64,000 bases of DNA from Hemileia vastatrix (lineage: Eukaryota; Basidiomycota; Pucciniomycetes; Pucciniales; Zaghouaniaceae). The notes under the pieces are model-generated. The model was given only the letters and a program-made list of their open reading frames with translations, did no database searches and had not been told where the DNA came from. This document shows, piece after piece, positions 1-64,000 of this stretch. The stretch lies in the NCBI GenBank assembly GCA_030280995.1, contig JASXTE010000013.1, positions 12,629,501-12,693,500 on the forward strand. The letters are read 5' to 3'. Positions within the stretch are counted from its first letter, which is position 1; each line of letters starts with the position of its first letter. The translations under genes and the position numbers were made by a program.

Positions 1-1
1 C

Positions 2-109
2 TTATTGAGATTTAAGAATAAATCATCTGAATATGATTCTTGGATACCTGGGAAGGAGATATCTAATCTTCCTACTCTACTAAAAAAGTATAAAAAGAAA
101 AAATCATAG
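2..109 (+). pseudogene. D1 element: C-terminal chromodomain end of Ty3/Gypsy pol (partial)
   Basis: An open frame runs from the window edge to a TAG at 107-109 and gives 35 residues. It contains the tail of a chromodomain, with the pattern YDSWIPGKEISNLP followed by a lysine-rich end. The same tail, with small changes, ends the pol of element B (22205-22459, minus) and of element C (stop at 35549, minus). The rest of this pol lies left of the window. A GAGTGAGGGCG purine tract at 130-140 follows and fits the polypurine tract of a 3' LTR starting at 141. Whether the whole pol was intact cannot be seen. Confidence 0.8.
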
Positions 110-140
110 CATTTTTTTATTGTTTTTTAGAGTGAGGGCG

Positions 141-858
141 TGTCAGCCAGGCTACTAGACTTACCCAGTGAAATAATTAATTATTTACTGGATGAAGCCG
201 CACCTTATCATTTTAATTATTTAATTAATTAGTTACATTAAAATTACTTATAATAAATTAACTAATTACAGAATGATAAAATTAAATAAATAATTAAAAA
301 TTAAATATAAAAATTGTCCCTTATATTTTTTCTCTAAAACCGTGCTCATTTGACAGGTTGGAAGAAATAAAAATTTATATTAAAAAATAGATTTTAAAAT
401 TAAAATAAGATTTTGATATTCAAATAATATTAAATATATACAAAAAATTCAAATTTCTTATTTAGAATTGACTTCTACAGTAAATATTAAATAAATTGAT
501 GTATTTCTGACATACTCTGTAAATACATCTTTTTGACACCTTCTTTTTAGAACAACTTTATTATTTGAAAATGCTCCTTCTAGAATCTTCTTTTCTCTCT
601 CTCATAATACTGTTTTTAGAATTTGATTGCCGTGCTTTGTCTCTCCTTTGCCTATATAAGGCCTCTCTTTTGGTTGTTTTTTATTCATTCCATTACTACA
701 TCATTTTATTACAACAATAACCAATCAACACTTATACTTATATTCTATATCATTATTATTTACAATAGCATAATTCTAATCTATAAATTATATTAATATT
801 TTAAATCCTACCTCTTTTAATTGAGTAAAATAATCATCTTTGAATTAAGAAATACGTA
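141..858 (+). repeat. 3' LTR of element D1
   Basis: Starts TGTCAGCCAGG directly after a purine tract and ends near ...CGTACA. A TATATAAG box lies near 653-660. The LTR aligns along its length with the D-type LTR at 43874-about 44576. Its 5' partner is outside the window, so the target duplication cannot be checked. It abuts the downstream flank of the A3 accessory gene, so D1 appears to have inserted into A3. The right border is set by alignment and may be a few bases off. Confidence 0.75.
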
Positions 859-1344
859 CAAATTTGTTGAGAGTCCATTTAAACCTTTAAAATCCTTGTA
901 GAACTTCATACCAAAACTTCTAGACCAAAAGCGTACCTTGACATTATCATATTCTTTTCCAAAAATTCTTTTCTTTCTTTTTTCTTTCAAACATTCAAAC
1001 TCTTTTATTTTCACTTCTTTTTATTTTTTCTCAAAACTCAACCCATCAAAACAAATTTCTTCAACAATCAATCTTGAATCAAATTTCTTTTAAATTCTCA
1101 ATTTCCTTTATTTTATTTTCCCTGAATTTGCTTTCTTAAATAATTCTTTTTTCTTTTCTTCTCTCAAAATATTTTTTCTTAAAACACAAATTTTCTTTTC
1201 TCTTTATTTTCTTTCCTTTACACAATAAATTAAAAAATAAAACAAATGACAAAATAAAACAATATTCAAGATAAAACTATATACAAAAACAATTTTTTTC
1301 TTTTTTCTACTCTACTTTTTTTCCTTACTTCTTCTCCTAAACTA
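859..1344. other. A3 element: degenerate pyrimidine-rich region downstream of its accessory gene
   Basis: No gene is seen. The plus strand is T/C-rich (purine-rich on the minus strand), like the region downstream of the accessory gene in A1 (5051-6029) and A2 (55044-55984). The short minus ORF at 817-1014 is not credible as a gene. Confidence 0.5.
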
Positions 1345-1706
1345 TCTTTTATTATAATTTTCTCCAAATCAACTCATTCATCTTTTCCATGACATTTCAA
1401 ATTCCTTTTTTACTCTGCACAAACACTTCATCACCTTCAGAAAAAAACACCTCCCTAATATCCGACAATTCTTTGGCTATATCATATGAAGCCTAATCCA
1501 CAATTTTCTCAACCTCATCACATAAACCCTTGATGAATTATATTTGACAAGCTGGCATGATTTCTTGGACCATAATCAAACCAAGGCTTTGACCAATAAG
1601 TCAGCATCCTCAGTATTCAACTGACCACTTTCAATTGGCCATTCAATCTCAGTAGGAACCTCAGGGACTGGCCCACTAGTTGATGCTACTGGAATCTCAT
1701 CTATGG
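1345..1706 (-). pseudogene. A3 accessory (antisense) gene, most of exon 2, decayed
   Basis: Read on the minus strand, this continues exon 2 from 2834-2848 once the solo LTR at 1707-2833 is removed. The joined frame follows the A1/A2 exon 2 product: a GPVPEVPTEIE stretch against their AP..PTEAN stretch, then LWSKK against VWSKK. After that, with one frameshift and several stops, come DEVEKIVD, SYDIAKELSDIREV and a final MEKMNELIWRKL, against MKRLVREKL in A1. In-frame stops (for example just before LWSKK) show it is dead. Similarity spread over the whole exon makes the homology secure despite low identity. Confidence 0.8.
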
Positions 1707-2833
1707 TGTCAGCCAGGCTATTACAGGAGTCCAGTAAATGATATGTTAACTTATAAGACCTGAAAGAGGGCGTAAGAATTGTATTTAATGTATATAAATT
1801 AATATTTTATTGCATAATAAAATTATATAAGTATCTTATTACATATAAGTGTTATATTAATTTTATTGTTTATATAAATTTTTATACATTTAAATTAAAC
1901 ATGATATATTTTATATTCTACAAATAATGGCGCATTTTTATGTATTTAATAAATTATAAATTTATATTTAATTAATTAAAAACATATATTATAATTATAA
2001 GTGTAAAATTGACTTATAATATAATTAAATTAATTATTTAAATTTATATATTAAATAACACCTTTCATATAATATTAAAAAAATAATTAATGACGCTTCT
2101 TTTGACCCTTAATTGTGTCAGGAAAAACAATTAATTAATTTATACTTAATTGAGATTAATTACATATTTTGTTGCGTAACAATATTCTCTGTTTCACTTA
2201 AAAATCCTTAAATCAGACTGTACAATCTGTTTTGAATTATTTTTCTCATAGTCCCTATGTCACAGGCTTGTTTAGTTATTCACTATTTTTACTTACTGAT
2301 TTGGGAATTAATGGTGGGAAAATTGGATTCTTAATTGGGGTTTTTAGTTATTTGTTTCATATTTTTCTCTACATTGTTATGTTTCACTTACTCTTTGATA
2401 TACTTGTTTTATTCTATTATAATTCTTGTATTTACAAATATAGTGGCGCTTCAGAGGACCCATTGCCTATAAAAGGGCCTTGGATAATCCCCTGTAGCCT
2501 CATCACTTACTATACACTCAACAAATTTAATATACTTTTACATTACGTTTATATTTTTTATTAGTAATAAAATTCTAATTAAAATTCTATATAACAATTT
2601 AAAGGTTGCTTTAAGTCTGATAGTAATTAAAAGTGTTTGCCGCGCAGAACCCTTACCTTAAATAATATTATTATTAATAAAGCCTAAATTTTTGTCATCT
2701 CTCAAGTTACTCGCCGTTGTTTTTCTTTTAAATAAATTAAATAATCTATTACACTTTATTTCTTTTATTTTTTTCCCTTGTCCTCCTCCTTTTCTCCTCT
2801 TTTCCTTACCTTCTTCTAGAGGACTGACCAACA
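1707..2833 (+). repeat. Solo LTR of B type inserted in exon 2 of the A3 accessory gene
   Basis: Begins TGTCAGCCAGGCTAT and ends ACCAACA, flanked by a 5-bp duplication TATGG (1702-1706 and 2834-2838). It aligns with the B-element LTRs at 20898-22172 and 30474-31959 in opposite orientation: shared blocks include the GCGCTTC..TTGACCCTTAA block, a CTATAAAAGGGCCTTGG promoter-like block (TATAAAAG near 2468) and the TCTAGA end. No internal region is left, so it is a solo LTR. The 110-residue hydrophobic frame inside it is not conserved in the other copies. Confidence 0.88.
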
Positions 2834-3252
2834 TATGGTCTTCACCCCCTAAAAAAATAAAAAAAAATAAAAATAACAAAATCAGTTACCATTGAAGTAA
2901 TAAAATTTAAATTAAATCACTTACCCCAAATTCAGTGTCAACCTTGAGAAACAATGGTTTTATTTCCACCACCTCTACTTCCTCTTTGTCATTGTCCTTG
3001 ATGATCAGTTGTCATTTCTTGGATGTGGAAGAGTCCTCCCCTTCTTGTTCTGCAGCACCTTTGACACCCTTTTCTACTTTGTCCCCTATCATCCTTTGCT
3101 TCCCCAAGGCTACCTCCATAGCCCAACCAGATATCTCCAGCCTCTGCTCCTGGCTTAATCCCTCCAATTCATTCACCACCAAATCGCTAGTAGTGGGCAT
3201 GTTCCATATGTCTTTGAAAAAGTCCTTTGAGTTGGCAATTGACCAAAACTTT
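2834..3252 (-). pseudogene. A3 accessory gene: rest of exon 1, intron, start of exon 2
   Basis: Minus strand. Once A1 (3253-11672) and one ACTTT duplication are removed, this continues in frame from 11673-11903. It gives TTTKFW...KDIWNMP, matching TKTKFW...VKDIWDVS of A1. It runs on to an EGEDSSTSKK stretch and a KIIKDND-like stretch (one in-frame TGA). Exon 1 ends at 2925; the intron is 2924-2849 (76 nt, GTAAGT...TTTAG, with an AACTGAT branch-like motif as in A1/A2). Exon 2 starts at 2848. The splice junction falls at the same place and phase as in A1 and A2. Confidence 0.85.
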
Positions 3253-3989
3253 TGTCACCGGACGACCTACGCAAAAGGTTGAGGATGTTCCTGTAAGTGA
3301 GATGAGGGATTTTAGAAATTTCTTCGAAGCACAGAGGAATGATTCGAGGAAATGATTTGAAGGTCACTCGAAGTAATAGCTATAGGTTTGAGGTTCGATT
3401 GAGCAGAATTATAAACTAGTTCCAAGGTAATAATAATTCTTAAAATCTCACGAAGGGTTGGAAACTCAATAATCAAAGATTTAGGATTTAGGAATGAATA
3501 TTGAGAAGGTAAAAGAAAGATACAATAACAATGATTTAACTTTTTAAGGATTTACCACTATTAATGTAAATACGATATTATAATTTAATTCTAAGGAATA
3601 TCGAACCAAATACCCAACTCCTTTTATATCCTTTGTTCCTCCTCGCATTGACCTCCCTTCTATCGCAGCATTCCCATTCCATTGACCATTACTAACATAC
3701 ACTTAGACCCTCTTAATTAATTAACAACTTTAATGGAAAAAAACTACTACTATACTATTTTGTTGATCCTAGCACTGTGCGTTGCTTATTGAAAAGAAAT
3801 AAGGTATCCTATTGGGAGATTGACTAATTTAGATTTAGAGTTTAGGCTAGCGCAGTTAAATAGCAGTACACAAAGGAAAATCACAGTTGCTATGGAGAAT
3901 TGCTTTCTGCGCTTCGAGTATAGATTTAGGACTCGATATTATTGATTTATTGAGTTAATTTCGCTTCAAGTGTCACGTGGCGCATGACA
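3253..3989 (-). repeat. A1 3' LTR
   Basis: 737 bp, same length as 10936-11672. On the plus strand it runs from TGTCACCGGACG to GGCGCATGACA. For the accessory gene on the plus strand this LTR is the upstream neighbour. It contains the same TATA box and 14-nt primer-complement block as the 5' LTR. Confidence 0.95.
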
Positions 3990-4008
3990 GATGCCCGGGT
4001 ATAAAAAA
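3990..4008 (+). promoter_or_regulatory. TATA promoter of the A1 accessory gene, with conserved LTR-adjacent block
   Basis: The block GATGCCCGGGTATAA starts at the base after the LTR and ends in a TATAAAAAA box (4000-4008), about 90 bp before the ATG. The block is identical in A2 (53980 on) and in diverged A3 (minus strand, 12009-12027), which argues for function. It also occupies the place where a polypurine tract would be expected for the element's own minus-strand transcript. Confidence 0.7.
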
Positions 4009-4098
4009 CGTGAACTCCGTTGAGCTTAAACCATCTTCCCACACTAATTTCCCTTGTCTAATACTTTTTCCCTCATCTCTTAATTATTTATTTTTATA

Positions 4099-5050
4099 AT
4101 GAACTGCCCTACTCCCACACCCACGCCTCCACACCCTAAAGCGGATGGGGGAATAATCACACGACAGTTTTCACAGACTTGCACGGCTTGTGAAAGCATG
4201 GAATATTTCTGTGTCGAAAGTACGGCGACTCGAGGCCCTCGCCAGAAATGCGAGTTTTGCCGTTGGCGGCGAGTGGCGTGCGATGCGTTGACGAAGAAAG
4301 CGGAAATCAAAAAACGATTTACAAAAACAAAGTTTTGGGTAGTTCCGAAGACCAAAGAGGTGGTCAAAGACATTTGGGATGTCTCGATCGAAGATGAACA
4401 ATCAGTGGGGGAAAATGATAAGGAGATGAACAACGAGATCTCAACCTGGGTAACCCAGGCCACGAGCTCGAAGCGAGGTGTTGAGGAAGAGGTCGATGAA
4501 TTGGTGTAGGAGGATGAAGATGAAGTCTCTGTTCCAGGGCGGGCACCCAAGAAACGTCGGGTGGTCATCAAGGACGATGAGGAAGAGAGAGGGGTAGAAG
4601 TCGAAGTGGCGCCCAGGTTATTTCTGGAGCCTGATCCCATCTTCGAGGTAAGTTTTAATTGTTTTATTTCAAGGATGAAGTTACTGATGAGTCTTGTTTT
4701 AGACATCGAATAACCTGGAAGAGCCGATTGCGGAGCCTGCGCCGGTTATACCAACTGAGGCAAACCCTCCAGCCACGGAAGTAGTTGAAGAGCCCGAAGA
4801 CACTCTGGACCAGGTGTGGTCGAAGAAACCTCGTCAAGGTCGACGAGTAAGGTTCGCGGAAGAACTATGTGGGGAGGTCGACGCTATTATTGACGCTGCT
4901 TCCTTCGACGTGGCGGAGGAGCTCTTGGAGATTGGAGAGGTGGTTCTGGTAGGAGAGGAGGAGGTATTTGATAAATGCAGGAAGGAGATAAGGGGAGTTT
5001 TGGAGAAAATGAAAAGATTGGTTCGAGAAAAATTAAAAGAAAAAATTTGA
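4099..5050 (+). pseudogene. A1 accessory gene: Zn2Cys6-type nuclear protein, one nonsense codon
   Basis: Two exons: 4099-4647 and 4703-5050, with a 55-nt intron (GTAAGT...TTTTAG, branch-like CTGAT). Full length would be 298 codons, the same as the intact A2 copy, but codon 137 is TAG (4507-4509) where A2 has GAG. Domains by residue: proline-rich N-terminus; six cysteines at 28, 31, 38, 51, 54 and 61 with spacing CX2CX6CX12CX2CX6C, the rule for fungal Zn(II)2Cys6 binuclear clusters; acidic middle; PKKRRVV, an SV40-like nuclear signal, at 150-156; lysine/glutamate-rich helical C-terminus. It is antisense to gag-pol and lies between pol and the 3' LTR. A DNA-binding role is inferred from the spacing and nuclear signal only. 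Without the stop it would match A2 closely with no indels. Confidence 0.88.
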
Positions 5051-6029
5051 AATGAAAAGGAGATGGAAAGAAGTAGAAAAAAAGAAAAAATTGTATTTTA
5101 GTTTTATTTTATTTTTATTTTATTTTATTATTAGTATTATTATTTTTTATTGTAGGTGAATGTTGTTAATTTTACAAGATTTGAGAGAGAGAAAAAGAAG
5201 AGAAAAAAAGAAAAAAGAAGTTTTAAATAAAAAATTTTAGAATTTGAAAGAAGAATTTTAAAGAAAGAAAAAAAGGTTGTTTTAATTGAAGGAAGTTTTA
5301 GTGTTTTTAAAAGGAAAATTTTATGTAAGAAAAGAGAGAGAAAAAGAAACGGTTTTGTGATTGAAATGAGTTTGTTAAATTGAGGATTTAAAATTTTTTT
5401 TTTTTTATTTTTTTTTTTAAGAAATTTTAGTTTGAAAAAGAGGAGAAAGAAAAGAAAAAAAACAAAGTGTAGAATTTAAGAGAGTTTGAAAAGAAGATTT
5501 ATTTGTTTCGAAGAATTATTATAGGGAGATTCAGGGGTTGAAGTTAAGTTCGAGGAAATGGTCGTGCCATACAGGATTTGATGATTCGAAGGAAAGAAAG
5601 TCTTTAAAAGAGAGAATAAATTTTTTGAAAGAGAAATTTTTTTTGAAGAGAATTTTAAATTTAAGAAAAGAATGTATTTAAAGAATTGAAAAAGAAAAGA
5701 AGAAAATATTTAGAGAGATTTATGAGTTTTTTATTTTATTTTATTATTTATGTTTATTCTATTTTATTTTATTTTATTTTATTTTATTTAATTTAATTTA
5801 ATTTTATTTTATTTTATTTAATTTTAATTTTGGTTTTATTTTATTTTATTTTATTGTATTTAATTTTAATTTTGATTTTATTTTTAGTTGGTTTTGGAGG
5901 AAATTTTATAGAAAGAGAAGAAAGAAAAAGAAGAGAGAAAAAAAAAGAAAACAAGGCTAAGAAATTTAAGAGGTGTTTTGGATTTTAAAGAAAGAAAGAA
6001 AAGAAAAGAAACTTTTAAATAAAGAAATT
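5051..6029. other. A1 low-complexity spacer between convergent accessory gene and pol
   Basis: About 1 kb of strongly strand-biased sequence: the plus strand is almost all A/G (GAAAAAGAAAG runs), with an ATTTTATTTTA block near 5730-5880. The two genes end facing each other across it, so both transcripts should terminate here. The same layout is present in A2. No ORF or RNA gene is recognised. Confidence 0.6.
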
Positions 6030-9000
6030 TTAAGGTTTTGGTTTTAAAGGGTATTTCGAATGAAAAGATTTTAGGAGTTCAGGAGCGTTGGAAACATTGA
6101 TGGCTGGTTCCCAGGATGTTTTGTCTGAGTCATTGAGGAAGCCTTCCCATTCCACGAGGTATTGAAGTTTCCCCTTGCGTATTCTTGAATCAAGGATACG
6201 ACTTACTTCCCACTCTAGATGATCTTCTACTTCGACCGGTTCCGGAGGGGGTTGGTTCTTGCCCGGGTATATTTCTCGAGCCAGTTCCAGGAGAGATACA
6301 TGGAAAACAGGGTGAATCGCCTGCCATTTAGAAGGTAACTTGAGTTGAAATGCAGTTTTAGAGACTTCAGAGTCGATTTTGAATGGTCCCAAGCGCTTTT
6401 CAGCCAGTTTCCTTGATGGTCTTGTTGTTCGGATGTTTCGTGCATCGAGCCATACTTTGTCGCCTGGTTTAAAGGAAGGAGCAGATTGTCGATGTTTGTC
6501 GGCCTGTTCCTTGTATCTTCGAATCGCTGATTCCAAATTTGTTTTAAGTTCTTCTTGGAGTCGTGATATAGTTCGAAGATAATGTTCCGCAGGATGATTA
6601 GTTCCTACATGAATTGAGTTGAATCGAGGATGTCGTCCATAAATGGTTTCGAAGGGAGATTGTCGTGTCGAAGAATGAGTCGAGTTATTATAAGCAAATT
6701 CGGCCAATGGTAGCCATGTGGTCCAATCGTCTTGTTGGTAACTGACATACATTCGAAGATATTGTTCGAGGATTTGGTTAACTCTTTCTGTTTGACCATC
6801 GGTTTCAGGGTGATAGGCCGTGGAGAGATTCCTCGTGATATTGAGTTGTCGACACAGTTGGGTCCAGAATGTGGATATAAACAATGAGCCTCTATCTGAA
6901 ATAATATCATTTGGTAAGCCGTGTTTAGAAAATACATATTCTAGAAACAATTTTGACAAATCTTCTGCTGTAGCAGTAGTAGTGGTTTTAATAAAAATAG
7001 AAATTTTTGAAAATCTATCTACTATTACTAATATAGCATCAAAATCATTAGAAATAGGAAGTTGAGAAATGAAATCCATCGATAAAGATTCCCAAGGTTT
7101 AGAGGGAATAGGAAGTGGTTGAAGCAACCCATGCTTCCGGTGACGGGGAGCCTTATTCCTATTACATTCGTAACAAGCTTTTATATAGGCCTTGATTTCC
7201 TTGGTCATACCTGGCCAGAAGAAATCCCTTGCTATTAACTGGTAGGTTTTATCAACCCCAAAATGACCAGCTAACGGAGAATCATGTCGACTATTGAAAA
7301 TCCATAATTTTATCTCATTGTTGTCGGGTATGACTACTCTACCTTCGAAGACTAATAGACCTGATTCAATACTAAATCTTTTGGCCCCTTGCTTCGAGAG
7401 TATTTTGTCTTTTAACCCTAAACAATAATTGTCCTTCGACTGAGCTTCGAGGATGTTGGATAGTGGATTTCGAAAAGATTGAATTGTCATCAAATTAAGT
7501 TGATGAGTCGTTATCATTGATTTGTTGAAGATTGATTGCACGTTTGCTGGGTTCTTGTCAGCAAATGCGTCCCCCCGCTGTGGGTAGACGTCGTCCCGAC
7601 GTGACAAGATATCTGGGACAATGCAGTTTTTTCCTGGGCGATAGGAGATAGAGAAAGAAAATTCAGACAAAAATTCAGCCCACCTGGCTTGACGCCTGGT
7701 TAACACTTTAGAAGACATGAAGTATTTCAAAGCATTGTGATCTGTTAAAATTTGAAAAGGACTATCTAGGCTGAGAAGAAAAGAACACCATTTTTTAAGA
7801 CAATGGATAATAGCTAAAAGCTCTTTGTCATGAATTTCATAATTTAATTCCGCCGCTATGAGTTTGCGTGACTCAAAAGCAACAGGATGAAACAAATTTG
7901 TTTCAGGATTTAATTGGGAGATGACCCCTGCAATAGCATAATCGCTTGCATCTGTCTCAACTATTGTCGAGGCCGACGGATCAAAATGCCGAAGAATTGG
8001 GGCTGTGGTGAACGCCGTTTTTAGCGCTTCGAATTCCTTTTGTGCTGTAAAAGTAAAAACAAAAGGAATATCTTTTCTAAGAAGAGAAGTAAGATTGGAA
8101 ATAGTTTTAGAGTAATCTTTAATAAATCTTCTATAGAAGTTTGCAAAACCCAAAAATCCTTGGAGTGATTTAATGTTTTTGGGCTCAGGCCATTCCAGGA
8201 TTTTCTGGACTTTTTTGTCATCCATGACTAAACCGTCAGTGGACAACGTAAAACCCAAAAAATCAATTGATTTGAGGTGGAATTCGCATTTATTATGCTT
8301 GGCGTAGAGACCATGATCTCGAAGACGATTTAGGACCTGTCGAACATGATGAATATGTTCATCCAGTGTTTTCGAGAATATTAAAATATCATCCAAATAG
8401 ACGACTACAAATTGTTCAACAACATCTTGAAAGATATCATTAACAAAAGTTTGAAAAGTTGAAGGTGCGTTACATAATCCAAAAGGCATAACTAAATATT
8501 CAAAACTACCAAATCTAGTGCGCATTGCAGTTAGTGGTTCATGACCTTCCGCAATGCAAATAAGATTGTAAGCGCCTCTAAGATCAATTTTAGAAAAGAA
8601 ATTAGCACCATTGAAGAGGGTAAGAAGTAATGACATAGGAGGAACAGGATATGCATTCTTCTTTGTGACTGTGTTGAGCTTTCTATAGTCAACACACAAC
8701 CTAAGAGTACCGTCCTTCTTTTTTACAAAGAGGACTGGGGAGCCCGTTGGAGATTTACTGGCTCTGATGAAACCTTTGGCTACATTCTCTGCAATGTAGT
8801 CTCGAAGAACTTGAGATTCGTCCTTCGATAAAGAATAGACAGGACCTGCCGGAGGTACTGGGCCTATTAACTCTATTTGATGGCCGTAGGGTCGATGAGG
8901 TGGTAACTTATCGGCCTTGCGGATTGAGAAAACATCGAGGAAATCGTGGTAGATTTCCGGTAGAGTTGATTTGATGGCTTCAACGTTTATTTGGTCGTGC

Positions 9001-9680
9001 TCTTCATCTTCGAAAGAATCTGTCGAGGTGATACCTGTATTGAGAGAGCATAATTTGATTACTTCGAGGCAATTTAAATCCTCTTCGAGTGAAGTCATCA
9101 AGCTAGAAGGGTTAGCCAATTGCTCATTTAAAGAAGGTACAGATGCTTGCAAGTCATCTGGCAGAGATTTGTCCTCTAGCAGGACGTTGTCAGGCGGGTT
9201 GTTTAACTCCCTATTGACCTGCATTAAAGAATCAGAAATATACTTAGAGGGTGGGGTGATCAATCCCCTAGTCCAATCAATTTCGGGATTCCAATGCGAT
9301 AAAAAGTCATGGCCAAGAATGGTATCGTCCATCCTTGGGGCGTCCAAGACTGATAATTCCCACTCAAAGGGGGGAAAATTCGGAAAGTTGAAAACCCATA
9401 AAACTTTCTTACTTACCCAATATTTGGGTTCCTCTGATTCGACCAAATAGATGGGAGTTTGATCGATATCTGTAAATGTTAGTTGAAGCTTCTCAGCAAA
9501 AGATAAACTAACAAAAGAAATTGAAGCTCCAGAGTCTATAAGACTACTGAAGGGGATATCCTCCTTAAAAAGAATGAATCTCAAGCGGTTTAAGGCAACT
9601 CCAGTCCTTAAGACATGGAGGTTCTGTGCACTGGGAGAGATAAGATAGTTTGCTTTGCACACAAGTAAACTATCTACTAG
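6030..9680 (-). CDS. pol: A1 pol: protease, reverse transcriptase, RNase H, integrase, chromodomain
   Basis: Uninterrupted open frame of about 1,216 codons. It has no ATG of its own near its start and is in the -1 frame relative to gag, entered at the slippery heptamer 9686-9680. Residues counted from a GTG at 9662: aspartic protease LIDSGAS 41-47; reverse transcriptase with LCVDYRKLN (322-330) and the catalytic YLDD (422-425); RNase H with TDAS (D571) and the IHDKELLA motif; integrase zinc finger H793, H800, C830, C833; catalytic D863, D923, E959; C-terminal chromodomain at about 1142-1205 (WEVSRILDSR...YLVEWEGF). This is the standard chromovirus order. All catalytic residues are present, so the element may be competent. 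Chromodomains of this class bind methylated histone H3 and steer integration to heterochromatin. Confidence 0.97.
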   Translation of the reverse strand, partial: LVDSLLVCKANYLISPSAQNLHVLRTGVALNRLRFILFKEDIPFSSLIDSGASISFVSLSFAEKLQLTFTDIDQTPIYLVESEEPKYWVSKKVLWVFNFPNFPPFEWELSVLDAPRMDDTILGHDFLSHWNPEIDWTRGLITPPSKYISDSLMQVNRELNNPPDNVLLEDKSLPDDLQASVPSLNEQLANPSSLMTSLEEDLNCLEVIKLCSLNTGITSTDSFEDEEHDQINVEAIKSTLPEIYHDFLDVFSIRKADKLPPHRPYGHQIELIGPVPPAGPVYSLSKDESQVLRDYIAENVAKGFIRASKSPTGSPVLFVKKKDGTLRLCVDYRKLNTVTKKNAYPVPPMSLLLTLFNGANFFSKIDLRGAYNLICIAEGHEPLTAMRTRFGSFEYLVMPFGLCNAPSTFQTFVNDIFQDVVEQFVVVYLDDILIFSKTLDEHIHHVRQVLNRLRDHGLYAKHNKCEFHLKSIDFLGFTLSTDGLVMDDKKVQKILEWPEPKNIKSLQGFLGFANFYRRFIKDYSKTISNLTSLLRKDIPFVFTFTAQKEFEALKTAFTTAPILRHFDPSASTIVETDASDYAIAGVISQLNPETNLFHPVAFESRKLIAAELNYEIHDKELLAIIHCLKKWCSFLLSLDSPFQILTDHNALKYFMSSKVLTRRQARWAEFLSEFSFSISYRPGKNCIVPDILSRRDDVYPQRGDAFADKNPANVQSIFNKSMITTHQLNLMTIQSFRNPLSNILEAQSKDNYCLGLKDKILSKQGAKRFSIESGLLVFEGRVVIPDNNEIKLWIFNSRHDSPLAGHFGVDKTYQLIARDFFWPGMTKEIKAYIKACYECNRNKAPRHRKHGLLQPLPIPSKPWESLSMDFISQLPISNDFDAILVIVDRFSKISIFIKTTTTATAEDLSKLFLEYVFSKHGLPNDIISDRGSLFISTFWTQLCRQLNITRNLSTAYHPETDGQTERVNQILEQYLRMYVSYQQDDWTTWLPLAEFAYNNSTHSSTRQSPFETIYGRHPRFNSIHVGTNHPAEHYLRTISRLQEELKTNLESAIRRYKEQADKHRQSAPSFKPGDKVWLDARNIRTTRPSRKLAEKRLGPFKIDSEVSKTAFQLKLPSKWQAIHPVFHVSLLELAREIYPGKNQPPPEPVEVEDHLEWEVSRILDSRIRKGKLQYLVEWEGFLNDSDKTSWEPAINVSNAPELLKSFHSKYPLKPKP

Positions 9681-10765
9681 TTTTTTGACTTCGAACTAGT
9701 ACCTTCTCTTTCCTTCAACTTTACACAGTCTTCCAACTTGTGCTTACCCCCACAATACATACATAACCCATTATCTGCTCTTCTCTTCCTCTCAGCTTCT
9801 TTAAGTTCCCCTTTAGGATCCAGTACTTTGCTGATATCGCCTGGGGTTGAGCCTTTTGGTCGAGGTTTATCCTTTCCCTTATTGGGTTTGGATTGAGTCG
9901 AGGAGGATTGATTTGGTCGTGGGTGTGAAGAAGGTCCCGATTTAAAATTTAGGCCTTGAGATTTGTTGGCATATTGACGATGTTGAAGTCGTCCTTGATA
10001 AACGCCGTCAAGTTTGAGGTTTCGATCCATTAAATCCGTTAAAGTAGTCATCTTCTGACCGTGAAGATTTAATTGATCCAGAATCCTCGAAGGAAGTCCT
10101 TTCTTGAAATGATACTTAAGGGCAGCATCATTCCAACCTACTCGAGTTTGAAGTGCTCTGAAGTTCGAAATATATTCAGAGGCTTTACCATTATCACTCA
10201 TGCAAAGAAAATCAAGTTCAATTTCTGCGTTGTCCGTTTCATTAGGGTCCCCAAACAACGTAAAAAGTTGGTCTTCGAACTTTTCCCAATTATTGATAAG
10301 TAAGTGGGTTTCTGTCGAAGAAAGCATGAGTAGATAAGGTTCGAACCATCTTGCTGCTTTCCCGGCTAGGAATGAAGAAGCGTAAACAACCTTTGATCGG
10401 TCGCTGTTAAAGGTTCGAGGGTCATTATGGAACAGTAGCTTGCAGGTTTGCAAGAAGGGTTGCAATCTGTCGGGGTGATCTCTGTCGAATTTGTCAGGAG
10501 ATTTCATAGAAGGAGTTTTGAACTTAGATCCCTCTGAAGACGTTGGATTTGAAAGGGTTTTCATAAAAAGTCTCATGAAATCTTCCAGAGAGTTAGATGG
10601 TCCCGGTTCTGAGGATTGGCCAGAAGGGTGATTGGCAGGGGCGGATGGTGCCTCATGCATTGTATCCTCTCCTTCTTCTTCATCACTAGAATCCTCAAAA
10701 TCTTGTGGAATGTCTTCTACAGATTGAACTGAATGTTGCCGTTCCCTAAGGTCGAGTGGTTCCAA
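9677..10765 (-). CDS. gag: A1 gag: capsid domain plus CCHC zinc knuckle
   Basis: Contains a Retrotrans_gag-type capsid core (KAARWFEPYL..., SEYISNFRALQ..., KKGLPSRILDQL) in the middle. A basic linker follows, then one zinc knuckle CMYCGGKHKLEDC (CX2CX3HX4C) near the C-terminus. The listed start is a TTG. The frame stays open upstream to about 10866 through an Arg-rich stretch (TTRARARGRPTATRS) but has no ATG before a stop, so the true initiation is unclear: a spliced leader or a non-AUG start are options. The end overlaps the frameshift site. Confidence 0.92.
   Translation of the reverse strand: MEPLDLRERQHSVQSVEDIPQDFEDSSDEEEGEDTMHEAPSAPANHPSGQSSEPGPSNSLEDFMRLFMKTLSNPTSSEGSKFKTPSMKSPDKFDRDHPDRLQPFLQTCKLLFHNDPRTFNSDRSKVVYASSFLAGKAARWFEPYLLMLSSTETHLLINNWEKFEDQLFTLFGDPNETDNAEIELDFLCMSDNGKASEYISNFRALQTRVGWNDAALKYHFKKGLPSRILDQLNLHGQKMTTLTDLMDRNLKLDGVYQGRLQHRQYANKSQGLNFKSGPSSHPRPNQSSSTQSKPNKGKDKPRPKGSTPGDISKVLDPKGELKEAERKRRADNGLCMYCGGKHKLEDCVKLKEREGTSSKSKN
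9680..9686 (-). promoter_or_regulatory. -1 ribosomal frameshift site (A AAA AAC) at the gag-pol junction
   Basis: In the gag frame the codons read TCA AAA AAC TAG. The heptamer A-AAA-AAC fits X-XXY-YYZ exactly and lies directly before the gag stop. Slipping one base back leads to CTA GTA GAT... and into the pol frame without a stop. The site is identical in A2 (59634-59640). A downstream pseudoknot was not assessed. Confidence 0.82.
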
Positions 10766-10920
10766 AGAGTGAGTGCGAGAAACAGACCTTGTGGCTGTTG
10801 GCCTGCCTCTAGCGCGAGCTCTAGTAGTAGCGCCTGTAGGAGGAGTGCGTTGAACAGGTGCTATTTAAAATTTTAGAAGCACCTAAAAAGACATAGTAGT
10901 GCAAAGAATGAGAACTATGG

Positions 10921-10934
10921 AGAATTAAATTATA
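10921..10934 (-). promoter_or_regulatory. A1 primer-binding site, self-priming type
   Basis: One base from the 5' LTR, the plus strand reads AGAATTAAATTATA. Its reverse complement occurs in the LTR at 11262-11275. In the minus-strand RNA these two segments pair over 14 nt without a mismatch. The LTR segment starts about 36 nt after a TATAAAA box, at the expected RNA 5' end. No TGG-starting tRNA-type site is present. This is the arrangement known from Tf1 of fission yeast. Confidence 0.75.
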
Positions 10935-10935
10935 C

Positions 10936-11672
10936 TGTCACCAGACGACCTACGCACAAGGTTGAGGATGTTCCTGTAAGTGAGATGAGGGATTTTAGAA
11001 ACTTCTTCGAAGCACAGAGGAATGATTCGAGGAAATGATTCGAAGGTCACTCGAAGTAATAGCTATAGGTTCGAGGTTCGATTGAGCAGAATTATAAACT
11101 AGTTCCAAGGTAATAATAATTCTTAAAATCTCACGAAGGGTTGGAAACTCAATAATCAAAGATTTAGGATTTAGGAATGAATATTGAGAAGGTAAAAGAA
11201 AGATACAATAACAATGATTTAAATTTTTAAGGATTTACCACTATTAATGTAAATACGATATTATAATTTAATTCTAAGGAATATCGAACCAAATACCCAA
11301 CTTCTTTTATATCCTTTGTTCCTCCTCGCATTGACCTCCCTTCTATCGCAGCATTCCCATTCCATTGACCATTACTAACATACACTTAGACCCTCTTAAT
11401 TAATTAACAACTTTAATGGAAAAAAACTACTACTATACTATTTTGTTGATCCTAGCACTGTGCGTCGCTTATTGAAAAGGACTAAGGTACCCTATTGGGA
11501 GATTGACTAATTTAGATTTAGAGTTTAGGCTAGCGCAGTTAAATAGCAGTACACAAAGGAAAATCGCAGTTGCTATGGAGAATTGCTTTCTGCGCTTCGA
11601 GTATAGATTTAGGACTCAATATTATTGATTTATTGAGTTAATTTCGCTTCGAGTGTCACGTGGCGCGTGACA
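10936..11672 (-). repeat. A1 5' LTR with promoter
   Basis: 737 bp. The minus strand carries a TATAAAA box (plus 11305-11311). The predicted transcription start is about 36 nt further on, at the 14-nt block 11262-11275. Terminus TGTCACGCGCCACGTGACA (minus) is a near-perfect palindrome. Followed on the right by the ACTTT duplication. Confidence 0.93.
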
Positions 11673-11903
11673 ACTTTGTAGTAGTAAATGGCTCAGCATT
11701 ATTGTTAAGAGCCAGGGTGTTACACACCACTTGAAACCATCAACAAAACTCACACTTCTTGTGAGGACCTTGAGATGCAGTACTCTCCACACAAAATAAG
11801 TCGATGGCCACATAGGCTGTACAGGAAGTCTTGAATTGCCAAGTGGGAAGCCCCCCATCAGCTCGAGGGTGAGGAGGAGTAGGGGTCGGATTGGTATATT
11901 CAG
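11673..11903 (-). pseudogene. A3 accessory gene: 5' part of exon 1 with the cysteine cluster, decayed
   Basis: Minus strand, starting at a CTG (11903) where A1/A2 have ATG. With one early frameshift it reads TPTPPHPRADGG, then C, FCVESTASQGPHKKCEFC and a stop where A1 has R55. This is clearly the same protein as A1/A2 (TPTPPHPKADGG...FCVESTATRGPRQKCEFC). It runs to TTTK at the ACTTT duplication and continues at 3252 beyond A1. It is a third, much older relative of the accessory gene. Confidence 0.88.
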
Positions 11904-12008
11904 GTATTAAAATTAAAAACAGATGAAGTTGAAAAAATAAGAAAAAAATAGAAGGAGATGATAGTAGAAGTTTATGTAATAAAGCATTCCCACGCTCAAT
12001 GGAGCCTG

Positions 12009-12027
12009 CCTTTTATACCCGGGCATC
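12009..12027 (-). promoter_or_regulatory. A3 accessory-gene TATA block
   Basis: Minus strand GATGCCCGGGTATAAAAGG directly next to the A3 LTR. It is the same 15-bp block as beside the A1 and A2 3' LTRs although the LTRs themselves have diverged strongly. Confidence 0.75.
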
Positions 12028-12819
12028 TGTCACACATTGTGTGACACTCAAAGCAAATGTACCTCAACTACCCCATTATTCAAGCTCTAACTCCACTAGT
12101 GATGACCAAAAACTGACTGTGGCAAGATTACATTCCAAGGTGTTCTTGAATTAGATGTGCCATTCAAACTTTAAAATTATCCTAAAATTAAAAGACACTT
12201 ATACTTATTAAACATAATCAATCTACGTGCAGTCTAGCACTAATGTCAAGGCAATATTCAAAAGAGGGTAATTGTGGGTCTGAGGTTAATTAGAAGGTCT
12301 GTGAAATAGGAGCAGGAAAGGAGTTTTATAAGGTTAGATGATTGGTAACTGGGAAATCTGGTGAATTAAATGGGTCGGTGAGTAATATGGTGGCTGGTTG
12401 GCTAATGGTCAGTGCAAGGAGGAATAGAATATTTAAAGGGGGGTTCTTTGGTTTGACATTCTTTAAAATTAAATTATAAAATATATTTGTGATAGTAGTA
12501 AAATTCTTGTTAGGCTATTGATATATTTGTTCTTTTCTTTCATAAATAATCAAATTCCATTAAATCCTAAATACTTAACTTTCCCTTTGATTATTAAGTT
12601 GCAACCCTTTATGAGATTTCCCACAATAGTTAGTACCCTGACCTTATACATTAATTATTCCTCAAAGATTATTTTGAACCATTCTTAGTTACTCAGTTCT
12701 ATCTTTGAATCACTTCCTTAAAGTAATCCTCTGTGTTTCAAAGTTGTAATTTCCCTCATCCTTTTATTTCAATTACTTTGGGATCATCCTTGACCTTGTG
12801 CATAGGTTCTCCAGTGACA
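12028..12819 (+). repeat. A3 3' LTR
   Basis: 792 bp, bounded by TGTCACACATTGTG... on the left and ...CCAGTGACA on the right. The right end matches the reverse complement of the A1 LTR start (ACCTTGTGCATAGG against ACCTTGTGCGTAGG). A3 gag-pol would be on the plus strand to the left of its accessory gene, but none of it remains in the window. Its 5' LTR is not seen. Confidence 0.8.
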
Positions 12820-12876
12820 AAAAGTTATTATTTCATTGTTCATTTAAATAAATAATAAATAATGAATAATGAATAA

Positions 12877-13616
12877 TAAAAATAAAAATAAAAATAAAAA
12901 TAAAAATAAAAATAAAAATAAAAATAAAAATAAAAATAAAAATAAAAATAAAAATAAAAATAAAAATAAAAATAAAAATAAAAATAAAAATAAAAATAAA
13001 AATAAAAATAAAAATAAAAATAAAAATAAAAATAAAAATAAAAATAAAAATAAAAATAAAAATAAAAATAAAAATAAAAATAAAAATAAAAATAAAAATA
13101 AAAATAAAAATAAAAATAAAAATAAAAATAAAAATAAAAATAAAAATAAAAATAAAAATAAAAATAAAAATAAAAATAAAAATAAAAATAAAAATAAAAA
13201 TAAAAATAAAAATAAAAATAAAAATAAAAATAAAAATAAAAATAAAAATAAAAATAAAAATAAAAATAAAAATAAAAATAAAAATAAAAATAAAAATAAA
13301 AATAAAAATAAAAATAAAAATAAAAATAAAAATAAAAATAAAAATAAAAATAAAAATAAAAATAAAAATAAAAATAAAAATAAAAATAAAAATAAAAATA
13401 AAAATAAAAATAAAAATAAAAATAAAAATAAAAATAAAAATAAAAATAAAAATAAAAATAAAAATAAAAATAAAAATAAAAATAAAAATAAAAATAAAAA
13501 TAAAAATAAAAATAAAAATAAAAATAAAAATAAAAATAAAAATAAAAATAAAAATAAAAATAAAAATAAAAATAAAAATAAAAATAAAAATAAAAATAAA
13601 AATAAAAATAAAAATA
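12877..13616. repeat. Perfect hexanucleotide microsatellite (TAAAAA)n, about 123 copies
   Basis: 740 bp of uninterrupted period-6 repeat TAAAAA, followed by about 50 bp of decayed repeat with an AAAATT period. It gives meaningless long frames (Asn-Lys on plus, Tyr-Phe on minus). It lies between the A3 LTR and the 3' end of the host gene. Confidence 0.98.
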
Positions 13617-13915
13617 CAAATAAAAATTAAAATACAAATTAAAATTAAAATTAAAATTAAAATAAACTAAATAAGTAATGTTCATTAAATGAAACAAAAT
13701 AATTTTTTTTACCAGCCAAGATGGAGATGATTTTGAAAGGAAAATCACAATACTTATACTCTGCAAATCCAAAAAACAATCAACTGTGTTCCCATGAAAT
13801 ATTGTCCTTGTATTCTAGTGAACATTGATGATCAATCCTTAAAAAAAACTTTAAACCCTAACTCTCAACCCCACTCCATAGAACTAAAATATAGTAATAA
13901 AATTTACAAATAATT

Positions 13916-13956
<41 letters not shown>

Positions 13957-14381
13957 AATGGAGATGAAATGTTTCTTTAAAACAAATACTTTTTCTTCCT
14001 ATAAAGGCTTTAAAATATAAACATCAAAAAGGAAACCTATAAATAAATTAAGTAAATAAGGCCTTCTTTCACACCGCTTCAAAATACCAGCATAGAACTC
14101 TACTATACATGAGGTAAGCAACATTTTTTTGAAAATCGCAAATGTGCACAATATGAAAAATGCCTTTTCCATCCTTCTTTTTTTTCTTTTCTCTAACTAA
14201 TAAACATTTCCAGATATTAAGTGATTCCTAACTCGCCAAATATATACCCTATATAGAAGTTTTAAATCTACTTAAACTTTCTTTTCTTCTATGTTTTTTT
14301 TTTTATTTTTTTATTTTTCATTTTTTTCATTCATTTATTTTTTTGATAGACTTACTAATAAGAAATTCATTTTTATTTTAT
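13617..14381. other. Intergenic, 3' side of host gene, with poly-A tract
   Basis: No gene seen. A run of 35 A lies at 13920-13954. T-rich stretches near 14290-14345 lie downstream of the host gene stop. An old poly-A-tailed insertion is possible but no body sequence is recognisable. Confidence 0.5.
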
Positions 14382-17300
14382 TTATAGTTCCTCATCACTA
14401 TCCAACTCAACGACGACCTCTTTACTCCAAATCTCAATTAGAGCTTCAATATCTTCTCTCGGAAACTTGACTTCACGATAAAACGTTTCCTCTCCACCTG
14501 CAGCTACCCAATCTATCCTTACTAATCCAGATGCAGTTCCACTAGCAAGTAAACATGCACGATTCACTGCCTTTGACCAACTTAAACAGTGAATAGCAGT
14601 CAGATCAGGCCAAACTCCTACTGCACTGTTATATTGTTGTCCTGGGGGTGGGGAAGCTGTCTCCAACTTTTTAAAACCTTGGTATTTGCGAGTAGATCTT
14701 AAATTGCTTGGCTTTACTTTACTAAACTGGGCGTCTTCTTCACTTTCATCAACTATGTCGGGGAAGTAGTGATTTTGATTTTGAGGGTCCTTCCCTCTTT
14801 CTTGTTTCACAGAATTGTCTTTTTTAGAATTAATTCTTGCAAGCAATGTTGCATCATTGGACCTTTGCTAAAGTGAATAAAAATGTTTGCCATACCAATC
14901 ATAATACAAAATGAAAACGTTCAACATGTTTTAAGAAACCACCAAAAATGACTAGCGATCAGTATGTGACAATTCTGTCGGGAAATTTTACCTTTGTACT
15001 TACCTGGGGTTTAATATTATCTAACATTCTCAATTCACCCGTTAACCGGTTGTAATCCATTCGGTATATTGGTGTAATAAAACAAGACTGGAAAATCACA
15101 ACTTTTTAAGCGTTCGAACTATAGAAAGAGATGGATTTCAAGCAAGACGAGAAATCCTCCTTACCGCTTTACTTCTATACTGTAGCGGTCTGACCATTGA
15201 CGCTATACCACAAACTCCATCAGCTGCTGCATACGCAACAAATGAATGCAAATCAGATGTGGCAACTTGCTAAATGCGCCAAAATCCCAATCGATTAACA
15301 TGAGGAGTCATTATCAGGCTAGTTTACTATTGAGATCATAACAAATTCACCATACCCATATATGTCCCAGTTGAATTTGAATTTTTTTAGATACGCTCAA
15401 TTCACGAGGCCTAACACCCAGAAATTTTATACTACCATCAGCATCTGTGAAAATGAGAGCGCCCATACATGAAGAAAATGTCATTGATGGAATTTCGCCT
15501 AAGGTTGATTATAATGAATCAGACTCAATCGAATGAATCAAAGACCATGATACCTGTGAATAGTCCTTACCACGTTCATGCAATAGAACCCCACCATTGC
15601 CTAAATCTTCTGTGTCAGTTAAGCACAAACTTCCATCATATCCAGTGGAAGCTAGAAAAACCGGGTCTTCATCTAATTGAGGCTCAGCATGACTATCCAC
15701 TGGCGGTTGTCTTATCCAAGATACTGATGTGATTGGTGCAGCATGCGTTTGGATATAATGAGTGGGCATTACAGCAGTCACATCACCAGACTTGCTTTTC
15801 GGTGAATGCTCACTAGATAGTGAATTGAGCTGTGCATTTTGAAGAGCTTCCCCAACATGCCAAATAACAATATATCCTAGTGGCGAAAAAAAAAAAAAAA
15901 AATCAGTGGGCTCTTGGTAATATTATACTCAAAAAAAAAAAAATCCTTGGATTCAAACCATTTGAACAGCCCCCACCGATCAGTTCATGGTTGGCCCAAT
16001 CGAGGGATAAACAGATTGTCTCCGGTAGCAACAGTCTAACTTTCGGAATTAAGTCCACTTTGCGCAAAAACAAATCTTTTAGATTGTGTATGAGAAAGGA
16101 GATATGAAACTTACGGGCAATGATATCAGAATCCGCCTCTAGGGGCGAAGGGCTTGGGTGATTTTCTTTCATCATATTTTTAAGACCTGATGGATAAGGG
16201 ATAGCGTAAAGACCTGTGGAACCATCCACCAGGGCCACAGCAAGTATACCAAGAGTGCTAGTTGAATCAGACGGCTGAGAGTTCTCACTAGATCTTGGAG
16301 TGTTGAGATTAAAATTCTCCGTGAACTAAAAACAGAAGGATGTTTCAATGATTCCACTAGATTGATCAAATCAATATTAGGTTGCAAAAAAAAATCATGT
16401 AGAGCCAATGCACCATCTTATCATCACTGGAAAAAAAACCACCCTTGGGACACCAACGAACCACAGTAGCTTGACTGGGCAAAGCGAGAATCATTTCAAG
16501 TGTTGCATTGTTTGCTGGGCAGCTACGAATGGTCGACCCAGTATTCTTCCTTCTGCCATGAGTAGCGCGAGCAGTGTTAGGAGTTCCAAGAACTATTCCA
16601 TCAAGATCTTTAGCAGATCTTGTGTCTCTTATCAAGTCGCGAGGCCCTGCCGGAATAGCCCAAATCTGCACTTGTCCTTTGGGAAACTTGGAAGAATCAA
16701 AATTGTCGGGGGACCAACTAAGATTAGGATCGCCTGAAATTGTAGATAAAGCCAAATATTCTTTCCCAGCACAGGTCTCAATCAGCTTGAAATAATTTGA
16801 ATTTCTTTTAGTTGTTGGTGGAAGGATACAATCTGGTGGTGGTGCAAAGTCAATGGACCAGACAGGGCCTCCAGCATTGAAGATATGACCTGGCTTTCCT
16901 GGAATAAATGCATCTAGCTTGCATGAGCAAGGAATAAGACAGATAAAACAAAAGTAATAGCTCCATCAATGTTGGGTGACTGAAAGGATGAACTGGCCAG
17001 CCACTGACCTAAACGAGTCGAAGAGAATCTTTTGAAACTCCATTTCTCTTGTGGGTGGTGCGCCTGTTGATCTTCATCGGAATTCAACAAGCCCACAAAA
17101 CATTCAACAGCCCCTTCCTTGGTGAAAGGGGAGGGAGGAACAGCGGATGCTGATGGCAGTCTGGATTGAAGCTCTGGAAGGACAGGCGTTGGCTGTTTTG
17201 GAACAGGGAGATGGGCTTTGAAGTCATTAGGAGACAAAAGTGAGAAGTCATCCACAGAGACAGCCAGCGATTCAAACCAGCCACCCCATCGTTCTCGTTC

Positions 17301-17687
17301 TCCATCGGGGCCCCACTTTCCTTTGAACCAGCCCAAATCATGGACAAACTGCATGCGTGGCGAAATAGGAAATTTTGCTTCGACGGTCTGCAGCCTCTTT
17401 CTGGCAGTGCAGTTGATCTTTGACAAGGAACGCTTGATCTGCCAACCCGATCCCGGTTCATCAAGCAATGGCAAGTAGACAGGATGATTGTACCCTGTGG
17501 GCTCCCACAATGGGCCATACGGCTTTAGATAGCTTGGATGAGATCTGTTACCGGGTTCGTCGGGTAGTAGACGGGGCTCAATGGGAGGGCCAGGATACGG
17601 GTGGAGGTTGGCTCGGGATGGACAGGGAGCAAAGACAGGGATGAGACTTGTACGCTGCTCAGCAGATGTCTGGATGGGCGTTAACAT
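14382..17687 (-). CDS. WD40-type protein, probable TFIIIC subunit (TFC6/GTF3C2-like), nine exons
   Basis: The only host gene in the window. A phase-consistent model is: 17687-17009, 16898-16414, 16325-16115, 16057-15959 (or from 16075), 15876-15571, 15498-15356, 15269-15165, 15087-15004, 14867-14382. It gives about 865 residues with no stop, and all introns are GT-AG. WD40-like blades are visible: GGPVWSIDFAPP, GQVQIWAIP, TVVRWCPKGG, LAVALVDGSTGLYAIP, ICLSLDWANHELIGGGCSNGYIVIW, ITSVSWI...FLASTGYDGSLCLTD, then IHCLSWSKAVNRACLLASGTASGLVRIDW near the C-terminus. Propeller architecture with an N-terminal extension and acidic end (ELDSDEEL) fits the second-largest TFIIIC subunit, which helps recruit RNA polymerase III. 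That name is from pattern memory; another WD40 family is possible. Confidence 0.88.
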
Positions 17688-19029
17688 GTTGGCAAGCCTC
17701 AGGAGCGTGCAAGATAAAATCCCCCAACAGTCTTAACTTGTAACTGTTTAAGAAGTTCCAAAACATGAAGACATCCAAATCCAAATCTCTATACAATCGA
17801 AAGAATCATCTATCCTCAGCCCTTGAGTGCGTTTCTCTCTAATTTCATCGCCCAGTTGGCCACTATTTTGATCCTACTGATATACAAAATTGGCCTCTCA
17901 ACACTTTCTTCCTTTTCTTCTTTTTAATACTTTCAACTTCCACTTTTAATGGGGGTTGAACCAAACCACACTAGCCCCAACACTGGTCGACTTCACTCAA
18001 ATCCACACTTTCTCAACTAAGAGTGCTGGTTTCACAATGAACTAACTCACTAGAAATCCTCTCATCCCGCTGGCACACTTTTCCTTTCACTCGCTCATCT
18101 GTTACTTTGTCCATCTTACTTCAATTTTATGTCTAAACAGCTCATTAGATTCAGAATCATCAAATTAATCTTTCTATATCATGAAAACATGATTGTGGCT
18201 AAAAAATTTGAGTGGGATTTGACACTTATTACTGAAAAACAAATGTTAAATTAAAATGGATATAAATTTGTCCATTCCACTTTGATTTTATATCTGAGTG
18301 GCTCATCTGATTCACAATCATTATATCAATTTTCTATATCTTGAAAACGTTATTATAGTTAGAAATTTGAATGAAACATCTATGAGTAAAGTGTTTTATG
18401 GGTTCAATATGTTGTGAAAAAAAGAAAAAAAAAGAAAAAAAAAGAAAAATTGATTTGGAGGTCAGAATTGATGCCCATTTTTTGAAATAAGTAAGCTTAC
18501 TTGAAAAATTTTAAGTGCTGATTTGGTTTGAAATTCCTACTTAACTTAAATGCTGATTTACCAGAACTGATACCCCCCAATTTTGAAATTCTCAGAAATA
18601 CAAATTTTTCCCTTCATTTGAGATTGAATGATGGGATTTGAGTAAAAGATGTTGGTATGTTAAAACCAAGCTGGTGAAAAAAAAAATGTTTGAAATTCAT
18701 GTAAACTAAAAGGGAAAAAATTACTTGCAAAGAGATAAGGAAGTAAAAATAAAAATAAGAAAGTGATATTAGGGGGTGTCAAACATGACCATATATGCCT
18801 GGCGGAATTCAGCCTCAAAACACCATTCCAAGATGACATCATAAATGGCAGACTTGGGGTTAGACATGGTAAAAATTTGGTCCAATACTTCCTATTTTTG
18901 CACCATAATCCCAGCCACAATTCAGCCCACCAATACACACATTCCTGCAATCCACTGCACATCAGACCCCTTTGCCCCCAACCCCACATCATCCTGGACT
19001 CTGGCTAAAATTTATATATTTATCATCAC
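17688..19029. other. Upstream region of host gene; no further gene seen
   Basis: AT-rich. The first few hundred bases upstream of the host ATG should hold its promoter; no clear box stands out. Short ORFs near 18660-19057 on both strands overlap each other and show no family motif. A (AAAAAAAGAA)-like run lies near 18418-18448. Confidence 0.45.
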
Positions 19030-19680
19030 TGTAAGTTTTTCTGTTGTGGCATTTTGATGATTAGTAAAGCACTAAGAACTATATTAGGATGATTAGGGAT
19101 GAATATTTTAAGATTAGAAAGGCCAATCTAGTTTTATATAATTTTTATTTGAAAGAATGGATGGTTTTAAGTTGTTAAAATGAATAAATTTAAGAGTCAA
19201 GATAAAAAAATTTAATGGTCAAGAAATGCAAGTATAGGCTTTAAAGTGCATGGAAATGAAAGAAAGAAGTATCAGGAACCTTTGTAAATTTTTTGGGAAT
19301 ATTAAATATTTTTCTTCTATTTTTAATATTTTTATAAAGTATTTTTGATTATTTTTATTTACTTGACTTTAATAATTTTTAATTATATGAATAAAGCTTC
19401 ACAGACTACAAAAATTAGTTGGGAACATAGAGGAGTATTAGCTCTATCATCTGTAATTTTTCTAGATTTTTGTAAAGGTTTAAATGTTCTATTTGAGTCA
19501 AGAAGTTTTATAAAGCTCAGGAATGCTCCAGACAAGCTCCATACAAACTCTGGGATGCTCTGGGCAGGGAAAATAGGGCATGTGACCTAACTATGCATAT
19601 AAAGCTGTAGACTCAAAACTAGATTAGACATCATACTATCTAACAATCTATCATTAACAACCACAACAAGGCATAATAAG
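19030..19680 (+). repeat. Element E 5' LTR, left part
   Basis: Starts TGTAAG at about 19030. It includes a TATAAAG box (near 19597) and is interrupted by a solo LTR at 19681 and by element B at 20898. The 3' end of this LTR resumes at 31965-32368. The start is inferred by weak alignment with the E2 LTR (62333-63190) and is uncertain. Confidence 0.45.
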
Positions 19681-20858
19681 TGTCAGCCTAGGTATCCTCA
19701 GGACTGATTATTTATTATGTTTAAAATAAGGTAACCTTAATTTCATAAAGCTTATAAGTAAAAAATTATGGCTATAATACTTATATATATAGTTATTATG
19801 CTTATATATATATATTTATTACACTATTAAATGACTTATATAAGTTTAAATAGCTTATCCATAGCCCCATAATACTTATTAAGGTGCTAATGGAGTCTTA
19901 ATATACTTATCTTAAGTGATATTAAGTAATTATAGACATGCATAAGCTTATACATATGCATAAACCTCATATTCAGTGAAATATGTAGTTATATTATGTA
20001 TATTTAGGTCTATAAGCGGGTTTATACCTCTAAATGACCTATAAGCTTTATTTTCTGCTTATTTTAGGTCATATGGACGTATTTGATGGACTGGCCATTC
20101 CTACACAAGCATATACACCTTTTTCAGGTGCATAAATCCAGTTTGGACAACTTAACCTGCTTCCCTTACGGGATTTTCACAGATTATGGGTTGGAATATG
20201 ATTACTGTGTTAATATGGATGATTAGAGATGTTATTGGGGGCTTGTACAGTTAATATGGTTCCTTTATATGCTTTGGGTTTCATTATATACTCTTTGAAT
20301 GAGTTATTTTTACCTGTTTCTTTATGGTATCCACTTTTATCTATTTATTCTATTTATGGTATGGGTCTGTGGTACCATTAATTGTGATACAGGGTCCTTA
20401 CTGGAGGTCTGGGTGTTGAAAATTCTTGAATTGGAAGCCATGGGGAGGTGATGAGCCCTCACAGTTCTGTAATTGGTGGAGATAGCAGTGACATAATCTG
20501 GATTGAAGGTCTGTGCACTCCAGTGGATTTTGGTATAAGTAAGGGAGGAATTGACAGATTGTTGAACATCACTTACTTAATAAAACTCAAATAAACATTA
20601 TAAAACATTCATAATCATATAAAAATACATTTAAAAGCCTTTATAAAATGATATTATTTTTATATTAGCTATAACTATATTATATTAACCTATTTTCCAC
20701 CACTAGTCGGCACCAATCCTAATATTGTGAAATAATATTGAGCATAACTATTTTATTAGTCTTCCCCTGAGTTTTGATCTATGACTCATGTTTAAATAAG
20801 TAGTAGAACCATTAATATTTACTATTAAATCATACTTAAATACTAGCATGCACTGAAA
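19681..20858 (+). repeat. Solo LTR of C type
   Basis: Begins TGTCAGCCTAGG and ends CACTGAAA, 1,178 bp. Nearly the same length as the other C LTRs (1,176 bp), in opposite orientation. Flanks ATAAG (19676-19680) and ATAAC (20859-20863) are a decayed 5-bp duplication. No internal sequence. Confidence 0.85.
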
Positions 20859-20897
20859 ATAACAAATACTATCATATAACATTTCATATTTTGTAAT

Positions 20898-22172
20898 TGT
20901 CGGAGGGTCATCTAGAAAAAGAAGAAAATGAAGAGGAGAGGGAAGAAATAAAGGCAGAGCTACAATAGGTGGTATGATAATAAAAAATAATAGAATCTAT
21001 AAAATAACTAAATTAAAGAAGAGAAATGCAACAACAAGTATTGAGATATGACACAACAGTGAGATTTGATTTATTTGTAAATACTTAATTGAGTAAGTAA
21101 ATTCTTCTCTGCATGGCTAACAATATTTATTATTAAAAGACTTAGAGCAACATTAAATTAATTTTTCAATATTTATACTAGATTTTTGTATTACTAATAG
21201 AAATAAAAAATAACAGTTTGTAAGTATTTTAGAATATGTGTAATGTAAGTGATGACTGCTAGAGAGGATCCCAAGGCCCTTTTGTAGGTAAGAAGACCAT
21301 CTCAAGCGTCTCAATTGTATTTACAAAGGATGTAGTAATGTGAAACAAATAAGTAATTTAAATTAATTAAAACATACAAAAATAAGATGAAAATATGAAA
21401 CAACAAATAAACCCTGTAAATAAGGAATTATTTTCCCACCATAAAATCCCAAAACAAAAAAATTAAGATAATGAATAACTATGTGAGTGTGAAGCCTGAG
21501 AACTGTAAGAAACAAAATCTAAAACAGGTAGTACATATAGCTGAAAATGGTTTAATTAAAACAAAAGGAATTATTTTCATGCTTTAATGTATATAATAAA
21601 TCTTAATTCAGTATAAAGAAAATTAAATTAAATGTTTTAACTATTTCAAGTAAATCAATTATTAATTTAATTGAAACAAGTAATTAGTTTAATAAAATAA
21701 CATATTTAGCGTCAGAATATAAATTTATTATATTAAATAAGTATTTTAATTTATTTAGTAATTTTAGTGACACACTTAAGGGTCAAGGAAGCGCCAAATA
21801 TTTATAGATAATATAATATGATAAGTTGTATTTAGTTTATATAAATTTTATTATTTAAATTGTAATTACATTATAAGTTAAATTTATTATTACACTTATA
21901 ACATAATTTTTAAATAATTAATTTATTGATTCAGAAATATTAAATACATAAAAAATGTGCCATGATGTTATAGAATATAATATATTTTATGTAATAAAAT
22001 TTTCTTAATAATAAAATAAATATAATAATTATTTTACTTATAAAATATTTATATTATTTTATTCAATAAGATATTTTATTGTAACTACATAAAATTCATA
22101 TTATTATTCCCTTAAATGATTCCAGTAATTTATTATACAATTTACTAAGATCCTGAGATAACCTGGCTGACA
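20898..22172 (-). repeat. Element B 3' LTR
   Basis: 1,275 bp, TGTCGG...GGCTGACA on the plus strand. Preceded on the minus strand by the polypurine tract GAGTGAGGGAG (22173-22183), shared with element C and, with one change, with D1. Confidence 0.92.
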
Positions 22173-22204
22173 CTCCCTCACTCAAAAAAAACAATAAAAA
22201 AATG

Positions 22205-25200
22205 CTAAGATTTTTTCTTTTTATACCTTTTTAACAGAGTAGGAAGATTTGAAATCTCTTTTCTAGGTATCCATGCATCATGTTCAGATGATTTGTTCTT
22301 ATATCTCGATAAATATTCAATACCTCTTTCAGAAGTGATAATTCTATCATTGAGAATTTTATCAACTTCTGCAGTTTCTGTGACTTCCTGAGGGTTTATC
22401 TTAGGTCTTCCCCTTCTTTTGGGAAATAATTCACTGTTGGAAGTATAAGTTTTAAGCAAGGAAATGAGGAAAACAGGATGTTTTCTATCATATGGAGAAT
22501 ATAATACAACTTCTACTGAATTATCTCAACCATTCTTTTAACAACCAATGGTCCCACAAAAGAATTTTTTAATTTTTTATTGCCTTGTAAATTTAAATGG
22601 ACAGTAGATATCAACACTTCATCACCCTTGTTAAATGTGTATTCTTAATGGGATTTATCCCATCTTTTCTTTTTTTACTCAAACGCCTTATCAATACAGC
22701 TTTGAGCATGTTTTATGCATAGCTGTATCATTATCATAAGAGACTTTACACCAGGATGTAGTTCCAACTTAGGTAATTTATTATTTAGAATTTGAGCAAG
22801 AGTATTTGGGAAATAACCTAAGCAAAGCTCAAAAGGCTTTTTCTCAGTGACAGAATGAACAGTGCTATTTTAAGAAAATTCAAGACCTAGCAATAGAGTA
22901 ACCCAGTCATGAGTAAATCTTTCATTGTCTTTATATTCTAATCCAAAGGCACAATAACTTTTTATCATATCTTCCAGAGTTTGAATCATTCTTTCAGCTA
23001 GACCATCAGTCTAAGGATAGTGAGCTGTAGACAATTTTAACTCACAGCCAAAAATATCCATCAAAGATGTCCAAAATTCAGATGTAAATTTTGGGTCTCT
23101 ATCAGAGATAATGGCTTTTTGAAAATCCAATAATATTAAACAAGTAAGACCACCATAAGAAAGCTAATTCTTTTGTGGATACATCTTTGTGGGTGGGAAT
23201 AAATTTGCACATTTTGGTGAATCTATTCACTATTACCCAACAAGAGTTATAACTGTCTTTACCTGCTACAGGAAGAACAGTGACAAAATAAATGTTAATG
23301 ATTTGCCAAGGAGACTCAGGTGCTTCAATATTTTATAACAATCCTGCTCTTTTACCTGTCAGTCTTTTAGATTTTTGCCAAGAACCATAAGATTCAACAT
23401 ATAATTAAGTGTCTTCAGACATATTAGCCCACCAAGCAGTTTTTTTAATTCTGATTAAGGTTTTCTCAAGGTAAAAATGTCCTTCTAATATTCCTTTATG
23501 ACAAATTTTTAAGATGTTTTCTTTCATGGAAGGAGGAATAACAATGACATTGGTCAGTTTTCTCCTGTAATAAATATAACCATCTTCAATGGAAAACTTT
23601 CCTTTAATCAAAGCATTTTGGTACTTTGGAGGAAGATTTTTTATCAATGCTTGAATAGAAGCATTCTTTGAATCATTCAAGATTGTAGCTAAATTATTTA
23701 AATCAGCATCTTTATCATATTAATCCAGAATTAATTGTAATAGTTCCTCTTCCATATCAACAATGTATATACCATGTATATGTACTGTATCATCTTCAGG
23801 TACATAAGCTGGATTGGATACATCATTTGGAAGAGGTAATCTAGACAACATATCTACATTTGAATGAACATTTCCAGCCCTGTGAATAATAGTCATTCTA
23901 CCTCTGTATTCTTGAACAGCAAGTTGCCACCTAAACATATGTCTATTTGGTGTTTTCAAGTTCAAGAGGGATTTCACATCACTGCAATCAGTAACTAATT
24001 CAAAATTTTGGTCATCTAGATAATAATGAAGCTTTTCTAAAGCCCATAAAACTGCTAACCATTCTAATTGAGTGGCACCATACTTCAATTCACTCATTCT
24101 CAAGGTTCTTGAAATATAACAAATCACTACTTCAGAAAATTTTTCATTAATAATTTGTTTCTGGTGTAGAAAAGCACCAAGTCCAATAAGACTTGCATAT
24201 GTATAAAGAACAAAAGGCTTATTAAAATCAGGAAGGGCAAGGATCGGAGCTGTCATTAAACATTTCTATAATGTATCAAAAGCTCTTTGAGTATCCTAAT
24301 TCCATATATAAGCCACCTCTTTTCTTGTTAGTTGGGTAAGTGGTAAGGCAATGACTTGATAATTTTTAATATATTGTATATAGTAGCCACACTTTCCCAA
24401 AAAACTTTGTATTTCTTTTACAGAAGTTGGTGCCGTCACATTTTGGAAAGCAGCAACATTTCCTTGGTATAAACATATTTGTAAGCCAAAAACTACATGA
24501 CCTAGGATTTTCAGGGAGTGAAAACCAAATTTACACTTTTTTAAGCAGTGAGTCATGTTAATTTCATCCATCTTCTGGAAGACTCTATTTAAGTGTTGGA
24601 TTTGTTCATCATAAGTTTTACAAAAAACTATGATGTGATCAAGATAAAACATCAATCATCCTTCAATTATTTCCTAATTTAATGTGTTATCCATTACTTT
24701 TTGGAATACTGAAGGGGAATTTTTAGGGCCGAAAGGCATCCTAACATATTTGTAAACTCCCATATGGGTTTCAATTAGCAAAAACTTCTGGGAAGATTTT
24801 TCAACAGGTATTTGATGATATCCTTTATTACCATCTAGACAGCTTATTAGTTTTGCAACTTGCAAGGTAGCATGTATAGAGCTAATTCTAGGTAAAGGAT
24901 AAATATCATCCACAGTATAAGTATTCAAAGCTCTATAGTCTCCACAAAGTCTAGCTTTATCTTTCTCATAGGAGATCAAAACTAAAGAGATGACACAATA
25001 TTTGGGTTTAACATCAACTTTTTCAATAATATTGTCAGTGTATCTAGTATATAAGTATAAATTAATAGTATTTATTAATGGTCCTACTACTTATTTATAA
25101 ATTATTTAGTGATTAAACCTCAGGGGAAGACTAATAAAATAGTTATACTCAAAATAAAACGCACAATACTTGGATTAAATGCGTGCTAGTGTTGGAAAAT

Positions 25201-26942
25201 AGATAAATAGAATAAAGTTATAGCTTATATAAAGATAATATCAATTTATTAAGGCCTTATAATATATTTCTGAATGATAATAATTGTTTTTAAATTTTTA
25301 TTTTAATTTTACTAAGTAAGTGATGTCTAATAACTGTCAAAATCCTCCTTTACTTATACCAAAATCCACTGGAGTGCACAGACCTTCAAACCAGATGATG
25401 TCACCTCTATCCCTGGAAATTACAGCACTATGAGGGCCCATCACCTCCCCATGGCGTCCACTTCAAGAAGATTCCACACCCAGACCTCCAGTAAGGACCC
25501 TCCATCACAATTAATGATAACACAGACCCATACCATAAATAGAAAATCCAGATAAAAGCGGATACCATAAAGAAACAGGTAAAATAACTAATCCAAAAGG
25601 GATAAAATGAAACCCAAAGCATATAAAGGAAAAAAATGAAATTTCCAAGCCCCCAATAACATCCCCAAGCATCCATATTAACCCAGAAATGACCTCCCAA
25701 CCCATAAGTCCATGAATATCCATCAAAGGAAGCAGATTAAGTTGTCCAAACTGAGTGTATGCGCCTGAAATAGATGTCTATGCTTCTGTAGGTGTTGTGA
25801 GTTCACTGGATACGTCCATATGACCTAAAATAAGCAGAAAAATAAAGTTTATAGGCTATTAATAAGCTAAAACCCACTTATAGACCTAACTATACATAAT
25901 ATACTGCATATTTCACTGAATATGAGATTTATGTATACTTATAAGCTTATGTATGTCAATAATTACTTAATATCACTTAAGATAAATATATTATGACTCC
26001 ATTAAGACCTTAATAAGTATTATTAGGCTATGGGTAAGCTATTTAAACTACTATAATTTATATAATAGAGTAATAATTGTATATATATGTATTATATACA
26101 TATATATAAGTATTTTAACCTTATTTTTAAGATATAAGCTTAATTTATTTAAGTTTATCTTATTTTAAGTATAAGAAATACTTAGTCCTAGGGATATCTA
26201 AGCTGACAAATATTCATACTTAATAAAGTTGAGACATTATCTTCAATATCTTTTCTCTTTGTGGGAGAAGCAGGATAAGGTTTTTTCTTAAGGCTAGGAA
26301 GCATTTCATCCAATTTTCAGGATAAAGAGATTTTCATTTAATATTTAACAAATCCTAGCACATAGGAACCATGAGAAAAAGCAATTGGGAAAGAGGTAAT
26401 TAATGCTACTATTGAATCCTTTTGATCATCAGTCAATTGATCACCAAATGGAGCTGTATCAATTTCAGACAATAAGACATCCATTTCCTCTGTTTGTCTG
26501 CATTTATATTGGATCAAAGAATGACAAGATTTTAATAAGGGTGCAGAATGCCTTTTAGAAGAAGAAATTTTAAATTTTCTTTTCCCATTCATGCAGAAGG
26601 TAAAACAATTGTTTGTGGGATCCAATTTAATGCCAAACATAGTTAAAATGTTATTTCCCATGTTAAATCAATTTCTTAAATTATTGTTTTTTATACAAAA
26701 AATTCACAAATAGCTCTGAAAAAACCACCATTATATTTAAAAAACACAGAGGTCTTGTATTTGCCAATGGGACATAAAACAGAACCATAACCTTTCCATT
26801 TTTCAGATGCTATAGGTAATAATTTGCATTGATAATTCATATTCACAGAAGCCAGTTCTTTCTCCAAAACCACACTTCCTCCAGCACCAGAGTCAAGAAT
26901 AACCTCAACATTTTTACCATTTATGATAACTGGTGCTCTCAA
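22205..26942 (-). pseudogene. pol: Element B pol (protease to chromodomain), broken by stops and a solo LTR
   Basis: Minus-strand pieces in order: protease with VILDSGAGGSVV (26691-26942); start of RT with PYPASPTKRKDIEDN just right of the solo LTR; RT with LCGDYRALN and the GLQI region (24296-24979), where the catalytic box appears as YLDHI in place of Y(I/L)DD; RNase H with LYTYASLIGLG where D is replaced (element C has LYTDASFIGLG); integrase pieces 22500-23700; chromodomain tail at 22205-22459. Stops separate the pieces. Element C carries the same pol in better condition. Confidence 0.88.
25033..26208 (-). repeat. Solo LTR of C type inside element B pol
   Basis: 1,176 bp with a perfect AATAT duplication (25028-25032, 26209-26213). 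It splits the RT coding sequence between the ...KRKDIEDN segment and the ISYEKDKARLCGDYRALN segment. Same length as the LTRs of element C. Confidence 0.95.
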
Positions 26943-29522
26943 AGTTGATATTAAAATAGAACTGTCAGTAATATCTTTAATTACTTCAGCATTTTCTACA
27001 GAAGATAAGTCTATATCTCAATTTTCAGACCAATTATCTTAATATTGGATATCCTTTTCTAAAACTAGAACTTCTTGAGAAGAATCATGGTCATTAGAGA
27101 TATTTCTATTACAGTCACTTGAGGAATCATCCAGATCAGCTTGAGTATTTTCAGATTCCTCAGTTTGTTCAAACAGATGAATGTTCTTGTCAAAAATATG
27201 TCCTTTCTGCCATGTTTTTCTACATTTAAAACAAGTGTTAGCTGCATATTTCTTTGGTGCAACTGGGGCAGAAGGTCTACCAGTTTTGTCTGGAAGTTTT
27301 GTGGAAGGCTTTTGTTGGTCATGATAAGATTTAACAGGATAATTCCTTGGTTCATATCTATGATTTATTAGTACTTCATTACATATATTAATAAAGGAAG
27401 AATTCTCTCTTAAATGCTCAGTCCTTGCCACAATCAAATCTCTCAGAGAATTTGGCAATTTATAGAGAATTTTATCTCTCCAAATATCATGATCCATTTT
27501 AGGATCCATGGCTCTAAGAATTTTTGTATTTTTCATAAGGAAAACAATAGGTTTTTCAGGAGAGGAAGATTCCTATTTAGCAGTCTCATACAATCTCTGC
27601 TGGGAAAGCCTGAATTTAGAACCGCCAAATTGGTTTCAATTAATGTTTTCCACTCTTTCCAAGTATAATGTTGATTGCCCAATAAGACAGATTCATAACA
27701 CATTAAAGCTACATTGGAGAATAAAGAAATTAATTTAGAGACAATTTCTTCATCTGAAAACTTATAAGATTTTTCAGATTATCAATTCTCTGAAAAAAGT
27801 ATTGCCAGTAAGATGAATAGTCACCATCAAAAGTGGGATACTGATCCAGTTTGGGCCAATTTTATAGCTACTGAGATGGTCCATCTTTTGATTAGAATTA
27901 TTTAACATTAATAATTCTTGAATTTTAGCCAGGTGTTCAGAAATTTCATTATTTTTAGAAACAGCTGGTTCATGACCATTAAAATATTTTTTGCTTGAAG
28001 CAAAATATCTTACAGACTCATTTTCAGTTTATTTAATGGCTGAAATATGGGAAAGAAAAGAACTTATATTTCCAGGCCCCTTTCCTTTATTTTTATGCTA
28101 CTTATGGGCAGAATTTTCATGTACACCATAATGATTGACAGTTTAGGCTGAGAATTTTTCCTGTAGGTAAGAAAAAGAATTTTTTATCCTTGGAATTTCA
28201 GACATCTAGTCATTTATTTTTGCAAGGGATAAAACATTTCTGTCCTCAAAAACTGTGTATTTGGTACTCAGTGCTTGGAAATAATTTTTCAGCTTTTTCA
28301 ACTCATTATTCAGAGACTTAAATACACTTTTCAATGAATAATTCTCTTCCATAAGAGTTTTTAACTCACTCAAATTTTCATGAAGATTAATAATTTTATC
28401 TGAGATAGGTCTAGGATCACTTCTTATTTGTTTTTGTTGGCTAAGAACAATATTCAAAGTTTCTTTGATTTTAAAATAAGCTGTATCTTGTACAGAAGAG
28501 CTCACTTTACAATGTAAGTGCAAATTATTTAATCTATCAATCTCATGTACTAATAAATCTCTCAAATATTTATCTTTTAAAACATTAAAATCAAGTGTGT
28601 TTTTCAATATATCCTCAGAAGTTTTCTCAAGAAAGGTATAGACTTCAGGGGAAACAGAATCATTTTTAATTGCAAGAGAAGGATTAATTAAAGAAGTAGA
28701 CGTTAAATTTAAAGGTTCATCAAATGATAATTTACTAATTACATCATTAGGGCTACTCATTAAAGAAATTTTTCTCTTTTAAGGTTTAACTGTTCTTTCA
28801 CCATTATCCACAATATTATCTGTGGGAGAAGATTTGTTATTATACATACCAATATGTGTATCAAAAAAATTACTTACCATGGAAAGGGAGGAAATTTCTA
28901 CTGTGCCTTCTTTATTCTGCCTCCCTGACAAGGATGGGCCTGAGGAGATTGATGGTAGGTTTGTGTTCTGGATAGGCCAGGGTGTTGAGCTTCTGGCTGC
29001 TGAACATGCTGTATGTAACGGCTCATTAGGTAGTCCCATTTCCACTCTTCCACTTGTAGAGTGTTTTGACTTTGAGTGAAAGAGCTGGGTGCCTGATGGG
29101 GCTGAGGCTGAGGCTGAGAGGCTGGGAAAAGAGGAGGTATAACCTGCTTGTGATTTAAGATCTCCTGAATCTTTTGCCAGAGTGTGTCTACTCTTGCCTT
29201 TTACTTCATGCTTTCTGCTTTCAGTTCTTTTATATGGCTGGAAAGATTGTTTATTTGTTGCTTCAGAGGGATATTTTTTATTTTTATACCCTTTAGAGGA
29301 TTTTCCTGATTGATCTGAGGCTTTACATCTTTCAGAGTAGTTTGGTGAGGAGGGTTTGCCACTTCTCCTGACATTTCTATGTCCTGAGGAGTATGAAGGT
29401 TTTTTGTTAGCTGAAGAATTCTTTTAAGTTAATTTTGAAGAACCAAAAGAATCATTATCAACCTCCACATCAATTTCATCTACATGAAGATTATCCATGC
29501 TGTTTACCAAACTACTGGACAT
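26943..29522 (-). pseudogene. gag: Element B gag, decayed
   Basis: Starts at an ATG at 29522 (MSSSLVNSMDNLHVDEIDVEVD), then a basic Ser-rich region, a coiled-coil-like stretch (28206-28760) and the capsid part (27039-27700, resembling C gag: WRDKILYKLPNSLRDLIVART). A knuckle-like CFKCRKTWQKGHIF follows, which has lost its last cysteine (C has CYKCNKPWVKSHKC). Several in-frame stops. Confidence 0.8.
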
Positions 29523-29877
29523 GAAAACTTTGAACAAAAAATCAAATGGATTTAATGATTTAAATTTATATTTTCAATCAAAAAAAATAATCAAATTATT
29601 TCTTGAAAAATTTATTTTTATTCAAAAAATCAATTAATTAACAATAAAAATGTAATACAAAAATATTTAATTACAAATGATATTATTAAGAAATAACAAT
29701 AATTATTAAGGGACAAACCAAAATGGTTTAATAAGTCAAAAAAAATAATTAATACCAATAATATATATTGGTAATATTGGGACTAAGTACTAAGTACTAT
29801 TATGGTCAACCAATAAATCAAAAAAAAATTTCAATAAAAAATTAATTTAATAATTTATTTTAAAAATTTTTAATGAT

Positions 29878-30138
29878 CACCACACAATATGGGGGGCGGA
29901 CTTGCTAGCAAGTCCGCAACCTTGGACCCAAACTCACCATAGATTGAACACACATTGAGCTATTGATAAAGGAACCATTCAATCAGGGATGAACACCACT
30001 CAGCAGAACAGTTTTAGGTGGGTGTTCAAGTAGAGTTCAGTATGGGTTCAGTATGAGTTCAGTCTGAGTTCCATCTGAGTTCCATCTGAGTTCAGGTTGA
30101 GGACTTGCTAGCAAGTCCACCCCCTATATTGCGTAGTG
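29878..30138. mobile_element. CACTA-like MITE 1 in element B leader
   Basis: 261 bp, flanked by GAT (29875-29877, 30139-30141). Termini CACCACACAATATGG... and ...CCTATATTGCGTAGTG are inverted repeats of about 40 bp. Each contains the palindrome GGACTTGCTAGCAAGTCC or a close variant. CACTA-type ends with a 3-bp duplication point to the CACTA/EnSpm superfamily. No ORF. The interior has a GAGTTC(A/C)(A/G)T(A/C)TG-like short tandem repeat near 30035-30095. Confidence 0.8.
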
Positions 30139-30473
30139 GATCCTCTATGAATAAGAGTATAACTCTATTATTGTCAACCAGGAAAAAAAATAAAAAAAAT
30201 AATGATAACTTAAATTCAGGGAATCAGCAATTAAGCCAAAACCATTGTTATTGCAATAAAAATTAATTATACATTTGAGAGGTGCAAAGGTTTACTTACT
30301 ATAGTGATTGAGAAATCACTTTGAAATATAAATAATTTAATATATTATAAACCAAAAAGATTGAACCCAAGTTTGAAACGTGGTCAAGGCAAAAAATTTC
30401 TGTTTTGCACTAGATGGTCCATGCATTATGTCATTTGTCAAAAATTTTGTTGTCTTTTGGAAAGGTCCTCTAT
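30139..30473. other. Element B leader, 5' part with primer-binding site
   Basis: Between MITE 1 and the 5' LTR, no gene. Directly left of the LTR the minus strand reads ATAGAGGACCTTTCC, a decayed version of the ATTGGGGGTCTTTCC site beside the element C 5' LTR. Confidence 0.55.
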
Positions 30474-31959
30474 TGTTGGAGGGTTGTCTAGAAGAAGGAG
30501 AAAATGAAGAAGAGAAGGAAGAAATAAAGGCGGAGCTACCACTATGCAATATAGGGGGTGGACTTGCTAGCAAGTACTCAACCTGAACTCTACTTGAACA
30601 CCCACCTAAAACTTTTCTGCTGAGTGGTGTTCATCCCTTATTGTATGGTTCCTTTATAAATAGCTCAATGTTTTTTCAATCTGTGGTGAGTTTGGGTCCA
30701 AGGTTGCGGACTTGCTAGCAAGTCCTCCCCCATATTGTGTGGTGTACAATAGGTGGTAAGATAATAAAAAAATAATAGAATTTATAAAATAACTAAATTA
30801 AAGAAGAGAAATGTAATGACAAGTATTGAGATATGACACAACAGTGAGATTTGATTTATTTGTAAATACTTAATTGAGTAAGTAAATTCTTCTCTGCATG
30901 GCTAACAATATTTATTATTAAAAGACTTAGAGCAACATTAAATTAATTTTTCAATATTTATACTAGATTTTTGTATTACTAATAGAAATAAAAAATAACA
31001 GTTTGTAAGTATTTTAGAATATGTGTAATGTAAGTGATGACTGCTAGAGAGGATCTCAAGGCCCTTTTATAGGAAAGAAGACCATTTCAAGCGTCTCAAT
31101 TGTATTAACAAAGGATATAGTATTGTGAAACAAATAATTAATTTAATTTAATTAAAACATACAAAAATAAGGTGAAAATATGAAACAACAAATAAACCCT
31201 GTGAATAAGGAATTATTTTCCCACCATAAAATCCTAAAACAAAACAATTAAGATATTGAATAACTATGTGAGTGTGAAGCCTGAGAACTGTGAGTAAGAA
31301 AATCAGAAACAGGTAGTACATATAGCTTAAAAGGGTTTAATTAAAACAAAAGGAATTATTTTCATGCTTTAATGTATATAATAAATCTTAATTCAGTATA
31401 TAGAAAATTTAATTAATTTTTTTAACTATTTCAAGTAATTTAATTATTAATTTAATTAAAACAATTAATTAGTTTAATAAAATAACTTATTTAGAGTTAG
31501 AATATAAATTTATTATCTTAAATAAGTATTTTAATTTATTTAGTAATTTTAGTGACACACTTAAGGGTCAAGAAAGCGCCCAATATTTGTGGATAATATT
31601 ATATGATAAGTTGTATTTAGTTTATAAAAATTTTATTATTTAAATTGTAATTACATTATAAGTTAAATTTATTATTACACTTATAATATAATTTTTAAAT
31701 AATTAATTTATTAATTCAGAAATATTAAATACATAAAAAATGTGCCATGATGTTATAGAGTATACTATATTTTATGTAATAAAATTTTTCTTAATAATAA
31801 AATAAATATTATAATTATCTTACTTATAAAATATTTATATTATTTTATTCAATTAAGATATTTTATTGTAACTACATAAAATGCATAGTATCATTCCCTT
31901 AAATGATTCCAGTAACTTATTATACAATTTACTGGGCTCCTAAGATAGCCTAGCTGAGA
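30474..31959 (-). repeat. Element B 5' LTR, with MITE 2 inside
   Basis: 1,486 bp; 1,278 bp without the MITE and its duplication, against 1,275 bp for the 3' LTR. The inner boundary is TGTTGGAGGG, the outer AGCTGAGA next to GTAAT. Confidence 0.9.
30540..30744. mobile_element. CACTA-like MITE 2 in element B 5' LTR
   Basis: 205 bp starting CACTATGCAATATAGG and ending CATATTGTGTGGTG, flanked by TAC (30537-30539, 30745-30747). The 3' LTR of B reads GAGCTACAATAGG with no insertion, which gives the exact empty site. Opposite orientation to MITE 1 and same terminal palindrome. Confidence 0.88.
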
Positions 31960-31964
31960 GTAAT

Positions 31965-32368
31965 ACTCTTATAAAATAACACTTTTACATAACACTTCAG
32001 AAATTTTATATAAAAACCCATAAATACATACTTGTAGGGTATCATTTTAAAGTTCTTAACTTCAAGGACTTGAATATAACATATTTTCACAAATATAAAG
32101 ACTTCATAAAAATATAAATATTCAATCATTTAAATAACTTTTCTGTTACAACTGTATTGTTGAAGTTTCTTCATCTAAACTAAAGAAAACCATTTCTATA
32201 TATCAAAAACATTATTATCAAATATATAATCAGTCTTTCTTTATTAAGTAGTCTTTTTTTTAGTTTATTGTGAACTACTTATTTACTTAGAGGGAAAGTG
32301 TTTTCTTTGGTTTATCCAACTCCCTTGGATTCTTCTTACAGCGAAGCAACTGTAAGAGTTGTTCTACA
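31965..32368 (+). repeat. Element E 5' LTR, right part
   Basis: Sequence after element B, ending GTTCTACA, as the E2 LTR ends TTGTCTACA (63190). A primer-binding-site-like block follows 4 nt later. Confidence 0.55.
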
Positions 32369-32372
32369 TTGG

Positions 32373-32389
32373 TGGATCCCATCATGGGG
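32373..32389 (+). promoter_or_regulatory. Element E primer-binding site, decayed
   Basis: TGGATCCCATCATGGGG lies where E2 has TGGCACCCAATGTGGGA. Both are close to the lysine-tRNA type site TGGCGCCCAACGTGGG. Confidence 0.5.
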
Positions 32390-32553
32390 TTTGAATTCTC
32401 TTGCTTTTAAACAATCTTACTTGGTATATGGACATGCTTAGTCTGAAAGAGGCTTATTTAAAAAACATTTTTATTTTTTTATTAATTTAAACTTTTAATT
32501 TTGAGAGGTCTTCTGTTACTGGATCTGGTGGTGGTGATGATGCTGTTCCTGTT

Positions 32554-34259
32554 ATGGCATAAGTTAGGATTGTATCTTTGGATGGGAACAAGTTCAATGG
32601 TGAAGAATTTAAATGGTTTTTGAGCAGATATGAAGCTTCCGCTTCTGTGGATGGGGCTTCTCATTTGGACATGGTGAAGCAAATTTGGTTTTTTATTGTG
32701 GAAAGAGAGGTGGGAAAAGAGGTCATTGCTATGGATGTTTATAAAAAGTGGGATTGGTTAATATTGTCAAAAGAGATGGTTGATAGAAAAGGTGTTAGGT
32801 ATACTATGGTGGACCTCAAAAAGATTGTCAGTGACTGGAAAGCAAAAGGTGGTGTTTCTACTATGCTGGAGTTTAAAAAGTTGGTTGAAAAGTTTGATGA
32901 AGTGGTGAAATACTTGGTTTTGGTGGAGGAGATAGGCCATGAAAAGTAGGGAGAGGATCTATTCTGGCCATCTTTTAGTAGGGATATTAGGATAAATGGG
33001 GTAAAAGAAGTGCAAGAGAAAATTTAATGATGTATCTTCTGAATGGGGAACAGAAGCTTCCTGATTTAGAGGTTATCAAAGAAAACATCCAGGTGTATTT
33101 AAAACTTACGGCTCTCGAAATCTTGTACTCAATATGTTATCAAGGTTAGTGAATTTTTGGGTGAAAACAATGATATTATGGTCAAAGCTCAAGAGGAAAA
33201 GAAGGCTCAGATGGGTTAGCTTGTTGCAAAGGTTGAGTGAAATGTGGAAAAAAAGATGGTTGATAACTTGGCTGACTTAACAAATCAGTTAAAAATATTT
33301 GTTCAAGAAACTCAGAAGGCTAATAGAGCACCTTTTGCTTCATCATAATTATCTTCTTATCAATCTAGGGGTTATGAGAAGAGGAATTATGGATTTAATG
33401 GTGATGGAAACCAATTTTCTGTGAATGGAAATGGAAATGGTAGTATTAATGGGAATTGAAATGGTAATGGTAACTGTGGAAATAGTTTTAGAGGTGGTTA
33501 TGGCAAACCCAGTGTGTGCTCCTATTGTAATAGGAGGGGACACAGAGCTTGTGATTTTTATCATTTGGATAGGGACTTGAATGCTGGTAGATTCAAACTT
33601 TATTAAAAGGTTTATAAATTCCTTGATGTATCTTTTATCAAACCAAGTGAAGGAAAAAACCCTTGGATTTAGTTAGGAGGAATACAATGGCTGAAAAATG
33701 GGCCAGGTTTGATGAATTAAATGATGATGATGATAATGTTAAAAGTGGAAAAGGTAATGATGGTAATTCTGGTGGAAAATTTAATAAGGGAAAAGAAAAG
33801 GTTATTAAAGCCACATTTTCAACTTCTATTGGTGGTTTGGAGTTTTGTTCAGCTCCTAGAGTGGGTGGTAACTGTATGGTGGGAGAGTATGATGTTGATG
33901 CTTCTAGAAGAGAAAATGCTACTAAAGCTAAAAGTAGAATTCAATGCCAATTAAGGGAAAAAACAGGTAAGAGAGAAAGTGAAAAGAGGAAAAAGAAACC
34001 ATACTCTAATGATGAATTATATAGGATGCAAAAGAGGATGGAATATATGAGGCCTCCTAGTTTTGGGAAGTTAGATTTAAATGGTGAGCCTTTACCTGTT
34101 GAAGAAGAATCAGAATCTGAAGAGTATTTACCATTTTATTCTCTCCCCAGACCAAGTTTTAGTGGTCCTACTTGTGTGGAACGGGTAAGAAGGACCAGTG
34201 ATGGATCTGGATTAGTGAAAGCAGTAGGTGATGGAGCTAGGATAATTGAAGATGAAGAT
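32554..34259 (+). pseudogene. gag: Element E gag, decayed and split
   Basis: Starts at an ATG aligned with E2 gag (63313), with an immediate TAA. Conserved stretch: DGNKFNGEEFKWFLSRYEAS.VDGASHLDMVKQI against DGTKFNVEDLKWFLENYETA.GVDGASYLEMVKQI. A knuckle-like CSYCNRRGHRAC lies near 33509-33545. From 33663 an open frame continues (acidic DELNDDDDN, then basic region) until element C interrupts at 34260. It resumes at 43617. Several stops and frameshifts. Confidence 0.78.
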
Positions 34260-35435
34260 TGTCAGTGTGTGCTAGTATCTAAGTATGATTTAATAATAAA
34301 TATTATTGGTCCTACTACTTATTCTTAAATGATTTAGTGATTAAACCTCAGGGGAAAACTAATAAACTAGTTATTCTCAATATAAACTCACAATACTTGT
34401 ATTTTTATGCGTTCTAGTGGTGAATAATAGATAAATAAAATATAGTTATAGCTTATATAAAGATAATATCAATTTATAAGGGCTTTATAATATATTTCTA
34501 AATGATAATAATTGTGTTCAAGGGTTTAATTGAGTTGTAGTAAGTAAGCTATGATCAATACCCCGTTAAATCCCTCCTTACTTATACAAAAATCCACTGG
34601 AGTGCACAGACCTTCAATCCAGAAGATGTCACACTATCCCCAGCAATTAAAGCACTGTGAGGGCCCATCACCTTCCCATGGTTTCCACTTCAAGAAGATT
34701 CAACACCCAGACCTCCTGTAAGGAACCTTCATCACAATTAATGATAACACAGATCTATACCACAAATAGAAAATCCAGATAAAAGCAGATACCATGAAGA
34801 AACAGGTAAAATAAACAATCAAAAAGAGATTTAATGAAACCAAAAGCATATAAAGGAAACAAATAAAATTTCCAAGCCCCCAATAACATCCCCAAGCATC
34901 CACATTAACCCAGAAATGACCTCCCAACCCATAAATTTGTGAATATCTATCCAAGGAAGCAGATTAAGTTGTCCAGACTGAGTGTATGCACCTGAAATAG
35001 ATGTTTATGCTTCTGTAGGCGTTGTGAGTCCACTGGATACGTCCATATGACCTAAAATAAGCAGAAAAACAAAGGTTATAGGCTATTAAGTGGCTAAAAC
35101 CCACTTATATACCTAAATATACATAATATACTGCAAATTTCACTGAATATGAGATTTATGTATACATATAAGCTTATGTATGTCAATAATTACTTCATAT
35201 CAATTAAGATAAGTATATTATGACTCCATTAACACCTTAACAAGTATTATTAGGCCATGTATAAGCTATTTAAACTACTATAATTTATATAATAGAGTAA
35301 TAATTATATATATATGTAATATAATCATATATATTATTATTTTAACCTTATTTTTAAGTTATAAGCTTAATGTACTTAAGTTTATCTTATTTTAAGTATA
35401 AGAAATACTCATTCCTAGGGATATCTAGGCTGAAA
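34260..35435 (-). repeat. Element C 3' LTR (probably hybrid)
   Basis: 1,176 bp. The inner end reads GGCTGAAA instead of GGCTGACA, the same change as at 43086, so it predates insertion. Next to it is the polypurine tract GAGTGAGGGAG (minus, 35436-35446). Confidence 0.92.
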
Positions 35436-35548
35436 CTCCCTCACTCAAAAAAAATAATAAAAAAAATGTTAAGACATTTTAATTAAAAGTAAGGAGTGAA
35501 TAGAAATTTTTTTAAATTTTCTATAATACATATACTGAATAAACAGTA

Positions 35549-38500
35549 TTATTTTGATTTAAATTTTTTCAAGAGATTTCTAAGATCAGAGATTTCATTT
35601 TCTGGAATCTTCTGGTCATATTCACTTGATTTTTTTTAAATCTTAATAGATACTCAACTCCATTTTCTTTAGTAAGGTGTCTCTTTTTAAGTATCTTTTC
35701 AATTTCTGTCTTTTCAACTATTTCTTCAGGTTGCTGTTTACGCCTTCCTTATCTTCTTGAAAATAGAGCAGTATCATTAAAATGGTATGAGTTTTAAGAG
35801 AAATAGGAAATACTGGATGTTTTCTATCATAAGGTGAATATAGAATAACCTCAACAGCATTATTACCAACCATCTTTTAACCACAAATTTTCCAATGAAT
35901 GGATCCTTCAATTTAACATTACCATTTAAATTGAAATGTAGTGTTGAAATAAGGACTTCATCACCCTCTTTAAGCATTTGTTCTTTATGGGGTTTATCCC
36001 ATCTTTTCTTTTCATACTCAAACACCTTATTTATACATTCTTGAGCATGTTTTCTGCATAATTCTTGCATATGAAGAAAAGATTTAGTACCTGGATGGAT
36101 ATCCAATCTAGGTAATTTATTAAGAGTTTTAGCAGGGGTATTAGGTACATAACCCAACCATAACTCAAATGGATTTTTACCAGTGACAGAATGTACTGTA
36201 CTATTGCATGCAGATTCTAAACCTGGGATAAGGGTTACCCAATCATGTGTGAATTTTTCATTGTCTTTGAAGTTAAGACCAAAAGCACAATATCTTCTTA
36301 TCATATCTTCTAAAGTTTGTATCATTCTTTCTTCTAGCCCATCAGTTTGTGGATGGTGTGCTGTAGAAAGTTTTAATTGACGCCCTGAAACATCCATAAG
36401 TGATGTCCAGAACTCAGAAGTAAATTAAGGATCTCTGTCAGAAACTATTGCTTTGGGGAAACCTGCTATATTTAAAATTTGTGTCCACCATAAAAAAGCT
36501 AAGTCCTTTGCACAAACCTCTTTGTGGGTAGGAATAAATTTACACATTTTTGTAAATCTATCTACAATTACCCAGAAGGAGTTATAACTCTTATTCCCTG
36601 CTATTGGAAAACCTGTTACAAATTCCATGTTAATAATTTCCTATGGAGCTTTTGGTTGCTCAATTTGTTGTAATAAACCAGCTCTTTTGCCTGTTAATCT
36701 TTTGGAATTTTTACAAGAATCACATGTCTCAACATATTTTTGAACATCCTCAGACATTTTAATCCACCAAGCTGTGTTTTTTACTCTGGTTTATGTTTTA
36801 TGGTAGTCAAAATGACCTGCTAATATATCATCATGACATATACTTAACATTAACTCCTTCATTGAAGGGGAAATTACAATTACATTACTTAATTTTTTCC
36901 TGTAATATATAAAACCATCCTCAATGGAAAATTTTCCTTTTTCTAATGCCTCTTTATACTTATTTGGTAATGTTTTTATTAAAACATTCATTGAAGCATT
37001 AGATAAATCATTTAATATTGTAGTGAGTTTACTCAAATCAGGATCTGAAGCATACATATCAAGAATTGATTGCATAAATTCATCCTCAAGATCTGCAATA
37101 AAAATGCCATAAATGTTAATAATCTCTGATTCAGGAACATAAGCAGGATTATCATCATTATTAGGCAGAGGTACTCTAGATAACAGATCTACATTAGAGT
37201 TTAAGGTTCCTGCTCTATGTGTAATAGTCATCTATCCTCTGTATTCTTGTACAGCTAATTGCCATCTAAACATGTGTCTATTAGGAGTTTTCATGTTTAA
37301 GAGTGACTTAACTGCAATACAGTCAGTTATTAGATCAAATTTTTGGTCTTCAAGGTAATAATGTAGCTTCTCAAGAGCCCATACTGCTGCCAAACATTCA
37401 AGTTGAGTAGCACCATATTTAAATTCACTACTTCTTAGAGTATGTGAAATATTGAAAATTACTACTTCTGACATTTTTCCTTCAATAAGTTGTTTTTGAT
37501 GCAAAGCAGCACCCAGACCAATAAAACTTGCATCTGTATATAATACAAAAGTCAATTGGAAATCTGGTAATCCCAAGATAGGAGCTGTCATTAAACATTC
37601 TTTCAACTTATCAAAATCCTGTTGTCTTTCATTATTCCAAATGAAAGCTTCTGATTTCTTTATCAGTGTGGTCAATGGTGCAGCAATTAATTGGTGGTTT
37701 TTTATATATTGTCTATAATAACCACACATACCAAGAAAAGATTATACATACATTACATTTTGAGGAATGCCAATATTCTTTATTGAAGCCACTTTATTTT
37801 GGTCTACACATATTTGTAAGCCAGATACAATATGACCAAGCACTTTTAAAGATTCAAACCCAAATTTACATTTTTTCAATGCAAGGGTCATTTTTATTTC
37901 ATCCATTTTTTGTAATACCTTTATTAAATGGATTAAGTGTTCATCATAAGTCTTAGAGAACACTATGATGTCATCAATGTATACCATTAACCATCCCTCA
38001 ATTGTTTCATTATGGAATTTCATATCCATTAACTTCTGAAATACTGATGGAGCATTTATTGGTCCAAATGGCATCCTGGCATATTTATAAATTCCCATGT
38101 GTGTTGCTATCAACAAAAAGTTCTGTGAATTCTTTTCAACAGGAATTTGATGGTACCCTTTGTTTCCATCTAAGCAACTTATATACTTAGCACCTTTGAG
38201 GGGAGCATGTATAGAGGCAATCTTTGGCAAAGGATAAATATCATCTACTGTAAATGTATTTAATGCTCTATAATCACCGCACAGTCTTTCTTTATCTTTT
38301 TCATAAGAAATTAGCACTGGTGATATTACACAATATTTTGGTGTAGTTTCAACCTTTTCAAGAATGTTCATTTTTAATAACATCTTAATATTATCCTCTA
38401 TGTCTTTCCTCTTCATTGGTGAAGCAGGGTATGGTTTCTTTTTAAGACTAGCAGGAATATTATCCATATCACAGGTTAAACTAATCTTCATTTCATGATC

Positions 38501-39220
38501 TTTTACAAGGCCAAGTTCATTTGTACCATGTGCAAAAGCCATTGGAAATGCTTTAATTAAGTCCAAATAATTATTTTTCTCAGCTTTTCTTATCTGAGTG
38601 CCAAATGATGCTTTTGAAATTTCTATTTCCAGAAGTTCCATTTCATTGGATTCTCTTCCTTTGCACAGAATATTTGTTACTGACTCAATGAGTAAGACTG
38701 TTTTAAAAGAATTTATTTTAAATTCTCTTTTACCATTCATGCCAATCATAAAATTGTTATTAGAAGGGTCTAATTTCACACCAAACTTAGTCAGAATATC
38801 ATTTCCAATGATAAAACAGTTACTACAGTTAGTATTATCCATTACTACAAAGTCACAAGTTATTCTTACATAACTATGTTGATGTTTAAAGAAAACAGCA
38901 GATTTTTATCTTCCAATGGGATTTAGTACTGATCCAAAACCTCTCCAATTTTTACTCTGAAGTGGTTCAAGCTTAGACTTATATACACTATCAATTTTCT
39001 GTAATGTATTAGTAGAAACAACAGAACCAGCAGCTCCTGTGTCCAATACTATATTAACATTTTCACCAGAAATGATAGCTGGAACCATTATAGGTGTCAT
39101 TCTAAAGTTATCAGGTTGTATATCTTTAATGATTTCAGCATCCTCAAAATTCATTAAAGATTCATTTAATTCCATATTTAATATTGGATTGTCAAAGATG
39201 GACAACTCATCTTCCAACAT
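35549..39220 (-). pseudogene. pol: Element C pol, decayed by scattered stops
   Basis: Minus-strand pieces: protease VLDTGAAGSVVS (38906-39220); RT in one open piece (37742-38842) with LCGDYRALN and an intact YIDD; RNase H with LYTDASFIGLG (37232-37729); integrase region with HPQTDGLEER (35777-37231); chromodomain tail ending at 35549. Stops are mostly single changes, for example a TAA just before SFLGMCGYY. Domain order matches B and D1. Confidence 0.92.
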
Positions 39221-39405
39221 ACAGATCTCATTTTCATCACTATATGAGATATTACTGTCATAATCACTTGAGTATTTACTTTTCTATGTTTCAATTTCAG
39301 ATTCATGTTTATTTTCAACAATATTAATATTCTTCTCACATTTGTGACTTTTAACCCAAGGTTTGTTACACTTATAACAAGTATTTGTCTCATACTTTTT
39401 TGGTA

Positions 39406-41403
39406 CTAAAGGTGCAGTAGGTTTTTTCTGCTTCTACTGAAGTGTTCTGAGTTCTGATTTTTCACAGGTTCAACACTTTGTTTATCATTGGAATACCTTG
39501 CTTCATACTTATGGTTTAGTAATATTTCATTGCAAATATTAATAAAGTCAGAATATTCAGTGACATTAATTGTTCTAGCTACAACAATGTCTCTGACAGA
39601 TTTAGGTAATTTATATATTATCTTATCTTTCCATAAGTTAAAATCCATGTGAGGCTCAATGGCTTTTAATATTTTATTTAAATTAATTAAAAATACCATA
39701 GGTTGGTCACCATTCAACGGATTATACCTAGTTTTCTCACAAAGTCTCTGCTGAGTGAGTCTGAATTTAGAACCTCCAAATTGTTTTTCAATTAGTTGTT
39801 TCCATTCAGCCCAAGAGTAATCTTTACCCTCATTCAAAACAGCTTCAAACCATGATAAAGCAACATCCTTAAATAAAGAGATCAATTTTGATGTTATTTC
39901 TTCATCTGGTAACTTATATGAGAATTTTAAATTGTCAATTCTTTGGATAAAATGTTGCCAATCAGAGCTGGCTTCCCCATCATAAGTTGGGTACTGATCA
40001 ATCTTAGGCCAATTCTTCTGATTGGATTTTATTTCACTAATCTTATGTAAATTCAACAACTCATTTACTCTTGATAAATGGTCTTGTATTTCCTCCTGTA
40101 CGGATTTGTGACTTACATTTTCAGATTTGACACTACCATCAGATGGTTTTAGTTGTGGTGGTATAGGTAAGGAATGAGATTCACTTTTTCCAATGAAAGT
40201 ATTATTATTATTTTGAGTATACATATGATTATCCTGGTTCATTAGTAGATTGGCAGTTTCAATCTCAACTTTAGTTAATCTTTGTAGCAGCTCAGAGACA
40301 CTTTGATTTGTCTGGGCAAAAGATAACTTAGTTCTTGATTCAGTTTTCAATAAATGTGTTTCATACAATTTTTCCAACTCACAGAATGTGTTTGAAAGTT
40401 CATTATATTTACTACTCAATGAATCATATTTAAGAGATAGAGACAAATTTTCATTCTCTAAGTCTTTATTACGTGTTTCCAGTTGATAAATATTTAATGT
40501 TAAGGATGAAATTGTATTACTTGTGAGCCTAACTGTCTGTTCCTCACAATCAGTCATTCTATTCAACAATGCTGAAACAATTCTATGGAAAGTTGGATTA
40601 TTATTAAAATACTCCCTGTCTTCCTTCTCAATTCTTTCACTCTCTTGTGAACTTCTAATCTCACTAAAAAGTGGTGGCAACTGAGGATTAACTGTATTAT
40701 AAATACTACTATTGTTATTGACAAAAGAAAAGTCAGGTTTATCTACACTAAAACCTAATTTTCTTAATTCCTCCTCAATTTTATGCACAGATTTGACATC
40801 AATAATTTTACCTACATTGTAATTATCAGTATTGTGTTCAATATGAGAGGGTAATCTACTTACCACGGGATTTTTGTGAGCCCTGATTTTTGGCACCTTT
40901 GTTTTCCCTTGTAGGGGTGAAGTGAGGAAGTATGATGAGGAGGAGGATCCTTGCTGCAGTTGTGACTGGCCCATTGTTGATGAAACCAATCCCACTTCCA
41001 TTTGTCTAACAGGATTTTCTCCTGTGAGTGATGTGCCCCTCCTGGGGTGGGGGGTTGCTGACTTGGCTGGCCTCCCTTTGGATCTGCCAATGATTAGTTC
41101 ATCTGCTGAAATCCTACCTTGCAATTGTTTTGTAATTGCTCTACCTCCTTGAGCATAAGGGATTTTGATTCCTCCAACTTCAATACCTGTTTTGCCAGAT
41201 GGGATAGTTGATCCTGAAGAGGAGGAGACGTCTTTTTTATAGTAATCTTTTTTAAGAGGGTGTCCTTTTCCTCTATGCTCATTTGCTCTGCCTGGGGGTA
41301 TGACTGACCCTCCATGGTTATGTCCTGGAGCAATGTTTTTGTTAGCTTTAGACCTGGTATTATAAGCAGGCTGTACACTTACATTGTCCTGGGGAGCACT
41401 CAT
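39406..41403 (-). CDS. gag: Element C gag, long open frame up to a frameshift before the zinc knuckle
   Basis: 665 codons from ATG at 41403. N-terminus basic and disordered (YNTRSKANK), then a long coiled-coil stretch (about residues 270-390), then a capsid-like region with DWQHFIQRIDNL, ALSWFEAVL and LWKDKIIYKLPKSVRDIVVART. The frame ends in a stop after an A-run reading AGA AAA AAC. One base back, the frame continues to KKYETNTCYKCNKPWVKSHKCEK, the knuckle (CX2C...HXC). Either a one-base loss or a frameshift explains this; in element B the two parts are in one frame. Confidence 0.82.
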   Translation of the reverse strand: MSAPQDNVSVQPAYNTRSKANKNIAPGHNHGGSVIPPGRANEHRGKGHPLKKDYYKKDVSSSSGSTIPSGKTGIEVGGIKIPYAQGGRAITKQLQGRISADELIIGRSKGRPAKSATPHPRRGTSLTGENPVRQMEVGLVSSTMGQSQLQQGSSSSSYFLTSPLQGKTKVPKIRAHKNPVVSRLPSHIEHNTDNYNVGKIIDVKSVHKIEEELRKLGFSVDKPDFSFVNNNSSIYNTVNPQLPPLFSEIRSSQESERIEKEDREYFNNNPTFHRIVSALLNRMTDCEEQTVRLTSNTISSLTLNIYQLETRNKDLENENLSLSLKYDSLSSKYNELSNTFCELEKLYETHLLKTESRTKLSFAQTNQSVSELLQRLTKVEIETANLLMNQDNHMYTQNNNNTFIGKSESHSLPIPPQLKPSDGSVKSENVSHKSVQEEIQDHLSRVNELLNLHKISEIKSNQKNWPKIDQYPTYDGEASSDWQHFIQRIDNLKFSYKLPDEEITSKLISLFKDVALSWFEAVLNEGKDYSWAEWKQLIEKQFGGSKFRLTQQRLCEKTRYNPLNGDQPMVFLINLNKILKAIEPHMDFNLWKDKIIYKLPKSVRDIVVARTINVTEYSDFINICNEILLNHKYEARYSNDKQSVEPVKNQNSEHFSRSRKNLLHL

Positions 41404-41910
41404 ATTGATAAAATTAACAATATATTACGTCTACAGAAAGGAAAACCTATTGGAATTAGTGGATTAAAAGTATTAGCAATATTATTTCTAATAAAAAGCA
41501 CTGGAGCTTACCCTGAATTTAAATCTTTATTTATTTAAATAAAATGTAATAAAAATTCAGAAAAATTTGTTAAAAATAAAATAATAAGTTTAAATAGACC
41601 TTTATAAGGGTGAATAATTAGCTTACCAAGCTTTAAACAAATACCAGTTTAATTGGGTTTATATTGGTGACCAAATACCAAGTGAAATTGGGTTTATATT
41701 GGGTACAGTTACTACTGTAAATACCTAATTTTTATTATAAAAAATTAGTAAAATTATTATAAGGGCTCTTTTCTGCAATCACTAAGTTATGATGACTCAC
41801 TAATATTAAGAAGACCCAAATATTTGGTTATTTTAAGCTATACTAAAGTAAAAATCATGTCCTAAGGCTTATACTAAAAAATCAATAATAATCATGGAAA
41901 GACCCCCAAT
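41404..41910. other. Element C leader with primer-binding site
   Basis: No gene. Directly left of the 5' LTR the minus strand reads ATTGGGGGTCTTTCC; TGGGGGTCTTTCC fits a tRNA-type site complementary to a 3' end ...GGAAAGACCCCCA. Confidence 0.6.
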
Positions 41911-43086
41911 TGTCAGTGTATCTAGTATTTTAGTATGATAGAATAGTATTTATTTATGGTCCTACTACTTATTAAAAAATTATCTAGTGATTAAACCTCA
42001 GGGGAAGACTAATAAAATAGTTATACTCAAATAAACCTCACAATACTTGGATTTAAATGCGTGCTAGTGGTGGAAAATAGATGAATAAAATATAGTTATA
42101 GCTTATATAAAGATAATATCAATTTATAATGGCTTTATAATATATTTCTAAATTCTAATAATTGTGTTTTAATGTTTATTTGAATTTTATAAAGTGAATG
42201 ATGTCTAATAACCGTCAAAATCCCCCCTTACTTATACCAAAATCCACTGGAGTGCACAGACCTTCAATCCAGATGATGTCACTGCTATCCCCAGAAATTA
42301 CAGCACTGTGAGGGCCCATCACCTCCCCATGGAATCCACTTCAAGCAGATTCAACACCCAGACAACCAGTAAGGACCCTCCATCACAATTAATCATAACA
42401 CAGACCTATACCATAAATAGAAAATCCAGATAAAAGCGGATACCATATAGAAACAGGTAAAATAACTCATCCAAAGAGAATATAATGAAACCCAAAGTGT
42501 ATAAAGGAAACAAATGAAATGTCCAAGCCCCAAATAAAATCCCCAAGCATCCATATTAACCCAGAAATGACCTCCCAACACATAAATCCATGAATATCCA
42601 TCCAAGGAAGCAGATTAAGTTGTCCAGACTGAGTGTATGCGCCTGAAATAGATGTTTATGCTTCTGTAGGTGTTTTGAGTCCACTGGATACGTCCATATG
42701 ACCTAAAATAAGCAGAAAAACAAGGTTTATAGGCTATTAATGGGCTAAAACCCACTTATATACCTAAATATACATTATATACTGCAAATTTCACTGAATA
42801 TGAGATTTATGTATACATATAAGCTTATGTATGTCAATAATTACTTCATATCACTTAAGATAAGTATATTATGACTCCATTAACACCTTAACAAGTATTA
42901 TTAGGCCATGTATAAGCTATTTAAACTACTATAATTTATATAATAGAGTAATAATTATATATATATGTAATATAATCATATATATTATTATTTTAACCTT
43001 ATTTTTAAGATATAAGCTTAATGTACTTAAGGTTATCTTATTTTAAGTATAAAAAATACTCAGTCCTAGGGCTATCTAGGCTGAAA
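41911..43086 (-). repeat. Element C 5' LTR
   Basis: 1,176 bp, TGTCAGTG...GGCTGAAA on the plus strand, same length as the 3' LTR and the solo LTR at 25033-26208. Confidence 0.93.
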
Positions 43087-43616
43087 TTAACCCAGTAATG
43101 ATATCCCAACCCATAAATCCATGAAAATCCATCAAAGGAAGCAGATTAAGTTGTCCAAACTTGATATATGCACCTAGAATAGGTGTATATGCTTGTGTAG
43201 GCATTGTGAGTCCACTGAATACGTCCATATGACCTAAAAAAGCAGAAAAATAAAGGTTTTAGGCTATTAAGAGGTTAAAACCCACTTATAGACCTAAATA
43301 TACATAATATAACTACATATTTTACTGAATATGAGGTTTATGTGTACATATAAGCTTATGCATGTGTATAATTACTTAATATCACTTAAGATAAGTATAT
43401 TATGACCCCATAAACATCTTAATAAGTATAATTAGGCTATGAATAAGCTATTTAAACTACTATAGGTCATATAATAGTGTAATAATTATATATATATGTA
43501 TTATAACCATATATATAATTATATTAACCTTATTTTAAATTATAAGCTTAATTTTATTAAGGTTATCTTATTTTAAAGATAAGAATTACTCAGTCCTGGG
43601 GAGACCTAGGCTGACA
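43087..43616 (-). repeat. Partial C-type LTR beside element C
   Basis: 530 bp matching the outer part of a C LTR from TTAACCCAG (as at about 42557) to GCTGACA. It carries the AAGAT duplication of the outer insertion. Confidence 0.88.
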
Positions 43617-43873
43617 AAGATGTTATTATGGGGGTGAAAATGGCAATGTGGGTCCTCAAGAGATACCCAGGGCTAAGGTAAATAAAAATAAATTTCAGTA
43701 TGAAAGGCCAGAAGTAGCTGGTCAAGAAATAACAATTTAGATTTTTTTTAGGTAGAGTGAATCAACTTCAGATTCCTTTATCCTTAGGCAAATTATTTAC
43801 AAGTATTTTTGTCCTTGAAGAGAAGCAAAAGAAGAATCTGAAAAGGAGACAGGCATCAGTTGGAGAGGTGGAA
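43617..43873 (+). pseudogene. Element E gag/pol junction after element C
   Basis: Continues E after the AAGAT duplication. With a one-base shift it reads GGENGNVGPQEIPRAKVNKNKFQYERPE... to a TAG near 43738, then a second stretch EEKQKKNLKRRQASVGEVE up to the D-type LTR. Confidence 0.6.
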
Positions 43874-44576
43874 TGTTAGCCAGGCTACTAGACTTACCCA
43901 GTAAAATAATTAATTATTAACTGGGATGAAGCCAAACCTTTAATTCTTATTTTATTAATTATATTATATTTACTTTATAATTTACTTGTAATAAATTAAC
44001 TAATTAAAATAAGTAAATCAAGTAAATATTTAAAATTTGTGTCCCTCATATTTTTATTCCCAAACACCATCCTCATAAAAGGTTAGAAATTAAATAAAAG
44101 TTTATCAATTCTAAATTTTAAATTCAAATGATTTTATTTAAAAAAGTTAAAATTATATTAATACTAAAAATTAAATTTAAATTATTTTATTTTAAGAGTG
44201 AAATTTGCAGAAAAATTTAAAATAAATCAAATAATTTGATATATTAAGTAACTAAATTTTATTGACACATTCTTTATAGAACACTCTTATTATTTGCAAT
44301 TTGTTATTTTGGAATTTATCTCCCTCTCACACTCCTGTATGTAGATTTCTTAACCCCATGGTTTCTCTCCTTTTTTCCTATATAAGGCCTTCCATTTTTG
44401 CTGTTTTTACTCATTCCTTACTTACTTACATTTTATTATACACAATCAAATTTATCTTTATTACTATTATTACTGCTTTAGTACTTATATTTGTGTAAAT
44501 CTAAATCTTATAAGTAATAATAATAATATTTTATACCTTTTACTTGAGAAATAAATCATAAAAGATAAAAGTTACA
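43874..44576 (+). repeat. D-type LTR (solo or truncated)
   Basis: Begins TGTTAGCCAGGCTACTAGAC and aligns with the D1 LTR through the CCTATATAAGGCC promoter block (near 44378) to about ...GTTACA. No matching 5-bp duplication was found at the right end (left flank TGGAA), so the right border is approximate. Confidence 0.75.
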
Positions 44577-44584
44577 TACTCACT

Positions 44585-47500
44585 TTTAAATTCTTGAGTT
44601 ATCCACCGTTCACCGCCCTTGGACTGCTTTTAAAACCTTCTAGACCAAGAAGACCCCTTTGCATGGAATATATATGTGAAAATGTTGAGAAGTTTGGTGA
44701 GGAGGCAGAAACTAATTTTTCTGCTCCTCTGGGATATTTAATGGTTACTTTAAATGGTAAAGAAGTAAAGGCCCTAGTATATTCTGGGTCTCAAATTAAT
44801 TTAATTTCATTGGAGCAAGAAACTATTATTGGATTGCCAATCAAGACTGGCACTGATGGTAATTTAAGAAGTATTGGTGGTCATGCTACTGAGCTGATGG
44901 GTACAGAGGAGAATTTTAAACTATTTGTAGAAGGATCTGTTGGTAAGGTGCGTTTTTATGTGGCTAGGGTAGCTGTAAAAACCATTCTTGGTGGCCAATT
45001 TGTGATGGATTTTGAGGCCATAATTGGATATCAGTCTTGTATGGGGATTAGTTTAGAGATCACAGGTGAAGATATGCGCCAATTACATATGCTGTTGGAA
45101 CCTTCAGGAGATGAAAGATAGGAAACAAGGCCTGAATTACCAAAATGTGTCAGTGTTGTGTTTGCACCAAGAAGAGGTGAATAAATAGTTCAGCTTCTGG
45201 TGAATCAGTAAAAAATGATGAATTCGAAGCCCCTCATTTTTTGGAGTAGGTAGGGCTGATTGCTCAAATGTTGTAATCTCTCCTCAACAAGAGATCCCAT
45301 ATCTTAATAAGGCAGTTCACTTGGAGATAATTCAAGTAGATCCTCAGTTATTTTCTGTTAATATATCATTGGAGTGTCATTATGTAATGTATTTTTCTAT
45401 ATGCTCATTATATTTTTCAAATTATTCTATAAAATTTACAAATGTGTTAAAGAGAAATATGGGATGTATTGTGTTGGATAAAAATTGGAATGGAAATTTT
45501 GGAAATAGTGTGATATTTGTAGTGAAATATTTTATGGCCTCCAGCATGAGGATAAACTGAAATTATCTCAAAAAAATTAATAAAAAAATCTTAGTATAAT
45601 TAATTCACAAAAAATAATATTTGTGATAGTTCTATTTTGGTCCTCCAGAAAGAGATTAAACTGGCAAATTTATTTACTGGGTATTTTACAGTGGAAAATG
45701 GCTGTAATGGTGTTGGAAAATCAGATATCAAATTAGACAAAGGAAATTGGGGTAAAAACTTTGAAAAAGATAATAAAAATTTTATTTCAAATTATTTTGT
45801 TTGAAATTCTTATGAAGAAGAAAGTTCTGCTATCTTATTAATTAACAGTGGATCTAGAAGAGATCTTATCTCTCAAGTCAAAGTGGATGCTGAAGCAGAA
45901 AAATGTAAGAAGTTAGCTAATGAGTTCAGACCAATTAACAAACTACTTACAGCTAAATTGAACCCACCTCTGAAGAGGCCAGATTTATCAAGAGATCTGT
46001 ATGATTGTCCTTTGATCAAGAATCTGCCAGAATTTTCTGAAACATCAAGAATCACTTTTGAGAGATTGGGTGTTGTAAATTTTGGACCTGAATAATGGAT
46101 ATCAGGTGAAGGAAAGAAGTTTTTGTTGAATTTGATGGTAAGAAGGGAGAAAGCCATTGCATTTGTAAAAGAAGAGAGGGGTGTGCTGAAGCATTCTTAT
46201 GGGGAGCCTTACAAGACTCCTGGTGTTTGTCATAAACTATGGGAACAAAAACCAAATCTGATTCCTGAAGCCACTCATCAATCTACTCCAGTTCATTTTT
46301 CTGTATCAAGAAACCTTATGGAAAGCTCAAGGTAGTTCATGATCTTAGGTAATTAAATATGGTTATAATAAACAATGCTGGTATACCTATAGTGCAGAGG
46401 AGTCTGTGGAGGTACTTTCTGGTAGAGTGTGTTATGGTTTAGGTGATATTATGGGGGATATGATAAGTGAGAATTTCATCCTGACTCTAGGCCTCTCACA
46501 ACTTTTGATACTCCACTCAGTTCATTACAATTAACAAGATTACCTCAGGGAGCAACAAACTCAGTTTCTGTTTATCAAGCTCAGATGGCTTGGATTCTGT
46601 GAGATGAAATTCCACAATATGCTTGTAAATTTATTGATGATGGTGGAATCATAGGTCCTTCAACAGATTATGACAATGAATTGTTGAAGAAAATTCCAGG
46701 GATATAAAGGTTTATCTGGGAAAATGTGTTCATTTTAGAGAGGATTTTTTTTATGATTAAAGAAGCTGGCTTAAATATTTCATGTTCTAAATTCTCTTTT
46801 TGTGTACCAGCTTTGGAGATTCTAGGTCATGAGGTATTTAGAGAGGGAAGGATCATGTCAAAGAAGAAGGTGAATATAATACAGTCTTGGCCAAGACCCA
46901 AGAATACAAATGAATTCAGAGGCTTTTTAGATATTTGTGTTTATGTTAGAATTTTTATCAAAGACTGTTCTTTATTGGAAGCTCCATTTAGACAGTTTTG
47001 TAGAAAGGATTCTGACTGGGAGTGGGAAGAAGAATGTGAAGTGGTGTTTGTAAAGTTGAACAAGGTAGTTGGGGAGATATTGTCCTGCACAAATTTGATT
47101 ATGTAAAAGATTCAGACAGATTTTATTTAGCAGTTGACTCAAGTCAGATTGCTGATGGGGAATTTTTGTCCCAAATGGATAAAGATGGTCATATCAGACC
47201 AGTCAGGTATGAATCTGTGGTATTTACTGAAGTGGAATCAAGATATTCTCAGCTGAAATTGGACCTCTTTGGAGTGGTAAAAATTCTGAAGAAGCTTGCA
47301 GAGTTTTATGGGGTCAAAACTTCAAATTGCAAGTGGATGCTAAATCTTTAATTCAAATGATTATTTCCCCAAGTTTACCAAATGCACCCATGACCAGATG
47401 GGTAGCATTTATTCAACATTTGTTTTTGATTTACTTCACAATTCTGGAAAGACTTTCACTATGCCAGATGATTTATCAAGAGAACCACCTACTGAAGAGG

Positions 47501-48390
47501 ATTCTGACTCAAAAGAATTCAATAAAAATATACCTGGGATCTAGACCAGCACAAAAAGTGTTGAAGAAATTCCTTACCTCCCCCATGAGGTTAAACTTGG
47601 AGGCTTAATATGTTTTGATAGTGACAAAGACCTCCCTCATGAGGTTAAGCTGGCTAGCTTAATATCTGTAAATAAAGATGATGATAAACTCCACAATGAG
47701 GATAAACTGGATAATTGTAAAAATGTGATAAATTATGAGTTTTGGAAGTTTGAAGAAGGTGTAGATAAATTTGGTGAAAAAGAGGATTGAAAAGAGGTAA
47801 TGTATTATGATAAGGATGGTTAAGTAGTGTGGGATAGTAGAAAATTAATGAATGGTGTATATGTTGGATTATTAGAAAATTTGGTTGAAGAAAGGTTGGG
47901 TGATAGTGAAAATTTGGTTAAAAGGAGGTCAGATGAAGAAGAGATGTTAAAATTTAAGAAGAAAATTTAGTTAATAAGAGGTTTGAAATCTAAAAATTTA
48001 TTATTATTTTAAGTAGGCAAATTCAAGGTCTAAAGTTGATGGCTCATTCATGTACAGGTGATTTAGGAGATAGGGAAGTGCCCATTGATATAACATTACT
48101 GGAATTTCAAGACGAAGTCTGGGGAAACACAGGATTTTATTTTAAAATGGTTAAATATTTATTAATTTTGTAAAATCCAGATAATTGTGATAATGATGAA
48201 TGGGTGGCTATAAAAAGGAAGTCACCAGCATTATATCTATCTGGTAGAATATTGAAGAAAAGGAGGTATACAAATCCTCAAGTTGTTATTACTCAGAAGA
48301 AAGAGCAAGAGTTGGTTATAAAATCACTGCATGAAGATCTTAGTCATAGTGGTGTTGGAGAGTCATATAGTATATTCATACTACACTAAA
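44585..48390 (+). pseudogene. pol: Element E pol, decayed
   Basis: Plus-strand remnants in order: aspartic protease (44594-45121) with LVYSGSQINLIS, where the catalytic Asp of DSGS is Tyr; RT pieces at 46098-47100 (KPYGKLK-like, LTRLPQGATNS, FIDDGGII, ILGHEVF, SWPRPKNTNEFRGFL); RNase H remnant (47120-47500); integrase zinc-finger start HEDLSHSGVGESYS at about 48322-48370. It stops at the F array boundary near 48377. No 3' LTR of E is found. Many stops. Confidence 0.8.
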
Positions 48391-48513
48391 AAAAACTGTG
48401 TAGGGAGAGTCTACCTTTGCTGTGATTTTTAAGACCCCTTTTTTGTGTTTCCATAACCACCCTTTATAGTAACCTCATTGTTGTGCTTGCTGTTTTGCTG
48501 TGAGATGTGTGCC
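48377..48513 (-). repeat. F-type LTR, truncated third copy
   Basis: Shares the AGAGTCTAC...GTGTGCCACA segment with the outer ends of the LTRs at 49257-50404 and 51303-52595. Its inner part is missing and it abuts E integrase. Confidence 0.65.
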
Positions 48514-49005
48514 ACAATGAATTAATGTTTCTAAATTCCTCACTACTGACCAATCATTCTACCATTTGATAAAACTCTTCCCTGAAATGTGTAAAATCTT
48601 TATGTTCTCTAATACCCCTTTTAACTTTTTCCTTATTTACCACAATATCTAGATTCTTGATTGTGAAACTAGTTTCTTCAGTAACATTTGGCCATCTTTT
48701 AAACATATGTGCTTTTAGGGCCATCCAGTTGAAACTTTCATGACCCTCTTTCTCCTCTAGATTGTTCTTAAAATAATTTGCAATGAAAACAACCCTTGTC
48801 ACACCATATCATAATCCAAGGATCCATGAACCTCTTCTACTTGTTCAAACCTCCATAAAAACTTTTTAGTATTAATACCCATAAATGGAAAGCTTTCATC
48901 CTTAAACCAAATAATTTTCAAAACCCTAGGTGGTAATGATGCCATTGAGTTAGGTGATTTTGCCCTTTCCTGAGTAACTTTAGAGGTAGTTAATGTAGGC
49001 TCCAT
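48514..49005 (-). pseudogene. gag: F element gag fragment, left unit
   Basis: Starts MEPTLTTSKVTQERAKSPNSMASLPP on the minus strand; one stop splits it (48799-49005, 48554-48802). Homologous to 50405-51064. No gag domain is firmly recognised; its place after LTR and primer site suggests gag. Pol is absent. Confidence 0.6.
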
Positions 49006-49237
49006 TCTAACCTATCTAGCTTTAAAAGACTTTTAAAAAGTAAACAAGTGCAAAAAAAAACTAAACTGACTATATTCTTTCAACACAGCCCTATGCTATC
49101 CTCTGATAACAACTTTATTTGATCCACCTATTGTAGAACCTACAACTCTTCCTCAAAGCTCTGCCTTGATTATCTTATTTTGAAAAAAGAATAAAAAATA
49201 ATATATATAAAGAGTTACCACACTTACAATCTGGTTT

Positions 49238-49254
49238 CCACTGTTGGGACACCA
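49238..49254 (-). promoter_or_regulatory. F element primer-binding site
   Basis: Minus strand TGGTGTCCCAACAGTGG, two bases from the LTR end, a tRNA-type site. The other unit has a decayed version at 51284-51300. Confidence 0.65.
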
Positions 49255-49256
49255 AT

Positions 49257-50404
49257 TGTTGAAAAGAGAGTTCTATAATACTAAGATATAGACACAATCT
49301 GAGATGGGTTGGTTCTCCTATCAAAAAATAATTTAAGAAAAAAGAACCTGCCACTCTAATTTATAAAGACAGTGAAAATAAAGATGTAAGTGTGGTGGGA
49401 GAAAAGAAGAGTTGAAAGAATGTTCTATAAGAGACATTTTAAAGAAAAAAGTAATATATTTTTAATATAAGTAATCCAACTGCTGGCTAGATCTATTCTC
49501 AGTAAGCACTAGTATTCTCAAGCAATCCTACTTTGAAGAACATTCTCTAATACTATCCTCACTGTAGCAATAAAATAACTCTACATTTCTACTTCTGGCT
49601 ATGTACACCAGCTATGCACACAAAAATAAAAAATAACTACATTTTTTCTTTTATCTCTAATCTAAATACTTTATATCTTATTTTATATTATATCTCCTCT
49701 ATATTCTCTTTTATATACACTGTATGTCTAGTTCCCTTCCCCTATTCTATCTTTCCCTACTTGTTTTCATACACAAGTTCAGTGCTAATCTAAGTGTATC
49801 AAACGGTAACCAATTATCTCAGTAATTTAAGTAAAGCATTATTATAAGACTATTCTAATAGCCTCCTACACTTTCTGATATCCTTAGTCTCATAATAATT
49901 ACTGTACCACATTCTATACTTATTATGTAATTATGCACTTGCTGTGTGAGTATTCACTAATTGTCAAACCCTCAGCACTGAGTAAGTACCCTCCCCTATC
50001 TAGAGTCTTACTTCTATTTCCTCATTATCAAGAGCTTCCTATTTTCCCTGCTTATTATTTATTTTCTAGTGTTATGTTTGAGCTTCCCTACAGGTTTATA
50101 ATGGCAATGGGTATCCATAGACTCACATTTAAATACTGTCACACTTATCTAAGTGTGAAACCTATAATCCACATTTGACACTTCTTCTTAAATTCATACT
50201 ATTTCTTTTTGATAGCCATGATTTTTTCAAGTACATACCATCCTTTTTTCCTATAATTCAGTATAAAACTTTCCTCTAAGTTCTACTTACCATTGCCTGT
50301 ATATCCATACTGCACTAAATGACTGTGTGCAGAGAGTCTACTTTTCTGTGCTTCTGAAAAACCCTTTGTTGTGCTTGTTGAATTACTGAAAGATGTGTAC
50401 CACA
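49257..50404 (-). repeat. F-type LTR, middle copy
   Basis: 1,148 bp. Minus strand TGTGGTACACATC...TTTTCAACA. Shared in position by the two gag units: 5' LTR of the left, 3' LTR of the right. Confidence 0.75.
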
Positions 50405-51064
50405 GCGCTCAACTTGATTCAATTTAATTTCAGCTTCTACCACTCTTTCAACCTCCTTTTATCCTGGATATTTATAATTCCTGTATCTTTTCATGACCAA
50501 CTTCCCTTTGTTATCTAGATGCCTTTTTGCCCAAATCTCTACTTCCAGCGCTAATGCCTCACAAAACCAAGGTAATGATGCAAAAACATCACAAAATTCC
50601 TTGTTGCTAAACAAATAATGCACAATCTGATAAAACTCCTCTCTCAAATTTTTGAGATTCTTGGGATCTCAAATATCTCCTCTTGCATTAGCCCTATTTA
50701 CTAGAAAGACCAGATTTTAAATTGTAAACATGGTTTCCTCCATAATCTTGGGCCATCTTTTAAGTATTTTCACCTTTAGCGCTGAAAAATCTTTAGTCTT
50801 ATGACCCTCTATTTCCTCAAGATTCTCTTTACATTTGGTTTCTAAAAAAATAATACTTGGCATACCATATCATATTATGTAGCCCCATGCGCTTCTGCTA
50901 CTGGCTCAAACCTTTGTAAGAACTTCTTATTATTAATACCAGTAAAAAAAACTATCATCTTTGCACCTTCTTATTGTCAACACCCTAGGTGGTAAAAATT
51001 CTGTTGAATTTGGACTTTTAACCCTTTCTTAAGTAGCCTTGGAGGTAGTTGCTATTGGTTCCAT
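50405..51064 (-). pseudogene. gag: F element gag fragment, right unit
   Basis: Starts MEPIATTSK at 51064 and parallels the left unit (ERVKSPNS, EEIEGHK, FYQIVHYLF). It has many stops; the longest open part is 50459-50647. Confidence 0.6.
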
Positions 51065-51302
51065 ACTGCCCTATAAGATTAAAAGTATTTTTTAATGCAA
51101 ACAAAGCACTAAAAAACAATATTGACTGTACTATTTTAATACAGCCCTACAATATTCTCTGATAACAACTTATCAATACACCCATTTTAGATCCTACAAC
51201 TCTTCCTTGAAGTGCCAGTTTTATTATTTCCTCTTTTAAAAAACCCTGAAAAGAATAAAAAAATAACCACACTTACAATCCTGCCACTGTTGAGAAGCTA
51301 AT

Positions 51303-52595
51303 TTTAGATAAGGAGTTCTATAATGATATGCTATGGACACAATCTGAGATGTTTTATTTCTCCTTTCTAAGCTAACTTAAACAGAAGAGCCTGCCACTCT
51401 AATATAAAAAGACAGTGAAAAAATATATGTAAGTGTTGGGAGAGAAGGAACAGTAGAAAGAAAATTATATATGAATCTAAAGAAGGGTTTAATATATTTA
51501 AATATAAGTAATCTTGCTGATGGCTAGATAAACTCTTGGTAAGGGCTAGACTCATCAGTCACTCCCACTTTGAAGCGCTCTTTCTAATACTATCCTTACT
51601 GTAGAAATAAAATAACTCCACATGCTACTTCTGGCTATGTGCACCCGTTATGCACACAAAACAATCAAATATAAATTTTTTTTGTCTGAATTTCTTATCC
51701 TACTACTGTACTACTATAAGTTTATGTTTCAGTATTATAATCTCATTATTCTAATTTTCACTTTTCTATTATCATTTTCTAAAGAGTGTTTTCTCTTTTA
51801 TATACCTTATATGATCAGTGCCTTTCCCCTAATGGTTCTCCTGCACAAGTTCAGAACTAGTCTAAGTATTTCAAATGGCTAACTAATTGTCTCAGTAATC
51901 TAGGTACAGCTTTGGCATAAGTCTATTCTAATAGTGCCTGAAGTTTTCTATACAATATTTAATATTAGCACCTCATAAAACACCTATCTTCACATACCCT
52001 ACACTTCCTGAGATCCCCAACTATATAATAAGCACTGTAATGCCTACTTTACTTAATTTTAAAACATGTGCTTTTCATGAAAGTATTTACTAATCATGAA
52101 ACCCTCAGCACTTAGTAAGAGCCATTCCTTAGAGTCTTCCTTCTGCTTTCTTATCATTGAGCACTGCATATCTGCTTGTTTTTCAATCCACTTATTTTCC
52201 TAATTCTATGTTTGAACATCCCTACAAATTTTTAGCTGTGAAAGATACCAGTGGACTATGTCTATGTGCTTTTGCACCTATTTTAGGCTTAAACCTGTAC
52301 CATCACTTGAATCTGCTTCCTAAACCTTTACTATACCTTTAGCACTAGCTATGATTTCCTCAAGTACATACTGTGCTCTTGTCCTATAGTATAGTATGCA
52401 CTTTTCTCTAAATTCTAATTGAAACTTCACTTATATCCATATCACACTAAAAAACCTGTGCATGGAGAGTCTACTTTTTCAGAATTTTTGAAGACCCCTT
52501 TGTTGCAATTTCATAGCCATCCTTCATAGCAACTCCTTTGTTGTGCTTGCTGAAAGCTGAAATGATTGCTGAGTTTCTGTAAGATGTGTACCACA
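51303..52595 (-). repeat. F-type LTR, right copy
   Basis: About 1,293 bp. Aligns with 49257-50404 along its length. The right end GTGTACCACA lies in the RT of element G, which resumes at 52596. Confidence 0.75.
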
Positions 52596-53207
52596 ACATT
52601 TAGTCTGTAAGAGAGCTGTAGGCCTGGGCCATTCCTTAATAGTCTTTATACAATCCTTGTTGATTTTGATACTTTTCCTGATACAGTAAATATTAAGATT
52701 CAACCTATTCCTGAAAAAATAAACACTTAGTAAAAGAAATAACCAAACTCTCTCATTTCAAAATTTCAAAAATTGTTTTTAAATAGTTATCATGATCATT
52801 ATATGTATCAGAAGAAACAATGATATCATCAATATATACACTGCAGTATACTTCTAAATCTTCTCTAAGAGCCCACTGCACAGAGCACTGAAATGATGAG
52901 GGTGGATGAAAAAGCCCAAATGGCATAATAAAATAATTAAATAATACCCAAGGGGTCTTGAAAGAAGTATTCCATTCCTCTCCTGGTTCTATCCAAAGAA
53001 GATAAAATGCAGATCTTAAATCAATTTTAGAAAACCATGTTTTAACATGTAGTAAAGTAAATAGATGTGAAATAGAAGGGAGAGGGAATTGATATTTAAA
53101 AGTAATATTATTAAGTACTCTTCAATCCATGGAGAGTTGGGGTGCCTTATTATTCTGAGTAAAAAAAATTAGGGGATGAGACAGGGGATGATGAAAAATG
53201 GACAAAG
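52596..53207 (-). pseudogene. pol: Element G reverse transcriptase fragment
   Basis: Minus strand, with stops, reads KYQFPLPSISHLF, FSKIDLRSAFYLLWIEPGEEW, MPFGLFHPPSSFQ, VYIDDIIVSS and TIKEWPRPT: a Ty3/Gypsy RT from its fingers to the end of the palm. It is cut by A2 at 53207 (TSD CAAAG) and by the F array at 52595. A protease fragment of the same element lies beyond A2. Confidence 0.82.
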
Positions 53208-53979
53208 TGTCACCGGACGACCTACGCACAGGGTCGAGGATGTTCCTAAAAGTGAGATGAGAGATTTAGAAACTTCTTTGAAGCACAGAGGAATGATTCG
53301 AGGAAGTGATTCAAAGGTCACTCGAAGTAAGAGCTACAGGTTCAAGATTCGTTCGAGAAGAATTATAAAATAGTTTCAAAGGTAATAGGAATTCTTAAGA
53401 TCTCACAAAGGGTTGAAAACTCAATAATCAAAGATTTAGGATTTAGAAATGAATTTTGAGAAAATAAAAGAAAGATACAATAACAATGATTTTAACTTAA
53501 AGATTTTACCACTATTAATGTAAATACGTTTTATAATTTAATTCTAAGGAATATCGAACAAAATACCCAACCCTTTTATATCCTTTATTCCTCCCCGCAT
53601 TGACCTCCCTTTCATCGCACCATTCCCATACCATTGACCATTACTAACATACACTTAGACCCTCTTTGCTAAATATCCGTCCATGCTCAATTTACCCCTT
53701 TTTAATTAATTAACAAAACTTTAATGAAAACTACTACTGTACTATTATGTTGATCCTAGCGCTGTGAGTCGCTTATTGAAAAGGAGACTAAGGCACCCTA
53801 TTGGGAGATTGAATAATTTAGATTTAGAGTTTAGGCTAGCACAGTTAAATAGTAAGTACACAAAGGGGAATCGCAGTTGCTATGCAGAATTGCTTTCTGC
53901 GCTTTGAGTATAGATTTAGGACTCGATATTATTGATTTAATGAGCTGCTTTTGCCTCCAGTGTCACGTGGCGCGTGACA
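53208..53979 (-). repeat. A2 3' LTR
   Basis: 772 bp, TGTCACC...GTGACA. Carries a block CTTTGCTAAATATCCGTCCATG... (near 53665) absent from A1 LTRs, so A1 and A2 are distinct sublineages. Confidence 0.95.
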
Positions 53980-53996
53980 GATGCCCGGGTATAAGA
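53980..53996 (+). promoter_or_regulatory. TATA promoter of the A2 accessory gene
   Basis: GATGCCCGGGTATAA directly after the LTR, as in A1 and A3; TATAAG at 53990-53995, 94 bp before the ATG at 54090. Confidence 0.68.
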
Positions 53997-54089
53997 ATCG
54001 CGAACTCTGTTGAGCTTGAGCCATCTTCTCACACTAGTTCCCCTTTCTTCATATATATTTTCTCCTTATTTATTAATTTCCCTTTTATA

Positions 54090-55043
54090 ATGAACTGCCC
54101 TACTCCCACACCTACGCCTCCACACCCTAAAGCAGATGGGGGAATGATTACGCAACAATTTTCCCAAACTTGCACGGCTTGTAAAAACATGGAATACTTT
54201 TGTGTCGAAAGTACGGCGACTCAAGGCCCTCACCAGAAATGCGAGTTTTGCCGTTGGCGACAAGTGGCATGCGATGCGTTGACGAAGAACGCAGAGATCG
54301 AACAACGGTTTACCAAGACCAAGTTATGGGTAATCCCTAAAACAAAAGAGGTGGTCAAAGACATTTGGGATGTCTCGGTTGAAGATGAACAATCGGTGGG
54401 GGAGAATGATAAGGAGCTTGACAATGAGATCACAACCTGGGTAACCCAGGCCACGAGTTCGAAGCGGGGTGTCGAAGAAGAGGTCGACGAATTGGTGGAG
54501 GAAGATGAAGATGAAGTCCCTGTTCCAGGGTGGGCACCCAAGAAACGACGGGTGGTCATCGAAAACGACAAGGAGGAAAGAGAAGCAGAGGTAGGGGTGG
54601 CGCCAAGGTTATTCTTAGAACCTGACCCCATCTTTGAGGTAAGTTTTTTAATTGTTATTTTTTTAAGGATGAGGTTACTGATGAGTTTTTTTTAGACATC
54701 GAATACCCTTGAAGACCTGATTGGGGAGCCTGCGCCGCTTTTAACAACTGAGGCAAACCCTCTGGTCACGGGTGTAGTCGAAGATCCTGAAGACACACTG
54801 GACCAGGTGTGGTCGAAGAAACCTCGTCAAGGTCAACGAGTAAGGTTCGCAGAAGAGTTGTGTGGAGAGGTCAACACAATTATCGAAGCTGCTTCCTTCG
54901 ACGTGGCAGAGGAACTCTTGGAGATTAGAGAGGTGGTTCCGGTAGGAGAGGAGGAGGTATTTGAGAAATGCAGGAAGGAGATAAGGGTAGTTTTGGAGAA
55001 GATGAAAAGATTGGTTCGAGAAAAATTAAAAGAAAAAATTTGA
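54090..55043 (+). CDS. A2 accessory gene: 298-residue Zn2Cys6-type nuclear protein, intact
   Basis: Exons 54090-54638 and 54696-55043; intron 54639-54695 (57 nt, GTAAGT...TTTTAG, branch-like ACTGATG). The start is the ATG shared with A1, although the frame is open further upstream. Cysteines at 28, 31, 38, 51, 54 and 61 (CX2CX6CX12CX2CX6C). NLS-like PKKRRVV at about 150-156, acidic EEDEDE block before it, charged helical C-terminus (MKRLVREKLKEKI). Opposite strand to gag-pol. The cysteine spacing meets the Zn(II)2Cys6 rule, but the usual basic residues between cysteines 1 and 3 are not prominent, so DNA binding is an inference. No function has been assigned to this protein from sequence alone. 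Alternatives are a captured host factor or an RNA-binding/regulatory protein of the element. Confidence 0.9.
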
Positions 55044-55984
55044 AATAAAAAGAGAGATGTAAAGAAGTAGAAAAGTAGAATTGTATTTTAGTTTTATTTT
55101 ATTTTATTTTTTTATTGTAGGTGAATATTATTAATTTTATAAGATTTGGGAGAGAGAGAAAAAAAAGAAGTTTTAAATAAAATTTTGCTTTTAGAATTTG
55201 AAAGAAGAAATTTAAATAAAGAAAAAAAAATATTTATTTGAAGGAAGTTTTAAGGTTTTAAAAGAAAAAATTTATGTAAGAAAAGAGAGAGAAAAAGAAA
55301 CGGTTGGTGATTGAGATGAGTTTGTTAAATTGAGAATTTAAAAGAAGAATTTGTTATTTGCGAAAAGTTGTTGATTGATTTTTTTAGGAATTTTTCGTTG
55401 AAAAGAGAGGAAGAAGAAATAAGAAAAAAAAAACAGAAGACAGAATTTAGAATTTAAAGAGAATTTGAAAAGAAGAATCATTTGTCCAAAGAATTTTTAT
55501 AGGGAGATTTAAAGGTTGAAGTTAAGTTCGAGGAAATGGTTGTGTCGTACAGGATTTGATGGTTCGAAGGAAAGAAAATTTTAAAGCAAGAATAAATTTT
55601 TAGAAAAGAAAATTTTAAAGAGAATTTTAAATTTAAGGAAAGAATGTATTTAGAGAATTGAAAAAGAAAAGAAAGAAAATATTTAGAGAGATTTAAGAGT
55701 TTTTTATTTTATTCAATTATTTATGTTTATTCTATTTATTTTATTTTATTTTATTATTTATATTTATTCTATTTATTTTATTTTATTTTATTTTATTTTA
55801 TTTAATTTTAATTTTAATTTTATTTTTAGTTGGTTTTGGAGGAAATTTTATAGAAGGAGAAGAAAGAAAAGAAGAGGAGAAAGAAAAAAAAAGAAAACAA
55901 GGCTAAGAAATTTAAGAGGTGTTTTAGATTTTACGAGAAAAAGAAATAAAGAAAAAGAAAAGAAAATTTAAAATAAATGAAATT
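55044..55984. other. A2 low-complexity spacer between convergent genes
   Basis: Purine-rich plus strand with ATTTTATTTT blocks near 55700-55830, as in A1. The 82-residue frame here is repeat-derived. Confidence 0.6.
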
Positions 55985-58900
55985 TTAAGGTTTTGGTTTT
56001 AAAGGATATTTCAAATGAGAAGATTTTAGGAGTTCAGGGGCGTTAGAAACATTGATGGCTGGTTCCCAGGATTTTTTGTCTGAGTCATCAAGGAAGCCTT
56101 CCCATTCCACGAGGTACTGAAGTTTTCCCTTGCGCATTCTTGAATCAAGGATACGACTTACTTCCCACTCTAGATGATCTTCTACTTCGACCGGTTCCAG
56201 AGGGGGTTGGTTCTTGCCCGGGTATATTTCTCGAGCCAGTTCCAGGAGAGATACATATAAAACAGGGTGAATTGCCTGCCATTTAGGGGGTAACTTGAGT
56301 CGAAATGCAGTTTTAGAGACTTCAGAGTCGATTTTGAATGTTCCTAAGCGCTTTTCAGCCAGTTTCTTTAATGGTCGTGTTGTTCGAATGTTTCGTGTGT
56401 CAAGCCATACTTTGTCGCCTGGTTTAAAGGAAGGAGAAGATTGTCGATGTTTGTCAGCCTGTTCCTTGTATCTTCGAATTGCTGATTCCAAATTTGTTTT
56501 AAGTTCTTCTTGGAGTCGTGATATAGTTTGAAGATAATGTTCTGCAGGATGATTAGTTCCTACATGGATTGAGTTGAATTGAGGATGTCGTCCATAGATG
56601 GTTTCGAAGGGAGATTGTTGTGTCGAATAATGAGTCGAGTTATTATAAGCAAATTCGGCCAATGGTAACCATGTGGTCCAATCGTCTTGTTTGTAACTGA
56701 CATACATTCGAAGATATTGTTTGAGGATTTGGTTAACTCTTTCTGTTTGACCATCGGTTTCAGGGTGATAGGCCGTGGAGAGGTTCCTCGTGATATTGAG
56801 TTGTCGACACAGTTGGGTCCAGAATGTGGATACAAACAATGAGCCTCTATTTGAAATAATATAATTTGGTAAGCCATGTTTGGAAAATACATATTCTAGA
56901 AACAATTTTGACCAATCTTCTGCTGTAGCAGTAGTAGTGGTTTTAATGAAATTAGACATTTTTGAAAATCTATCTACTATTACTAATATAGCATCAAAAT
57001 CATTAGAAAAAGGAAGTTGAGAAATGAAATCCATCGATAAAGATTTCCAAGGTGGAGAGGGAATAGGAAGTGGTTGAAGCAACCCATGCTTCTGGTGACG
57101 TGAGCCTTATTCCTATTACATTTGTAACAAGATTTTATATAGGCTTTGATTTCCCTGGTTATACCTGGCCAGAAGAAATCCCTTGCTATTAACTGGTAGG
57201 TTTTATCAACCCCAAAATGACCAGCTAATGGAGAATCATGTCGACTGTTGAAAATCCATAATTTTATCTCATTGTTGTCGGGTATGACTACTCTACCTTC
57301 AAAAACTAATAGACCTGATTCAATACTAAATCTTTTGGCCCCATGCTTCGAAAGTACTTTGTCTTTTAACCCTAAACAATATTCGTCCTTCGACTGAGCT
57401 TCGAGGATGTTAAATAGTGGATTTCGAAAAGATTGAATTGTCATTGAATTAAGTTGATGAGTCGTTAACATTGATTCGTTGAAGATTGATTGCACATTTG
57501 CTGGGTTCTTGTCAGCAAATGCGCCCCCCCCCTGTGGGTAAACGTCTTCCCGACGTGACAAGATATCTGGGACAATGCAGTTTTTACCTGGGCGATAGGA
57601 AATAGAGAAGGAAAATTCAGACAAAAATTCAGCCCACCTGGCTTGACGCCTGGTTAACACTTTAGAAGACATGAAGTATTTCAAAGCATTATGATCTGTT
57701 AAAATTTGAAAAAGACTATCTAGGCTGAGAAGAAAAGAACGCCATTTTTTAAGACAATGGATAATAGCTAAAAGCTCTTTGTCATGAATTTCATAATTTA
57801 ATTCTGCGGCTATGAGTTTGTGTGACTCAAAAGCAACAGGATGAAAGAAATTTGTTTCAGGATTTAATTGGGAGATGACTCCTGCAATAGCATAATCGCT
57901 CGCATCTGTCTCAACTATTGTCGAGGCCGAAGGATCAAAATGTCGAAGAATTGGGGCTGTGGTGAAGGCCGTTTTTAGTGCTTCAAATTCCTTTTGTGCT
58001 GTAGAAGTAAAAACAAAAGGAATGTCTTTTCTAAGAAGAGAAGTAAGATTGGAAATAGTTTTAGAGTAATCTTTAATAAATCTTCTATAGAAGTTGGCAA
58101 AACCCAAAAATCCTTGGAGCGATTTAATGTTTTTGGGCTCAGGCCATTCCAGGATTTTCTGGACTTTTTTGTCATCCATGACTAAACCGTCAGTGGATAA
58201 TGTAAAACCCAAAAAATCAATTGATTTGAGGTGGAATTCGCATTTATTATGCTTGGCGTAGAGACCATGATCTCGAAGTCGATTTAGAACATGTCGAACA
58301 TGATGAATATTTTCATCTAGTGTTTTCGAGAATATTAAAATATCATCTAAATAGACAACAACAAATTGTTCGACAACATCTTGGAAGATGTCATTAACAA
58401 AAGTTTGAAAAGTTGAAGGTGCGTTACATAATCCAAAAGGCATAACTAAATATTCAAAACTACCAAATCTAGTTCGCATTGCAGTCAGTGGTTCATGACC
58501 TTCTGCAATGCAAATCAGATTGTAAGCGCCTCTAAGATCAATTTTAGAAAAGAAATTAGCACCATTGGAAAGGGTAAGGAGTAATGACATAGGAGGAACA
58601 GGATATGCATTCTTCTTAGTGACTGTGTTGAGCTTTCTATAGTCAACACACAACCTAAGACTACCGTCCTTCTTTTTTACAAAGAGGACAGGGGAGCCCG
58701 TTGGAGATTTACTGGCTCTGATGAAACCTTTGGCTACATTCTCTGCAATGTAGTCTTGAAGAACTTGAGATTTGTCCTTCGACAAAGAATAGACAGGACC
58801 TGCTGGAGGTACTGGGCCTATTAACTCTATTTGATGGTCGTAGGGTCGATGAGGAGGTAACTTATCGGCCTTGCGGATTGAGAAAACATCGAGGAAATCG

Positions 58901-59640
58901 TGGTAGATTTCCGATAGAGTTGTTTTAATGGCTTTAACATTGATTTGGTTGTCCTCTTCATCTTTGAGAGAATCTGTCGAGGGGATACCTGTATTGAGAG
59001 AGCAGAATTCGATTAATTTGAGGCAATTTAAATCCTCTTTGAGTGAAGTCATCGAGCTAGAAGGGTTAGCCAATTGCTCATTTAGAGAAAGATCAGATGC
59101 TTGCAAGTCATCTGGCAGAGATTTGTCCTCTAGCAGGACGTTGTCAGGCCGGTTGTTTAACTCCCTATTGACCTGCATTGAAGAATCAGAAATATACTTA
59201 GAGCGTGGGGTGATCAATCCCTTAGTCCAATCAATTTTGGGATTCCAATGCGTTAAAAAGTCATGGCCAAGAATGGTATCGTCCATCCTTGGGGCGTCCA
59301 AGACTGATAATTCCCACTCAAAGGGGGGAAAGTTCGGAAAGTTGAGAACCCATAAAACTTTCTTACTTACCCAATATTTGGGTTCCTCTGATTCGACCAA
59401 ATAGATTGGAGTTCAATCAATATCTGTAAATGTTAGTTGAAGCTTCTTGGCAAAAGATAAACTAACAAAAGAAATTGAAGCCCCAGAGTCTATAAGACAA
59501 CTGAAGGGGATATCCTCCTTAAAAAGAATGAATCTCAAGCGGTTTAAGGCAACTCCAGTCCTTAAGACATGGAGGTTCTGTGCACTGGGAGAGATAAGAT
59601 AGTTTGCTTTGCACACAAGTAAACTATCTACTAGTTTTTT
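55985..59640 (-). pseudogene. pol: A2 pol, broken by one stop and one frameshift
   Basis: Three pieces: 59413-59616 (protease N-terminus, ends at a TGA where A1 has CAA); 56983-59400 (protease, RT with intact YLDD, RNase H, integrase zinc finger); 55985-57082 (integrase core and chromodomain). The frameshift near 57098 is one base lost against A1 (GACGTGAGCC against GACGGGGAGCC). The slippery site 59634-59640 is intact. Confidence 0.93.
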
Positions 59641-60718
59641 GACTTCGAACTAGTACCTTCTCTTTCCTTCAACTTTACACAGTCTTCCAACTTGTGCTTA
59701 CCCCCACAATACATACATAACCCATTATCTGCTCGTCTCTTCCTCTCAGCTTCTTTAAGTTCCCCTTTAGGATCCAGTACTTTGCTGATATTGCCTGGGG
59801 TCGAGCCTTTTGGTCGAGGTTTATCCTTTCCCTTATTGGGTTTGGATTGAGTTGAGGAGGATTGATTTGGTTGTGGGTGTGAAGAAGTTCCCAATTTAAA
59901 GTTTAGGCCTTGAGATTTGTTGGCGTATTGACGATGTTGAAGTCGTCCTTGATAAACACCGTCAAGTTCGAGGGTTCGATCCATTAAATCCGTTAAAGTA
60001 GTCATCTTCTGACCGTGAAGATTTAATTGATCCAGAATCCTCTACGGAAGTCCTTTCTTGAAATGATACTTAAGGGCAGCATCATTCCAACCTACTCGAG
60101 TTTGAAGTGCTCTGAAGTTCGAGATATATTCAGAGTCTTTGCCATTATCACTCATGCGAAGGAAATCAAGTTCAATTTCTGCGTTGTCAGTTTCATTAGG
60201 GTCCCCAAACAACGTAAAAAGTTGGTCTTCAAATTATTTACAATTATTGATAAGTAAGTGGGTTTCTGTCGAAGAAAGCATGAGCAGATAAGGCTTGAAC
60301 CATCTTGCTGCTTTCCCGGCTAGGAATGAAGAGCGTAAACAACCTTAGATTGGTCGCTGTTAAAGGTTTGAGGGTCATTATGGAACAGCAGCTTGCAGGT
60401 TTGCAAGAAGGGTCGCAATCTGTCGGGGTGATCTCCGTCGAGTTTGTCAGGAGATTTCATAGAAGGAGTTTTGAACTTAGATCCCTCTGAAGACGTTGGA
60501 TTTGAAAGGGTTTTCTTGAAAAGTCTCATGAAATCTTCCAGAGAGTTAGATGGTCCAGGTTCTGAGGATTGATCAGAAGGGTGATTGGCTGGGGCGGATG
60601 GTGCCTCGTGCATTGTATCCTCTCCTTCTTCTTCATCACTAGAATCCTCAAAATCTTGTGGGATGTCTTCTACAGATTGGACTGAATGTTGCCGTTCCAT
60701 AAGGTTGAGTGGTTCCAA
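59631..60718 (-). pseudogene. gag: A2 gag, broken
   Basis: N-terminal piece 60320-60718 ends by a one-base loss near 60330 (A1 has one more A). A C-terminal piece (59631-60005) holds the intact CMYCGGKHKLEDC knuckle. Between them are stops, including a TAG at the site of A1 LPSRILDQ. As in A1, the frame is open upstream to the LTR side without an ATG. Confidence 0.9.
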
Positions 60719-60874
60719 AGAGTGAGTGCGGGAAACAGACCTTGTGGCTGTTGGCCTGCCCCTAGCGCGAGCTCTAGTAGTAGCGCCTGGAGGAGGAGTG
60801 CGTTGAACAGGTGCTATTTTAAGACTTTAAAAACACCTAAAAGGACGTAGTAGTGCAAAGAATGAGAACTACGG

Positions 60875-60888
60875 AGAATTAAATTATA
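60875..60888 (-). promoter_or_regulatory. A2 self-priming primer-binding site
   Basis: Same 14-nt block as in A1, one base from the 5' LTR; complement in the LTR at 61214-61227, about 35 nt after a TATAAAA box (plus 61256-61262). Confidence 0.75.
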
Positions 60889-60889
60889 C

Positions 60890-61661
60890 TGTCACCAGAC
60901 GACTTACGCACAGGGTCGAGGATGTTCCTGAAAGTGAGATGAGAGATTTAGAAACTTCTTCGAAGCACAGAGGAATGGTTCGAGGAAGTGATTCGAAGGT
61001 CACTCGAAGTAAGAGCTACAGGTTTGAGGTTCGTTCGAGAAGAATTATAAAATAGTTTCAAAGGTAATAAGAATTCTTAAGATCTCACGAAGGGTTGAAA
61101 ACTCAATAATCAAAGATTTAGGATTTAGAAATGAATATTGAGAAAATAAAAGAAAGATACAATAACAATGATTTTAACTTAAAGATTTTACCACTATTAA
61201 TGTAAATACGTTTTATAATTTAATTCTAAGGAATATCGAACCAAATACCCAACCCTTTTATATCCTTTATTCCTCCTCGCATTGACCTCCCTTTCATTGC
61301 ACCATTCCCATACCATTGACCATTACTAACATACACTTAGACCCTCTTTGCTAAATATCCGTCCATGCTCAATTTACCCCTTTTTAATTAATTAACAAAA
61401 CTTTAATGAAAACTACTACTGTACTATTACGTTGATCCTAGTGCTGTGCGTCGCTTATTGAAAAGGAGACTAAGGCACCCTATTGGGAGATTGACTAATT
61501 TAGATTTAGAGTTTAGACTAGCTCAGTTAAATAGTAAGTACACAAAGGGGAATCACAGTTGCTATGGAGAATTGCTTTCTGCGCTTCGAGTATAGATTTA
61601 GGACTCGATATTATTAATTTAATGAGCTGCTTTTGCCTCGAGTGTCACGTGGCGCGTGACA
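60890..61661 (-). repeat. A2 5' LTR with promoter
   Basis: 772 bp, same length as the 3' LTR and very similar. Bounded on the right by CAAAG. Confidence 0.95.
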
Positions 61662-62332
61662 CAAAGCCTTTAGCTTGGTTTTCATCCATGCATTGTCACA
61701 TTAGTATCTCCTGATCTTTTGAGAGGGGATACAGTTTACACATAGATAGCAAAGCTCCTGGAGTCAGTTTAATGCTAAGATTGAAATCTGGCTGACTGGG
61801 TAGTGAAACCTTAGCAGACTGTAACTAAAATAAGGTTTTATAATATGATAAGGAAGATTGTAAAGAAGAAAAAAACCTGAAGAAACTGCAAATGAAACTG
61901 AAAAATCTACACAAGGAAGATTAAGGGAGTTGGAAAGATTATGAAGAAGAGCATGATTCTTTTTTAGCCATGGAGTGCCCAAAAAAACATTGTTTTTTGA
62001 AGGGAAATGACATTCAACATCAAAGTCATGATAAAAGTCCCTTCCTCAGAATGAAGTAAGGCTTCTCCTGTGATACAAAATTTGATGGTGTGGTCTTCCA
62101 ACATTGGAGGAGCCCTTTTTTGGTCTATTTGGCATTGTTTAGATATGTCTTAAATGGCATTAATTAATAATTGGGTGTTTTTCTGGAATTATTCAGCAAA
62201 TATTGGGACAGAGGGGATGTGGGATCTACCATTGGATAGCCTTGCATTTTTTCTATATTTTATGTCATGATGGCATTTTTCAGATTATAAGTATTAAGGG
62301 GATAATTTCTCATTTTTTCATTTAAAAAGATA
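61662..62332 (-). pseudogene. Element G protease fragment
   Basis: Minus strand reads HDFDVECHFPSKNNVFLGTPWLKKNHALL (61764-62050), the conserved LGTPWLKK region of Ty3/Gypsy proteases, with a stop and frameshifts. Together with the RT at 52596-53207 it is one element split by A2. Nothing is recognised from about 62170 to 62332. Confidence 0.72.
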
Positions 62333-63190
62333 GCTGTTTAATTTTGTTTTCTGTGTTTTACGGGCTAACATTAAGTCTTAGGGTTAAGTGCTTAGTACCA
62401 TTAGAATGAGCTAATTTTTCTTTACATTTTATGTCACAATGTTGTTATAGCCTAATTATGTGTTTTAAAGGTTTTAGTAGTTGTAGTAGATTTTTCTAAG
62501 TATTTTGGGTATTTTTGGATGTTTTTGGAGGTTTTCTGGCTTCAGGGTGGTCTGGCTGACTCAGGCAGGCCTCCCGACATTAGCCGGACAGCCTGCCTTG
62601 GTGCTAGAAGGCTGGGAAGCGTTTCTAGAGGGGTTTTATGCAATTTGGCGCTCAAAGAACACCAAATTCATTGGTGTGAATGGGCTTTTAGATAGTGGTC
62701 TGTGTGTACATAGTGAATAAGACAGATTGGCGCAACTTTAATCATCATACAACCATCCGGAGGTGATATCCTTGCTCCTCACTCAGTTTTCACAGTTTTT
62801 TGGCCACAATTGGCTGTTTTTGTTGCAAGGTGAGTTCTTCATTTAACTTAACTTGGAAACTGGTTTTTCTGGTATAGTCTTGCAAGCTATATCAAGCATT
62901 ATTGCTGTCTATGGTGTGGATTTGCAACCTACATCAAGTATCATCGCTTTCTCTGGTGTGGACATTTGTCTACATTTCAGCTCTTTGGTTTGGTAGTCTT
63001 TCTGGAGACTACTTTCTTGGCTGATCAGGCAGTCAAGTGTGTTGGAAAAGGAGCTTTAGCAAAAAGGAACCAATTTACTGTAGCAGGTAAATCTCACTCT
63101 ATTTTTCTAAAGGAACTGGGGATTTTCTCTCTGGGTTTTCTCCAACTCCCTTGGTCAAGGCCTATAGCTAGTACTATAGGATTGTCTACA
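62333..63190 (+). repeat. E2 element 5' LTR
   Basis: Right end TTGTCTACA is fixed by the primer-binding site 4 nt later. The left end (TGTTTAATTTTG) is inferred by similarity to E and is uncertain. The 3' partner is outside the window. Confidence 0.55.
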
Positions 63191-63194
63191 TTTC

Positions 63195-63211
63195 TGGCAC
63201 CCAATGTGGGA
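63195..63211 (+). promoter_or_regulatory. E2 primer-binding site, lysine-tRNA type
   Basis: TGGCACCCAATGTGGGA differs from the common lysine-tRNA site TGGCGCCCAACGTGGG at two positions, both G-to-A or C-to-T at CpG. Confidence 0.65.
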
Positions 63212-63312
63212 TGAAACCTGCTAGTTCTTTTGTATCTCTATTGTCTTTGAATGACTTCTGGTTCTTCTATTCCTGTGGTGACTTTCAGTGGGGGGAAGGC
63301 CCTCCTGCTGTG

Positions 63313-64000
63313 ATGGTTAGGGAGTGTGTTGGGATTAAAACTTGGGATGGTACCAAGTTTAATGTTGAAGATTTGAAGTGGTTTCTAGAGAACTATGAAA
63401 CTGCTGCTGGTGTGGATGGTGCTTCTTACCTGGAAATGGTGAAGCAGATTATTTTCTTCATTGGTGATAGGGCAGTGGAGAAGGTGGTTTTGGCCATGTC
63501 TGGCTACAAGAAAAGGGACTGGAAGTTATTGTGTAGGGAGATGGTGGATAGATGGGGTGTCAGTTTCACTATGGCAGATCTGAACAAGGTTTTCAGTTAA
63601 TGGCAGTCTTATGGTGGTGATGGTAACTTGCACAGTTACAGGAAGTTTCTGCTACAATTTAATCCTGTGGTGGAATATTTGGTGGGAGTGGAGGAGCTGG
63701 AACATGAAAATGCTGCCAAGGATGTTTTGTGGTCTTCCTTGGCTAGAGATTTCAAGATGGATGTGTTGAAGGAGCTTTCAAGGAAGGACTTGATGAAGAC
63801 TCTTTCCAATGGGGGTCAGAAGTTTCCTGCCTTGGACAAGGTGAAGGAGGCTGTAAACACCTATCAGGAGGGGTGTGCCAAATATGTCAGCAAAGTCAGT
63901 GAGGCTTTGGCTGAAGAAGAGAATAGAGTGAAGAAGGAAAAAAAGAATATGGTGAAGGTTCCCAAAGAGAAGAGGGACCCAGTGGTGGAGCAGTTGGCTG
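63313..64000 (+). pseudogene. gag: E2 gag, one internal stop, cut by window end
   Basis: Starts MVRECVGIKTWDGTKF at 63313, chosen because E gag starts at the aligned ATG. One TAA at 63598-63600, after which the same frame is open to the window end (VVEYLVGVEELEHENAAKDVLW..., LEE/KK-rich end). It resembles E gag closely and is far better preserved. If the stop is read through or is a sequencing change, this could be a functional gag. Confidence 0.78.

Follow-up and report, generated by a model that had tools for sequence, protein, structure and literature searches.

What does a spliced protein gene do on the strand opposite to gag and pol of an LTR retrotransposon, and whose gene is it? The question is raised by the window analysed here, a whole stretch of 64,000 nucleotides from the basidiomycete Hemileia vastatrix. 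Two elements in it, A1 and A2, carry such a gene between pol and the 3' LTR. The preliminary description of the locus had offered two answers, an element-encoded nuclear regulator or a captured host transcription factor.

The element and its antisense gene

The main features of A2 and of its sister element A1 are the following.

53208–61661, gag-pol on the minus strand: A2, one of two well-preserved copies of one LTR retrotransposon
53208–53979, minus strand: 3' LTR of A2 (in the gag-pol sense), its U3 tip at the right edge, sharing the CAAAG target duplication with the other LTR
54090–54638, plus strand: exon 1 of the antisense gene, 549 nt, 183 codons, with the ATG at 54090, a six-cysteine motif (aa 28–61), PKKRR (aa 150) and an acidic region
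54639–54695, plus strand: intron, 57 nt, GTAAGT...CTGAT...TTTTAG (55 nt in A1; GTAAGT in register in A3)
54696–55043, plus strand: exon 2, 348 nt with the stop, 115 codons and stop, C-terminal helical region
55044–55984, plus strand: spacer from the antisense gene to the end of pol, mostly purine-rich, AT-rich and indel-rich, with AATAAA at 55044; presumed antisense 3' UTR
55985–59412, minus strand: pol, with Pfam matches to reverse transcriptase, RNase H, integrase, SH3_Tf2-1 and chromodomain
59634–60826, minus strand: gag, disrupted
60890–61661, minus strand: 5' LTR of A2, from the comparison of the LTR pair
3253–11672, minus strand: A1, with LTRs at 3253–3989 and 10936–11672 and with gag and pol open
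4099–5050, plus strand: antisense gene of A1 (exon 1 4099–4647, intron 4648–4702, exon 2 4703–5050), TAG at codon 137

The LTR pair is 96.6% identical in A2 and 98.0% identical in A1, and the 5-bp target duplications are CAAAG and ACTTT, respectively. The two elements are in opposite states. In A1, the gag (395 codons) and pol (1221 codons) frames are open and the antisense gene contains a stop, whereas A2 has disrupted frames for gag and pol and an open antisense gene. The frameshift in A2 pol lies where two open frames overlap (56986–57106). The GC content of the antisense gene is 0.47 and that of the window is 0.33. Scans of the window for tRNAs and Rfam families found none.

It turned out that the two-exon gene of 298 codons reported for A2 (54090–55043, in the interval between pol and the 3' LTR) is indeed present and has zero internal stops. 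The TATA box, which had been placed 10 bp outside the LTR, was found there as TATAA at 53990–53994, with 10 bp of internal sequence separating it from the LTR end at 53979. The A1 copy had been presented as the same gene. Its exon lengths are equal to those of A2, but the copy is not intact, as codon 137 in exon 1 is an in-frame TAG, and its intron has 55 nt, not 57 nt. This last difference helps the case for the gene: 55 is not a multiple of three, so the A1 exons share one frame only when the intron is removed. If left unspliced, the A2 frame would end at a stop at codon 202. The GTAAGT, CTGAT and TTTTAG signals are common to the A1 and A2 introns. It had also been argued that a retroelement gene with an intron must be antisense or lose the intron. 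This goes too far: sense messages are spliced in retroviruses and in plant env-like elements, whose genomic RNA nevertheless retains the intron, as the export argument explains. Splicing is noted for Bagy2 in the available text of PMC7264820.

To which class does the element belong? One or two bases past the 5' LTR, both A1 and A2 have a 14-nt complement to AGAATTAAATTATA, which is located at LTR position 435, about 35 nt after the start of the TATAAAAGG box (a TATA box), where the RNA is predicted to start. In 1000 shuffles, the longest match of the primer site was 13 nt and was obtained twice. The self-priming site fixes the polarity of the element and thus places the antisense gene at its 3' end. 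The element appears to be a self-priming Tf1/sushi-like chromovirus. As in these elements, the primer site can pair with what is predicted to be the 5' end of the RNA, and the pol domains, SH3_Tf2-1 and the chromodomain among them, score above the cut-offs. Unlike them, it carries an antisense gene and lacks a polypurine tract at the 3' LTR, and in A1 gag and pol occupy two different frames (Tf1 has a single ORF). A protein search with pol gave 7872 of 7960 candidates at E ≤ 1e-10, and the best identity among the best 120 listed was 61%. The organisms named among these 120 include Austropuccinia, a Tremellales species, Trametes, Ustilago and Microbotryum, mostly basidiomycete, along with the amoeba Planoprotostelium fungivorum and a record labelled Chlamydiales. 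Judging by these relatives, the element is probably of basidiomycete origin.

The window contains a second LTR element at 34258–43084, with LTRs of about 1.18 kb. Further copies of its LTR lie at 19681–20861 (inverted), at 25031–26206 and, in part, at 43086–43618. Its 665-codon ORF (39406–41403), which has no Pfam match above the cut-off, is presumably gag. Opposite the pol of this second element, there is no stop-to-stop frame of at least 120 codons.

A third copy and selection on the gene

Using tblastn of the protein against the window, we found a third copy of the gene, A3, which had been missed in the preliminary description. It lies in pieces on the minus strand.

11671–11889, minus strand: A3 gene piece, aa 6–79, the zinc-motif region, with five of six cysteines and one stop
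2916–3251, minus strand: A3 gene piece, aa 78–186, up to the 5' splice site GTAAGT at about 2924
1343–1537, minus strand: A3 gene piece, aa 234–298 (exon 2), with four stops
12028–12819, plus strand: A3 3' LTR, 792 bp, with the palindrome and the AATTAAATTATA R-start motif
2–106, plus strand: A3 pol end, resembling the chromodomain tail (16 residues, 56% identity, E 3.7e-4 in a one-sequence comparison)

Exon 1 of the A3 gene is split by the insertion of A1 (target duplication ACTTT). It ends at GTAAGT in register with A2, with CTGAT and TTTTAG further 3', and GTAAGT is in register in all three copies. Since the layout and the splice signal of A3 are as in A2, an older relative already had the same arrangement. 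The LTRs of A3 and A2 share short blocks only (the best BLAST blocks are 85, 41 and 34 bp at 78–88%). The position opposite gag-pol, in the interval between pol and the 3' LTR, is that of the antisense accessory genes known as aORF-3R; it is seen directly in A1 and A2 and through the layout of the pieces in A3. An LTR-like repeat (about 1707–2730) is present inside the A3 gene, between its second and third pieces, and resembles 21108–22106 and 31512–31777. Just past the A3 LTR, at 12846–13674, there is a near-perfect tandem repeat of the AAAAAT type, about 800 bp long.

We then compared the copies codon by codon. Between A1 and A2, dN/dS of the gene is 0.158 (range 0.10–0.24 in 1000 codon bootstraps), with an omega of 0.10 in exon 1 and 0.34 in exon 2; the first pol frame gives 0.28 (780 of 809 aligned codons). 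Over the 298 codons, there are 22, 17 and 69 differences at the first, second and third positions. Indel events number 0 in 897 exon columns, 3 in 54 aligned intron columns and 22 in 893 spacer columns. When the 108 changes were placed at random, an omega of 0.158 or less was obtained in 0 of 500 trials, and the lowest value was 0.36. One stop or none resulted in 75 of the 500 trials, so the open frames alone are weak proof. LTR differences amount to 2.0% within A1 and 3.4% within A2, compared to 7.4 and 9.5% between the elements. Thus, most of the divergence predates the present insertions and arose in active elements, where selection should show.

Third-position differences between A1 and A2 were found in 69 of 298 codons of the gene versus 69 of 780 codons of pol, and dS is 0.58 in exon 1 versus 0.13 in pol. 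CpG decay is insufficient as a cause of this high synonymous divergence: non-CpG differences are 0.120 in exon 1 and 0.037 in pol. Perhaps the antisense gene came by recombination from another subfamily.

The substitution test with A3 used two easily aligned gap-free blocks (60 and 65 codons) and left out the middle piece, which is gapped and about 30% identical. Compared to A2, pS is 0.82 and 0.84 and pN is 0.22 and 0.29 in these blocks; compared to A1, pS is 0.82 and 0.93 with the same pN of 0.22 and 0.29. Synonymous change between A3 and A2 is near saturation. The A3 blocks carry one and four in-frame stops, so part of pN is due to decay after insertion. Within the window, the gene is present in 3 of 3 copies with signs of selection; these are three copies only, one of them decayed. 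We have shown that the intron-bearing protein gene is a long-standing resident of a self-priming chromovirus lineage and that purifying selection acts on both sides of its intron. An element-encoded spliced antisense gene, as the preliminary description had it, is well supported by the three copies, by selection and by the conserved splice signals.

The protein, the adjacent sites and their possible role

The A2 protein has a mass of 34 kDa and a pI of 4.6, and is acidic overall. Six cysteines at residues 28, 31, 38, 51, 54 and 61, spaced C-x2-C-x6-C-x12-C-x2-C-x6-C, are all kept in A1, and a PKKRR stretch starts at residue 150. The cysteines satisfy the pattern CX2CX6CX5-12CX2CX6-8C, which we take to be the spacing of the Zn(II)2Cys6 family (PF00172). 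This spacing is shared with the fungal Zn(II)2Cys6 factors, but the scores, 10.6 bits for the first 80 residues of A2 and 10.3 bits for the first 135 of A1, do not reach the Pfam cut-off of 21. The match is limited to the second cysteine triad (positions 3–15 of the 39 in the Zn_clus model, at the model start), and the first triad in A2 has a single basic residue. We therefore do not file the protein as a Zn(II)2Cys6 family member on these scores. The best of the weak Pfam matches is Death_3 at residues 81–123 (11–15 bits, cut-off 27), with E values of 0.41 for the whole protein, 0.099 for exon 1 and 0.02 for A1, all below the cut-off. A PDB sequence search gave three matches, the best of which, SUGP1 (E 0.41, residues 82–123), covers the same stretch.

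Profile search and structure prediction had been suggested as a check: Pfam matches were all below cut-off, the exon 1 model was useless, and exon 2 is predicted to be helical. The AlphaFold model of exon 1, built from two sequences, had a pLDDT of 38 and was discarded. In the model of exon 2 there are two long helices (mean pLDDT 64; about 71–84 over residues 51–110 of exon 2), and a fold search with it returned weak matches only, with the best E of 3.1. The homologue search with the whole protein gave 1409 candidates, none at E ≤ 1, and for residues 20–84 there was no candidate with three shared words. Fungal elements are represented in this database, since the pol search on it gave matches, but with 61% as the best listed identity the genome of the window itself seems to be missing from it. 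In viral contigs, exon 1 had 46 pattern matches, none confirmed, and pol had zero.

Two sites lie beside the gene, at the border of the 3' LTR.

53961–53979, strand not applicable: TGTCAC-N7-GTGACA, a palindrome at the tip of U3 that may be an operator or a terminal site
53980–53994, plus strand: invariant block GATGCCCGGGTATAA just inside the 3' LTR; antisense TATA and/or plus-strand primer site

The palindrome occurs in five of five LTRs of the window, four times exactly and once with one mismatch, where 0.08 occurrences are expected by chance. In the 3' LTR it is 10 bp from the antisense TATA box. Its outer arm is the LTR terminus, which the integrase requires anyway; the inner arm, which is needless for that role, does not recur within the 24 bases shown for the opposite end of the LTR. 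In A3, the arms are unchanged and six of the seven centre bases differ. The seventh pair is G-C in A1 and A2 and A-T in A3. We do not count this pair as covariation, since CpG decay yields the same result and all six centre changes are transitions. The change could be due to selection for symmetry or to plain decay of two CpGs.

The block GATGCCCGGGTATAA is exact in all three copies (A1 3990–4004, A2 53980–53994, A3 12013–12027 on the minus strand). At the 3' LTRs of A1, A2 and A3 we found no polypurine tract, as 7–8 of the final 20 bases are purines, and this makes the invariant block a candidate for plus-strand priming too. Indeed, the 15-mer could be kept for plus-strand priming instead of as a promoter. 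In the sense direction, the invariant TTATACCCGGGCATC stands where the polypurine tract is expected, and 12 bases of it recur inside pol, at 6260 and 56215. Ty1 has a central plus-strand primer. We do not claim this role for TGCCCGGGTATA inside pol (6260, 56215), because its recurrence may be explained by coding constraint: many relatives have P-G at this place, among the 70 of 120 proteins that match an anchor pattern. These data are compatible with promoter, operator and replication readings alike.

What could the product do? The nuclear regulator of the preliminary description agrees with PKKRR, with the cluster of six cysteines and with the palindrome in U3, and from these features we infer, with a probability of about 0.55, a nuclear DNA-binding regulator of the element. 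Its steps are given here in falling order of confidence. Antisense transcription would start from the TATA box that lies 10 bp from the 3' LTR border on the internal side, and the transcript would be spliced and then polyadenylated in the A-rich spacer. The product would enter the nucleus by means of PKKRR, and its cysteine cluster would bind zinc and nucleic acid. The protein may dimerise through its C-terminal helices. Finally, it may act on the element's own DNA, most likely on the U3-tip palindrome of both LTRs. At the 3' LTR, the target would be the promoter of the antisense gene itself, with its TATA box 10 bp away, and at the 5' LTR the protein would tune the genomic RNA. Such a regulator would set the level of element activity, as HBZ does in HTLV-1. 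The antisense placement would keep the intron out of genomic RNA splicing and would allow the gene to run when sense transcription is off. The complete version of this scheme, a self-contained on/off circuit in which a dimeric zinc-cluster-like protein recognises the U3-tip palindrome of both LTRs and controls both its own promoter and the genomic RNA, is tentative, and we consider it doubtful.

Alternatively, the protein may serve replication: it would join the particle or the pre-integration complex and aid nuclear entry, integration targeting or nucleic-acid chaperoning. The PKKRR stretch and the cysteine cluster suit this role, the integrase end coincides with the outer half of the palindrome, and transport of the pre-integration complex is discussed in connection with antisense proteins in the available text of PMC7264820. 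However, the element already possesses a CCHC-type knuckle in gag (identified by eye) and a chromodomain in pol, and a particle protein is not obviously in need of a separate antisense promoter. We regard a replication role as unlikely.

VANC of the Arabidopsis VANDAL elements is a parallel for an anti-silencing factor, that is, a self-encoded protein that shields its element from host chromatin or RNA silencing. The nuclear-type features of the sequence, a GC-rich gene in an AT-rich genome and the motifs kept in the element's own non-coding DNA are consistent with such a factor, but there is neither a homologue nor a Pfam family above the cut-off, and its probability here is low.

It is highly improbable that the antisense RNA itself is the functional product, pairing with the genomic RNA and setting the copy number through dsRNA. 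This RNA would overlap the 3' part of the genomic RNA, and control by dsRNA is raised in the available text of PMC7264820. However, changes concentrate at third codon positions and exon indels are zero, so selection acts on the protein, which argues against a reading by antisense RNA alone. RNA and protein functions could coexist.

The captured host transcription factor received no support, as two protein searches returned zero homologues. Recent capture of a host gene that is passively carried would account for the intron, the TATA box and the GC content of 0.47 versus 0.33 in the window. Nevertheless, the gene occupies the same place in A3, and its synonymous sites are near saturation compared to A2. 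Thus, the carriage is old, and recent capture has a very slight chance of being correct.

The weakest proposal, that the true gene is the sense-strand mirror ORF (208 codons in A1, 4080–4706), can practically be dismissed. In its favour, one mirror frame shares its wobble positions with the antisense frame and for that reason also has a low omega (0.18 for exon 1 and 0.36 for exon 2); this frame has zero stops in A1 exon 1, and the middle A3 piece has one open mirror-strand frame. However, the antisense omega is lower in both exons (0.10, 0.34), and the mirror frame has two stops in A2 exon 1 and, in exon 2, two in A2 and one in A1. In the remaining two pieces of A3, no mirror-strand frame is free of stops, and the intron would be unexplained.

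What speaks for a real protein is the sequence itself: selection maintained to near synonymous saturation, the lack of exon indels and an intron carried through reverse transcription, to which a specific candidate binding site is added.

Comparison with known systems

The hosts of Boty are ascomycetes, and the primary paper on its brtn gene is reportedly Zhao 2011. Both plants and this fungal element have antisense genes in the interval that separates pol from the 3' LTR (PMC7264820, PMC11963269, PMC8365987, in the parts available). The preliminary description had named plant precedents only; the plant part holds, but a fungal precedent exists as well. In the Boty-like Ty3/gypsy elements of Botrytis cinerea and Sclerotinia, brtn is an antisense extra gene at the same place of a fungal LTR element (PMC7264820, PMC8365987). 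The likeness to brtn is drawn here by description alone, and the pol relatives of A2 are mostly basidiomycete among those named. In plants, Grande (gene23), RIRE2 and Retand have antisense ORFs in the interval between pol and the 3' LTR. According to the available text, the Grande gene has its own promoter and a nuclear product, and the TRP28 domain of Retand is thought to be DNA-binding (PMC7264820, PMC11963269). Retand differs in belonging to a non-chromovirus plant lineage, and Pfam gave no match to TRP28, SMC or bZIP in the present protein.

The word "intron" never occurs in the available text of PMC11963269, and the fungal chromovirus survey PMC2864245 gave no hit for "antisense" in the part available. 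We met no intron-bearing antisense gene of a fungal LTR element in the literature, of which most subscription papers stayed uncovered, so that its absence is unproven. As far as these searches show, the conserved intron, selection across diverged copies, the cysteine cluster and the palindrome are new. The available text of PMC7264820 states that the function of antisense genes in LTR retrotransposons is unknown and urges attention to antisense and spliced transcripts. The regulator proposed here would turn this statement into a binding and reporter test, and it would place an HBZ-like arrangement in fungi.

HBZ of HTLV-1 and APH-2/3/4 lie antisense close to the 3' LTR and give spliced transcripts, and HBZ is nuclear and lowers transcription from the 5' LTR (PMC10186651, in the part available). 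The present gene is not of the HBZ type, which combines bZIP with a promoter in the 3' LTR: its TATA box is outside the LTR, and the bZIP match is missing. HBZ is retroviral and starts in the 3' LTR, whereas here the TATA box is internal and the protein has a cysteine cluster. We therefore speak of analogy and claim no homology. By this analogy, HBZ would be the closest working model for the regulator (PMC10186651, available text). If the circuit is true, it would be an HBZ-like latency regulator that evolved independently and has its operator inside the LTR.
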